Positions 1 to 64,000 of a DNA stretch of 64,000 nt are shown here, in pieces; positions within the stretch are counted from its first letter, which is position 1; every line of letters begins with the position of its first letter. The DNA lies in assembly GCA_037974965.1 (NCBI GenBank), contig JBBPFI010000005.1:62001-126000 (forward strand), read 5' to 3'. Under the pieces are notes generated by a model, which was not told the origin of the DNA, did not search any database, and saw only the letters and a program-made list of their open reading frames with translations. Source of the stretch: Dacryopinax spathularia (taxonomy: Eukaryota; Basidiomycota; Dacrymycetes; Dacrymycetales; Dacrymycetaceae). The translations under genes were made by a program, and so were the position numbers.

Positions 1-2832
1 CACCCATGGTTCAATAAGCACCTGCCAGACGACGTGACGGCTCCAGGGACAGCCGAGGTAGACCAGAAAGACTTCGTCACGTCTCCGCCGGCGCGGCAGC
101 GCACTCCATCCCCCGCACGTTCCAAGGCGCGTCCATCGCTAACAGCGGAAGTGATGACTTCCCCCAATGTGTCCTCCCCTTCCCGCAAGTCCGATGCGTC
201 AGCGCCCTCTTCGCTCTCCGATCACTCTCGACATTCCACCACCGATGTTGAAAGCGAGCCCACCACGCCAGATCCTACGGAGCAAGATGACGATGTCATC
301 ACCGACCATTTCTCACCCGAAACACCCTTCCGTATCGGTTCCCTCCAGCGCACAGGCAGCCAGTCCACAATCAAGATGATGGACCAAACACCCAAAGCAA
401 CGTCAACCCAGACCAAGCGTCCCGGGCAAGAAAACCTCTCCGTACTAGAAGAAGAGCCCCCTGGCCCATCTCCACTCCTATCCTCCTCCTCCTTCCCCTC
501 GCGCACACCCGTGCGAACAAAAAGAAGATCCGTCTCTTCGGCATTTAGCGCGCCGCCTTCGCCTATCGTCACCCCTGGGATGCTAGACGGACCGGACTTC
601 CTGTCTATGCTTGAATATCCCCTACCAGTGGTGTTCACCAGCCCGCTCGAGCGAACGCTGCTGAACTCACTGAGTGACCTGGGGATCGATACGGGCCAAA
701 TGGTGCATAGCGTCCTGACAAATGCGTGCGATAGCTCAGCAGCTATCTGGTGGATGCTGAAACGGAAAGCGGAGCGAAGGGAAGAATCGAGCACTGTCGA
801 AGAGGCTGTCGCTAAAGCTCAAGACGTGCCGAGAGCAGACGAACTGGAGGCGAAAGGCGGTAGTCTGAGGCTCGAGACTACTTCGCAACCCTCGGTCACC
901 GCGCCGTCTGACGATACGAGTTCCGCTGCTGCGCATCTGCGACCACCGCTGGTGTCGAATTCCGTTTCGGCACCGGAGCTGTATCTGCGTGCTGCGACGC
1001 CGCAGACGCCACCTCCTGGAAGGGCTACCGGTGCAGATCGGAGTCCAGCTCGCAGCTCACCAGCACCTACGGAACCCTCAGAGAAAGGCAAGAGCAAAGA
1101 CGGGCGATCGCGTTCCGGCTCGATCACGATGCTCCAGCGTGCATCGACCGTACTCGGAGCTGCCGGACTGGGGAGAAAGAAGTCGGGCGATATCATGCGA
1201 GAAGACCCGCTTAAACTTACCAAGATCGGCTCCGATAAGGAGAAGTCTCCTGAGCAGAAACCGACGCATCCACCTCAACCTGTTGTAACAACTTCGCCTC
1301 CCACAGACCCGGGGACAAGTCCTGAACAACCCTTCTCATTCCCTGGCCCAGCACCGGATTCGCTGACCGCCCCCACGCCTGTACCTACGCCAGCGGAGGA
1401 CACTCTGGCTCCTCTACCGAATCTTGATGGTGGCAGCTTTGGGCGGAGAGGGTTCATGTCGGCACTGAAGACTTGGTGGCAAGATGACCGACGCAAGCGG
1501 AAAAGCACATCGATCGGTGCAGCTCTGGGAGCGCAGCGAGTTGGCCAGAAACGCAAGCCCACTGGACTGGTTGCCAAGCCGACCGGTAGTTTGACGCCCC
1601 GCAGACCTTCTGGACCATCAAGACGGTCAAGCAGTATCCCCTCGAGAAGGTCATCGATCGCTTCTATCAATAAGGAAGCCGTCTTGGCTTCCCTTTCGCC
1701 GGACCATTATCCTACCGTCAGCAGACAGCGGAGCGACCCGAGTCGACGATCTTTCACCCCCAATAGCGATCGAGGCGAGTTCATCAGCTCCAGACCGGCT
1801 TCTGTGCGCTCGATGTCATACAACACTCCAATGAAACGACCGCAGCATGGTCGACAGAGCTCGAGCAGCTCGATTGGGTCGTCGGCAAGTCGTATGCGTG
1901 CGAACCAGTCGCCTCTACAACAATATCATCGTCGTGGCGGGTCTGGCTCTTCCATTAAAGTTATTCGGCAGACTCGGACTGTCTCGCTCCCTCCAACAGC
2001 GCACAAGAGGTCTGACTCGGCCGCGTCTTCCGTCCACTCTGTTCGTACGCCGTCTCGGCCGAGCTCGTTCTACGCTGCGACATCGATGGTGCTCGAGGAG
2101 CCAGAACCAGAAAACGGCGATGACTCCGGAGATATCAGTGAATCAGTCATCTCACCCACCGATCTTGCCGTTCCCCTGAGTGCAGTCACGACTACTTCCT
2201 CTGTAGAACAAGAAAGACGAGCAACATACACCATCCTCGTTGCTCACAAAGCGCGCCCTTCACATGGCCCGCCATCAGCCAGTCCGTACGTTGCGACGCA
2301 CCGCTCGAGCTGGCGTAAGTCCTGGGGTCCGGAACCACCAGGCTGGACCGGCCGGTCTGTAGAAGCACCGTCTAGTCCAACGGAGAAGGCCAAGTCGAAG
2401 AAACCGCTTCGTGATGTATTTGTGGGCAAATACAATGGGACGAGCAGTGGCGAAGAAGATGAGTGGGTTGACGAGGAAGATGATCCGCACTATGCTGGTG
2501 GTTTGGGGCAAAAGGCTTCGATTGGCTCGCCGCATATGGAAGTGGTGGATGTTTTCCCCAACTCGCCAGCTCCGTTCAGGCGGACGATCCAAGCCGACGC
2601 TCCGTCCAGCAGCAACCGGAAAGGACCCAAAGCTCGCACCAATGTGAATAGCAGCAATCAAACACGGATGAATACCTTTAACAGCAATGCACAACAAGAT
2701 ACCCCTGCGATGAAGGATGACTCGCAGCAACATATGGGCGCCACGCGTGGCCCTGGGCGCCGTCAGGCTCCGACGAGCCGGGTGGGCGCGACACTCCGCG
2801 CCCCAATAGAAGAGGAGGAGGAAGAAGAATGA
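1..2832 (+). CDS. C-terminal part of a CAMK-type Ser/Thr kinase (5' end outside window)
   Basis: The frame is open from base 1 and reads HPWFNKHLPDD, the typical subdomain XI end of a CAMK/AMPK-like kinase domain, so the catalytic part lies upstream. 943 codons follow before TGA at 2830-2832. The rest is a long Ser/Pro/Arg-rich tail with one ordered block at about residues 211-262 (LLNSLSDLGIDTGQMVHSVL, then ACDSSAAIWWMLKRKAE), a small helical segment I associate with fungal Kin4-like kinases, and a Trp-containing basic patch (ALKTWWQDDRRKRKS) near residue 490. A second conserved-looking stretch (HRSSWRKSWGPEPPGW) is near 770. The tail ends in a run of seven Glu. The family assignment to CAMKL is reasonable; the Kin4 label is inference. 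No intron is needed in this part. Confidence 0.7.
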   Translation, partial: HPWFNKHLPDDVTAPGTAEVDQKDFVTSPPARQRTPSPARSKARPSLTAEVMTSPNVSSPSRKSDASAPSSLSDHSRHSTTDVESEPTTPDPTEQDDDVITDHFSPETPFRIGSLQRTGSQSTIKMMDQTPKATSTQTKRPGQENLSVLEEEPPGPSPLLSSSSFPSRTPVRTKRRSVSSAFSAPPSPIVTPGMLDGPDFLSMLEYPLPVVFTSPLERTLLNSLSDLGIDTGQMVHSVLTNACDSSAAIWWMLKRKAERREESSTVEEAVAKAQDVPRADELEAKGGSLRLETTSQPSVTAPSDDTSSAAAHLRPPLVSNSVSAPELYLRAATPQTPPPGRATGADRSPARSSPAPTEPSEKGKSKDGRSRSGSITMLQRASTVLGAAGLGRKKSGDIMREDPLKLTKIGSDKEKSPEQKPTHPPQPVVTTSPPTDPGTSPEQPFSFPGPAPDSLTAPTPVPTPAEDTLAPLPNLDGGSFGRRGFMSALKTWWQDDRRKRKSTSIGAALGAQRVGQKRKPTGLVAKPTGSLTPRRPSGPSRRSSSIPSRRSSIASINKEAVLASLSPDHYPTVSRQRSDPSRRSFTPNSDRGEFISSRPASVRSMSYNTPMKRPQHGRQSSSSSIGSSASRMRANQSPLQQYHRRGGSGSSIKVIRQTRTVSLPPTAHKRSDSAASSVHSVRTPSRPSSFYAATSMVLEEPEPENGDDSGDISESVISPTDLAVPLSAVTTTSSVEQERRATYTILVAHKARPSHGPPSASPYVATHRSSWRKSWGPEPPGWTGRSVEAPSSPTEKAKSKKPLRDVFVGKYNGTSSGEEDEWVDEEDDPHYAGGLGQKASIGSPHMEVVDVFPNSPAPFRRTIQADAPSSSNRKGPKARTNVNSSNQTRMNTFNSNAQQDTPAMKDDSQQHMGATRGPGRRQAPTSRVGATLRAPIEEEEEEE

Positions 2833-3259
2833 ACTCAACTCCAGCGATACACTCATCTACCTTTCTTGACAGGGACGGACGGACTGCTTCTCTACCTTCT
2901 TTGCTCGCGCGTGCGCCTGCGATTCCCTGAAGACATTATTCTATGGGCTCTGTGCACTCTTGATGATTCTTACGATTATTTCACTTTTCTAGTGTAACAC
3001 GTGTATAAAGCGTAGAGCCGTTGTCTGTAGCCTTGTTTTCGCCCTGGATAGAATGTATAGCGCATGTAGCCCCCGAGTCCCCTCGTCCCAACCGATAATC
3101 CTTTGCTCGACGCTTTTAGAGGACGAGACTTGCGAGCGGAGACCGGTGGGCCACATATGTAGAGGAAAGGACGATCCATTGTTCCCGTAGGAAGCCATGG
3201 CTGCAACACTAGATATACATTCTCGGTCTCCTATGCTACAACAAGGCACGGGGTAGCAT
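2833..3259. other. Convergent intergenic region
   Basis: 3' flank of the kinase gene and of gene A, which end toward each other. Only short ORFs without family features; nothing else seen. Confidence 0.5.
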
Positions 3260-4850
3260 TTAATCCAACTCCTCGAGGCTCTCCAGGTCTCTGCCATGGT
3301 GGTGCTGACCCTGATTCACCGTGCTCCCACTGTCCGTCTTCTCCCTCTGCAGCCGCATGTATGTCTGCTGAGCGCGAAGCCAGGCAGCCTGGGCAGCTTG
3401 GTCGTGCTTGAACGCCTCCGTATCCCGGTGAGCGTTCAGTCTCTCAAACTCGGCCCTGGCAGCTTGAAGGGCAGCCTCCTTCTGGCGAGTCCATGCCGTG
3501 CGACGGGTCTATTCATGTGCGCGCATTAGATGGGAGCATCAGGTTGACGGAGGACAACTCACAAGAGTGGACTCCTCATCATCATCGAAGTCAGATGAAC
3601 GGAGCATCATCGAGTCCATCTCCTCGAGATCCTCCATGTCTCGACCATGATGATGCTGACCCTGGTTCACTGTGCTCCCACTGTCCGTTTTCTCCCTCTG
3701 TAGCCGCATGTATGCCTGTTGGGCACGAAGCCAAGCAGCCTGAGCAGCTGGGTTGTGCTTAAAAGCTTCGGTATCCCGGTGCGCGTTCAGTCTCTCAAAC
3801 TCTGCCTTGGCAGCAAGCAAGGCAGCCTCCTTCTGGCGAGTCCATGTACGCCGAACCTGTTGCCGAGGTCAGGCGGGACCATCACGTACACATGAGGAGA
3901 ACTTACCAGAGCAGCATCATCGTCTTCAAAGTCGAAGTCGATTGACCGGAGCATGATCGTATCCAACTCCTCGAGAGCCTCCATGTCTCGGGCATGGTGG
4001 TGCTGACCCTGATTCACAGTGCTTCCACTGTCCGTTTTCTCCCTCTGTAGCCGCATGTATGCCTGTTGGGCCCGAAGCCAGGCAGCCTGGGCAGCTGGGT
4101 TGTGCTTGAATGCCTCGGTATCCCGGTGCGCATTCAGTCTCTCAAACTCTGCCTTAGCAGCAAGCAAGGCCGCCTCCTTCTGGCGCGTCCATGTGCGCCG
4201 GACCTGTTGCGGAGATCAGGCGGGAGCATCGGGTTGACGGAGGATAACTTACGAGAGTGGACTCCTCATCGTCATCGAAGTCGACCGATCGGAGCATGAG
4301 GGAATCCATCTCCTCGAAATCCTCCAGGTCACGGCCATGATGGTGCTGACCCTGGTTCACAGTGCTCCCGCTGTCCGTCTTCTCTCTCTGAAGCCGCAAG
4401 TAAGTCTGCTGCGCACGAAGCCAAGCAGCCTGGGCAGCTTGGTCATGCTTGAACGCCTCGGTATCCCGGTGCGCATTCAGTCTGCCAAATTCGGCTCTGG
4501 CAGCTTGGAGCGCAGCTTCCTTCTGGCGCGTCCAGGCCGTGCGGCGGGTCTGGAGTTCATATGCGTGCATTAGTTGGGATCCGGGAGTATCAGGTTTGGG
4601 TGTAGGGAAGAGGACTCACCAGAGCCCCTCCTTCCACATCGTCGTCGTCGAGGGCGAGGGAACGACGCATGTTTACTCGACTGCCGTTGGCCGTCTTGGC
4701 CGCTTGCAGGTGTTGGTATTCTTCCTGAGCTTTCTGCCATTCCTCTTTATCGAAACCGGGCCGGCCTCGGAGGGCGTTGAGACGCGCCCATTTCAGGCGT
4801 GCTTGCTTTAGTGCTTCTTCTTGGGAGCGCGTCCAGGCTGCTCTCCGGGC
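3260..4850 (-). repeat. Five tandem exon-intron units of gene A (~347 bp period)
   Basis: Repeat-exon starts on the minus strand are at 4850, 4549, 4203, 3856 and 3508; the last four are spaced 346-348 bases. The three internal units 3563-4549 are the most alike, including their 45-55 base introns, so the duplicated unit is exon plus intron. Confidence 0.9.
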
Positions 4851-5193
4851 CTGAATTGTGAGAGTTAGCAGCCACTCTACAGAGAGCAGGATGCACATAC
4901 CAGCGTCGCAAAGCCATCCTCAGCCTGGGGAAGATCACGGACATCGACTTCGGACTCCAATCCACGCGCAGCAAGCTGCAAGATAATCTGTGAGCACATA
5001 GTAGGAAAGCAGACTGGTAGATCGGTCGCCCACCTCAGACCTCGTCGAGTGGTGCGAAGTCGTAGGCGCAGCCAACGAAAGCGTCGAGAGAAGAAGAGCG
5101 AGCGAGAGGACGCTGGTGGCTACAATAGCCAAACAAATAACAAGTCAGAGATCCCATAACCAAACCGGCAGTTCCTGCGAGCTTACGCTGCAT
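3260..5193 (-). CDS. Gene A: secreted tandem-exon repeat protein, 511 aa, five repeats
   Basis: Exons (minus): 5187-5193, 5034-5119, 4901-4975, 4620-4850, 4253-4549, 3907-4203, 3563-3856, 3260-3508; all junctions fit and sum to 512 codons. The first coding piece is only ATGCAGC; after splicing the N terminus is MQPTSVLSLALLLSTLSLAA, a clear signal peptide. Each later exon is one repeat of 77-99 residues with phase-0 borders: R[RT]xxWTRxxEAAL, a helix, LNAxR, a short loop, AWLRAQQxYxxLQ, K-T-x-x-G-S-x-V-N, then an acidic tail (MLRSxDFDDDE). Two alpha helices per repeat are predicted by eye. The last repeat ends LEELD. An in-frame ATG 21 bases upstream could add seven residues, but the paralogs start at ATGCANC. 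Function unknown; no known family recognised. Possible extracellular or wall-associated protein, or precursor of peptides. Confidence 0.88.
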
Positions 5194-5436
5194 TTTTGTG
5201 AAGACTCGTTTCATAGGAAGGCTTGGGGGCTGAGTTGGGAAGTTGAAGTGAAGTGAATGAGCGACGAAGTTTGGTGTTAGAGTATGCTTCGACCGGCGAA
5301 GTTGAGGAGGCTGGTGAAGTCGCATCAGTCCCAGAACAGCGATAACAAGTGGGCAGAGGCTTACCGACCAGCGCAGAGTGGATTGGTGAGGTGAGGTGAT
5401 GATGAGCCAGAGAACGGTCCGCAGCCCACTTTTATA
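5194..5436 (-). promoter_or_regulatory. Gene A promoter and spliced 5' leader with conserved hairpin
   Basis: TATA box (TATAAA, minus strand) at 5431-5436. A noncoding first exon ends GCGCTGGTCG at 5365, followed by a 54-base intron (5311-5364, gtaagc...ccag). The second leader exon carries the inverted repeat CTTCGCCGGTCGAAG (5287-5301), a 5-bp stem with a 5-base loop. The same layout precedes genes B, C and D. Confidence 0.75.
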
Positions 5437-6968
5437 CCCAAGAGAGCGAGGGACATGATTATCCGGACATATGGCTTTCCATCAGGGTGGTATGATGTTG
5501 TCTTTCGCAGAACAATCAGGGATGATGCTCATTGCAGAGTCCAGACATCCGGGTTGATGTTCCATAGGAGCTTCGTTTTTGCGCGAGAGTTGTTATTGTC
5601 CATAGCTTCCTTTCTGGCCGACGTGGTCCGTTGGCAGTCCAGAACACAATGTTCGATTTCCAGAATAGGCAAGAGACCGTGCCGAATCCTTGTGGGCCAA
5701 GCGCATGGGTGTTTCATCGTGATCATTGATCATGCCCCAACCCAGCCTCGTCAACCGCCATGAGCAGATTGGTCAGAAACCTTACACAGCGGGTTAGCAG
5801 GTAAGCAGCACAATGAGTTTGGTAATCATCGCATTCGCGTGGAGTAACGTCCAAGCCTGAGTCCGTTTTGCGTGGGAAGAGGGGCAGATCAACGTTCAGA
5901 TGATCTAGGGTCACAACTATATCAGTGGCTGTGTCGATCATGCTGCTTTCTGATAATGACCATCGTGAAGAGTTGAAGATCTAGAGTCCGTGCACCCCCG
6001 TGCGATCGCGTTCTTATGGACTCGGACTCCATAGCAAGGTGGTTTCATATACTGTACATCATATGGGAGCTTGGCAGACATAGTGTTGCATTATGGCAGT
6101 TATAAGCCGCATTAAAAGTTAGCCTGTCGACTTTAAGTACTTATATACTAAGCTAATCATTAAGGTTTGAGCCATGTAAGTATGTTACTGTCATGCTTGT
6201 AGAATACCTCAACATATCCTTCAGACATGCAGTATCATTTCACACAATAATCAGCAGAAAGGGTGAGGCAAATATGTTTGAACTCAGCACGACTTGACTT
6301 AACATATAGCCCACAGGTCATTGCAGAACAGGTAGATTTGATATGTTGTACTGTATGCACATCCAATATGTTAATAACAGAGCAATTTTGGAGGGCTAAC
6401 TTTTATTAGCGACCATTTTGCCAATTTGATCTGCGAGGGAAGGTTTAAGCCCTTTTCCCACAGTTTAAGTATGCATTTTGCAATGCAATGTCAGATGCTC
6501 TCTGGAAGCAGTAATTTCCTCACTTCGGAAAAAGAGGAGAAGTAGAGTTAGAAGACATGCGACTTGCACGATTCATACATTCTGATACGTAGGGTACAAC
6601 ATGTATGAAGCCCGTGGTACTGGTCTCTGTGGCCCTTGCGGGTCCTTGGAAGGATGGTATAGCGTGTATACAGTAGGGCCTTCTATCCTTCTATCCTTCC
6701 CGATCTTAAAGCCTAAGTTTCCAGTCTGGTTGAGATGTTGCACCATCGCGGCGCGCGTGCCGGGGGAGATCGGCAGGCACTAAGATGCGAACCTCGATAT
6801 GAGGCCAACTTCGGAGCTCGATCGTACTCTGGATCGCGTAGCATAGAGTGCAGAATAGGATGTGTGAATGACGACTTGAAGGTGGTGCAGCTATATGCCA
6901 CTAGTACTCTGATTGTACTGTGAGCCCCAGCTTTGAGGAAACAGGGCATTGAAGGACGTACGTTGCGT
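5437..6968. other. Intergenic region, AT-rich from about 6000 to 6600
   Basis: Upstream flank of gene A and 3' flank of the small membrane-protein gene. The segment 6000-6600 is clearly richer in A/T than its surroundings and has no ORF above 60 codons. No terminal repeats or transposase traces were found. Confidence 0.45.
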
Positions 6969-7457
6969 TTAACCCTTCGTATCCGTCTCCGTATCCATAT
7001 CCGACAAGAACCAAACCAGCCTCGCGATCCCCCCTGCCCCGCCTCCAATAGCCAGGCCAGTCAGAGCCGCCACTCCAAAAAAGACATACAGCGGGTATAT
7101 GAGCGTCGCGAGCCCATACACGATACGAAGCGGAGCGAGCAGGACGTAGACGATGCACTGCAGCACCACTATAAGGGGATAAAGGATGCTATACACCACT
7201 CCCAGCAGATACGTGAATGGCAGAAAGGGGATATGGACATGCGGCCAAACGAGCCGCACAGGTTGCGCAACGAGGTGAAATACGCCGGAGAGAGTGCCAC
7301 TGATGTTGCGTCCTGAGCCTAGGGCGGTGAGGTCGTCCCGCACTTCTCGGGCGGCGTCGGGTATGCTGTACAGCAGGTAGGAGCCGACTCCGATGGCGAG
7401 GATGACTGATGCGCCTACGGCGGCTTCTTCGATACGGGTCGCGATTGTCGTGGTCAT
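6969..7457 (-). CDS. Small multi-spanning membrane protein, 162 aa
   Basis: Single exon; ATG at 7455-7457 gives MTTTIATRIEEAAVGASVIL. The frame stays open further upstream, but this ATG begins the hydrophobic, protein-like part, and the longer reading would run into the kinesin gene. Hydrophobic segments lie at about residues 14-31, 77-96, 98-118 and 122-145, giving three or four membrane spans; the loop between the first two contains PDAAREVRDDL. The C terminus is a short acidic hydrophilic tail (SDMDTETDTKG). I do not recognise the family. It is divergent from the kinesin gene and shares its promoter region. Confidence 0.7.
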   Translation of the reverse strand: MTTTIATRIEEAAVGASVILAIGVGSYLLYSIPDAAREVRDDLTALGSGRNISGTLSGVFHLVAQPVRLVWPHVHIPFLPFTYLLGVVYSILYPLIVVLQCIVYVLLAPLRIVYGLATLIYPLYVFFGVAALTGLAIGGGAGGIARLVWFLSDMDTETDTKG

Positions 7458-7752
7458 TGTCGCCTTTGTCGTCGCCGTGATAGAATGCGCATATAGGCCG
7501 CGGTGCCCCAATGCCGATCTTGACCAGTGGACGATGACGAGATGCCCGCAAGCAGTAGGTGAGGTCATGTGCGCATCACGTGCCCTATTATCGTAACGCG
7601 TCTCTCCCCAATTTGTACCCGCTGTCATCGCGCGCCGCATTCCTCGTCCCATCGTTCGGTCGGAGAGTTGGCGTAATCCGCTGCTTCTGCGATACCTTTC
7701 CCCACATTCCATTCCTCGTTCCTTGCCACCGACAACTGACAACTGGGCAGGG
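7458..7752. promoter_or_regulatory. Bidirectional promoter region, membrane protein / kinesin
   Basis: 295 bases between two divergent start codons (7457 minus, 7753 plus). No TATA box is evident. Confidence 0.5.
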
Positions 7753-10700
7753 ATGGCAACCCGACCTCGATCGACTTCGCAGAATAGGACTGCTGAGCCT
7801 GCCAGGCCCAAATCATCTCTCCGGCCAAGACCACCGCCTTTCGTCCCTTCTTCGTCCCAGTCCAAAGATCCATCCACAACATCAACCAACAAAGCCCAAC
7901 AACCAACAGCGATGCGCTCCCAAACCCCCGTCGACAGGCCAACATCACCAACGAAGATCACAGCCCCTATCACAGCGGGCGTCAAGCCCTCCGCTAAGAA
8001 GAACCCCACCTTCCACTTCCGCCGCGCTCTCGCACCTCAAACACCTCAAGTCTCTCGGCCTGGCACACCGAGCTCTCCAACGCGGCACGATTCCCCAGCT
8101 GCAGCAGCAGCACTTCTCTTCACCCCTGAACAGCTGGCCACAGTCACATCGCACGACGTGGACGTCTCGGCCGACCTGGAGGACTGCCCGATGCTGGAGA
8201 GCGAGGATAAGGTGCTGGTCTCTGTACGGGTGAGGCCGAATAAGGTGGGGGAGGGGGAGGAGATGGCTTGGAAGGTCGATGTGAAGGAGGATACTATTCA
8301 GTTGAGGGAACAGTATGCAAGGGCTGGGGGGGCGGGGACGGGGCAGCATCGGTTTGGTGCGCCGGGAATCACCATTGCCTACTGTTTTCTTCTAACCAAC
8401 AACGTCAGATAACGTCTTGACCGGCTCGGACAACAAATCGGTATACACGGCGACAGCCAAGGCGCATGTTCGGTAAGTCAACTACTTCTACCCATCTATC
8501 GCTTTCTGACCAAGCTTCAGCGCTGCAATGGAAGGCTTCAACTCTGTCATCTTCGCTTACGGTGCGTGCCTCCTCCAACCTTCAACTTGCCCAATTGCTC
8601 ATATTACGTAACAGGACAAACGGCTTCTGGGAAGACGTTCACCCTGGTGCGAAAATCATGTCCCTGCCTCCTGCTCGCTAATAATGCGTTTTGCAGACCG
8701 GCGACGAAGACGAGCCCGGCATCATCCCCCGCGCAATGAAAGACGTCTTCTCCTACATCCGCAAAGTACCTCTCCTCATCAACTCCCCCCTATCTCCTCA
8801 TACTCACCCCTCCCCCCCCCACAGCACCCCAACCGCGAATTCCTCCTCCGCGCCTCCTACCTCGAAATATACAACGAAACGATCCACGACCTCCTTTCCC
8901 CCTCCCCCCTCCCCGCGCCCGTCCAGCTCAAAGGCACGACCCTAGTCCCGCTGAGGGAAGAGGTGTTCACTTCCCCCCAGGGCGTACGGGAGATTTTGGA
9001 GCGTGGGGAAGGGAATAGGAGGACGGCGAGTACGGATTGGAATGAGCGGAGTTCGAGGAGTCATAGTATTTTCAGGCTTGTGAGCTCCTTCCATTCTCTG
9101 TATTCTACCAGTGCTAAGAAGCTGGCTGGCTGGTAGGTGATCGAGTCACGCGAATTGGCCGACGTGGCAACTCCGAATCCGGGTATGCCACCAGCCACAC
9201 CTGGGGGAAGCAGGCTCTACCGAGATGGCGGCAAGCCTGTGCAGATGAGCGTTCTCGTAAGCCCTCCCTTCTCTTCGTTCCCCTCGCTCCCTTCCCTTCT
9301 CTGCCCTTCCCATTTCATTCACGCGGTGCGGCTCGAGACTAACGGGAGGGGCAGAATCTGATCGATCTGGCCGGGAGCGAGAAAGCGACGAGCGATAAAG
9401 AGCGGACGAGGGAGGGGAGGTACATTAATACCAGGTTTGTCTGCTTTTGTTGTTCGTTAGGAGGGGAAAGGCGCTGATGGGGATGGCGGTTGTAGTCTGT
9501 TGACGCTGGGTCATGTTATCCAGATCTTGGGGGAGAATGCGGCGAAGGGCAAGAGGTACGCGCTTCAGACACCCAGCAAAGTGCTCGATACTGATTGGAG
9601 CGCTCAGCGACCACGTACCTTACCGAAGCTCCAAGCTGTAAGCCCCCCTCCCTATCTCCCTCCGGCATCTCTCTCCCTGTGCCTGTAATGCACCGCTAAT
9701 CCACCCCACCAGAACACACATGCTCCAACCCTGCCTCTCCGGCGACGCCCGCATCTCCGTAATATGCACCATCAACGCCTCCCCCAGCGCAATAACCGAA
9801 ACCCAATCCACGCTCGGGTTCGCCTCCCGCATAAAAAAGGTGCAACTGAACGCGGAGAAAAAGGAGCTGATCGATACGGAGGCTTTGATCGAGGTACCCC
9901 ACGCCCAACCGCTTCTACTATGTAGGACAGCAAGGTGCTGACGTATTGCAACTAGCGATACAAAACCGAGATTCGCGCTCTGAAGAAACAGCTCGAAGAA
10001 CGTGAGCGGGAAGCACCAGCCCGACATCGGCGTCTCAGCTTGCGAGAGGTACGCACGCCCTCATCCCCATCCTTCCGGCGTAGAGAGTCTGACGTTGTTG
10101 GGACGTACGGTAGCAAAAAGACGACTCGAAGACGATGACGGATATTAGCAAGCGGATCAATCAGCTCAAGGGACTGATATTGACGAGCGATACGGTGGAT
10201 GATCAGGCTGGCGGTGTACGTTCCCGTTCTTCCTACTCTCCCTTCTCTCTCTTCTCTTTTCTTCGCTTCGCTTTTCGTCGGTTGCTGATGCAAGGGACAG
10301 GCCCGACCAGTCAGCCCATCCAAAGTTGACTTCGATCTTACTCCCCATCAAGTACGTACTTTCATAGGCTACAGTAGAAAGCTAAAGCTGATCTTCGGGC
10401 AGTTAAGAGAAGAACTCTTCCAAGCGAAACGGAAGATCGAGCTCCAGAACGTGCAGATCCTGTCGCTCGAAACAGCGCTCGAACAGCGTCCGCTCATAGG
10501 GGCCGACGCGCCCGATTCGGACAAGGACAGGCTTATTGCCGAGCTCCAAGAGCAGGTTAGGGAGCTGTCGCTGGCTGCGCAGGGCGGTCGTCCCAGCACG
10601 GAAGAGGCGGAAGATGTGTTCACAGCTACGAAGGAGGAGGAATGGGAGGCACGGATCAAGGCTATGGAGGTCCTGGTGGCGGAGAAGGAGGCGTATGCCG

Positions 10701-11184
10701 CGGAATGTGCGAAGGCGTTGGAGATCGAAAAACAGGCAGGTCGCCCACTGCCACCGTCTTACATTATGCTGACCGCAGCTCACAGGCTCGCACCCGGCTG
10801 GAAGAGGCCAACAAAGCGATGCACGCCTTTGTGCGGGACATCGACCTCTACATCACGGGGAAGAACACCGAGTCGCGTATCGCCAAACCTCGTCTCTCCG
10901 GGGTCGGCGCCCTCCAGCCGCTAGACACCAACAAGTCCCTCCCCTCGCGCCGCTCCTCCACCTCCACGGACCAAGAAGGGGAGAAGGAGAAGAAGCCCTC
11001 GGCGGCCGCGACGGCGATCTTTAAGCATATCCGTGGTCAGCCGAGCTTGCTGGAGCAGATGCCGGAGGAGCTGGAGATGCTTATGAATCAGGAGGATGAT
11101 TTTGATGTCGTGCTGGACGCGAAACAGGGTTTGAATGATGGCAAGTCGGAGATGGAGGATAAGGAAAATCTCGTTGTTGCTTGA
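7753..11184 (+). CDS. Kinesin motor protein, kinesin-7/CENP-E-like, 837 aa
   Basis: Sixteen exons: 7753-8356, 8409-8472, 8521-8561, 8615-8646, 8697-8765, 8825-9079, 9137-9256, 9355-9434, 9496-9555, 9608-9637, 9713-9893, 9956-10048, 10114-10215, 10301-10351, 10403-10735, 10786-11184; frame holds throughout. A Ser/Pro-rich N extension precedes an N-terminal motor (about 165-515): P-loop GQTASGKT (237-244), switch I NERSSRSH (343-350), switch II DLAGSE (399-404) and DHVPYRSSKLTHML spread over the 30-base exon. The SYLEIYNE motif and motor-first layout fit kinesin-7. Coiled-coil stretches follow (KTEIRALKKQLEER; a long Glu/Lys-rich segment). The intron 10736-10785 would start with GC. Role by family: plus-end microtubule motor in spindle or vesicle transport. 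Confidence 0.93.
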
Positions 11185-11392
11185 ACTCGCTTTTGTTCTG
11201 CGTGTACTTGTAGGTCGGTCTCATATCCACGCTTTTTCCATCTGTCGCGCTGGTTTTTGACGGCGCAGCCTGGACAGCAGGAGACGTGGACTAGACTTCC
11301 ATGCCAGCGAACACGGCCTGACTTGCCTTCGCAATGATTTCGAGCATAACAGCTGCAATTGACGAATCTGCTACGCAAGGCTATGGGACTAC

Positions 11393-12789
11393 CTAATCCA
11401 GCGCATCCAGGCCTTCAGAGTCTTCAAACCACGAGCGTGCATCCTACGAGGAGATTCAGCATTGTAGCCTAGGAAGCTAGCCAGCCGACTCACCAGAGCG
11501 AAGTCGTCATCGTCGAACTCGAGAGACCGCTTGCGACCCCTCTTGCGCTCTTCCGCGGTCTTTTTGGCCTGAAGACTTGTGTACTTTTGCTGCGCTTCGC
11601 GGTACCGGTGTTCATCAAAGCCTGCTTTACCGCGCAGGGCAGCCTCTTTGCCGTATGCCTTCTTGGCGGCCTCAAGGTCTTTCTCTTGTGTGCGCCTCCA
11701 CGCACGCGCAGACTATCGAAACTTCAGTTGGGAGAAGAAAGAGTGTGTATGATTGGTGCTTACCAAGGGGCCGTCTTCGTCGTCAAGGTCCAAAGATCGT
11801 TTGCGACCCCTCTTGTGCTCCTCCGCCGTCTTCTTGGCTTGAAGGCTCTGATACTTTTCTTGGGCTTCTCGGTAACGTCGCGCGTCAAAGCCCGCTTTGC
11901 CGCGTAGGGCAGCCTCCTTGCCGTAGGCCTTCTGCGCGGCCTCAAGCTCCTTCTGCTGCGCGCGAGTCCAAGCACGGGCAGACTAGCGAAACTTGAGCTG
12001 GGAGAAGGGAAGAGGGGGTGTTATTGCACTTACCAAGGGGACGTCTTCGTCGTCAAAGTCTAGAGATCGTCTGCGACTCCTCTTGCTCTCTTCGGCCGTC
12101 TTTTTGGCTTGAAGAGCTGTATATCTGCTTTGCGCTTCGCGATACCGTCGCTCATCAAAGCCTGCCTTCCCGCGCAGGGCAGCCTCTTTGCCGTATGCCT
12201 TCTTGGCGGCCTCAAGGTCTTTCTCTTGTGTGCGCGTCCACGCGCGGGCAGACTAAGGAGACGTGACTTGAAGGAAGGGAAGAGGGTGTGTTAACTCCGC
12301 TTACCAAGAGGACGTCTTCGTCGTCAAAGTCTAGAGATCGTCGGCGACTCCTCTTGCGCTCTTCGGCCGTCTTTTTGGTTTGAAGAGCTGTGTATCTGCT
12401 TTGCGCTTCGCGATACCGTCGCTCATCAAAGCCTGCTTTCCCGCGCAGGGCAGCCTCTTTGCCGTAGGCCTTCTGGGCGGCCTCAAGGTCTTTCTGTTGT
12501 GTGCGCGTCCACGCGCGGGCAGACTAAGCGCTCTCAATATTGGTCGAGCGTGAAAGGTTTCGACCTCAGTACTTACCAGAGAGAACTCATCATCCTAAGG
12601 AAGTCACACTGTCAGAGAAATATACCGAGACGCGCTGCATGCTCACCTGTGCTCTTGCGTACAGACCGTCCGGGGTAGGCGCTGCCTGGGAAAGACCGGA
12701 GACTGCAAGGAGCAGGGAAATGACGAGGATTGCTAGGAGGTAGACATTAGGACTTGTTCCCGAGTAGCGCCGTTCTACCCACGGTGCAT
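11393..12789 (-). CDS. Gene B: secreted tandem-exon repeat protein, 345 aa, four repeats
   Basis: Exons (minus): 12783-12789, 12647-12732, 12577-12594, 12305-12523, 12034-12252, 11764-11982, 11494-11712, 11393-11443. ATGCACC joins to give MHPILVISLLLAVSGLSQAA, a signal peptide. The third coding exon is only 18 bases (DDEFSL), matching just the tail of a repeat. Four 73-residue repeats follow, each exactly 219 bases: SARAWTRTQQKDLEAAQKAY, a Gly-Lys-rich loop, RRYREAQxxYxxLQxKKTAEE and an Arg-rich stretch ending RSLDFDDEDVLL. A separate final exon codes DARSWFEDSEGLDALD. B is the most diverged paralog, more basic than A, C and D, and has no His-rich linker. Function unknown. Confidence 0.88.
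11494..12523 (-). repeat. Four near-identical exon-intron units in gene B (270-271 bp period)
   Basis: Exon starts at 12523, 12252, 11982 and 11712 (spacing 271, 270, 270). Exons differ by few bases, and the ~50-base introns also align (TTCCCTTC tract, then a ...TAG acceptor). This indicates recent unequal crossing-over or gene conversion. Confidence 0.92.
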
Positions 12790-13085
12790 GGCGAAAGATA
12801 GGGTGCAGAATGAGTGTTATGCTCGAATAGTAAGATCCAAATGAGTGCTCTATCACAGTGGTTAGAGTGAGTAAAGTGAGAAGTTGGGCCTTACCTTTCA
12901 AAGATGGGTGGATTTGGGACGGGATACAGGCTTCGACCAGCGAAGTTGAGGGCTGGAGACTGGGTTAGCAGATGGTTTTTCTTTCTCAGAGGTAGGAAGA
13001 CGGTGACTTGCCGACCAGCACGGCTGTTGAAGAAAAGTGGTTGTGGTGAGGTTTGGTTCAGGCATGCACGTCCTTCCCTTTTATA
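12790..13085 (-). promoter_or_regulatory. Gene B promoter and spliced 5' leader with conserved hairpin
   Basis: TATAAAA (minus) at 13079-13085; leader exon ends GTGCTGGTCG and is followed by an intron that appears to start with GC (gcaagt) and ends ctccag; hairpin CTTCGCTGGTCGAAG at 12931-12945. A second leader intron (gtaagg...gatag, about 12840-12896) is likely before the ATG. Confidence 0.7.
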
Positions 13086-14060
13086 CCCAAATTCATTTCA
13101 CAGAACCAGCGTGAAGCGACACAGCTGTAGGCCATCGTCCATCCCGAAACTTGTCCCTCCGATAGATGTCCCTCCGAAACTAACGGAGCACGGCGACAAC
13201 AATAGCACGAGCGATGGGAAGTGTACCACCCGGGCGGAGTAAAACAGATGCTTTGTCCTCCGAGCATCGTTCCGGATTAGATGGGCTGTATGGGCCTCCT
13301 TTATGAGGTGTTGACACTCCCCTTCTGGAGAAACAGCTTTGTGGTGAACCGCGTGGGCGTCCTGCCGAGCGCGATCGGCCATTCGGCAGCCTCATTATCG
13401 TCTGTCTTTGAAACATTCTGTTGCAAGCCTTATCTGTCAGTCCTCATTCTCGTCTATGGACACCGCGTGCGACGATGATGGTGCGAACTGTTCGGAGCTA
13501 TCAGCGGCCGGCAGCTGATGGACAGACCTTTGTCACTGAGGAGAAAGCATCGAGAGACAGCATCCACCCCGAAAACGCGTGTGCACTTACGTGCTTCCCA
13601 TCATTACAAAAATATAAACCAATCTCTCCAGAGATGTTGAGAGCAGTATTCTGATGTCTCCATTGATTCTTCAGTGGTCATAGATGAAGGGCAGGGCGGG
13701 CGATGCAATTACGTCACATCCCTCCGCAAAACTCGTGTCAGCTTCGCACTCCTTCTGATAGCATCGTTGAGCCCAGATAACGCGGCATGAGCACAGGTCG
13801 TCCCTCTCAGCACTTCAGCCTTTATAGACATGGAATTTATGGGCGCATGGGTGCATTACCATTGTTTACTTACGAGGTCATCCTTCCGAGGCACCTTCTG
13901 GCGACGGCCCATACTGTAGCATCGGTTGACAATAGGCTTCGTCGGTGCTGTGCAGCAGTAAGGCCGCTTACGCTGAAGAAATGTTTCCCCAGTCATTATC
14001 GTGGAACCCACTATAATGTGCCAAATTGCTGCCTATGATACAATACTAAATCGCACGGCT
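13086..14060. other. Intergenic region between genes B and C
   Basis: Upstream flank of B and 3' flank of C. A short direct repeat GTCCCTCCGA occurs twice near 13155-13180. No gene seen. Confidence 0.5.
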
Positions 14061-15169
14061 CTAATCCATCTCTTCCAGATTTTCCATCCCGCGGCCATGG
14101 TGGCCCCGGTTCTGGTTCACAGTACTCCCGTTGTCCGTCTTCTCCCTCTGAAGCTGGTTGTATGCTTGCTGGGCGCGACGCCAGGCAGCCTCATCGAAGC
14201 CTTGGTGGCCTCTCAGGGCATTCTGTCTCTCATACTCGGCCCTTGCCGCCTGCAAGGCAGCTTCCTTCTGGCGAGTCCATGCGGTGCGGCGGATCTATTC
14301 ACATCTGCACATTAGGTGGGAGCATAGGATTTAGGGGAGGTCACTTACGAGAGTGCTCTCTCCATCGTCATCAAAGTCGATGGAACGCGTATTAACTCGA
14401 CTGCCATTAGCAGTCTTGGCAGCTTGCAAGCGGTTGTACTCCTGCTGAGCGCGAAGCCATGCTGCTTGGTCGAAACCTGGTTGTCCCCGCAAAGCGTTCA
14501 AGCGACCATATTCAGCGCGTGCTCGCTGCAGAGCCGCCTCTTGGGATCGTGTCCAGGCTGCTCGAAGCGTCTAGAGGCTCCCATTAGGAGGAAGCAACAC
14601 ATCCACGGAGGACAACTTACGAGAACAGTGTCCTCTTCGTCATTGACGTCCACAGACCGCATGTTCACCCTGCTCCCATTAGCAGTCTTAGCGGCCTGCA
14701 ATCGGTTGTACTCTTGCTGAGCATGGAGCCATGCTTGTTGATTAAAACCAGGCTGCCCGCGCAAAGCGTTGAGACGAGCATACTCAGCTCGTGCCCGCTG
14801 CAGCGCTGCCTCCTGGGAGCGCGTCCAGGCTGCTCGCGATGTCTAGAATTGTTCGCTCAGCAGCAAGTCTACAAGGAGCAGCGTGTACTTACCAACGTGG
14901 CATAGCCATCCTCATCTTGGGGTAGATCACGGGTGTTGAGTTCTGAATCGGTTCTCCGCGAAACAAGCTGAACGGTGTTACGTGAGTAAACCGGAAAGGA
15001 GATCCGTAGGCATGATTGCTCACCTCCGAGGTCGTATCCTGGGAGTACGGTGTAGGAGCAGCCAGAGAAAGCGTGGAGAGCAGAAGAGCCAGAGAGAAGA
15101 AGCTGACGGCTGGTCGTACAGGTTAAGAGAGACAAGAGTGCGCCCGATTATTGCACACTTACGCTGCAT
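14061..15169 (-). CDS. Gene C: secreted tandem-exon repeat protein, 281 aa, three repeats
   Basis: Exons (minus): 15163-15169, 15024-15109, 14893-14967, 14621-14842, 14349-14570, 14061-14294; 282 codons with stop. N terminus MQPVSFFSLALLLSTLSLAA is a signal peptide nearly identical to gene A. The 25-codon third exon (ending RDLPQDEDGYATL) matches its counterpart in A. Two 74-residue repeats carry LNALRGQPGF, AWLxAQQEYNRLQAAKTANG and an acidic tail; the last repeat is of the A type (REKTDNGSTVNQ, Gly/His linker) and ends MENLEEMD. C therefore holds both repeat subtypes and may be closest to the ancestral layout. Function unknown. Confidence 0.88.
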
Positions 15170-15454
15170 GGTGAATTAAGTAGTATAAAGGGCTTGTGGA
15201 GGACTGGTTTGGTGGAAGAGCGAAAAGATCGTGTTCCTACGATCCGGTCAGATGAAGACAGCACATGAGGTTAGAAACCTACCGAAGAAGGCGCGTGGAG
15301 TGTCTACTTCGACCTGCGAAGTATTCTGGAGCTAGCAGAGCCCGGTCGGATCAGCGCAGTAACAGGGAGAGCGCAGCGCGCGCTTACCGACCGGCGCAGA
15401 GTAGGGTGGAGAGGCGATGGAAGTTCACATCCACTGAGTCGGGCCTCCTTTATA
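15170..15454 (-). promoter_or_regulatory. Gene C promoter and spliced 5' leader with conserved hairpin
   Basis: TATAAA (minus) at 15449-15454; leader exon ends GCGCCGGTCG before a gtaagc donor; acceptor ctccag; hairpin CTTCGCAGGTCGAAG at 15307-15321. The loop base differs from A, B and D while both stem arms are kept. Confidence 0.72.
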
Positions 15455-16410
15455 CCAGAACGGGACACTCATGGTATACGGGAAGATGCTTTGAGCATCA
15501 CCAAGGTAGGCTCTGCAGAAGGAGCAGGGGTGATGCCAGGGCGCAAGAGATTCCACAGAAAATAGCCAAGCAATTGCGTTACGAGCATGGGCCGCACGGC
15601 TGACCACCGCCGCACGTTTCGGACGGCATATCTATGGCCCCAGGAGATTCCGAACCAGTGTTGAAATTTCCCGATATGGCAAGAGATATTCCGTGATCCG
15701 TTGTCAGCAGTGTATGCGGAGGTGTTTCAAGATGTTCTGACACCGCCTCTCCATGTCAAGTGCCATGAGGGTATTAGGAAAGACCCTGTCGTCGCAAGTC
15801 AGCAGGTCAGCAGCCTGGTCGTGTGGACCGCCATCGAGACTTCGATTTCATGTAAGAAGGTCACAGCTTATGTGATGGAGTATCACTATAGTATGGTCAC
15901 TTCATCGATGGCTGCGCGTGACGAGGCTGTGACTTACTTGACTTTGTCATCTGCTGCCCGTGGGAACGTTTCTGCAACAGCCTCCTGAAATGGCAATCCG
16001 AGGCACTATGAATCGCGCTGCTAGGTAGCGTCGGAGGAGCGGCAGTCATAGAAAATGGGCATCTCAATGGAACAGCCCAACCGCAGATCAAGAAGCGGAG
16101 TGCTCGGGCAAAAAGGTGACGGCGACTTATCATTGGACTGAATGGAGGCATCCAGATCGGTGGCTGTGTTTTAAGGGACTGCTTCCGGAAGTGGCAGGGA
16201 GCGTGCCTGAAGGAACTCTTCAACCTGAAGACATGCCCCATGCTCGGACCCACTTCTCATGCCGCATTTGGGTCAGGTTGTAAAGGACAGGCAGGGATGT
16301 TCACTGAGGCTGTATCCTTCGCTACGAAGAAGAAAGCCTCATCGGGCAATTCAGATTGACCAGCACACTCATACATTCATCACCGAACCTAATGAGACGG
16401 GATATGACGT
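15455..16410. other. Intergenic region between genes C and D
   Basis: Upstream flank of C and 3' flank of D. Only short ORFs with no family features. Confidence 0.5.
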
Positions 16411-17825
16411 CTAATCCAGGTCTTCTAAACTCGGCAGGGCTCGAGTCTTCTTGTTCACCTGGCTACCGTTCGCGGTCTTCGCAGCCTGCAGGCGATTGTA
16501 GTTCTGCTGTGCCTGTTGCCACGCCGCCTGGTTGAACTGGGGTGTACCCCGCTGGGCGTTAAGCTGAGCATACTGCCGTTGCGCAGCCTGCAATTGTGCC
16601 TCCTTAGACTTGGTCCACGGAGAGCGGGGCGCCTATGGGAGAAGAAGTATCTCAGTACCAGATCGTCCAGGAGCAGGTGTACGCAACACTCACCAGACCG
16701 TACTCGTCATCGTCGAAGTCGAGGGAGCGTCGGTGATTTACCTTACTACCGTTCGCGGTCTTTGCAGCCTGGAGGCGATTGTAGTTCTGCTGCGCCTGTT
16801 GCCACGCTGCTTGGTTGAACTGGGGTGTACCCCGCTGGGCATTCAGCTGAGCATACAGCTTTTGCGCGGCCTGCAATTGTGCCTCCTTGGACTTGGTCCA
16901 CGGCGAGCGCGGCGCCTAAAGTATCTTAGTGTCAGATCGTTCAAGGATAGATGTACACCATACTCACCAGATCATACTCATCGTCATCAAAGTCAATCGA
17001 TCGATGATGATGGTTCTGGTTCTGGTTCACCGTACTGCCGTTGTCCGTCTTTTGCCGCTGGAGGTTGTTGTAGTTCTGCTGTGCTTGCTGCCATGCCGCC
17101 TGGTTGAATTGGGGCGTCCCTCGCTGCGCGTTCAACCGTTCGTATTCCTCTTTCGCTGCTTGTAGTGCCGCCTCACGAGACTTCGTCCAGGGCGAACGAG
17201 GAGCCTGAGCACGCACAACACTGTGAGCGAACGAAGCACGTAGACACCTGCGCGCAAAAGACTAACCACAGCGAAATCGTCGTCGTCGAAGTCGAGAGAC
17301 CGATGCCGATTACCACCGTTTCCGTTCCCATTCTGGTTGACCCTGTTGCCGTTGTCCGTCTTCTGTCTCTGGAGGTTGTTGTAGTTCTGTTGAGCCTGCT
17401 GCCAAGCTGCTTGGTTGAATTGGGGAGTTCCTCGCTGCGCGTTCAAGCGATTGTATTCCCTTTGTGCTGCCTGCAGTGCTGCCTCCCGAGACTTGGTCCA
17501 GGGCGAACGAGGAGCCTAAGCACGCATAATAATGTGAGCGACAGATGCCATGAATGACTGTGCGCAAAAGCCTGACCACAGCGTAATCGTCGTCATCGAA
17601 GTCGAGCGAACGGTGTCGGTTGCCACCGCTTCCGCCCCCATTTTGGTTCACCCTGCTGCCGTTATCCGTCTTCTCCCTCTGAAGGTTGTTGTAGTTCTGC
17701 TGCGCCTGCTGCCACGCCGCCTGGTTGAATTGGGGTGTTCCTCGCTGCGCGTTCAGACGATTGTACTCCTGTTGCGCAGCCTGCAATGCGGCCTCCTTTG
17801 ACTTGGTCCAAGGCGTGCGAGGCGA
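16411..17825 (-). repeat. Five tandem exon-intron units in gene D (283-311 bp period)
   Basis: Exon starts at 17825, 17515, 17204, 16915 and 16632. Length differences come from the linker just before the acidic tail and from the introns. Confidence 0.9.
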
Positions 17826-18141
17826 CTGAGCGAAACAACCGCATTAGCAAGAGGGGAATCCGGGAAGTGGGTATCCATACCAGGTATTCGTCATCTACAA
17901 AGTCGCGAGCAGGGTGTTGGCGACGGCCATAATCACGAGCAGCAATCTGAAAGCCGATAAGCAGCATAATCTGGGATGCGGCGCTCTAGCACTTACATCA
18001 GATCCAGCGCCTGAGGAGTAGCGAGTGGGGGCAGCCAAGGAGAGAGTGGAAAGAGCCAGAGTGAGGGAAAGGACGTTCTTGGCTGATGGTGCACTGTTAG
18101 AATACATGGTTCACCATAGTTATTTCATACGTACGATGCAT
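16411..18141 (-). CDS. Gene D: secreted tandem-exon repeat protein, 445 aa, five repeats
   Basis: Exons (minus): 18135-18141, 17997-18082, 17881-17946, 17577-17825, 17267-17515, 16968-17204, 16694-16915, 16411-16632. ATGCATC joins to give MHPKNVLSLTLALSTLSLAA. Five repeats of 73-83 residues share [SA]PR[ST]PWTKS, LNAQRGTPQFNQAAWQQAQQ, NYN[NR]LQ and an acidic RSLDFDDDEY tail; linkers vary (Asn/Gly-rich, His-rich, none). The block LNAQRGTPQFNQAAWQQAQQ is identical in all five repeats, although synonymous sites differ, which suggests purifying selection as well as conversion. Donors of the first two repeat introns are weak (gtcagg, gttagt). The protein ends SLEDLD. Function unknown. Confidence 0.88.
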
Positions 18142-18440
18142 GGCGAGGAGGACCGGTGATGAGATGTGTAGATGTGTGCGGGAGTCTTGTGGGTGGGTCG
18201 ATGAAAGAGTGCAATTGGTTGATCTACAACGTCACCGTAAGAGATTAGACCGAGAAAGAGGGCATAGATCTCACTAGGAAAGGGTGGGTAGAGCTTTCTT
18301 CGACCAGCGAAGTTAGGACAGCTGTGGAGATGTTAGCTCACCAGTCAGGCGGAGAGGAGTTTAAGCAGGCGCTCACCGACCGGCGCGTTGTAGGAAGAGG
18401 ATGATGAAAGTGGAAAGTCCACATCATGCGGCTTTTTATA
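18142..18440 (-). promoter_or_regulatory. Gene D promoter and spliced 5' leader with conserved hairpin
   Basis: TATAAA (minus) at 18435-18440; leader exon ends GCGCCGGTCG before gtgagc; acceptor ccacag; hairpin CTTCGCTGGTCGAAG at 18298-18312. Confidence 0.72.
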
Positions 18441-20272
18441 ACGAAAGTGTAGTAGGCCCTCCATAGTTGAGAATGCAGTTGACTTGCGTGGTAGGAGATG
18501 CGGAGCCGACAGGAGTGATGCGTAACTGTATCCAGCTCCAGACAGACGGCCGACGCATCATTCGATAAAACCGACGTCTCCTGTCGGCGAAGTACGTCCT
18601 CCAAAGAGATCATCGGCGAAGTACTTTCCTAGGCAGACAGACTGCCTGGATATTTGGTAAGTATTGTTGGGCTTCATCTGGACATATGCAAGAACATACG
18701 AGAAGGCCTCGTGAACGCCGTGTCAGGACGGTGGACGCGTTTCGACGTGACTTATGAAACACAGCCTTGTATCGGCGCCAGGCGACCCTCCACAAATCTT
18801 GGTTGCTATCCGCAAACAGCCATATCTACAATCACGGATAGAGCTTCACCGATGGCAGGGCTCGAGCTTCGATAGAGGGATCGGGCAAAGCTTCACCGAT
18901 GCCGCAAACGATCAATCTGTTATTGGCGGTCTGGGCACTCACCCCGTGAGCTACGCTTGCAGGTTGCTAGGTGTCTTGTGGTTGATGGCATATGCACAAT
19001 AAAGTTAACCTGTACAAATGAATGGGCAATCTGATGCGGACGTTACAATAATTGCAGTTCACTCACAAACATCACTGATCAAACTGAGGACAAGAAGCGC
19101 CGGCGAACCTTCGCCGATGATGATCGATTGGTGGCTATGCAAGCGCTTCTGCGGAAGCACAGTTCGACGCGGTGTCGACCATATGTATTCTCGTGCTGGT
19201 CTGCCTCACACATAACTACGGGTTTTATGGAAGTACATCCTGCTGTTTGTACAGTCTTCCTACGAACTTGGACATGCGAAATAATGTGGAGAGCAGTTTA
19301 ATGCTATAAAACCACTTCTATCGAAATACCCCGCTACAGCGGGCGCCCTTTACCAGGCATACAACGACATCCTGCATGGTGCGCCCGCTTAACTCGTCTC
19401 TCTCCATCTCTTGACACGCCTTGCATAGCCCAGCAATGGACACAGCTCGAGGTTCTGGATGTCCCCGAGGTGGGAAGAGGTGTTGTGAGAGGGGTGAGGC
19501 CGAAAGAAGTGCGTCATTCGTGCGCGTGCAATACGCACACAAAGCTGACTGCCGCTCAGGAGGGGCCGAAACTTGTTGTCCCTTGCGACCTTAACGAGTC
19601 ACTCTCATTAGACTGGTTTGACGCTTCGCCTGTCTTTACGCCGAGTGACCTGACGACGTGAAAATAGGCTACAAGCAGTATTCGACAACATCTGTCCTCC
19701 ACCGGCCGAGGTCTATCTCGGCATTGTCGCATCTGATTCCTCCATTGTATACTACCGGATATCGAAGGGAATCGTCAAGCCACCAATGTAACGGTTCGGA
19801 TTCTAATTGCACCTGTATTGCCGGGAATTCCTCTTACAGATTCGCCCCGGAGAGTCGCGATGTCGGCAACGAGTCTACAAAGTCCACAAAGCCCTTGTCG
19901 CAGATGCCTGTCGGACTTGTATCATCTCTCTCCCTAATGCCTTCAAGTTACTTCTGTCCTGCTCGATCCGGCCTAGGACCTCTATGTTCCGCTGTGTTGG
20001 TTGCCTCAGTTCGCTCCTCAGAGGGGATCGCAAGGATCACGACAGGACTGCTCAGACGCAAAGCGCTTGATTGGTTGCTGTGGATCCCTCTTGGAATTGT
20101 GAAAATCGATTGTCCTTATACTAACAGGAAACTAACAGGGATACAGCAAGGAGAAGGGTACACATTATAACTACTGGATTATTATCCCTTCGACAGTCTT
20201 CGTCTCATATTCATATCTTCGCGGCAGCATCACGCCCCTGCATCACGCCCTTGTCACGTTCTTTGCGGTTCC
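18441..20272. other. Intergenic region between genes D and E
   Basis: No gene supported. Holds an 11-bp inverted repeat (18505-18515 and 18578-18588) upstream of gene D, a direct repeat TCGGCGAAGTAC near 18583 and 18613, and scattered short ORFs. Confidence 0.45.
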
Positions 20273-21764
20273 CTAGGTCGAGGGAGGTAACGGGGTAACG
20301 GGACTGCTCGTCACATTCTTCGGCGTTGTCGAGTTGAAGGGCGTGTTGTAAGGGTTGTTAGGGTCGAACGGAATGCTCGTATTGGCAGGCGGCGCGGTAG
20401 TGTTGAACGGCTGGCAGGTGCCGAACGGAGGGCAAGGACCAGTCGAAGGTGCGGTGGTGTTGACCGGCGCCGTGGTATTAAGGGGAGGAGACGTGAAATT
20501 GCCAGGAGCCGAAGGAATCGTCGTGTTAGATCCGGGAATGGCAGCGTCCACGGGAGGGAATGGAGTGACAGGACTGCTCGTCACGTTCTTTGGAGTCGTG
20601 GAGTTGAAGGGCGTGTTGTAAGGGTTGTTGGGATCGAAGGGAATGCTCGTATTGGCAGGCGGCGCGGTAGTGTTGAAAGGCTGGCAAGTACCGAAGGGAG
20701 GACAAGGACCAGCCGAAGGCGCGGTCGTATTGGCCGGTGCCGTCGTATTAAGAGGAGGGGACGTGAAATTGCCGGGAGCGGACGGGATCGTCGTATTAGA
20801 GCCAGGGATGGCTGCATCAACCGGTGGGAACGGTACAACAGGGCTACTCGTGATGTTCTTGGGGGTGGTCGAGTTGAACGGCGTGTTGTAGGGGTTGCTC
20901 ACGTTGAACGGGATGCTCGTATTGGCCGGCGGAGCGTTGGGGTTGAACGGGATGCAAGAACCGTACGGAGGGCAAGAGCCAGAGGCTGGCACCGAAGTGT
21001 TGACAGGAGGGACTGGCAGATGCGTAGACGTGGTGTTAGTCGCGATGGACGTGTTCGAGCCTGGGATAGCGGCATCGATATGCGTCGTCTTGTTGGCTGC
21101 CTGACTCAACGGCGCAACCATAGCGCCGGTGGGATAACACTTCTTGTACGTCTTGTCGCTGCAACAGTTCGGGTACCGGTACTGAACCGTACCGGAGGTG
21201 ACATTCCCGCTGCACGTGCTGGTCAGTACTGCGTAAAGCCGGCAGGCACAAGGACGCACCATCTGAATGTGGAGCCAGGTGACACGCAAGAGTTAACATT
21301 GGTAGGGTCACAGCAAGCCTCAACAGCAAACCCAGAGACGGGGCATGTGTACGTATTGGCCGTGATCGCGTAGCCAGAGCCGGTAGACGACTGACATTCG
21401 GCCAACTGGGTGTCCGGGCTACAAACCATCAATCAGGACGAGTCAATCGCAGTCTTCTTCAAGACATACCAGACGAATGGGCTGGGCGCCAAAGTGCACC
21501 CCGCGCTTGGGATGCAACAGTACGCCTTCGCGTTGAAGACACCGACACCGGCGCAAGTGTAGACTGTTCCAGAAGGTGCTTGAGGACGCTTCGCCCTTCG
21601 AAGGACTAGCGCAATCGGCCGTAAATCAGCCAGTCACAAGTTAGGGAGTCAAAGAACTTACTTCTCGCAGGAGCCCGTTCTACATTTGCACCGGCCGTAT
21701 CGACCGCGATAGCTTGAGCCAACGCGAGGATGCTGCACAGCAGCGTGAGAGAAAGAGCGCGCAT
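20273..21764 (-). CDS. Gene E: secreted cysteine-rich protein with Asn/Thr/Pro-rich repeat tail, 447 aa
   Basis: Exons (minus): 21662-21764, 21470-21605, 21260-21418, 20273-21218; 448 codons with stop. Signal peptide MRALSLTLLCSILALAQA. The N-terminal half holds three cysteine modules of the form C..CC..C..(F-x-C): YTCAGVGVFNAKAYCC, then TYTCPVSGFAVEACCDP, then YRYPNCCSDKTYKKC. The introns between modules split a Cys codon as TG|C. The C-terminal ~310 residues are repeats rich in N-x-T/S sequons and Pro (CQPFNTTAPPANTSIPFDPN; NPYNTPFNSTTPKNVTSSPV), likely heavily glycosylated. No hydrophobic GPI tail is seen. Related to genes G and H, which lack the tail. Likely wall or matrix protein; function unknown. 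Confidence 0.85.
20276..21085 (-). repeat. Three 270-bp in-frame tandem repeats in the tail of gene E
   Basis: Matching blocks begin at about 20355, 20625 and 20895, exactly 270 bases (90 codons) apart. The two copies nearest the stop codon are almost identical; the third is more diverged. Confidence 0.88.
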
Positions 21765-22545
21765 TTCAGGAGGACGGAGATGGAACGGCTGGGCAGCAGG
21801 GAGAGCCGTGCATCTCCCGCTTGGAGGCCAAGCGGCTCTTAACCAGGGCGAAATCCCAGACGAGCGTGGTTCTCCAACATCATACCAGCCCACGGTCTCC
21901 AGAAGCCAGAATTTTGTCGTAATTTACAACTTGACCGAACATAGACAGCTCTAATCCATTGACCGAGAAGGTCGCCACAAGAGAGCCACAGCAGAAAGAA
22001 GACGTGTGGTGCTGCCGTAACGTCTTTGAGAAGGAGGCTTGCTGGTTGACATCTCCAGTTCAGCATAAGCTTCTGGAACAGCGGTCCAGCTGCAGAAGCA
22101 CTAATATTTCTCCAGCCAGAAATATTGAGGTTAAGCAGGAAGGACTAGGTAGCCGACGCGTCGAAGTCGCCTTACGTACACGCGTCACGAGCGCTTATCC
22201 TCGGCAGCACGGAAGCGAAGCAAAGAGACGGAACACAGCGAAAGGTCGACCATCCGATGGGAGGCGATATTCAGCGCTTCATGTCATTGACAGCCCCTCG
22301 TTCCAATGTACGGAAGAAAACACTTGTGATGGCATAATGCGGGTGGCTCGTGCGAAGTAAGAGGGACAGAATTGCTAGGACCCGGCGGGCTCCAGCCAAA
22401 TGGAATTATCAGACACTCAAGCAGCAAAACCAAACGGTATCTACATCGCCTGCGCACAGGCTACATTTACATCGACAAACAAGAGAATATGAGAGTATGA
22501 GGGTATCCAATCAACAGAATATGCACAAAATGGGAACAATCAATC
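21765..22545. other. Intergenic region upstream of gene E, with a perfect hairpin
   Basis: No gene seen. A perfect 9-bp inverted repeat, AATATTTCT (22103-22111) and AGAAATATT (22118-22126), with a 6-base loop lies in the middle. Confidence 0.5.
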
Positions 22546-25500
22546 CTACTTGCGCCTTCGACCCTCAGCCTTCAAACGCTTCTGGGCAATTCCCAAGGCA
22601 TCAATCAGCCCCGTCTGCAGTTCGCCGACCAATTTGATGTCGACGTTGTTGACGTCCTCCTTGAAGTCTTTCAGAAGCGTGCGCAATGTCTTGACTCTGC
22701 GCTCCGCATGGGCTGAGTCTGCGGAATCCGCTTCTAATTCAAGTTCAAGGTTTTCTGCAAAAGAGATCAGAACCAGGCCGATCCCGACAAGGGTTCGACT
22801 TACGACTGTCACCTTGTGACTCCTGTGAGCCGTTCGGGCTCTTTGATTGCCCTGAGACACGCGAGAACGCAGAACGAACACCCCGCCAGAATTGCGAGCC
22901 AGCAGCAATAATCGAGGGAGACTGTTTCACATCGTTGTCGCTGGACTGACTCTCGCCAAGTCTCGCGGGGGTCGACAGTGATCTCTCGAAGCGGGAACTT
23001 GACTGTGCCTCGCCCTCGGATCGCATACGCCTTGGACCGTCAGCAGCTGGAGGTCCTCGGGCGGACGAGTCCAGTCGCGGTCGCTTGCGGTGGGCTTCAA
23101 TCTCAATGCTCTCGATGGACACCATCTTCCTCTTCCTAGAAGCTTCACGGACACCGGCGGACGGTTGAGAGACGGAAGGACTTGCAACGGAATTCCGCGG
23201 AGAAGCCGTGACCGGTTGCGACATGGAAACATCAGGTTCCTTACCGAGGAACGTGTCCTCGATTTCGTCAACAGATGGCTCCTCTGCAAAGAGCGCTTTA
23301 GCCGGAGTAGACGCAGGGAGCGGGCTTTGGGACTCGTGCGAATCACCCTCATCCTCCTCCTCAACATCCGCAGACTTGGCAGGCGCAGGCGTCTTCCGCT
23401 TCTTGCGAGACAAGGAGACCGACCCAGATCGTGTCCGTTTCCTCTTCCCCAGGCTCGGAGGCGGCGGGGGCATGAAGACATCCTCCTCCTCCTCTTGAGG
23501 TTCTCCAAGCTCCTGCGAAAGACTGAGCTCGATAGAAGCCTCGTCAGCTTCGTCTTCCTCCTCTTCGAAAGAGGGAGAGAAGGAGAGAGCCCGCTTCATC
23601 CCGCTCGAGGGAGTAGATGGAAGTCGGCCCGACTCGTCTTCTTGGCTATCAGGAACGGTCCTCGACGGGTCCGTGCCAAGGGGAGGGAACTGGGTCTCGG
23701 GAACAGCGGAGATGTCCCCAGAGGTCTCTTCGGGAATGTCCACGGTGGTCTCGTTGTTTGCAGGCTCAAGGATGATGCTTTGGGTGCGGCCGATGATGGA
23801 AGGCGCGGCCAGAGCGGTTGAGGCAGCAGGCGTGGTGATAGTAGGAGCAGGTGTGATCAGGGAGGTGGTCGGCGTAGTCAAAGTCAAAGAAGGTGTCGTG
23901 GTGAGGACGGACTGAGTAGGAGTGTCAACCTCATCGCCATCATCGTTGTCGGACTTGCTTGATGGAGCGCCAAATGCGCGCATGACCGTAGCAGTGGAGA
24001 TGACGTCCGTCGTTTGATTCGTCCCGTTTTGGGTCTGCCTTGTCGACTCCTCCGTCCTTTGCGTCTCAGGCCTCGTCGAGAAAGTCGGAAGTGAATTAGA
24101 CGCGCTGCCGCTGGATCCCTCCAACTGAATCGTGTAGTCCAAGAGATCCGTCGACGAGCCCTCGGTCTGACTGGCGAGTCCCATCCTCTGCATATCCGGC
24201 AAGACGGCCGACAAGCTTCCCCCGACCGATTCGTCCATATTATATTCCAAGCTCTCGCCAAAACTGACGCGCTTCGGCCGTCTCTGGTGCTGACTCTGAC
24301 TCTGACTCTGGCTCTGGCTTTGGCTGGGAAGCGCCTGACTCTCGCCCATCTCGCTCGCGCTAAGCTCGATCGTGCGCAAGAAGCGTTCTTGTGCTCGCTC
24401 GGGCTCCGAGTCGGATATGACGGACATGGGCATGCTCCCTTCTCCTGTCGTCGTGCTCTGCGTTTGGGTCGGCTCGAGCGGTAAGCCAGGGGCGAACGCC
24501 TCGTCGGCCTTGGCGAACCAGCGCAGCGCAGGCTTGAGTTCCTGAGGCCAGTCAAGCTCGAGTCCGTGGAACGTCTCTTTCCAGAAGGCTGAGAACGCCT
24601 GCGGCGCTAGCCCGGGGGCGGGGATATGATGGAACGCGCTTGAGAGGAAGGGCGCGAGCTCGTCTAGGGTGTCTTGGTCCGGTTCCGGTTCGCCGTCGTC
24701 GGGAGAGGGAAGAGGCGTGAGCGCGCGCAAGCAGGCGATGTAGATCTGCGCGGAGAGGTCGTTGTACGCTTCGTCGGAGAGGACTTGGTTCTCGTCCCTC
24801 AACCAGATGCCGATGGCGCTCTCGATCCGCCTGACGACGGTGACGGCATCTTCCTTGTCCCTTGAACTCGCGAGTCGCTGTACCGCGCCCAGAAGAGCCC
24901 TTAGGACATCCTGTGCGACATCCTGCTGGTGCGGATCGACATATGCACCGCTCATGAGCGCCCCGAGAACATCAAGCAGCATCCCACGGAGCGTCTCCTC
25001 CCTCTCGCACCGGAGGACAGCGGCCATATCCCCCAACCCGAGCGAAACGTACTGCATGGCCTTATCACCCACAGCCGCAAGCGTGCGAAGCCAGTAACTC
25101 CCCCCCGCCTCCCTTGCGAGGAGCAATGTCTCCCTGACGCCAATACTGTCCAGGCCCATCCCGCGCTCCAGCTGAGGCAAACAGAGATCAAGCACCGGCT
25201 TGAGCGCGGGCCGCCATGCCTCCGCCTCGGAGGAGTCGGAGGAGGAAGTGCCGTGCTCGAGGTTGAGCAGGGCATAGGCGAGCCACATAGCCAGGTCGTC
25301 CAGACTCGCTTGTTTCCATATCAGCTTCGGGTGGCCAATGATGTGCGCCACGACGTCCGCTTTCCAGCCAGCGACGTCTTTCCGCATGAGCTGCTCGACG
25401 AGCGCTTTGGCTAGATCTTGCCCGGGCTTGCCGGAGCCGGAGGAGAGGCCGAGGACTTGTTTTTGGCCCTTGGGGATGGTGGGGCGGGCGGAGATGGTGT

Positions 25501-28486
25501 CGAGTAGAACGTCGAGGGAGTCCATAGCGCGCGCCTTCCATTCCCCTTCCTCGGAAGTGCCCAGTTCCTGGAGACTGCAGCCCATGATCCGGCCGAGCAT
25601 CCGCCTCCGAGCGTCAGGCACGTTCGTGCAGAGCAGCCGGAGGACTTGGCGTGCGTCGGCGAACGAGGTGGGGGAAGGAGGGGAGGACCAGCCGGCAAAC
25701 CAGAGGTTTTGGAGTGCGAGAGAGGAGTCGTGCCAGTCTTGAGGGGTGAGGCTGGTCCACCAGGCCGGGGCGGGCAGGTCGGGGGTGTAGTTCGGTTGTG
25801 CTGATTTGTGCGAGGGGGAAGGAGGGGTGAGAAGCAGCTCGTCGATCAGACACTCGAGGCTGCCTGCCTCTTCCCACTGCTTCTTCTTCTGCTTGCTCTT
25901 CCTGCTCTCACTCTCGTCCATCCTCTCGTCTTCTTCCTCCTCGTCATCCTCATCCTCCTCATCAGAATCCATCACCGACCAATCTCTCCCAGCCTCCAAA
26001 ACACCCCTCAACACCCCCCACCCTCCCTCCCTAACGACCCCCTCCACCGCCCCCCACCTCCCCTGCCCGCGCTCCACCCCAGCCCAGACAAGCGCCTTCC
26101 ACACTTCCCCCGCTGGTTCCCACATGCCATGCTTGACGAGCGCTGGGAGAGCTTGGCGGACCATCTTCTCTATTCTGTCTTTTGTGGTTGGTGCGCCGGT
26201 GCTAGTGCTGCCAGTGCGAGCCGCAAGGCCAGGGCCGGAGGGCAAGCCGGCAGCAGCGGCCGAGTCAGGAGACAGAGCCCAGACCCCGCGCTGAGAACCT
26301 TCCCTCACCCCCCACACCAGCACCCCCCATGTCCTTCCCCACTGACCTCCCAGACCCTTGACCTTCAACGCCACCTGCAGCACACTCATCAGCCCCCTTA
26401 ACCCCGACCACCCTAAGATTTGGGGGCCAGAGAGGTACACGAGCGCGCCAATGAGGGGGAGGACGAGCTGTTGTTGTTGTTCTGACGGGGAGGAGAGGAG
26501 CGTGCGCAGGACTCGTTCGAGGGAGGCGATACGTTTCTCCCCACCTTCTGCGGCGGGGTCGGAGGTGGTGGTGGATGTGGATGTGGACGTGCCGGAGGGG
26601 CCGGGGACGGCAGGGCGGCGGGATTTGAGCCACTGCATGACGAGGTTCTCGCATGCTTCTCTTTCTTCTAGGTCGGAGCGGCCGGAAGCTAGGCAGAGGG
26701 CACGGAATTTCTTGAGTGCGAGCGCGTACGCTAGGAGTGCGTGGATCGATTTGATTCGCGTGGGGGTCGAGGGGATCAGACTCCCTAGGACCAGGGGAAG
26801 AAGGTGTGTGAGGGAAGGGAAGAGCTCGGGGTAGTGCGTTAGGAAGGTCGTTAGTGCCTGCATGTAAACATGTGTTAGCTCTGTGCTCTCTCTGGCCCCT
26901 GATTGATCGGAGGACGAAGGCGGGACTGGGATGGGAAAATGACGATGCTAAGATTGGAAGGGAGGATAGTACTGGAATGGTGGATGCAGAGGGTGCGAAA
27001 TGGGAGACGAAGATAGTCCTGGAGTAGCAGAGTGGACGCACATCGTAAGCCACACCCCTTACAGCCTCCCCACTCCCCCCAATAGCGCCTCCACGAGCCC
27101 CATACTCGCCCCTCAACCCCCTCTCCAGGACAATAGGGATCTTATCCGAATGCGGGAGCACACAAGCGAGCGGCAAGCGTGTGTTGCTGAGCGCCCATCT
27201 GCAGCGGACGGGTCAGTGTCGGTCGAGATGGGCCACCGGAGAACGTAGAGACAGATTCGGCAGTTAAGAAGAAAGAAGAGAAAGAGAAAGAGAAAGGGAG
27301 ACAGAGTAGAAGAAGAAGGAAAGGCGACGCACAGCGCATAATGCCAAGTCCTCCTAGGATTAGGCGTCCCCAACCCCCCCACCCCCAGCACCCTAAGCAC
27401 CACCCCAAGCACGCCGCCCATCTCCCGCTCATCAAACAAAATGTGCAGTCCCTCCTGCAACAACAGGACCGCTGACAGCTTTAGCGCGGCTTGGGAGAGG
27501 GAAGTGAGATCGCGGGCGGCGAGGATCTGGGCTTCTGAGACGCCCGTTTTGGGTTTCTTTGGTTTTCCGGCGTGGATGCCTACGGCTGCTGTGGAGTGAT
27601 GGGAGTGCACGGGAAGGCGGAGCGGGGATCTTTCCCCGTCCGAGGAGGGTGAGGGTGATGAGGAGGAGGCGTCGCTTGAACTACAAGGCACAGCGACGGC
27701 ATACGGATCCTGCAGCGCCAATATAATATCCCGCTCCAACACGCTCAGGAACTCGCTCTTGTGAGTCCTAAGAGGCTCCAACGCAGAAGGAAGAAGATGC
27801 CTCGCGTGCTTTAGGCGAGCGAGGAGGAGGGTGTAGGACTCGGTGAGGTCGTGTGCCGTCGGTTTTGGCAGGCTTTCGGCAGCTTCGGCATCTTCGAGTT
27901 TATCAGGGGAGGAAAGGAGGGGGAGAGAGCGGAGGAGGACACGGAGAGGGGAGAGGATGTATTCCGCATCGCCTATTGGCGAAGTGGGCGTGTCTTCTTT
28001 CTGCTCCCCCAGGGGCGCAGCGGCGCTGGAAGGAGGCTTTTCACCGTCTGGATCCATGTCCCTCTCAGTCGACCTCGAAGGCTTCAGGATCCCCTTGAGC
28101 GGTCCCGGTCTTCTCCCCGCTCCTGCGTTGGACGAGGACGAGGGAGTGGGAATGGGATTGGGGCGACGGGAGAGGGGGGTGATGCGGGGTGAGAGCGGTT
28201 CTGCGAACTCCACTTTTTGTTGCTGCGAAGATGTGGAAGGGGGAGGAGGGGGAGGGGGGACGTTCTCTTTCGTTCTTGGGGTTGACTGCTGCAACGGCAA
28301 AGACAGGGAGAGCGAAGGAGCAAAAAGATGCGATACCGGCAGCTGCTGCGCTGCTGCAGTAGTAGTAGTTGCTGATGGCGTGGAAGAAGTTTGTTGTGCT
28401 GAGGCTGAGTGTATCGTCGTTTGAGGTTGAGGTTGAGGTTGAGTCTGTGGCGAAGGCGGAGTGAGCAAATGCAAAGAAGCGGGCAT
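22546..28486 (-). CDS. RIF1: RIF1-like telomere and replication-timing protein, 1850 aa
   Basis: Exons (minus): 27333-28486, 27063-27198, 22804-26857, 22546-22754; 1851 codons with stop. A disordered N terminus carries two PP1-docking-like motifs, KVEF (91-94) and GILK (132-135), as in fungal Rif1. An alpha-helical (HEAT-like) region of about 1,000 residues follows, including the segment LTTFLTHYPELFPSLTHLLP with KFRALCLASGR shortly after. A long acidic/Ser-rich tail contains a second RVxF motif, KRVSF, near 1293. Family role: Rif1 recruits PP1 to oppose DDK at origins, and acts at telomeres and breaks. Rif1 evolves fast, so the call rests on length, fold pattern and paired PP1 motifs rather than close identity. 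The 205-base intron 26858-27062 could hide a small exon. Confidence 0.72.
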
Positions 28487-29342
28487 CGTACGCCTTCAAT
28501 TCCCAAGCAACGCGGTTCGGGGTTATATCCAATTTTCGCCCGCGTCAGAGTCGGCGATAAAGCGGTCCACGCTACTGGCGGCAGTAAGAATAGATGAGTA
28601 AGTGGCCTTCGCTCGTCTGTGGGTATTTCGGATGGGTGCGTTGTGGCGACTACGAGTGCGCTGTGTGGTGAGTGAGTGAGTATGAGGACGGGGCGCGCAA
28701 TGTACGCGTGCGCGGAAGGGGGACGCGTCGTGACTGACTTACGGAGCGGAGGCTTCGGACGGCTTCTGACTCCCTCTGACGAAACAACGCGGACGGGACG
28801 CGGCGATAACGATCAACGATCAACTACAAACCTGGGACCGAAGGCACTTCTCAAGAGAGGACGAAGATGAGGATGGTGGTAGTCGGTCCAAGCTGCGAAC
28901 CCCCCCTCCCCCCAGGCGGGCGAGCTATTTATCTACGTATTCGTACAAAGGGAGATCGACTCATCGGTATACGCTTTCTTACAGTTCTTCGATGATGAGG
29001 GACTGACACTGACATCGACACCGGCGCTGACACCGGAGCTGGCGCTGAGACGACGCTAGTTGGTGGATTGGCTCTGGCTTTTTCGGTGGAGCGTGTGATT
29101 GGCTAATAATGGATGATGGGTGATGGTGGCTGTGTTAACCTCTCCCCCTTTATGTCCGACCAGAGGAAGGGGTGTTAAGGCCGATTTGGCCTGGGGTTCG
29201 TAGGGCGTCGAATGAGCAACAAACGCTCTACTGTGCCTACTCTGCAGTACGAAACTATACCAACCAAAACCAGCTCCGCACCCAGACGCATACACTTCCT
29301 ATAGCCCGTGCGTACCGAAGGAAGACTAGGAGGAAGAGGAGG
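28487..29342. promoter_or_regulatory. Bidirectional promoter region, RIF1 / PEX8-like
   Basis: 856 bases between divergent starts. Contains a C-rich run (28900-28915) and no clear TATA box. No gene seen. Confidence 0.45.
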
Positions 29343-31619
29343 ATGTCAGCCCCCTCCGCCCACCTGGCTGCCTATTTCCAGCTCCTGGACCTCCCCTCCC
29401 CCCAGCGCATCCCCTCGATCAAAGCGACCATCAAAGCGCTCCCACAAGAACGCACCCGCGTTGAGTTACTCGCTCAGCTCTACCTGTATCTCTCTGCCCC
29501 CACTTCTTCTCCTGAGCACCAGGTACGAGCAGGTGAAGATGGGAGGAGGAACGAGAAGGAGAGAGAGAAGAAAGAGAGGGAGAGGATGAGGGACCGGAGA
29601 GCTGTGGAGGGGTTGTTGGTGGATGAGGCTGCGTCTTGGCTAAAGAAGAACGAAGCTGTTGTACGATATGCAGAGAGGGTGGATGATTGTGCGTCCTCCT
29701 TCTATTACCCCTCGTAAGAGCAGGACTGACGAGAGATGCGAAATGGGAATGTAGACAACCTCATCCCTACCATGCTCCAGCTCGCCCCTACTCTCCTGCA
29801 CCTTCCCGAGGCTCAGCTAAGGAAGTTACCGCTGGTCGTACGTTCCCCGTCCTCTCCTCCCCCTCATTTCCTTCCCTTCCCTTTCCTTCCCACTCCCTTC
29901 AATAGTCGCTGATAGAAAAGAGAACAGAGCACCACCCATCACCTCCTACTCCCAATCCCCACCTCTCTTCCCCCCTCAGCCACCAGCTCGGCACTCCCCA
30001 CTCTAACGCGCGCGCTGGACAGGCTTCTGGGGCCTGAACAGACTTCCGGCTCGTTAAGGGCGAGATGTCCGAGTGAAGAGCTCTGGCAGCTTGGGCAGCG
30101 GATATGTCAGATGGCGGTGGATGTTGCTCGACGGGTGGGGAAGGGGAAGGGGAAGGAAGATGAGCAGCAGGGGGAAGGGGGGTTGACGAGGCTGCTGACG
30201 TTCACGTCGCTTGCGGGGACGGTTCTCAGTTGGCTCCTGCTCCATCCTGCTCCTTCCGTCCATCCCGCTCCCGCCACATCCTCAACCTCATCAGCAACCC
30301 CATCCTCACCCACGTCATCCCCATCCACATCCTCATCCACCTCATCCCCATCCCCTCCCGTATTGACTCCACCACTCCCTCCCTCCCCACTCTCCCCACC
30401 GTCCGCTCCCGAGATCGCCAAATCCCTCCTCCTCGCCCTCTCCAACCTCTCCCCAACCCTATACACAAACTTCCCCTCCGGCCCAGCCTCCTCATTCCCC
30501 CAGCTCCAACGCACGTTCTACGGCTTGGCAGATATCATCTGCACCAACCCTGCAGAGTCAGAGACCTGCACAAAGCACCTTGTCTCTGCTCTATCTCCCT
30601 CGCTGGGCGTAAGTGGGAGAGAGGGAGAGGGAGAAGCGTACAGAAGAGCATATACGTTCACCCTTGCCGAGACTCTCCTTCCGGCGTTGTCAGTATCCTT
30701 CGTGCAGGAGCAACTGTTGCAAATATGCGTCCCGTACGTCCCTCTCCTCTCCCGGATCAGTATAGAACGTCCCTCTAATCTGCGATCTAGGGCGCTGGAG
30801 GACACAGCGCTAAGAGCGGCATTCGAGTCCGCCCACTCTCTTTTCCTCGGTATACTATCCCAAGCCGGCGTTTCCTCACCCGAACCGACTACCCCAGCTA
30901 GAGCAGGAAAAGAAGGACGTATAGGTGGGATGGACGTAAGGCGGTATGTGCCGTACTACGTCGACTGCTTATACAAGGTGCATCCCCCCCTTTTTTCTAT
31001 GACGTGAGGGAAGAGTGCTGATCAGGATGTGCAGCACCTGAGGGAAAAGACGCTCTCGGACGAGCAGTTCCTGATCGCTTATACGTCCCTCGTACGTGTC
31101 TGCGCTGCCCTCCCCGCCTTCGTCACCCCAGAAGGTGAAGATCGAGAAGATGAGGAACAACAAGAAGGAGAGGCGATATCCGGCCCCGCACTATGCTGGT
31201 ACACCATACAGCGAATAACGGACGAGCTACGCGACCTGCATCTTCAACTCCCACCTCCCTCCTCCTCGCCCTCTTCCGAGCTCAGCTCGGAGTCCGAGTC
31301 ATACGAGAAAACCCTCCGCCATACTCTTATCTCCCTCCTCCCCCTCCTTCCTCCCACCCTACTCCCCCGCACGCTAGAAACCGTCGAAGCATACATCCTC
31401 CAACCCCTAGCTCACGAGCAAGAACGGGACGAACCCGCCGCCGCTGCCCAAGGAACGAGGAAGGAGTTGGGGGAGGTGATGGAGAGGCTGTTTGGGGCTG
31501 TGAGGGCTGTGGGGGATGAGGGGAGGGGGGAGGTGGTGAGGTGGTTTGTGGGTGTTTCGCGGAGGTATGGGCGGGTTGAGGAAGGGGAGAGGGAGGAGCA
31601 GATGCGGGCGAGACTGTGA
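29343..31619 (+). CDS. PEX8: PEX8-like intraperoxisomal peroxin, 668 aa, PTS1-like C terminus
   Basis: Exons: 29343-29688, 29755-29837, 29928-30733, 30791-30977, 31035-31619. The 57-base intron 30734-30790 is a multiple of three and would also read through, but it has gtacgt, a CTAAT branch site and a TAG acceptor. The protein is alpha-helical with Leu-rich segments (LLAQLYLYLSAP; TFTLAETLLPAL), PYYVDCLYKHLREKTLSDEQ and GPALCWYTIQRITDEL, resembling fungal Pex8. It ends QMRARL; ARL is an accepted variant of the SKL peroxisome-import signal, and Pex8 carries such a signal. Family role: organises the importomer at the inner face of the peroxisome membrane. Two low-complexity inserts (Thr/Ser/Pro-rich near 195-240; acidic near 500) are present. 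The assignment is moderate. Confidence 0.6.
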
Positions 31620-32216
31620 GTTGTTTGTCCGTGAGCGGGTCAGTTGTAATGTATTACAGTAATGTAATGTCGGTCGGCATGCGTCGGCGCCTCCACTCTC
31701 CTGCGTCCCATCGTTGTGTCTCTCCAGCTTCGAAAGTACGCGCTGCGTACTCTAGTACTGGCCGCCAGTCAAGCGGCTGGTATGCGCTCGACGAGAGTGG
31801 AATTTAAGCTCGGCTGACCTGATGGACCCGATGCCGTAATCAAGCAACAACACACATTCCTCGCGTCTTTGCTGGCTTTGACATCTTGGCAGGCTGGTTG
31901 GGCATCGGACTGGCCTACGTTGCCGTTGAGGTCTGCGAATTGAATATGGGGTTGTTGGGGTTTACGTTGCAAGACGTCTGCAGAGAACAGTGGTACCGTG
32001 TCAAAGTCGACACACAGTCATCCTCTCCCTTCCATCCGTTACTCTCATATGCCCAGCTCTTTCGTACCTGACCAAACTCTCGTAATCCAGAACAGCAAAT
32101 AATCATGTTAACCTCCCGACAGGCATTATGTACGCACTCATATACCTAGCCCACCTGAAGCCGAAAGCAAAGAGTAATGAAACGTCTCGCCTCCCTCCAT
32201 CTGAAAATCCGCAATC
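31620..32216. other. Intergenic region
   Basis: 3' flank of the PEX8-like gene and upstream flank of gene G; nothing else recognised. Confidence 0.45.
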
Positions 32217-33019
32217 ATGCGCCGCTCATACTGCCTGCTCATTACTTGCTTTGCCGCGCTTGCCTCTGTCTCTGCTTCTCCATCGAGGGAGACGAACGCA
32301 CAACGTCTTGCTCGCGGTTTGCCGCCTTTACCACCCAGACGACTCTGGCAGTCTTCGCCCGTCGGGAGTAAGCAACGCACTCTACATGTATCGAGGTTTC
32401 CGATTGGTCGTGCTGATGCATTTGTTGCAGGTGCGGTGCGAGCAAGACAATCCGTTACGCCGGCTGTTATGACCCTCGGAACGACTTATAGTTGTCAGGG
32501 CGTCGCGGGGTATAGCGGAGTGTGCTGCACGTCTTTCACGGATGGAACAACGCCGACATTCGGAGGGTGTCAAGCGCCATTGAGCGGGTCGGAGAACGCG
32601 TTCACCTGGTACGCCGTCCTCTTCTTCCAACCGGCAGCTCGATCAGAACGCTGATGAGGGATGATGTTGGCAGTGCGGACGACATGTACACCGGCTGTTG
32701 TAACGGCTCAGATTGTTTCGTACCGGATACGACGAACGTCTATTCCTGCCCTGACACGACGTACGACACACCAGCCTGCTGCGACCCGACCGACACGACC
32801 CTCTGCGCATCCGTCACGGTACCGATAGCAGTACCCGTGAGCTCGTTCCAATGGTGCGTCCTCCTCTTGAATTATTGTTATGGAGTGGTCGGGTTGACAG
32901 GGAGATGCAGCCCGAGCCCGAATGACAGCACGTATCGATATCCGAATTGTTGTACGGATACGACGTATAGTCAGTGCGATGACGGGGCGTTGAGGGGGGC
33001 GGTGATGAACGGTCCATAA
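32217..33019 (+). CDS. Gene G: small secreted cysteine-rich protein, 205 aa
   Basis: Exons: 32217-32367, 32431-32608, 32674-32853, 32911-33019. Signal peptide MRRSYCLLITCFAALASVSA is followed by the propeptide-like RLARGLPPLPPRRLW common in secreted basidiomycete proteins. Three cysteine modules match gene E: TYSCQGVAGYSGVCC, then VYSCPDTTYDTPACCDP, then YRYPNCCTDTTYSQC. As in E and H, the introns between modules interrupt a Cys codon after TG. The last acceptor is at 32910 (gatgcag), since the earlier cag would cause a stop. It lacks the repeat tail of E. Neighbour and tandem relative of gene H. Function unknown; an extracellular wall-associated or effector-like role is conjecture. Confidence 0.85.
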
Positions 33020-33848
33020 CCTTCCATCGGGAGGCGCTTGGGCGGTGTACGATACGACTTGAATCTGTATTGTTACGACTGCATAATCCAAAAAGCAGAA
33101 GTGCCTGTGGAGGTACAGTAGATGCACATTCGGCCATCTGGCGGCTCTATTTATATTCAGGTCACGTGACGTGACGGTAGCCATTACGCGTCGCGACGCG
33201 TCGACTTGCTTTCCAGGTGATGCTCTCTTTCTTTCCCATGGGATAGGCGGCCATTATCGTCGGGACGGCGGAATTTCTTGCAGCACCCAGTCGGGTTTCG
33301 GAACTTGATGAACCACTCCTTTAATGTTGACCGATGATATCCTATGAGGATGATGGCCAGGGACGCGTCGCCTATGTACGGCGCGATGGGTTGCGGGGTA
33401 CTCTTTCGGACCCACGGCGGTGGTGACAATATGTAACAATATTATTGAGAGACTCCGGCGCTCTGACCCAGCTGATGTTGCTACGGCCGCCGTCGGCGAC
33501 TCCGATGGACTCCTCACAATCTTTACCGATTTCAGATCGGGCATGATATGGTCGACCAGTCTGTGACGCGTGGCGTCGCGCGCCGAGCCAGAGCGCCTTA
33601 TCACCGCGTCGGGGGTGGATCGCGTTTCTCTTTCATACAGCGACAAGCTCATAGCCCTCTATGATACTTGCTGTCCCACAGTCATTGTAGCAATGCTACC
33701 TGCAATTCGATGACGGTGGCACACCAGCACTATGAGAGACATAAACAATAGCTTCTCTATAAGAATGAACGTTGTACGTGAGAACCACGAAATCGCTCGT
33801 CAACAACTCTATTCTTGTCTTTTCCTCGGTTCTCAACGTAACTGCAGC
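33020..33848. other. Intergenic region between genes G and H
   Basis: No gene supported; only short ORFs on either strand. Confidence 0.45.
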
Positions 33849-34615
33849 ATGTGCAAACATTTGTGCAGTTTCCTCACACTCCTTTGTCTATGTGCCGTCA
33901 TTCTGCCAGCAGTTCAGGCGGAGACGAACGCCAGGCGGCTGGCCCTCGGGCTGCCGCCGTTGCGACCAAGACGGCTCTATGCTGGTACACCCTCTGACAG
34001 TGAGTTTGAGCAATTGTGTTGCAGGCGTCAGGTCATGAGACGATGGCATTCGCAGCGGCAAGGAAAGCGAGACGGTCTCAAGCGCCTCTCGGAACGGAGT
34101 ACAGCTGTCCGAGCGGATATCAGCCCGAATGCTGTGACAACCAGGTGATCGACCCCAACACGGGCGGTGTGACCTATACAGGTTGCACGGCAGCTTCCAG
34201 CCCTGGCCAACCGTTCACTTGGTACGATGTTTTGCAATATCGGGGCCTTGTTGAAGAGGAGCGCTGAATCCTCGATCCAGCGCCGATAATCAGTATACCC
34301 TCTGTCAGAACGGAAACACGCCCTTCAGCACGACCACGACGCACACTTACCAATGCCCGACCGCGCCATACACGACGATCGCATGCTGTGATCCCATGAA
34401 TACAAACAGCTGTGTCGATCCTATTTTGAACAGCGGCGGTACCAGCACGACGTCGGCATTCGTTTGGTACGTTTACCAGAGCCCCAGACCTGCATCCTTT
34501 ATTGACGATGGTACACAGTCCTAACTTCGGCATGGCCACCGACTTCCGTTTCCCCAACTGCTGTACCGATACGACCTATCAGCATTGCCAGAACGGGGCG
34601 ACGCAGAATCCGTAG
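33849..34615 (+). CDS. Gene H: small secreted cysteine-rich protein, 202 aa
   Basis: Exons: 33849-33984, 34032-34221, 34281-34466, 34519-34615. Signal peptide MCKHLCSFLTLLCLCAVILP, then TNARRLALGLPPLRPRRLY as in gene G. Modules: YSCPSGYQPECC, TYQCPTAPYTTIACCDP, FRFPNCCTDTTYQHC. The first intron is the least certain: donors gtacac (33985) and gtgagt (34002) both keep frame with the acceptor at 34031, but only the former gives an intron of normal length. The other introns split Cys codons as TG|T or TG|C. Same direction as G and 829 bases downstream, so a tandem duplicate. Confidence 0.82.
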
Positions 34616-35096
34616 ACATCATGATCTTGTAGTAGTGCCCGTTCCAGCTTAAGTTGGCGGCAGTTGACGGCGGTTATCTTGTAATGCCAGTCTCGTTCTC
34701 GTATTCCATCGAACAAAGCCAGCCTCAATAATGTCGGTAAGCACTGTCTTTAAGCGCCAGAATAGCCTGGGCGCGCTCGGACTTAGATAGGAAGCGTTGT
34801 GGCCGAGAACAAGTGCAACGGGTGCAACCGGGCCCTTGGCGATGATAACATCATTGCACCGCCACACAGGCTGACCAAGCTTCTTATCGAGATGGTTCTG
34901 AGAGGACCGCATTCGTCATCGACTTGGTCTTCTCTGAGTCGTAAATGAGGTATTTTCTGAACTGCCTCCAAGCGCTGAGCCATTTTCGCCTGTCGTCTGC
35001 CATACCTACGAGCATGACTACGCATATAAAAGCTCTCGCGGCTGAGGAGCTGCCTCATCACTCTTCGTGCTGTCAAACACGACTACGCTAACGAAA
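34616..35096. other. Intergenic region
   Basis: 3' flank of gene H and upstream flank of the DUF4396 gene; nothing else seen. Confidence 0.45.
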
Positions 35097-36273
35097 ATGG
35101 ACACCTCCTACGACCCACCATTAGCTCTGACTATAATTGGGACTATCTTCATCGGCGTTGCGCTCTGCTTCTCCCTATGGATAGCAGCGGACATAATCTG
35201 GCGAAGAGGATGGCGAAGTATGATGGCTATCATGTAGGTTTTCTGCTCCTTTGCCCCGTATTCCGGCGCTGAATGGTTTTGACAGGATACCCGTATATAT
35301 CCTTAATGCACTCTATCTGGCTCCGATAACGCTCTGGACATACCTCAACTGGGGAAGACCAGAGAAGCCGATACGAGAGAAGAGGGGGAAGGAGATTGAA
35401 CCGGGGGCGAAGGAGGGTGATGCTGAGAAGGGAGAGATGAGGGGTCATATGCATATGCATGGAGTGAAGCGTGCTGGGCATGAGATGAAGCATGAGGGGC
35501 ATGCGATGGATGGGCATGGAGGGCGCGATATGCATGGGCACAACATACACGATCACCACATGAGCGGATACGACATGAACGCACACGACGTGGAAGGCCA
35601 CCATGCTGGACATGCAAGTCAGGAGACCAAAGAGCAGGCGGTGAATGCGCCTAACGAACACACTCCCGGTCATCCAGGCCACGACATGAATGGACATTCT
35701 GGGCACGACATGCACGGGATGGACCACTCTCATCACGACATGTCAAAGCATGCTGGACACGATATGGCCGCCCATGGTGGTCATAACATGTCTGGTCACC
35801 ATCACATGCACATGATGGACGACCGGCCGATGTTCGCCACCATCACCGTTGCCGTCTGTCACTGCGGTGCCGGCTGCCTACTAGGCGACATCGTCGGCGA
35901 ATGGCTCGTCTATGGCGTCGGAGCTCAAATCAACGGTCGTTCCATCTGGGTCGAATGGCTCGTCGACTACGGCTTCGCCCTCCTATTTGGCATCGTCTTC
36001 CAGTACTACAGCATTGCACCCATGACGGGCGAATACGGGATCAAGACCGTCTGGCGCGCTGCGAAAGCAGACTTCCTCAGCTTGACCTGCTTCGAGATCG
36101 GCCTGTTTGGCTGGATGGCCATCTTCCAACTTGCGATCTGGAAGGACCGGCTCGGCATGAACAACGTCGTTTACTGGTGGATGATGCAAGTCGGCATGTT
36201 CCTTGGCCATTGGACGGCTTTCCCTGTCAACTGGTGGCTTATCAAGAATGGTATCAAGGAGCCCTGCGCTTAG
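35097..36273 (+). CDS. DUF4396 membrane protein with His/Met-rich linker, 374 aa
   Basis: Exons 35097-35233 and 35286-36273 (375 codons with stop). The N terminus has two membrane segments (about 9-31 and 45-65, the latter PVYILNALYLAPITLWTYLN). A ~170-residue hydrophilic linker is packed with HxM, MxGH and GHDM motifs (for example HHDMSKHAGHDMAAHGGHNM), a pattern typical of copper- or silver-binding loops. The C-terminal ~150 residues form the DUF4396 domain: AVCHCGAGCLLGDIVGEW, then three more membrane segments ending WTAFPVNWWLIKNGIKEP. The conserved H-C-x2-G-C motif is present. DUF4396 has no settled function; the linker suggests metal binding or transfer at a membrane. A role in copper handling is inference. 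Confidence 0.8.
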
Positions 36274-36876
36274 ATTGATTGGTCGACACTGTATCCTACC
36301 TGTAAGGTTAATCACCCTTTGTACCATATCCCACCATTGTAGCATATTCGCATATATTTCCCGTGGCTGTGATACCTAATATCCGCTTAATGTATGTCTC
36401 ACTTCCCCACATAGACGTAACTACGGCATTCCTGGTAGATACTCTGTTCTAAACAGCTGACAACTCCAGGACTTTAATCCATCGTCTGGTCTCCTCCCCG
36501 GTCAGAGTACCTCACAGGCATACTGCCTACCCTCTGAATCACTTTAGATGCAAATAGAATACCTCCCGGCGTGAGACCTCAATGTAAATGCGTGCCCGGA
36601 AGACCCTTGTACCCCCGGACCAATCGTCATGAGGCGCGCGGCAGACACCGGCACCCCTAGCCCGTGTATCAGAGGCCGGTCCCCCACGAGCCCATGAACC
36701 AAAGAGAACCACAGCCATATCTCCCTCCTATCGCCCAACACGTTCTCCTCTTCCTGCCTACTCCTCACCACGCACCTTCCTCGAGCTATACAAGGATTGC
36801 CCAGAAGAAACGATCCCCCTTTACTCCCTTATCACCCCCACCGACTCCAGCGCTACACCACTCGGGTAGCCGCACA
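36274..36876. other. Intergenic region upstream of the RING ligase gene
   Basis: The frame of the RING gene stays open upstream to about 36664 without an ATG, so this part is read as 5' UTR. Nothing else seen. Confidence 0.45.
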
Positions 36877-39688
36877 ATGGCTGAAGGGGACTCGCCTCTC
36901 AAACGCCAGCGGTCCATCTCAGGATCATCAGACGTCGACGTCGAGCGTCCTAACAAGAAGCAGGCGCTCTCTGCATCCACTTCGTCCTCAGCATCTGGAC
37001 CATCCATGTCCAGCATCAACGAGTCCGACGATGACAAACCAGACATCGCCGCCGATCTGCTAGATCAGCTGGAGGCGGAGCTGACTTGCGGGTGCTGCGC
37101 CGGTGTGTTCTATAGGGTGAGTCAACGTCTATCAGCGAGTATATGCGCATACACTAACTCGAAACCTCACTACCTAGCCGGCTGTACTACAACCATGTAA
37201 CCATGCATTCTGTGCGGCTTGCATTATCTCCTGGGTTCGGGTACGTCTCACACATTGTCGTCGCCTTTCTCGTCTCTCTGACGCCCACTGATAGAACGGA
37301 GGCAATGGTTGCCCGACTTGCCGCTCACAATCGGAGTCCATCTTACAAGCCCGTATCCTGCAAGGCATGATCGAACTTCTCATACGGTTCAGGCCGGAAG
37401 CCGAGAGGAGTCTTAAGGAGAGGCAAGAAGCGGATGCGATCTGGATGCCCGGACAGCCTCTTCCGGTGCGCAGCTTCTCTGCTTACCATCTTCACTCTCA
37501 ACCTCTGATCTATGTTACTTTGATAGGTTCCTCCTGCACGCCCACGATATCAGTCACCTCCCCCGCTGCCCTTGAACCTTGCCCGTCCTTGCCCTCACTG
37601 TGCTCGCCATAATGGGATGGGCTACGTCTGCCCTGTGCCCATACCCGATCCCCAACACGTGCCACGGGAGCAGGCATGGGATCTTGAGGCTCGAGGCGTC
37701 CCAGAAGGACATGGGTTCTGCAGCGGCTGCGACGAGCTATATGCCCTCCGAGCGCCGACTTCGATGAGCTGCAGTTTCTGCAGGAACAAGTACTGCGGCT
37801 ACTCAGTCCAAGCTACATGCATCTTGCCGCGAGTGACTGCCCCCCAAATGCCCAGGGTGGGTTGTCTTTTCCTCTTCCCCAGATCTCCTCTGACCCTGTA
37901 CTCTTAGTACTTGGATACCCTCGCCAAGCTCCTTACATGCGACGCTCTCTATGAGGCTTTCTCTCACAATTCAATCGAAGTGGATCTTCTGATTGACTAC
38001 CTGCATACAAGACCGGGTGGACTGAATGGGGTTTTGCACAGCGTGAGCACACGGCAGTTTCCCGCATGCATGTTCTGCGCTTACACTGCAACAGATCCTG
38101 GACTATGTGAAGAGTCAGCCCGAAGGCTTCGGCGCCCTGAATTTCCTCAGCTTAGAAGGTCGAGTCGGCGATGTGAGTCAGCATAACGGAGAAGACGACG
38201 ATATATCGGAGCACGAGAGCGATTCGGAGTTTGACGAAGAGGACGATATCGGATGGGCCAATAATAGGGAACGGACTCCGCCTCCTTATTTTGGCCCTCT
38301 TGAACCGCGCAGTGTTTTGGTTCAGCGAGCAATGGAAGCGGCTGAAATGGCACGGCAAGCCGCTGAGGCCGCTCAAGCTAACGGAGAGCCAGCCCCGCCA
38401 GCGCCTGCTGCTCCTCTCAGTCCTGTTGCAGCACTGCCTGGACAGAACGAAGGGACCGGGACGGGAGAACCCATGCTGGAGGACTGGCAACGGCTGTCTC
38501 CGCCAAGAGATCCATCCGCGGAAGAAGAGGAAGAAGAAGAAATCGAACTACCCTTGCGCCGCGAACGCACCCCGCAGCCATACTTCGGTCCTCTCGAGCC
38601 CCGAAGTGTCCTCAATCAGCGAGCGCTCGAGGCTGAACTAGCTCAGCGTAACGCAGAGCCTGAACCACTTCCTGCTCAGTCTCAGGATGCGATCGAGGCG
38701 ATGCTTGATCCATCACTGTCGGCGGAGCGTTTCACTCCACCACCGCCTACAACTCCAAGCGATATTTCCTACGATGAAGGTGATCGCGCAGTTCCGCGAG
38801 AGCACACCCCGGCGCCGTACTTTGGCCCTCTTGAGCCGCCTAGTCAGTGGCCGCAGCAAGACCGCCCGGTTGATGTGTCGAGGGCCGAACCAGAACCGGC
38901 AATCTCCGCCTCGACGGTTGATGCTGCGCCCGTGGCGGTTCAGGCTTCTACGCAACCTGTTCAAGTGGAGCGACATGCGGATAGCAGCTCGGACATGGAT
39001 GTGGACGACTCCTTCGTTCCGCCCGCGGCTTCCGACGCAACACAAGGAGCTGTGCCAGTGAATCAGCCGGCAACGAATGCTACAGAGCCCCCTGCACCGG
39101 CTCGAGCTGTTTACTTCACCCGGATTTGCCGTGACTGTGCTGAACACGTCTTCCTCTGGTGAGGCCTTTTCAGTTTATTTATCGGGCGTCTTGCTTACTG
39201 TCACTATAGGGGTATCTTCGACTGGTGGCAGCGCGAGCGGCAGGCTGTACAGAACGCGGTCCCGCCCGAGGTCCGCGCCAAGAGAGACTGCGTCCATGGC
39301 CGAACATGCGCAATGCAGCGGGACAATGGACACGCTCGGGAATGTGCGTTGCTTCGAACATCATCTCTTGCGACAAAATACTAACTATAGCCCAGTTAAT
39401 CATATCTGTGAAGCCGTCCCGCCTCCCGTCGTCGCCGCGGTCAATGAAACTGTTGCTGAACCCGTCCCCGCGGCAGCCCCTCCTGCTGTCAACCAAGTTC
39501 CCGCTATGCCCCCCTCAGATCCAGCAGAGCAAATCGTCGAGAACATGCTGCTCCCCGCCGTTCCTCCCTCACTGCCTCTGCCCATCCTGCACGTGCCGGG
39601 CGACATCAACATGGACGACGAAGCCGAAGTAGAGCGCCAGATGGGGCAGTACCTCAATCTGGAGGTCACCGTTTCTGCTGCGGTATAG
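36877..39688 (+). CDS. CHFR-like RING E3 ubiquitin ligase with PBZ-type finger, 809 aa
   Basis: Exons: 36877-37116, 37178-37240, 37295-37465, 37527-37856, 37908-38042, 38095-39158, 39210-39343, 39396-39688. A C3HC4 RING spans residues 71-110 (C71, C74, C87, H89, C92, C95, C107, C110). A Cys-rich region follows (CPHCARHNGMGYVCP; GFCSGCDELYALR; SCSFCRNKYCG), as in CHFR. Residues ~655-715 read YFTRICRDCAEHVF, GIFDWWQRERQ and a C-x5-C-x7-H-x5-H finger (C695, C701, H709, H715), close to the PAR-binding PBZ finger that marks CHFR. No FHA domain is present before the RING. Between these parts lies an acidic disordered region with three FGPLEP repeats. Family role: mitotic-stress checkpoint ubiquitin ligase binding poly(ADP-ribose). 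Confidence 0.82.
38269..38838 (+). repeat. Three copies of RE[RH]TPxPYFGPLEP within the RING ligase
   Basis: The copies start at about 38269, 38570 and 38797, roughly 230-300 bases apart, and sit in otherwise disordered sequence. The first two continue RSVLxQRAxEA. Spacing and conservation suggest short linear docking motifs. Confidence 0.85.
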
Positions 39689-42600
39689 GACGCCCTCACC
39701 AGCGCATTTTCTCTCTTTACCCTTTCCTCTTATGGTCTCCGGACACCTAGCATTCTCTTCCTCGTCTCTCCCTCATATGGCATGGTGCGGCTCAGGCCGC
39801 GTATGGTACCCTTACCCTCTCTCTGTCTCTCTTCTCTTCCACTGACACCACTACGACGCATATGACTCCCTGTATGTAACATACGCGAGAAAGCAGGAGG
39901 TGATAATGGCATGATGGATTATGAACTAATGAGCTCGTCCACATTCAACTCGTGCAACCTCTGGACGACTGCACGCACTTGATGTATGTAAGCTCGAGCC
40001 GCTCGGCCCACTCTCAGCTCAGAACGCTGCATCGAGAGCCTCTTCTTTGATTTTGCCTGCAAGATGGCGTGTGGTCTAGACCCAGTCAATTTAGGTCCTG
40101 ACTAAGTAGACGCCCGAACCCTTAGTTCCTGTAAAAGTTCCGGACGTCATGACAACCATCATGATTCATCAGAATCAGAAGTTCGATCGATCAATGCGGG
40201 ATTTTGGCGGCGAACGTTGTTGAGTGGTTTGGTGGTTGTCTAAACAAACCAGTCACTGAGTGGTTGAAGAAGCCGAGGTAAGACCGATCAGAGTGTTATT
40301 GATGTAAGTATATTGCGGACATCTCCGAGGCGAAATGTGAAGATTTGGGATGGTCGAGCTTGGTGGGGTTTGGAGTACGAATAGAAAGGCAAGCGACGAG
40401 CTGGTTGGTCGCGGGAGGAGACAGAACCGCTCTCGGACTGTAGTCTGTAGGCCGTGCTCTGTAGGCTTGCTCTCGTTCGACATGCTCGAGCAGACCTTCC
40501 TACCTACTACATCGTATCCCCTCTTCGTGATTCCGCTCTTTGGTTGGCACAGGCCCCGCTTTGCGTGTCCTCGCGGGACGAGACACGACAAGCCAGAAAA
40601 ACTCTAAACTGTGATGCTGATGTTCCGGACTTATCGTCAACCCGGTGGTGCTCCCCGTACCCCCGAACTGACACGCCATGTCGACAAGCAGGATACGTTG
40701 AAAACCGGACCAAGTCCGAACCCCAGGTTCCGCATTACCCACTTGACGGATGACGCACTATCCATCCCAGCTCCTTTCAAGCAAGGAGAACTGAGCTGTG
40801 GAGCGCCATCACCCAAGATAAAAGGGGAGTTGACGGAGGAGCGAGAACTCCTTCAACTGAAGAAAAGTGGAGGCACGTGTCGGGCCCCGCTCTCGGCTGC
40901 TTTTGTCAAGTGGCTGTGCTCTATTTCAGTAGAGGAGAAGGTATGATGTACCTTGTGCCTCGTTCCTCTCAGGCTGTTCCTCGTTCCTGGAAGCGAAGGG
41001 CAATTGAGGCCGATCAATCGTCAAATCATTCGGTTCTGTTGATCGAGCTGTTGATCGAGCTGATGATATGGTTGTTACCACCAGCTGGTTGACAACGAAC
41101 GTATATAAGTGGGCGTCCCCGCCCAGCGAAGAAGTTGGGATGATGGGTTTGATGCGAATCAGTTAGAGGGGATGGAAGAGCTGAGGCGTGGGCTGTGGCG
41201 CACTGTCGTGTGCTTGCGAAACTGGGTCTTGACTCTTGAGACGGGGTGAGACGAGGGACTGTCTCTCCTGTCCTCTTGGACCAACAACATCACCGACAGG
41301 GGGTTAGGGACAGATATGCACAGGACGAACTGGAATGAGCTTCATAGCGAGCGCAAACCATATACAGAGCTATAGGTCCACGAACGCTCGCAAATTGAAA
41401 GGTCCGCGGTTGTTAAGCAGCAGCACGGCGAGAACCCACCCGAACCCCAAGGGTGCAATCGGTCCTATTCCTATACTTCTTGGTAGTCCTGACGACCGAT
41501 CCCCCTTCTTCTTAGCACTTCATATAAATCCTCAAGAACCCTGGGAAAGAAGTCCCCGCTCGGCCTTGTAGGAACAGGTAGGGGACGCCATCGACGTCAG
41601 GTGTTTGCTGGCTTGTTGAGGGCTCGCGTGGACGTTCAGGCTGCCCGGCCTGGAGAGTAAGAAGGGGGGAAGATGTTAGTGTCGGTCTTAAGAAGGGTAT
41701 GAGCACGGTTGCTATGCAGAAGTCGGGCGCGTCCGATGTTTTTGCAACGACGCGTAGATGCAAAAGAGGGTGCTATATAGCTCTCTTCTCCCCAGTATAG
41801 CAGCGCGCGACCTTGTCCTGCTTGTGTCTGTGCCTGCTCTTTCTCCTCTCGTACAAGCTGTGCAGCGCCAAAGCCTTTCACAGCTTCGTTCGCTTGGGTG
41901 GAGTGGCGACTGAGCCGGCGGAAGCGGTGAGCCGGTGACGTCTTCCCCTTCCCTCTTTCATCAGCAGCAGGGTCTCCCCTCCCACCAGCTCCTCAGCACA
42001 CCTCGCTCCCCACTCGCACGAGCATCCCATACTGTAACCGCTATTCGGTGGTCGTCCAATCAGCGGCCTCTATTGGCAATAGGAACAGGGCTGTGCGTCA
42101 CTCTCCTCCCCCGAGCGAGTGGTATCGGATCGGTATTTGGGGAATTGCAGCCGCACCACCTCCGCCCCTGGATACCGTGACCGACCCGCATCATCATCCG
42201 GTCCCACACATTCCTCACATCTCACACCTCACACCTCACACTGCAAGACAAGGCACGGAAGGTGCATGTCGGCCGTCTTTCATCTGCACCTTGTAAGCTC
42301 TCGACCGCACGACCACAACGACCCCGACTCCTCTAACGACACGCCGAATGCTGAGCGACTTGGCCGGCAATAGAGAAACGCACACGAGCACGAGATAGAC
42401 TTGGATCATTCTTGGATTATAAGCGCTGTGAGAGGGAAGAGAAGAAGAAGCAGGGAAGGAAGAAAGGATGGCACAACGCGAGAGAGAGCAGAGGGGAGGA
42501 GGAGGAGCAGGAGGGCTCCACAGTCGGTTTACCGGTGCGTGATTCTTCTCCCTCCGGACTTAGCTTCCTTCTTCCTTCTTTTTCTCTCTCTTCGGGAGGG

Positions 42601-43608
42601 TATCGCTTTCGCCTTCGCCTACGTGGACTGGCTTCTGCATTTCATTTCGAAATTCCTGCCTTCTATTTCTCCTCAAGCTTGCGGAGGGATGAGGGGATTT
42701 CGCAACCGAGAAGAGGAGGACCGGCTCCGCAAGAAACTGCTGCTATCCGGAGGCTCCGAGGTATAACGACATAAACGTACATGACGGCTCCACACCCTCC
42801 ACCGCCCTCGCCTCCTCGCTTGCACGTCCTCCCGCCGGCCTCTTTCATCTCACCGTCCCCGACCTTCATTCCTACGACAACTTACTCTACGCCGTCCGCA
42901 TTCCTACGTTCACTTGCGGATGAAGTGATCGTACGACCGCACGATGCACCCTCGAAATGGATTGGTCGGAAGTGCCCTGCCACCCCCGCATTCCGGCAAG
43001 CTTGCCGGAGACTTGAAGCATCGCCTCAATCCTCCTCTCCATGTCCTCCTCCCAGCATCGTTCTGGCCATCTACCTCTACCTTGTACCCAACCCAAACCC
43101 AAACCACCCCTACGACGAGTCATTATCGCGACCAACTGGCAGGTCGCCCTCGCGTGGGATAATGCGATGCGCCTCTCCACAAGCCGCCACGCACGTCTAC
43201 ACACATCCACCGCCTCCGCCTCGCGCTCTGCAGCAATGCGCCATGTCCACCAACGCCCGTCCCCGCTCCCACCTACACCTAGTGGGCTGACAGCCAATGT
43301 GTCGTTCACCTCCGAAGCTGGGTGATCGAGATGTGGCTGTTGCGCGCTTCCTGATTGGGCATGGTTGGGATTCGAGGGTTCGAGTTCAGACTGCCGCTGC
43401 TGCTGTAGGAGTGGCAGAGCAGGGAGTTGAAGAAGGAGGAGAGGAGAGGAGAGAGGAGAGACATAAAACGTTCATTTTGAGGTTGGATGATCCTCCACCG
43501 ACCTACATTCCCGCCGATCCACCTGCCTCGCCGTTGCCTGTACCTCCGTCGATCCTCCGCCGCCCGTCGGTCGACCGCCGATCGTGACTCCCCCTTGCCT
43601 GCAGGCCG
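39689..43608. other. Long region without a supported gene
   Basis: 39689-42400: no gene features seen; a short tandem repeat TGTTGATCGAGC at 41037-41060 and a CTCACAC repeat at 42220-42240. 42420-42530: purine-rich run. 42660-43600: stretches that read like protein in different frames (for example GLFHLTVPDLHSYDNLLYAV near 42838, then VIIATNWQVALAWDNAMRL near 43117) but which I could not join by splice signals; this may be an unrecognised gene, a decayed one, or leader of the YTH gene. Confidence 0.4.
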
Positions 43609-45264
43609 ATGAGCGCCCACCCCGATCCCACACTCACAACAAGCGCCCATCCCCTCCTCCGCGGCTCCTCACCCTCTGCTCGTCCTCTCCTCCGCTGAAG
43701 GGCAGCCCGGACGTTCCCTCGCTCTTTCCCCCCTTTCCCTTTTCCTCATTTCGGGTCTTACTCGCTTCCCACTATTCGCGTTCCCCTGGACATTTCGCTT
43801 CCCTTGCTTGCACGGACATCCCCTTCTCAAAGCCTAGCATACTGATTACCCCTTTTTGCCCTTCCTCCTCCTGCAGATTCCGACTCCCAGCAGCAGCAGC
43901 AACCCTCCTACCCTTCCACACCCGGCCAGTTCCCGCCTTCCCACTCCCCATTCGACCGTTCCCAGCCCCCCACAACAACAACCGGCCCAACATCCGCCGT
44001 CGTCCCCGGCAGCACTGGAACCGAGCCCTTTTCCTCCGCGGGCGTACCGGTAGCGCCGATATACGACTCGGCCGCCTCGCTCCGCCCGCCTTGGGCGCCT
44101 GCAGCCCCCGCATCGGGGTCCGCTTCGTCCAATTCGGGCACTTCAGCCTCCCCGCTTCGGGCCGTCCCCGCCTCCGCCCGCGGGCTCGGCAGCGGCACCA
44201 CTGCCGACCAGGCCCAACCAGGTGCCCACTCGCCAGAGAACCTCTCCGCCGCCCGGCTCGCAAGCCTCGCCCTCTCCTCCGACGGCTCAGAAGCAGGCGC
44301 CGAATCCGATTTGGACGACGAGATGCGTCGTTCTCGCAACTCTCCCGGTGGCTCGCATCGGTCGGAGCGACAAGTGCCTCCGCGGAGGATGCAAGAACAC
44401 CAACAACGCTTGCTCGCGCGGCAGCAGAGTGCTCAGCAGCAGCAGCAACAACAACAACAACAACAAGCCCAGGCTCAGGCTCAGCTCGCCGCTTATGGGG
44501 GTACGGTACCGGGGCAGGATCCATATTCCCGCGCTGCTGCTGGGGGATACGGCATGCCCACCGTCTACGGCCAACAACCCGCCCCGATGCCCTATAACCC
44601 CCGGGGCTACTCTCCGACCTATCCAAGCCCAATGCAAATGATGATGTCCTCCGTCCCCGTCGGCGGCCAATACGGCGCCTACGGGGTAGGCGCCTACCCC
44701 GCCCCCGGCACAGGCGTCCCAGAGCTCTTAACGTCTCCAGTGGCATTTGGGAACCCTCCCCCATTCTCGTTTCACAGGATCTCGCCGGACCCCGCGCCGA
44801 GTTATCCGCCGCCGGTGAGGCCTCAGGGGGTAGGGAGGGCTCCGTATCCTCCGTCGAGCTTTCATTTCTCGTCGCCTCCGCCCTCCAGCCCTCCTCCGGC
44901 TGGAGGAAGGCCGCTCCAACAAGGAACCTACCCCACTCTCGCGGGCTATCCAGCAAGTGTGGCGGTTACGCCTGTCCCAGTGCCGGCCAGTGCGGGAGCA
45001 CAGTACTCGCCCGTCTTTGGAGTGCCCACAAGTCCGGTGTTCACACCCCGGTTTCCGGCAGCGAGCTTTGCGCAGGGTTATGGAGCTCAGAGCGCCGAAG
45101 AGGCTGTTAGGCACGCTCAAGCGCAGGCGCAAGTGGGAGCAGGGGGGACATGGTATTTCGTCCCAGACCAAAGTTCTTTCGACTCCCAGCAACAACAATC
45201 ACAAGCGCAGCCGGGTTCGGGGCCGCATTCGGTAAGCTCGCATGGACATACGCCGCAGTCGCAC

Positions 45265-45296
<32 letters not shown>

Positions 45297-48131
45297 GTCC
45301 TACCAGCAACAACAGCAGCAGCAACAGCAACAACAACAACTTGCAGCGGCGGCGTATTCCCAAGCATATGGACTCGGTTTCCCGCACCAGCTGGGGAGGA
45401 GCGAGAGTGATTCTTTCGCTCTTCCCGGCTTGGGACAGACGCCTCTCAGTCCAGTGATGTTCCCCTCCGCCGGTGTTCCTGCGGGGCCTCAGCACCCACT
45501 TCGCTCGTCTCGCGCGGGTTCGGCAGGGCACGGTCAGCGACCTTCGTTGGCACAGTCTGTTTCTGCTCCTCCTGCTGAAGCTGGGCTTGAGGGTCAAGCA
45601 GGAGCGGGGGATACATCCTTCGGCTCGCAAGTCTCTCAAATCCCTTTCCCTTCCCTTTCCTCTCCTGCCCAAGGAGGAGGAGGAGGAGGAGGGAGCAGCA
45701 CCACCTCCCGCCCCCCTCGTCGTCCTTCCTCCCCCACAAGAAAGCCCTACCACCCCAACCCACCAGCAAACCGCTCCGAATGGGTCATGTGGGTCGGGAA
45801 CGTCCCCCACGACGCGACGCACGACGAGCTCTGGCGGTACTTCAACCAGCCTATCCCTCCTCCTCCGTACGGCCCTCCACTTCCCGCCTCCGCTTCCTCT
45901 GGTCCTCAGAGCCCTGGCACGGCCCAGTCGCTCGAAGAGCAGGCGGGTGTAGGGGGAGTGAGCAGCGTCTTCCTCATTTCGCGCTCGAATTGCGCGTTTG
46001 TGAACTTCAACTCTGAGAGCCATCTCGAGCGGGCGGTGGCGTTCTTCAACAATAAGCCGATCCGGCCGAACGACCCGAGGTGCCCGAGGTTGGTGTGCAG
46101 GGTTAGGAGGAGGGACGACGATCTCCGAGCGGGCGTAGGAGGGCAACGAGGCGTAGGCGTGCACACGCGCTGGGTACAAGAACAACGCAAGCAGGAAAGA
46201 GATCAGCAAACCACCGCGCAAGAGAGGCCGACTCCAGCTGCTGCAGCCGCCACGGGACAGCAAGCGAGTACGGAGGGCAAGCAGCAGCAGCAGGAAGGAC
46301 AGGCAGAGAGCGACCAGCCGCCGGACACGCCTACGCGCCAGAAGACGTTGGGGCATTCGGGAAGTTCGGGAAGCTTTACGAGCACCAACTCCAGTTTCTT
46401 GCAGAAGTACTTTCCCAAGCGGTACTTTATCCTCAAGTCGCTTACTCAGGTGAGCTATCCTCATCTTACCCGATCTTGAGCTTATGCTGATATAATTGCC
46501 AGTTTGACCTCAACCTCAGCGTCGAACGTGGTCTGTGGGCCACGCAGGCCCATAATGAGCCTGTGCTTGATCAAGCCTATCGAACGAGTCAAGACGTCTA
46601 TCTAATCTTCGGCGCGAACAAGTCCGGCGAGTTCTACGGCTATGCACGAATGGCCGGCCCGATCCAGTACCCCGGCAAGCAGGAGAAGGCGGAGAACCGC
46701 ATTTCATGGGCATCAAGGACCGAGAGCTCGCATTCTAGCAATAAGAGTATCGAGGGGCCTATTGGCAAGAGACAGGGCCAGCCTGAGATGATTGCCGAGG
46801 ATCAGGAGGGCGAGAACCGTGAGGAGAAGAAAGAGGGCGAGGGGGAGGGTAAAGGCTCGCCTAGTCGTGCTGGTGAGCCAAAAGAGGGAGAAAGTCGGCT
46901 TGCCGATGAGCCTCCCCTCACTGAGGAGCCGAAGGGCCTAGAGGGAGGCGAACAGCAACAGCCAGCGCCGCCATCTTTCGAAGTTTCCGCTCCTGAAAGC
47001 GCGGGACCGTCGCCTCCTGGAGGAGCACAGGGTGGCTCGCTTTCGGAGCGCAGAGAGGCCGCTCCAGGCCCCATGGAGCTGCCCAGCAACTTGCTTGGAC
47101 CACCTGCCGGCGTCGCTTCCCTCGCGTCTTCCCCTCAACCGATGACGCCTGATGAGTCGAAATCGCTCGAAGAGCTCGAACCGGCAAAAGAGCGTCCGGT
47201 TCACCATCCTCACATCCGTGGCGCTCGCAGCCGACGACAGAGTCCATTGCCCACGCCTCCTGTGCCCTCAGGAGACGACGTACCAAAGCCCCCTATCCCG
47301 ACCGATATTGCCTCTGCTCCCGCTGAGGTCGGTCCGGAGCGAAAGAGGTTCTCGTTCGACGAGGCGGCGGCTCATAATACGATCGATAGCAGTGACCTCC
47401 ATTCTTCGAGTCTGGCCGCGGTTCTGGCTAGCCGACCGGCTCAGGCAGAGCCTGAAAGTGAAGAGTCGCTAGCCGACCGGCAAGCAGCGCATGGCTCTTC
47501 CAGCCAGGCTCAGGAACTCGACGGCGACGGGGTCAAGCGAAAGGACACCGCTCCTACCGAAGAGGAGAAGAGGGGGCGCGATAGTGTCTCCGAGCAACAA
47601 GAGAACAGGCCAGCCCCAGAGACACATACCAGCGGACCTACCGAGACCACTGTCGTACCTGAAGGGCAGGAGGCAACAACTTCACCCGAAGAAGTGCGTT
47701 CACCTGAAGCAGAAGCCTCGAAGCCGACCGGGAAGGAAGAGGAATCCTGGGGCACGCCATTCAAGGTCGAATGGATCAAGGTTGAACCACTTCCCTTCTA
47801 CAGAACTCGCCATCTTCGAAACCCTTGGAATAATGATCGCGAAGTCAAGGTCTCGCGTGACGGCACCGAGCTCGAGCCCACAGTTGGTGCTCGCTTACTT
47901 CAAGAGTGGGACCGTTTGCACGAGGAGCCCACGCCAGCTCCGGCCACTACCGGTCGAAACCGCGGATCTCGGCCCCCCTTCCGACCTGGGTACTCCACAC
48001 CTGCTGCTCAGTTGGCGGCGATGCAGAGTCCGCCACTTGGCAACACCCCATACTTGTCGCCTAGAGATAACTCTGGCAATGTACCACAATGGCTGTTTCA
48101 AGGACGCAGCCCGGCCCCCTGGCAGCCATAA
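43609..48131 (+). CDS. RRM + YTH-domain RNA-binding protein (m6A-reader-like), about 1424 aa
   Basis: Exons: 43609-43681 (proposed), 43877-46449, 46503-48131. The last two are firm; the first exon and start are a best guess with a weak gtcctc donor, so the CDS is certain only from 43877. The N-terminal ~650 residues are disordered, rich in Gln, Pro, Ser and Gly, with two poly-Gln tracts. An RRM-like domain starts near 660 (WVMWVGNVPHD; SSVFLISRSNCAFVNFNSES). The YTH domain starts near 868 (KYFPKRYFILKSLTQFDLN, VERGLWATQ, YLIFGANKSGEFYGYARM) and ends with FKVEWIKVEPLPF and HLRNPWNNDREVKVSRDG. Between these halves lies a disordered insert of roughly 340 residues (955-1297). Family role: binding N6-methyladenosine in RNA to control splicing or decay. 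Confidence 0.85.
44433..45345 (+). repeat. Two poly-glutamine CAG/CAA tracts in the YTH gene
   Basis: Mixed CAG/CAA runs at about 44433-44466 and 45262-45345. The Gln codons are interrupted by both spellings, which tends to keep lengths stable. Confidence 0.85.
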
Positions 48132-50219
48132 TCAGTGTCATCCGACTCTCCCCCTCTCCTAATTTTCTTGACATCACATCATCATCCACAAATCAACTGC
48201 ATCGTTTTCCAGCATTCACGACCTGGAGGCCGTTCCATACCCTGGATGTCACTCCTCTCACGCCCTTCGTCCACGATTCACTCCCCCTCCTCCAACATCG
48301 TCCATGACCAGTGTATTCATACGCTTCTCACTTGCATCTTCCGCGCCGTCGGCTCGCTGGCTGCGTGATGGTTTTCTTGCATCTTTCCCTCACTCATCAA
48401 GCAAACACACGATCGCACGTCTCTTTTTCCATTTATCTAACTTAGGGGTTGCTCGGTAGTCTTGGACGGCTACACCTGGGAATCGCCTGTCTGCCAGCCG
48501 TCACACCAACTGACAAAACATACACGACGTGTCGTTTTAGACGTCATGATTGACAACAAAAGTGACCGGCTGCGCGGAGGGCGTTGGTCTCTGGGTCGAC
48601 TAATGGGTAGGATAGGACGTCACTTTGGCAAGAGACCTGGGACTTTCTCCTTCGGACTATTCTCCTTTTTGTCGTATCTCTAGATAACCAACTTTCCTAA
48701 TCGCCGTGGAGCAATACATGGCAACCAATGATGGTTCTCTAAATCCACCCGCAGCCACACCCGCAGCTGAGAAGTCTGCTGAGAGGTCTGCCAGCGGCCG
48801 TCGGGCACCGCTCATTGCCGGGCCGGCGGGTTGTGCGGAGGGAGTCTCAATATGAGTCGTCTCGCTCCCCCCGTAGCTAGTTCTCCAGTCATCAGTACTT
48901 GGTCAGTTCGGCTCCCTTCGCCCAACAGAACTGAGTGAATTTGCAAAGAAGGAACAGCTACCCCTGAGAACAGCAGTGCCATGGAAAAGCGGCGCATACT
49001 TTGCAGAGGCCGTCTTCTGATGTAATTCATGTGCTGTCCTCGAAGCAGATACCTGGTTAGAATCCTCTTTGCGGATCAACATTCATTTCCCGTTGACACC
49101 ATCAATGCGGATAGTGCCAACGATAACGAGTGAGAAGCCAGTACGTGCAGGCTCGGTCCGCCCGTAACCACGAGGACGGTGTATCCCGCAATCAGAGCTG
49201 AGTTTATGTCGCTGCGACTCGGTATGTTGTCTCCGAACGTTCTCCTGTTTACGTCATCAGAATATTGGCCCATTGTGCACAGAACATCACGCTGCGGCGC
49301 TCCTGCCCCTTCTATCTTTGAGCAGCACTTTGAGCTGAATATGGTAGCAAAATGCGGTACCGCATACTAGGCGGGCGCCGTGATATGTTTGTTCGATTGC
49401 CTTTCAGAAGAGGCCAGGTCATCAGGAGGGCCATTGCTTCTTTGGTTCCGGAAGTCTTGGTGGTGCGTCTGCCGGCTTACCTAAGTAACCGGCAGCCAAC
49501 TTCCTCTCGCACTCGCGCCTGTTGATGACGCCCTCCTCATAGTCGTGCGACAATATGGCCCGAGAAAACCTGGCTGCACACGTACTGCAGGAAGTCAGAA
49601 CTTCTCGGCTCTACCTTGGAACCTCCTTCTTCTTACTTGCTGGAAAGATCAATGATGCAACCCCTCAAGCGTTGCATCATCATTCCGCCTGAATCTGGCA
49701 TTCCATGGCTCACTTCGTGTTTCACGAGTAAAAGATATTGTGGCTGGATATTTCTATCTACGTCAACCAACTACTTTGCGCTGCAGTCTATAACCACCGA
49801 GACCCCCAAAGTCGCCGATTTGAATCCCGACCTCCCCCAGGTCGACGATGCCTCCTTCTCCGCACAGCGAGGTCTGAATGCATTCCCTCCTTTGGAGCCA
49901 AAAAATCAGAGCGTTCCTGATACTTTTGATCGGCACCGCACCGAGATCAATCGGAGACCAAGCGAGAGGAAAATAATCGTCAGAACCACGTTTGGGTTTT
50001 CTGTGTTCCTGCCGTTGGATGGGTGTCATCCGGCGACGTGGTCAACTCAGATTGCGGCAACGCAACCAGAAAAGGTCAACTGGAGATTATATTGCTATTT
50101 CGGACACCTTATGGCTGGCACGCCAATTCTCGCGGGGTCAGAAGGGGAGTGCCTGAGCAAATGGATAAATAGGCTGTACTCGTCTTGACATCTGTCCTTC
50201 AAGGCCTGGAATCAACGTC
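48132..50219. other. Intergenic region between YTH and peroxygenase genes
   Basis: A 190-codon plus-strand ORF at 49616-50188 has no signal, domain or splice support and overlaps an equally open minus-strand frame, so it is not called. Nothing else recognised. Confidence 0.45.
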
Positions 50220-51918
50220 ATGCACTTCACTCAAGTCGCCGTCAACCTTCTTGCCGTGCTTGCACCTGCATCGGCTTGGCCTATTTATGGGCGTACCTTG
50301 AGAGGCTCAGATCCGAGGTCTCCCCGGCCCGGTCCTATCTTGCGAAGAGCCGCTGCTCCCTACAGTCCAGAGTTCCCGTACACGGGAGCTCTGCTGGATG
50401 GAAATGCAGGCAAGGGAATCGGAGGCATCCCGGTGAGCAACTTCGTTGGATGGATGCTGTGATGCTATCGCTAAGTCATGCATTGCAGGTACCCGCTCCC
50501 GGAGACTATGCTCATTACTACGAAGCACCACCGCCTGGCGCGCAGCGAGGTCCCTGGTACGCAGCCCTAAATGCTGTCCCTTCTACGCACATTAAAGACT
50601 GCTGTTTCCAGCCCGGGCATGAATACCCTCGCCAACCATGGCTTTCTGTCGCGAGATGGATTGACGACCTACACGGAGCTCGTGGCTGCGATGCAAAATG
50701 TGTTCAATGTACGTTAGCACCTCTTTTCAGTTTCTCCTCCGGCATGGCACTCATATCCAATCTAATAGCTCGAATACGAGCTGGCCGTTGTTCTAGCTGT
50801 GTGTACGTTATATTTGGCTCCCCTCTTCAAGTGGACGCCTTGCTCACTAGAGTTAGTGGGAGTCGCCACAGACGGTGACCCGGTCACAGAGATGCTCTCG
50901 CTCGGCAGCGAGGCGACGCAAGAGATCGGGGAAAAAGGAGAATTCACCGGTAACTTTGGCGGGTTGAACAAGCACAATGCGTAAGCCCACTTTCGTACTG
51001 AAAACTCCTTCATGAGATGCTAAATGAGGCTCCACAGCTTCGAACTGGATGTTTCCTTGACTCGGTGTGTAATTGATCCTGCAGAATATGCAACACATGG
51101 CTAAACAGAAAAACAGGGATGACTTCTACCTGTATGGCGATTCGCATACATTCAATGCGTCTCTATTCAAGATGATGGCGGAGACGGCGGCCGAGTTGCA
51201 TAATGGTGTCCCGTACGTCGACTAGGCTTTATACCTGAGCTTGTATCTGACTGCCTGGAATGGTGTAGCATATTTGACTTCAATACCGTCGCGTTGCATC
51301 GCGCACGTCGTTACAATCAGTCTGTCGCTGAGAATCCTTGGCTGATCTTTCCCTCCGCGGAGGTGGGCGATCTTCCTTGATCTTCTATTCGCCTTGTGCT
51401 CATTCTACGACAGATCCACAATTATGGCGCAGGTGTCTTTGTTTTTGAGGCATTCCCTTCGTCAGCGAGAAATATGACGCCTGATCTCGAAACCATCGCC
51501 GCTTTCTTCGGAGCTGTCCCATTGGGCAACGGCAATTACGGCAGCCAACCGGAACGTATACCGGAAGGATGGCACAATCGGGTCAACGTCCTTCCAGGGA
51601 CGGACATCGATAATGTCGGGCAAGCTCTGTACAATGCCTACCCCGTGCCTTTCGTTGCGGCAGATGGGGCAGGCAACATGATTCCTCTGAGTTCTACCAG
51701 CCTAATCGGAGGGTGTACGACTTATCAAACGGCTATTGCGACAGCGAGTATGTCAAAGCTTTCGTATGTCTGAAGCAAGACTAACAATGGTGCCTGCAGA
51801 CTCATCGCCAAACCCGATAGCTACGTACGAATTTGTCCGTCGCCGTCTGGATCCCTTATTCGCCTCCCAAGGTTGCACGAACAACGCAACACTCGACCAG
51901 ATTTTTGGTGGAATCTGA
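50220..51918 (+). CDS. Unspecific peroxygenase / chloroperoxidase-family heme-thiolate enzyme, 401 aa
   Basis: Ten exons: 50220-50432, 50489-50556, 50612-50708, 50769-50798, 50853-50980, 51038-51064, 51117-51212, 51269-51362, 51414-51747, 51800-51918. Signal peptide MHFTQVAVNLLAVLAPASAW. The splice at 50556/50612 creates the hallmark GPCPGMNTLANHGFLSRDG; C94 in PCP is the heme axial ligand. A second motif, E181-L-D-V-S, is followed by LTRDD; families usually have EHD or EGD here. RxxRYNQSVAENPW, then NYGAGVFVFEAFPS complete the pattern. Family role: H2O2-dependent oxygenation or halogenation of organic compounds outside the cell. Intron 4 is the least certain (GCT|gtgtgt to ctagag); the obvious gtacgt donor would create a stop. 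Confidence 0.88.
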
Positions 51919-52397
51919 GTATCAGTGGGTTTTCCGTGATAAGATGGACTGCGGGGTCAGGAATGTCCTTGAACCCGTATAGTAAGCAGTAGCGTATACT
52001 GTCTGGGTGGTAATGATATATCCCTGATTTGATGGAACTCCTCGAACTGCCAGGTTCAGATATGGGCATATCATACCAATCCGTGCCATTACAGCCCTTG
52101 AGCAACCAACGTGGCTTCCTTCCTTAGGGAGAAGGAAGGAGAAGGAAGGACGAAGCAGCGAAAGGGCAAAAGGGTGTGCCGCCATTGGTCGCTGATTATC
52201 TTGATCTGATAAAGAAGGTCAAGTCAGAACGCACCCCCGCACCACTCGTGTTGGCCGCATTGTTACCCCGTTCACTACAGATATTATGCGGGAGACGATC
52301 TCGGTCGAGGATGACTCTACGGTAGCCTGGATTCAAGCCCAGTGTCTGTGTGAGGCTTGAGCGGAATACAGTCTCACTTTCTTCCCGGTCTTTACGA
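51919..52397. other. Intergenic region
   Basis: Short tandem GGAAGGAGAA units near 52126-52150; no gene seen. Confidence 0.45.
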
Positions 52398-53925
52398 ATG
52401 CCTCACCCGACAAACGTGGAGGGGAACTCGATACTGTCAACTCCGTCATATGTTCCACCGTGGTTTGGCGCAGAGCAGGACAAGTTACGAGCTTGTACTT
52501 CCTTGGTTACGAGGTAAGGTCCAATTCGCACTTCGCAATGGCTAGACTGTGTCGCTCACCCTCCAAAGGCTCACCGATGAGATTCACTCCTGCGGCGACT
52601 GGCTTAGTCCCACTGCAGAAGAGCATGAGCGTCGATTATATTTCGTGCAGTGTTTGAAGCAGAGATTGAAGCGCATCTACCCATGGTGTGAGCTCGTGAC
52701 GTTCGGAAGCTTGCTTACAGGGCTCTATCTCCCTGACGGGTATGAGGCAGCATCGCTCAGCATCACATGCACCGGATCCCTACTGACTTACGTATGGCAG
52801 AGAAATCGACGTTGCGTTGATTTGGTTGTATGGTCATCCCGCACAAGGCCAACATAATCCGTATTCCAGAATATCTACTCTTTTGGCGGACATATGGCCG
52901 ATATTCAAATGGCACTACTTCTTTGGCGACACTGGACAGGTACCTGAAAGGACTGGTGAGCGCGTATTCGGTGGACGACGAATTCCGCTTACCTTGCATA
53001 GCACACGCGCATGCCAAGGTAACTCGAAGCCAGAGTAAGCTTGTCTCCTCAATAGCGAGCCAATGCTGACTGAATCATAGGGCAATTTGAGCGGCAGACC
53101 AGGATAAGCACCGCAAGCGTCGGAAGAGCCGCCGCGTGGATAAGTTCCCAGATGGCAGCGAGGCCATATCTGAAAGCTTTCATTCTCGTCGTCAAGGCTT
53201 GGGCCACAAGAAACGAGCTCCATTCAGTCTGGAATGGGTGCCTGAACTCGTATTGCCTGACTGTAATGGTGGTCAGCTTTTTCCAGGTAAGCTGAAGCTC
53301 CGCAGTTCACCGGTTCCAGTCGGTTGACTTCGGGTTCAGCTGCACCCTAGGGTGGGCCATAAGACTTCGGATATCCACCGTCATCTCGGAAAGCTTCTCC
53401 TGTCCTTATTCGCATACTATGGGTGCGCAGACACCGAAGCCATCTCTTTCGACTACCGATTGGGAATTTCGGTCCGAGGGAAGGGTGAGCTGTTCGACCC
53501 TGCTGAGAGGGGATGGGCGCTCCCGGATACGTTGGGACTGTATGTCGAAGATCCTTCTGATAAGGGTAAGCCTGTCTGCAGAGTGCTGAACGGCATTGGC
53601 TCACCCAGAACGCAGACAACAACCTTGGAGCCAGCATGTTCGACCTGGCCAAGATTCGCAATGCCTTCTATGCCGCATACGAAAGGTTGGAGGAGGCAAT
53701 ATACGAGACGAAGCAAGGAAGTCGCCACGGTAGTATCCTGAATGCCATTCTCGGGTACGATCAGGAGGCAAGTCCATTCCCCTACCAGAATGCAGAGAAG
53801 AGCTGATCCACTAGCGCACACAGTATGAGGATCGGCGGGCTGCGTTGGCGATCGACTATCCATTGAGTGAGCTGCGAGCAATGTTGGGTCCACTCCAGTC
53901 GTATGACGAAAGGAAGGAGGTTTGA
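52398..53925 (+). CDS. Trf4/Cid14-like noncanonical poly(A) polymerase, 396 aa, altered catalytic residues
   Basis: Exons: 52398-52513, 52569-52739, 52801-53018, 53081-53286, 53340-53565, 53616-53767, 53824-53925; frame is open throughout. An optional 42-base in-frame intron is 52828-52869. Start MPHPTNVEGNSIL leads to VPPWFGAEQDKLRACTSLVT. The nucleotidyltransferase signature reads TFGSLLTGLYLPDGEIDVAL, where canonical proteins have (S)DxD. The PAP core matches well (RPYLKAFILVVKAWATRNEL; LTVMVVSFFQLHPR), as does the C-terminal half (LGKLLLSLFAYYGC; FDYRLGISV; LYVEDPSDKDNNLGAS). The segment expected to hold ARVPIIK and the third catalytic Asp reads TRACQGQFERQTRISTAS instead. The last intron is GC-AG. 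It could be a divergent, inactive or decaying copy. Confidence 0.75.
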
Positions 53926-54269
53926 AGGTGGAGATGTTTCATCAAAAGTGTGCTTGGAATGGTACCTCGCCACATTGTTATTGTCACGGCCTGGGTCGTC
54001 ACAAACCGGTTCCTTGGCAAGGCTGTCGGAACCATGGCGGCCAACAAAGCGCGGAGATGATTGGATGTGGCGTTGCTTCTAGCCTAGTAGAACGTAGCAG
54101 CGTTTCGTCAATGCCAATTTCTCAGGTTCCTTCTGAGACGGCTAGCCCAAGGTGATGGGCGCTAACAGGATATCGATACTGTAATCATCGGCGCCTACTA
54201 ACGTCCCTGAGAAGCTGACAACATTTTGCTTCCGTATCTCGCCGCTCGCTCTCTTCGCGAACGACCACC
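53926..54269. other. Intergenic region upstream of the mS41 gene
   Basis: 3' flank of the poly(A) polymerase-like gene; no gene seen. Confidence 0.45.
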
Positions 54270-54751
54270 ATGTCGATCCCACGGCCGGCAATATTGCGGT
54301 CCATCATTCGACCCGCGCCACCATTAACACGATCCCTCCATGGCAAGGCCACGCCTGCTATCCCACCGCCAATGCCAGAAAGGCGTATTCTCACCGCTGA
54401 GGAATTCCTTAAAGCAATCGGACGAGACGCACACGAAAAGGTCAAGGTGGAGACGTGGGAGGGGTTGTTCAGTTTACAAAGGGATGAACTGAAGCAGGCT
54501 GGCGTGCCAGTTAAGGATCGAAAGTGCGTATATCTCTAGCTGAAACGGATGTTTGCTGATCTATCTGCAGGTACATCCTGTGGGCGCTGGAGAAGTATCG
54601 GCAGGGCGAGGATCCGAAGGACTTTGCGCATCCCGCGAAGCCGAAGAAAACCATAAGAGGGTACGTCCAACCACTACTGCTGTGATGGGCCCGCAGCTGA
54701 TGGATATTCAGATGGGGTCCGAAGGTACAAAATGGGAAGAAGATTCGATAG
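54270..54751 (+). CDS. FYV4: Mitochondrial small ribosomal subunit protein mS41 (FYV4, IGR motif), 127 aa
   Basis: Exons 54270-54523, 54571-54660, 54712-54751; 128 codons with stop. The N terminus (MSIPRPAILRSIIRPAPPL) is basic and free of acidic residues, as for mitochondrial import. The IGR motif is complete: FLKAIGRDAHEKVK, W-E-G-L-F, LKQAGVPVKDRKYILWALEK. The short last exon supplies the expected C terminus RGWGPKVQNGKKIR, which confirms both splice sites. Family role: structural component of the mitoribosome small subunit. It converges with MON1, whose stop lies 205 bases downstream. Confidence 0.93.
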
Positions 54752-54956
54752 GAAGGCTCTGTTTGGTGAGGCGAGCGCGCGGGGGATGCGCGAAGCATGT
54801 TCGTCACCCGCCAGGACTTGTGCTACGAGCTGTCAGTTGCCACGGCAGCACAGGAGGGCTGTCAGGCATTCTTGGGACCGTAGTGCGAGAGCGAGGGGAT
54901 AGGATCCTGTACATCAATGGGTAATGCGCTAATGATACATGCGTGGTATAACTCCA

Positions 54957-56994
54957 TCAAAACACGGGGGCATCCTTCAAGAAGAGTCTACTGTCTTCCT
55001 TCTTCACCCAAGCGATAACCGCATTGGCTGCCGCGGCACACTCTGGCTCGGATAACTGTGATGACAACGCCAAGAAAATCTCAAATGCCTTGGTGATCTG
55101 CGCACGACAGGCATGAGAAATGACATTGAAGGAAGCGAGGCACGTACCCATCCCATGATTATCTCTCGCTCGGTATGCACATACTTGAGTGTCACCGATT
55201 CTTTCTGGCCAGAGCGAGCGTGTAACACGTCGTGAACCTGCTGATACAGCGTAACGAGTCTGCAGGGCGATGTATGAGCGCAGTCAAGTTTGTGGCATGG
55301 GTACATACCTCCGTTGCTCGATTTCGGCATCGTATGGGGCATCAAACTCCGGTTGGGTAAACTGGACATGTATGCGCGATTTGTACACGAAGTGCCGTAA
55401 GCCATGGATGCCGAGTTCCACTGCATCATAGTCAATCCGAAACCCTACTCAGGGTTGAAGCGGCACATACCAACGGCATACGGATGCGTCAAAGCAGCCT
55501 TTTCTATTGTCGCGAGTAACGATTCTTCTTCCAATTTCTGCGCCATCCCAGGTCAGCAATTGGAAATGAGCCAGCAGAGAACAAAGTACCTTCTCCACCC
55601 CACTTCTCCACTCTCGCATGCCATCCCAACCATCCCGATCCGCGCATAACCCCACTAGCCCGACGCCTTCCCTCAGTGTGCCAACATAGGTATACAGAAA
55701 TCTATCCGCGTTATATCGTGGTAGACATATTGGTAACCAGCTTTCCGAGTCTTGTGTGAGCAGGGCAGGCGACGAGATTGTGTTCAGCAGCAAATGCAGA
55801 TCAGATGGGTTGACACTGTGCTTTCGTGGTCGAACGAGTGTGATGACGCGGCCAGCAGCCATGACGAGGGCATAGACAAGCTGAAGTTTCGATGGCGGCA
55901 GAAGCGCCTCGCCGATTCGACGACGCTTGGTCATGTCCATTCGCAAGCACTGCATGGCAGACAGTGTCGTCTCCATAGATATCTGAGCAGTTTCCAGGAG
56001 ATGGCGCATGAGAGATTCGCCACCGGTAAGAAGACGACCAAGATCGAAGTTGCCACGTCGCTCGAAGAGCTTCGTTAGTTGAGGGAGGGTCAACGAGCTG
56101 AGAATCTGCAGGTGGAGATAGTCGAGGTGAGTCCGTGTCTGCCACGTTTGTGAGTGAACGGCTACACGAACGAGGGGAGAATTCCTCACCACTGATGCTG
56201 GTTCTCCCCAAGACGACACGCAGACGTAGTATAATGGTGATCGTAGGAGGAAGGTTATTCGCGTCGTTCCGGCCACGATGAACCGCAATTTGTCCCCGTC
56301 TTCGGCAAAGACCGATATTAGCGCCTGCATAATACCCATCAGATTGCTCGCTTCCTCCTCTGACTCTCCCCGGTCACTATCGTTGAAATTGAATCAGCTG
56401 GATGCGTAGGCAGTCACCAGGGGGGACATACCTCAGAAATACCGGCTTTCCGGCGTTCGTCAGCACGTAATACTTTCGATCTTGATATCGCCGCGCTTCG
56501 GAAGCACTCAGAGGGGGATATTCAGAGATTGATGACATGAGTGGTTGATCATCGACCAGATGCGGTCGTCGTTCCTGCGGAGATGACGGCGCCGAGGGAC
56601 CACTGCGATGCGACAATGTCCGGCGCAATTGCTCGCGTAATGTATGTGATGCAGATTCCGGACCAGAACCAGGCGAAGTCACAGTTTCCGGCATCATATG
56701 GGATGAAGGCGGGGATGATGAGATGACAGACTCCTCCGGTGACGGCTCGTTCGCCAGAGGTCCATCAGGATCTTGATCGGGATCATCGCCATAGATTGCT
56801 TCTGCTATAAGCCCGGGTACGGAGGGGTCCGGCTCTATGAAGCGAGATGGCGGTAGTTGGACATTTCCCTGCAGTACGGGAGAAGCCGGCCGAGAGGGAG
56901 TGATATTGAGCAAATTCTGGGATGGAGCATGCAGAAGACGAGATACAGGTCGAGATTTCGGCGGCGTCGCAGGTGGCTGAAGATCAGGAGCCAT
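54957..56994 (-). CDS. MON1: MON1, vacuolar fusion protein / Rab7 GEF subunit, 573 aa
   Basis: Exons (minus): 56432-56994, 56199-56376, 55590-56138, 55471-55537, 55309-55420, 55148-55259, 54957-55097. ATG at 56994 gives MAPDLQPPATPPKSRPVSRL; a disordered N terminus of ~165 residues precedes the first longin domain (YYVLTNAGKPVFL; NLMGIMQALISVFAEDGDKL). Further matches: HLDYLHLQILSSLTLPQL, LLLNTISSP, the GLRHFVYKSRIHVQFTQP block and the C terminus with KEDSRLFLKDAPVF. Family role: with Ccz1 it forms the guanine-nucleotide exchange factor for Ypt7/Rab7 in vacuole fusion and autophagy. Length and domain order are normal. Confidence 0.93.
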
Positions 56995-57343
56995 GAGTGG
57001 TTGCAAGATCGCGAGCAATACGACGGCCAAGAGCAGACCGTCTCAGCGTCGGCGATAAGCCACAGCTCTACTGTTATATACGCAGCCCTGGATTACCAGA
57101 CCCAGAGAAAGTATAGCAAGTGTGTAGCACGATAAGAAAGGTCGTAATTGTCGACAGTCTTGCGGAAGAGCCGCCGTGAGCGAATGGATGAACGCAACAG
57201 ACGCCCATCGCGCGCTTGGCTTTACGTTTGCGGAGATAAACTTCCGCCTTCTGCATCGCCACTCTGGAAGAAGACCCTTATCGGTGTTACCGTAACAATC
57301 GGCCCTTACAATACACACGGTACCACAAACAGAAACACAGACA
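56995..57343. other. Intergenic region between MON1 and GID5
   Basis: Upstream flank of MON1 and 3' flank of the GID5-like gene; nothing else seen. Confidence 0.45.
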
Positions 57344-60085
57344 TCATGCGGCGTCGAAGTGGTCCGCTACCTTCTTGACTATCTCCCTCACCTCTAGGCT
57401 GGTCTCCATATCCCCGCCATCAATATCTCCCAATCCGCTCATGCTCTTCCGGCCGATACTACCGCCCAGTCCACCTTTGTACCTAGCACCGTCCATCTCC
57501 CGGACACGACGCTCAATCCCAAACTCACGCATCTCCTCCTTTCCAACGTTGATCTGTAGTAGCGCATGGATGACGCGTATGGCCGCCATTCGAAGAGCCT
57601 GGTTCGGACTGGAGAGGCTCGAGAGTAGGGTATTGAGGAATGTGGGTGACCGGTGCAGTGTGCAAGGGGGAGAGGATTTGTACAGCTCTGAAACGGTATT
57701 CACGATCACCAACAATGCCTGAATACGCATTAACAGTAGGAATAGAGGGAAAAGCATACGCCATACGTTCATCACCACGTCATCGTTTCCTGTGTTCATC
57801 GCCTCCTCCACAAGCGCCACGAGCTCTCCCGCCTCGATGCCTCGAACGGTATGGATAACATCCGAATCTCGGATTGCGGCCAAATTTCGGATCATACTGA
57901 GGGCTTGTTCCCTTGCCCGAAGATCTTCGTCGCGACAAAGTCTACTAAAGCGTCAAGAAACGTTCTACCCAAACGAGTGAGATGTACACACTGCACAAAG
58001 CGGTCCCAACCCATCAGGTCCATGACATTCTTCTTCAGCGACCAGTCCGCACGGTACACCAAGTTCTTGAGGACCCAGAGACCATTCATGCGTAGAAGGC
58101 CATCATGCGGATTGGTGGCGTACTTGACAAGGACGGGCAAAGCGCCTTGTTCGAGTAGTTGCTGCACATGAGCAGTCGGCAAGCTAATTCCAGCGAGATC
58201 GTGTGTAGGACAAGACTTACATGTTGCACGGGAGAGAAATCGGCCGTAAAATTACACAGCGCTGCCAAGGCCGCTAGCAGAACGCGCCGATCTCCCTTGA
58301 CGACGTGGATCTCCTTCTCTTTTCCCTTCGGCTCCTCATCCTCAATATCCATGCTGTCGTCTGCGTCCCTCTCTTCCTCCGCTACGTCATCTTCCTCCTC
58401 AGGCAGTCCAAAGCCCTCCAACCCCTCCTCTTCCTTGACTTGTCCTTCCCGCATTACCAACCCGAGTATGCTGAGCGCCACTCCTTCGTCCACCAGACTG
58501 CTTCTGAGAATAGCCACGCTCCTGCTCAGCGCGCGGATATCCTGGCAGGCTGCATGTCTGACTGCCGGCGCAGGGTGGGAAAGACTAGCATGGATGATGG
58601 GAAGCACGCTGGGTTTCTGCTCTGCCAGCTGGGATCGAAGTCCCTGGTCCGGGAAGGTGAGCATGGCGAGGGCGGTCATGCAGGCTTCTCGGAGGTGGAC
58701 GGTGGGAAGGGGTTCTTCCCATAGCTCGTCCAACGATGAAGGTGAGGAGGGGTCGATAGGCGGGAATGAACGAAGTAGGTTGCACAGGCTGCGAAGGAGA
58801 CCAGTCTGCACGGCGTGGACAGCTCGGGTGCGGTCATCCTGCACTAAGGTAGCTGCATAGCGTTGAGTCAGCAAGAAGCAGAGAGGGTTCGTACAGCGCA
58901 CCAAGACACCAGCAGGCCCCGCTCCTGATCTCTCCTTCCTCCCTATCATCGTCCACCAAGCCTTGCAGAGTAGCCAGCACGTTCAAGAGGAGACTGCTCG
59001 GAGGAGGTGTGTCCGCGTCGCTCACTGGACGTAGACCGGTGGGTCGCGCGGGCTTGTGGCATAAGAGTGCAGTGAGAGTAAAGCAGGCCGCGAGCCGAAC
59101 AGGTGGTGAGCGGGAACGGGACAGGTCGAAAATTCGCTGTGCGACCGGCGCATGAAATCGTCCAAAAGTGGTTATAAGATGCGGGTTGTTGGTGAGCAGG
59201 GTTGTCAGGGCATTGAGGGCAGCTATATGCGCCTGTCGGACATGTAAGCCAAGCCAGGTCCGCCGGCATTGGGGCGCAAGGACGCACCTTCTCATCGTTG
59301 CTCTTGAGCATAGCACAAAGCCGCCCAACGACCCATCCACCTTCTTCCTTCTTCTCCCAACCCCGTTTGCCCTTTGCTGCACTCAGCCTATCTTTGACCG
59401 GAAGCCAAGCGAGAATGGGAGCGGTTTCATCCAAAGTCCGCAAATGCGATATGAGATCTGCGATGGTGGTCGCTGCCGCAAATTGCTGTCCATTGCCGAT
59501 ACCATGCAAGGACGTCGGAGGCGGAGCCGCAAGGAGAGGGAGTACGCAGTCTAGCAACTCCAGTTGAAGGAGGTTCTCCAAAGCGAGGTATGCGGCTTCT
59601 CGGGCTGGATAGCGAGGTCGCCCGATGCCGTATCTTGCCCCATGGACAGCTTCACATATGCAGCGCACAAGATCAGCAAGTGCTTTGGCGGTAGCGCGAA
59701 TATACTGATTGCTGACTTGCGGTGTCGTGGGCGTACTGGGCCCTGCTACGGGAGAGGTCGCGTGTTCGACGTCGGTCTCTTCCGATGACTGATGCCTCGT
59801 CCCAACCGCATCTCCCAAAGTCGCAACGAGCGTCTCGGTTGTCCCCTCCTCAAGAAGAAATGGCAAACAGTCCATCTCCCTGCATAAACTGCCGATGATA
59901 TGGATCGCTTCGCTCTTGAATTGTGGACTTGAATCCGCGTCGCGTGCAGACAGGAGAGGCAGTAATGAAGAGAGGAAGTCGAGCTGAGAGCGTAGCAATG
60001 CGACTTTGGCCGATGGTGATCCGATTATCTGGTTGCGTATCGCCTTCAGCATGGCCAGGTCTGGAGGCGCCATTGGATGTGGCAT
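57344..60085 (-). CDS. GID5: GID5/VID28/ARMC8-like armadillo-repeat protein, 826 aa
   Basis: Exons (minus): 59288-60085, 58902-59232, 58221-58852, 57992-58161, 57767-57941, 57344-57718; 827 codons with stop. First ATG in frame gives MPHPMAPPDLAMLKAIRNQI. Armadillo-like helical repeats run through the protein, e.g. HIAALNALTTLLTNNPHLIT, SGACWCLATLVQDDRTRAV, GLLRMNGLWVLKNLVYRAD, then WDRFVQLCRDEDL joined across a gtgtgt/gtag intron, and EQALSMIRNLA. An acidic insert sits near 510-550. The MNGLWxLxN and REQALxxIRNL signatures match ARMC8/Vid28. Family role: scaffold of the GID/CTLH ubiquitin ligase that holds substrate receptors and degrades gluconeogenic enzymes. Divergent from the F-box gene. 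Confidence 0.85.
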
Positions 60086-60412
60086 GATGCCTAACAGAAT
60101 AGAGCGGTACAGGGCAGACAATCGCCTGTCTGGGGCTCCAGAGAGTGGCGCATGCCAGTTTGGTGATGTCGGCGATACGATGCGCGGCGAACTGCGTTAC
60201 GCGTTATCGCCGAGATGCAAAGAGACGCGTTCTTGGCGCCGGTCACAAACCGCCTTATATAGCCATCTCACCCTGCAACCGGCCGTGCAAGAACTCCTCT
60301 TCAAGAGTGTCGGACGATTGCTGGTTACCGCCAACACAACAATATTGCTTCATCCTGAGCGCGAGTCGTGAGATCCCGCTGCTTGACTACGGCTGTCACG
60401 GTTTGACACCTG
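60086..60412. promoter_or_regulatory. Bidirectional promoter region, GID5 / F-box gene
   Basis: 327 bases between divergent starts; a TTATATAG sequence at 60254-60261 could serve as a TATA element. Confidence 0.4.
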
Positions 60413-63003
60413 ATGAGCATGCGATTACGCTCGGCGACGAGGCGGCCCAGTACGGTGCAAGATGTGGCAGAGACAAGCCAAGATATGCCAGGTGAGAGCG
60501 CCCCGTTCGATGACTCCGGGAACACTGGTCTGAGACGACTTCCCAGATCAGAAGCGCAAGCGAGCCCGACCGTCGACAGATGACCTTCATGCCAACAATA
60601 CCCCTTCCACAAATGTACGTTCAAGGCCTACCAAACGCAGGGGTAATGCTGGCAGGTTAGAGCGTATCCACAACATCCCGACGGAGATCTTCCTCGAGGT
60701 CAGTCCTCCTTGCAATGCTCCACCCTACTGTTCGCTAACAACCGAGCAGATATGCAGTTATCTTTCACCCTTGGACGTTCTACATATGTCGCGCACAAGT
60801 CGCTCCTGGCGAGATATCCTGACGTCACGCACGTCGACCATGATCTGGAGAGCGGCTCGTTCTACCATCCCAGGTCTTCCAGACTGCCCCGAAGACATCA
60901 GCGAGGTGGGTGGCCCGAATTCTTCTCGAAGTTGTCTGACGCCGCGGGAATCTAGGCACATTATGCAAAACTACTATTCGAGAGGGATTGTCACGTGCGT
61001 TCTCCAATATTCCTATTTGCGACTTGCTGACGGTTGCGAAAGACATGTTCTGCCGTCAATGGTCCAATACCAGACTTCGCTCTGCGACTGCGGATGTGCA
61101 AGTCTTGTCGAACCAGTCTGTACGTATCTCGCATCTGTTGCACTCTATGAGACTGCCTCCTGACCACAGACAGCATCTTCCCCGCCCGATCCTTTGGACG
61201 TAACTTCCCTGGTGAAGAACCGACCATTCTGAAGATCGTTCCCTTCACGCATAGTAAGTGCTAAGTCTGCGCTGTATGATCTCACAAGCTGAAGCATGAT
61301 CGTAGTTGGTGCACATACGCATAACCGCGAGACAACGACGCTTTACTATTACAAGCGGCATGTGGAAGACACCATCCTGGAGGAGCGCGAACGGAGGAAG
61401 ACTCTCTCCAAAGCCGCATATAAGGAGTGGTGGGCACAGCAGGAATCACGAGTGGAGATGTTACAGGATGTTCGCGCCTTCTTCTGATTCTTGAGGGCTT
61501 CTGCTCACGCGTTTCCACCTCCAGAGCGTCCCTGCCTTGCAGGCCTGGTACAAGGGCTGGACACTGACCAACGCAGTTGAGAAAAGTGAGATACGATTGG
61601 AACGAGTCGCAGCGTACGCTCAGATGCATCGGCCCCTATTTGTGTTGACACCTATGCAGGATCAAGAAGAGGCTATTGGATCTGGGATACGAAGAGCAAG
61701 ACATCAACTGGGGTCATAATCCGCCAAGCTCCGTTATGAGCGATAAGCCTCTTTCTGAGCGCAGTCCGTTGCCTCGCCTTGGCTCCTTTCGATATGAGCT
61801 AACGCAGCATTGTAGGCTGGAACCTCATACGAGCAGGTCTCGAAGCGCACGTTGTGGCTCGGCGGGACGCGCGTCTGGAGCAAGCGAAGAGAGTAATGCA
61901 GAAGGAGCGCCAGACGGAGCTTACTCCCCTCTACAACACGATCCGAAGCAAAGCTGTGTCCCATACGCCGGCCTCAAAGGACGAACTCTTATATTTCACG
62001 GCCCCGGACTTCTACCACCTTCCCAGTGTGCTGCCGTTGTGGGAAGACCGGACGACGCCCATTACGCACAACGACTTCCCTGATGTAACCATCGTCACAC
62101 AAGAACTGCGAGCTCGCCTGGCGGAAATACGCTACTCGCTACAACTGCTCTTGCTGCAGAGTTCGCGAGATACACCCACGGCGCAGGCGAATACAAAGGA
62201 CGTGGAGAAGTCAAAGACCGTGGACGATGGCCCGCTCGGAGATGGTGAGGTTCTTGATGCCGAAACGGGCGAATACCAGGAGCTACCCGATCTCTTCCGA
62301 GCCACAAGCCTGTTTGCCTGCACTGCGTGTCGAGAACCCCTGGTCTGGCCGCGCCTTATTGGTCACCAACATGCTCCTTTCGGGGGCTGGCCCTCCAGCG
62401 ATTGCGCGACAAACCGATTTACTACTTCCAACATTTGCGTCATCCCGTCGCACGCTGCCATAATGAAGCGTATACTGGCCGATTTCAATCTGCCGGAGGA
62501 CGCGGCTCTGGGGGAAGTCAGTAGAGAAATCTGGTGTAGTATATGCAAGCGGTATTGTGGCCCTTGGAACAACGCCGTAAGACCTTCAAATAAATGCTGG
62601 AGACGATATCTGATACAACCTCACCAGCTCCAGCATGCGTACAGCCGACACCTACCAGTCACGGAGACGCGGGAGCGGCGGGATGCGATGCGCGAGTTCG
62701 CGCCCGAACTGCCTCCTAGCGGTCTGCAGCGCGTATTCTACGACAAGCGAGCAGCCAATAAACCAGCGCCATCGACGTCCACCTCAAACACCTCTGCGCC
62801 TATCAAGATGATCAAGTGTAAACTTTGCCCGCGTACTAGCAGTGCTCGTCTATTCTGCGACGATGGCATACGCTCACATCTCGCAGCTAAGTGTGTGGTA
62901 TCTCACCAGCACTTGTATCCAGTAACTGATACTTTCCCCTCGCAGGCACCGCATTCCCGCTGCCGAGATGGAGGAACATATTATTCGTCCCGTGGCTTCG
63001 TGA
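60413..63003 (+). CDS. F-box protein with cysteine-rich zinc-binding segments, 673 aa
   Basis: Twelve exons: 60413-60491, 60547-60698, 60750-60905, 60956-60994, 61043-61119, 61174-61253, 61306-61469, 61525-61613, 61660-61763, 61816-62576, 62628-62890, 62946-63003. A basic N terminus (DQKRKRARPSTDDLH) precedes an F-box at about 64-110 (IHNIPTEIFLEICSYLSPLD; SRTSRSWRDIL). Next is a CxxC-CxxC pair (RDCHTCSAVNG; MCKSCRTSL) typical of basidiomycete F-box proteins. Helical regions (KRHVEDTILEERERRKTL; RLEQAKRVMQKERQ) follow, then CxxC segments (FACTACREPLVW; WCSICKRYCGPW) and a C-terminal finger-like CKLCPRTSSARLFC with HLAAKHRI. Family role: substrate receptor of an SCF ubiquitin ligase; target unknown. 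Splice choices at 61119/61174 and 61763/61816 are fixed by frame. Confidence 0.8.
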
Positions 63004-63276
63004 TTGCGTCTTGCATCTATATGCTGTGCAGGCAGGTCACGATGGTCCAACTTCTTCGCCCATTGCTTGTTGGTTTGTGTTTGATCGAAGAAAGGGGATT
63101 TGGTGACCTCATTCTTACTCTCAACTCCCTAGAATCAAGACAAGGCATGGAACGTTTTTCCGCCCAACGTGTGATTTGCGTTAAATAGTCAATCACTCAC
63201 TTGTCAGCGTTCTTCCTCTGAAATATGCCCATCATCGCAAAAATCAACTTTAAGCCCAGTATCCCATGACTATCAT

Positions 63277-63471
63277 CTACGCTGCCTTCTGCCCCACAAG
63301 ACTCTGGTAGACTTTGATCCTGCCATGCGCCTCGCTCTTGACCAACACGAAGAGGTTTTCATCACTGAAGGCACACTGCGCCCCTTTCTCACCAGTAGAA
63401 TCTTCTCTGTACGAAAGAGCAGGTGGTTTGCTGAAGGCAAAGCTCTGTGACGTAATGCCCGTCCTTCCGCA
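63277..63471 (-). CDS. Last exon of an unidentified minus-strand gene (64 codons)
   Basis: Reading from a ctgcag acceptor at 63471 the frame gives CGRTGITSQSFAFSKPPALS and SDENLFVLVKSEAHGRIKVY before TAG at 63277-63279. The sequence is protein-like and ends cleanly, but I could not find the preceding exons in 63472-64000. Alternatively it is a leftover of a broken gene. No family recognised. Confidence 0.4.
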   Translation of the reverse strand, partial: CGRTGITSQSFAFSKPPALSYREDSTGEKGAQCAFSDENLFVLVKSEAHGRIKVYQSLVGQKAA

Positions 63472-64000
63472 CTGCAGGTCACCAGGTAGTGAGTGAATGA
63501 GGAAAAGAAGAGGGCTCGTTTGGGACCACTTGCAGGGGAATGCGGTAGCTTGGCTAATTGCTCACCTTCAAGCTACGACGTTGACGGCTATCATGCTCCG
63601 TTTTGCAAGGACGTTGCATCCACGACATCCTAGAAGCAATTTTGATAGCACACTGTTCATACCTCGATGTGGACGCTCAACTGCCATGATGAAATCTATA
63701 TGGATAGCAATGCAAAGTTGTTAACAGAATACCTCTGATACATGGGAGCGATCGCAACAAGCAACTATTACAGTACACACTGCCAGTTTCTTCTGGGACG
63801 GACATCCCAGCCAAACCTCGGATGCTATAGGAAGCCGTACCAAGTCAACGGCGGCCAGCGGAGTGGAATCGCTGTTTCAGCGCGTTGTCATGCCATCTCC
63901 TGTCGAACGGAAGAGGCAGAGATGACTCAGGCACGTTGACCGCAGCTTTCCGAGCAGTGCCTCGCACGTATCGGGTGAAGTGAGACCATATGTCGAATCA
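63472..64000. other. Unassigned window end
   Basis: Possible upstream exons or introns of the 63277-63471 gene; none supported. Confidence 0.35.

Follow-up and report, generated by a model that had tools for sequence, protein, structure and literature searches.

Six telomere-proximal genes of Dacryopinax spathularia as candidate precursors of kexin-cut helical repeat proteins with one unit per exon

Within 12-81 kb of the telomere of contig JBBPFI010000005.1 (C5) lie six related genes, A to F, which together carry 26 repeat exons. Four of them (A-D) fall in the window, by which we mean the whole 64-kb stretch of DNA that was analysed, and two more, E and F, lie outside it on the same contig; searches of the whole 29.2 Mb assembly gave no further family member. 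The gene models are splice-consistent predictions from the DNA sequence. A preliminary description of the window had given A-D lengths of 511, 345, 281 and 445 aa, and the spliced models reproduce these exactly, with no internal stop, on the minus strand from 3260 to 18141 (Table 1). The repeat exons of 73-99 codons with phase-0 ends that it had described, numbering 5, 4, 3 and 5, are likewise confirmed in the splice models. The predicted proteins also show signal-peptide-like N-termini (judged by inspection; e.g., MHPVNVLSLALALSAVSLAAPT), acidic tails and a terminal L[ED]x[LM]D. In gene A the exons have GT-AG ends, the repeat exons are in phase 0, and the whole makes one open coding sequence; in gene D the donor is GTCAGG after exon D1 and GTTAGT after D2. 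Across the family the repeat exons span 219-297 nt, and all six proteins are free of Cys. That A-F encode a single family of repeat proteins, secreted-looking and modular by exon, is supported. The terminus of gene B sits on a separate tail exon (11393-11443).

Table 1. Coordinates of the family genes and of their leader features
Feature	Position in window	Position on C5	Strand	Description
Gene A CDS	3260..5193		-	511 aa, 5 repeat units, C-terminus LEELD
Gene A exons	5187-5193 (ATGCAGC), 5034-5119 (signal), 4901-4975 (pro), 4620-4850, 4253-4549, 3907-4203, 3563-3856, 3260-3508		-	
Gene B CDS	11393..12789		-	345 aa, 4 repeat units, C-terminus LDALD
Gene B exons	12783-12789, 12647-12732, 12577-12594, 12305-12523, 12034-12252, 11764-11982, 11494-11712, 11393-11443 (tail exon)		-	
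Gene C CDS	14061..15169		-	281 aa, 3 repeat units, C-terminus LEEMD
Gene C exons	15163-15169, 15024-15109, 14893-14967, 14621-14842, 14349-14570, 14061-14294		-	
Gene D CDS	16411..18141		-	445 aa, 5 repeat units, C-terminus LEDLD
Gene D exons	18135-18141, 17997-18082, 17881-17946, 17577-17825, 17267-17515, 16968-17204, 16694-16915, 16411-16632		-	
Gene E		12884-14916		535 aa, 6 repeats
Gene F		24215-25375		296 aa, 3 repeats
Leader element, gene A	5287..5301	67287-67301	-	CTTCGCNGGTCGAAG; presumed 5'UTR, right after presumed UTR intron; genome search and alignment
Leader element, gene B	12931..12945	74931-74945	-	Genome search and alignment
Leader element, gene C	15307..15321	77307-77321	-	Genome search and alignment
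Leader element, gene D	18298..18312	80298-80312	-	Genome search and alignment
GCYGGTCG donor motif, gene A	5359..5372	67359-67372	-	Presumed UTR exon 1 end with presumed donor of UTR intron 1
GCYGGTCG donor motif, gene C	15382..15395	77382-77395	-	Same motif
GCYGGTCG donor motif, gene D	18371..18384	80371-80384	-	Same motif

The leaders of the six genes share an element, CTTCGCNGGTCGAAG, of which the genome holds exactly six exact copies, one per family leader; this family-only element is a new finding. It probably co-regulates the six genes, and, being unique to them, it provides a concrete handle on how they are switched. In the alignment, gene B carries GCTGGTCGGCAAG in place of the GCYGGTCG donor motif. 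The idea that the leader forms a stable RNA hairpin was rejected: folded alone, the hairpin has only -2.6 kcal/mol, and it does not occur in the folds of five of the six spliced leaders. At the other end of the genes, no 8-mer is common to at least four of the six 250-base 3' flanks.

The units are readily recognized as related, both within a gene (C1 against C2, E 1.2e-34) and between genes (C1 against A1, E 1.6e-24), and A, B and D are detected as tandem arrays with 82-83% matches, C not being listed. The earlier notion that units are homogenised within genes stands for B1/B2, which is a recent pair (dS 0.08), but 19 of the 20 neighbouring pairs have dS of at least 0.48, so that recent homogenisation is ruled out as a general rule. 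Besides B1/B2, the sole clearly recent pair is E1/E4 (dS 0.10), whose members are not neighbours. Despite the high dS, dN between neighbouring units is low; for E2/F2, dS is 0.28 and dN is 0. The tree places C3 with A2-A5 and not with C1/C2 (support 85/98), and makes gene B the most divergent family member.

The preliminary description knew of no named family with this repeat, and in Pfam-A the 26 units, which amount to 25 distinct proteins, all stay below the gathering cut-offs. The nearest family was LPD7, at 24.8 bits with unit D1 against a cut-off of 27; it matched 12 of the units with an E of at most 1. In NCBIfam, 17 families appeared at E 1 or better across the units, the best at E 0.0031. 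Searches of the PDB by sequence gave nothing with one unit and four weak matches with a profile (best E 0.18), while the 282 matches by fold all had an E above 0.001; 19 pattern matches in bacteria and archaea yielded no confirmed relative. Structure prediction of single units gives a helical hairpin followed by a low-confidence acidic tail. Over residues 11-50 the block-mean pLDDT is 92-93 in unit C2 and 80-83 in unit B2, and it falls below 50 toward the exon end, from residue 60 in C2 and 64 in B2; on the next-exon side, the first three residues of B2 are below 50 and residues 1-10 of C2 have a block mean of 72, all of these being values from single-unit models and not from exon junctions. 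The hairpins carry charges of 0 to +6 and the tails -3 to -11 (26 units). The predicted helices are hydrophilic, with amphipathicity not beyond that of shuffles (12 of 26 units), and they thus give no clue to activity. Strongly amphipathic, membrane-active helices were rejected, the lowest shuffle fraction in those 12 units being 0.10.

A further feature of the family is found where exons meet. The last residue of one exon and the first three of the next form [L/V]-x-x-R, and this motif precedes all 26 hairpins. P1 is invariably Arg (26 of 26 units; entropy 0.00 bits), and P4 is Leu in all but 2 units, which have Val (24 Leu; 0.39 bits); the ten other positions of the stretch P12-P2 have entropies of 1.14-2.94 bits. 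The P4 Leu is not a by-product of the splice consensus, because its codons vary (CTG 7, TTG 6, CTT 6, CTC 5). The extended Kex2 motif, as given in the available part of PMC8528282, has an aliphatic P4, Arg at P1 and a variable P2, with Asp disfavoured at P3. All 26 units have such residues at P4 and P1, and none has Asp at P3; judged by its residues, the junction motif is an extended Kex2 motif, newly recognized here. A kexin site of this kind would also be expected to lie in a disordered stretch, and in the C2 model the xxR side is not clearly disordered. The conservation of P4 and P1 may also reflect common ancestry or a role in folding. Of the 41 [LIV]xxR sites, 40 fall in linkers, where 2000 shuffles put 10.6 on average and never more than 23; the single one in hairpins compares with a shuffled mean of 11.4 and a minimum of 2. 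KR/RR pairs number 29 in linkers against 15.2 shuffled and 5 in hairpins against 21.6, although the shuffles handle related units as independent and so overstate significance. Two residues separate the Arg from the Trp in 11 of the 26 units, and all 11 are X-A or X-P, which is the Ste13 signature (PMC6339444, section 9); the remaining 15 units have one residue there and lack the signature. The genome has one kexin-like match, with S8 plus P-domain in a single open frame, and a partial DPPIV match.

Our preferred reading, to which we would give a probability of about 0.58, is that the six paralogs are secreted polyprotein precursors, cut by kexin at [L/V]-x-x-R to give one hairpin per exon, with co-regulation through the shared leader. 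Each precursor would comprise a signal peptide, a short pro-region and three to six Cys-free helical hairpins; each hairpin, some 50 residues long, would be succeeded by a flexible linker with an acidic spacer, the unit being one phase-0 exon. Kexin in the late secretory pathway would cut after the Arg just ahead of the next hairpin, releasing one hairpin per exon, perhaps with further trimming, and the products may act as soluble extracellular mini-proteins in signalling or in interaction with other organisms. Since each exon bears its half-site at either end, exon duplication or skipping would keep both frame and cleavage sites, and gene length would then alter the dose or mixture of units without breaking the product. 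From the same perspective, the original idea of a locus for length-variable proteins may need a different emphasis: the differences in repeat number are real (the sister genes E and F have 6 and 3), but [LV]xxR at every exon junction suggests that the hairpins are cut apart singly, and what varies may then be the number of released units. If true, exon edges are cut sites and the products are folded mini-proteins, not short peptides; some kexin-processed repeat proteins would in part escape a survey based on KR/RR; and similar precursors could be sought by a simple rule, an aliphatic exon-final residue plus x-x-Arg opening the next exon. A bolder version, in which the exon is a cassette per released mini-protein whose duplication, loss or skipping is harmless, and in which the leader element, as two GCNGGTCG copies flanking the UTR intron, switches the six telomere-proximal genes jointly, we consider rather unlikely.

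The alternative with most in its favour, a minority prospect to be taken seriously, is that the proteins stay whole. Only the N-terminal pro-region would be removed, leaving an extracellular or wall-associated string of beads whose hairpins, being basic, and linkers, being acidic, would mediate multivalent self-association or binding. The charge pattern fits this, and units of the same gene are alike in protein though far diverged at synonymous sites, as expected if units must match. At 15 of the 26 sites, moreover, P2 is Ala, Ser or Leu, none of which is included in the preferred residues (Lys or five ranked alternatives) given in the available part of PMC8528282, so cutting there may be partial or absent; and KR/RR is missing from three of the four internal linkers of gene D and from one of the two of gene C. 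Cutting at KR/RR only would leave a 321-aa multi-unit fragment of D. What whole proteins leave unexplained is why [LV]xxR stands before every hairpin and is nearly absent within them, and why KR/RR is concentrated in linkers.

A further possibility, and a slim one, is that the family belongs to the ordinary KEX2-processed repeat proteins (KEPs), with the KR/RR cuts assumed in published surveys. The family resembles KEPs in part (PMC6339444, PMC9769878): these are fungal, have a signal peptide (a signal-peptide-like start in the family) and at least three similar units between kexin-type sites, and in some cases carry an X-A/X-P trimming signature. The published rule (PMC6339444, section 24) asks for a signal peptide, no membrane binding and cuts at KR or RR (or KK) that give four or more fragments, of which three or more resemble one another. 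Counting KR/RR fragments and judging similarity by eye, with neither FIMO nor the KK fallback applied, we find that A, B and E pass, F is borderline and C and D fail, so the rule does not cover the family as a whole. The linkers are enriched in KR/RR, and cuts there would give at least three unit-sized fragments in A and E (again borderline in F) and repeated fragments in B (47, 47 and 51 aa; 22, 22 and 22 aa). Against this, C would give fragments of 17, 171, 37 and 37 and D of 21, 321 and 84, and the KR/RR positions vary among genes: they precede the Trp in A, but in B, E and F they precede the acidic tail. The five pairs inside hairpins are in units B1-B4 and C3; were a kexin to cut at each dibasic, no hairpin of gene B would stay intact, which also weighs slightly against the preferred reading. 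KEP units range from 3 to 352 aa, with 9-24 aa the commonest class in most Dikarya (PMC6339444), whereas the family has units of 73-99 aa with a predicted hairpin, one exon per unit, and [LV]xxR sites at the exon junctions; neither "exon" nor "LxxR" appears in the main text of PMC7329392 or of PMC9769878. Among published repeat precursors that carry LxxR or have each repeat on its own exon, represented mostly by titles and the opening of abstracts, none was recognized as this family.

Two other fungal systems invite comparison, in both cases through the available part of PMC8528282. In Kex2-processed pro-domain (K2PP) effectors a folded domain likewise comes after an extended LxxR motif, but these have one pro-domain and one mature protein, where here the motif precedes every repeat; the comparison carries no virulence claim for the family. 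Ustilago maydis Rep1 is likewise a secreted repeat precursor cut by Kex2, but it yields short amyloid-forming peptides, unlike the predicted hydrophilic helical hairpins of the family.

Outside the fungi, two further systems resemble the family in part. Plant alpha-hairpinins are released from multi-unit precursors, and schistosome micro-exon genes encode secreted proteins assembled from many frame-preserving exons. As far as the available parts of PMC7191063 and PMC11591084 describe them, the former are small helix-loop-helix peptides, but with four Cys in a fixed motif against none in the six family proteins. The family exons, repeats of 219-297 nt, are not micro-exons of the kind treated in the available part of PMC4350168, and the family is not known to have splice variants.

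Hardly credible, finally, is a family of dikaritin-type RiPP precursors with the repeats as cores for peptide modification, since, although UstYa-like genes exist in the genome, all five matches are on contigs C6 and C2 and none on C5 (a UstYa neighbour or dikaritin cluster was rejected on this ground), no UstYa or tyrosinase match at E 0.01 was found among 20 open frames scanned on C5:1-92000, and the units are long predicted helices and not short cores. Those 20 frames were 19 picked from the 184 on C5:1-92000, plus one more; one of them matched a pyridoxamine-phosphate-oxidase family.

From its sequence, this family is best read as a set of polyproteins that a kexin would process, each exon junction bearing an LxxR site. 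One repeat unit corresponds to one phase-0 exon, and in all 26 units the third exon residue is Arg (P1 of the proposed Kex2 cut), while P4, the last residue of the preceding exon, is Leu in 24 and Val in 2; P3 varies among A, S, T, V and I, and P2 among A, R, P, S and L. Entropy is 0.00 at P1 and 0.39 at P4, compared with 1.14-2.94 at the remaining positions between P12 and P2; of the 26 twelve-residue junction stretches, 25 are distinct. The P4 Leu is more than a splice-site letter, judging from its varied codons (CTG 7, TTG 6, CTT 6, CTC 5). Across the six mature proteins there are 41 instances of [LIV]xxR with Asp barred at P3, of which 40 are in linkers and one is in a predicted helical hairpin (shuffled means 10.6 and 11.4; 2000 shuffles within each stretch), and KR/RR pairs number 29 in linkers against 15.2 shuffled and 5 in hairpins against 21.6; these shuffles treat related copies as independent, and the significance of both patterns is overstated. 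Four of the five hairpin pairs fall one in each of the four gene B hairpins, which speaks against indiscriminate cutting at every dibasic in that gene.

An extended Kex2 motif of this junction type is described in PMC8528282. In PMC6339444, KEPs were found by KR/RR/KK and an X-A/X-P trimming signature is described; here that signature is present in 11 of 11 units with a two-residue lead and missing from the other 15 of 26. Mushrooms yield KEP-derived peptides, with Ste13-like trimming (PMC9769878). The genome holds one P-domain match, encoded in one open frame together with an S8 protease domain, and a partial DPPIV match, insufficient to establish a Ste13.

The units share 13 invariant alignment columns, among them W6, A17, R28, F33, Q42, Y45, K52 and T53, and Cys is absent from all six proteins. 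AlphaFold2, given the 26-row alignment, predicted unit C2 as two helices (residues 8-26 and 35-56), with block-mean pLDDT of 92-93 over residues 11-50 and below 50 from residue 60 on; the divergent unit B2 gave a similar shape at pLDDT 80-83, its second helix being longer (34-64). A Foldseek search of the PDB with C2 returned 282 matches, all with E above 0.001; AcrA ranked first (E 0.45), and efflux adaptors were commonest among the top-ranked matches. The preliminary description had recognized no named family, and this stood up in a Pfam scan that took in all units (F2 equals E2 in protein sequence): 0 of 26 reached a cut-off, the nearest family being LPD7 with unit D1 (24.8 bits against a cut-off of 27), and sequence searches of NCBIfam and the PDB gave weaker matches than LPD7. 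This is a real family, one without a name within the scope of Pfam, the PDB and the literature searched.

The repeat exons are in frame, bordered by AG and GT and in phase 0 at either end, and splicing them to the ATG, signal and pro exons gives a single open reading frame for each gene. Introns are many, and those separating the units are short (49-70 bases), an architecture that suggests a basidiomycete. The spliced models of A, B, C and D, at 511, 345, 281 and 445 aa, agree exactly with the lengths first claimed. Across the whole genome (29,246,034 bases, 24 contigs), one C repeat as query gave 26 hits at E 0.001 or below, itself included, one D repeat gave 26 at E up to 10, and one B repeat 22 at E up to 10, with A2-A5 missed. 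All lie at 13.2 to 79.9 kb on contig C5, which begins with CCCTAA repeats, so this contig end is a telomere, and they make up six genes, A-D in the window, which spans C5:62001-126000, and E and F to its left. These searches, in which the best candidates were scored and a very divergent copy could escape, found no seventh member.

Locations of the repeat genes and other features (C5, JBBPFI010000005.1; C6, another contig of the assembly, G000; L009 and L010, stretches of C5)
Feature	Location	Strand	Units	Length (aa)
Genes A-D	window 3260-18141	-		
Gene E	left of window, C5		6	535
Gene F	left of window, C5		3	296
Units A2-A4	window 3563-4549			
Unit E1	L010:3216-3449			
Unit E4	L010:4106-4339			
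PARP-matching open frame	L009:2-586			
UstYa-like group	G000:C6:1456385-1473948			
Cys-rich protein gene	window 20276-21800	-		
Tandem array in Cys-rich gene	window 20282-20976			

Within genes, synonymous difference averages 0.42-0.86 per site and non-synonymous 0.09-0.20, so most units are old and kept alike in protein sequence, as they would be under purifying selection. The proposal that units are homogenised within genes holds for B1/B2 (dS 0.08) and is unsupported for the other 19 of 20 neighbouring pairs, where dS is at least 0.48 (three saturated). E and F are sister genes, with dS about 0.3 at two unit pairs (E1/F1 0.30; E2/F2 0.28, dN 0) and 0.76 at the last, E6/F3. Unit number does vary, as had been claimed, since E now carries six units and its sister F three, and the E1/E4 pair is more recent than the pairs of the E/F split. 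E4 nearly copies its non-neighbour E1 (dS 0.10), which suggests block duplication or conversion spanning several units. In the unit tree, gene B is separate (100/100), E is intermixed with F and C3 groups with A2-A5 (85/98), with 12 of 22 inner branches unresolved. Two unit types are common to genes A, C and D, in an order differing by gene: KTANGS...VN (A1, C1, C2, D4, D5) and KTD[NS]G...VNQ (A2-A5, C3, D1-D3). Intron identity within one gene is 31-80% (shuffled controls mean 31%, maximum 46%), and by this measure some intron pairs are clearly related and others at chance level. Genes A, B and D were detected as tandem arrays with periods of 347, 270 and 310 bases, which argues that exon and intron were duplicated as one unit, at least in part. 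Ahead of the acidic tail, the internal units A2-A4 repeat the motif that ends the protein (RDLEDFEEMD or similar), as if gene A's last exon had been copied inward.

Each gene also carries a conserved 15-base leader element in its presumed 5′UTR: CTTCGCNGGTCGAAG has six exact genome copies, one for each family gene, and 15 further matches with one mismatch (reversed control pattern, 37), and the core TTCGCNGGTCGAA has eight copies, six in the family (control, 5). When leaders are aligned from TATAAA to ATG, the only invariant runs of at least six columns are TATAAA, the donor GGTCGG and both element halves. From this conservation we infer that the element is functional. It starts 4-9 bases past the last AG, likely the acceptor of a 5′UTR intron, though gene C may use a TAG slightly upstream of it; the presumed donor lies 57-66 bases upstream of the element. 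GCNGGTCG occurs twice in every leader, at this donor and within the palindromic element, with 69-78 bases between cores. GCNGGTCGGTNAGC has 12 genome copies, five in the family (control, 8), and the gene B donor reads GGCAAG.

The family genes are interspersed with other genes. Between A and B is a kinesin gene, of which three later exons match at E 5.9e-8, 5.6e-4 and 0.083, only the first value passing the cut-off, and the first exon has no match at E 0.01; left of the family are genes for Kelch, pyridoxamine-oxidase-like and Sel1 proteins and a NIF-type phosphatase. Five of 20 open frames scanned (19 picked from 184, plus one) had a Pfam match at E 0.01 or better. The PARP match among them, over the telomere repeats at the end of C5, is low-complexity, far under its cut-off (25.3 bits against 100) and taken to be spurious. 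A genome search for UstYa gave matches on contigs C6 and C2 only and none on C5; four on C6 fall inside 18 kb, which suggests a dikaritin-type cluster unrelated to the repeat family. Adjoining gene D is a gene for a secreted-looking, Cys-rich protein, with no Pfam match among the pieces scanned; it contains a 270-base tandem array of 2.6 copies, with Pro/Thr/Asn-rich repeats.
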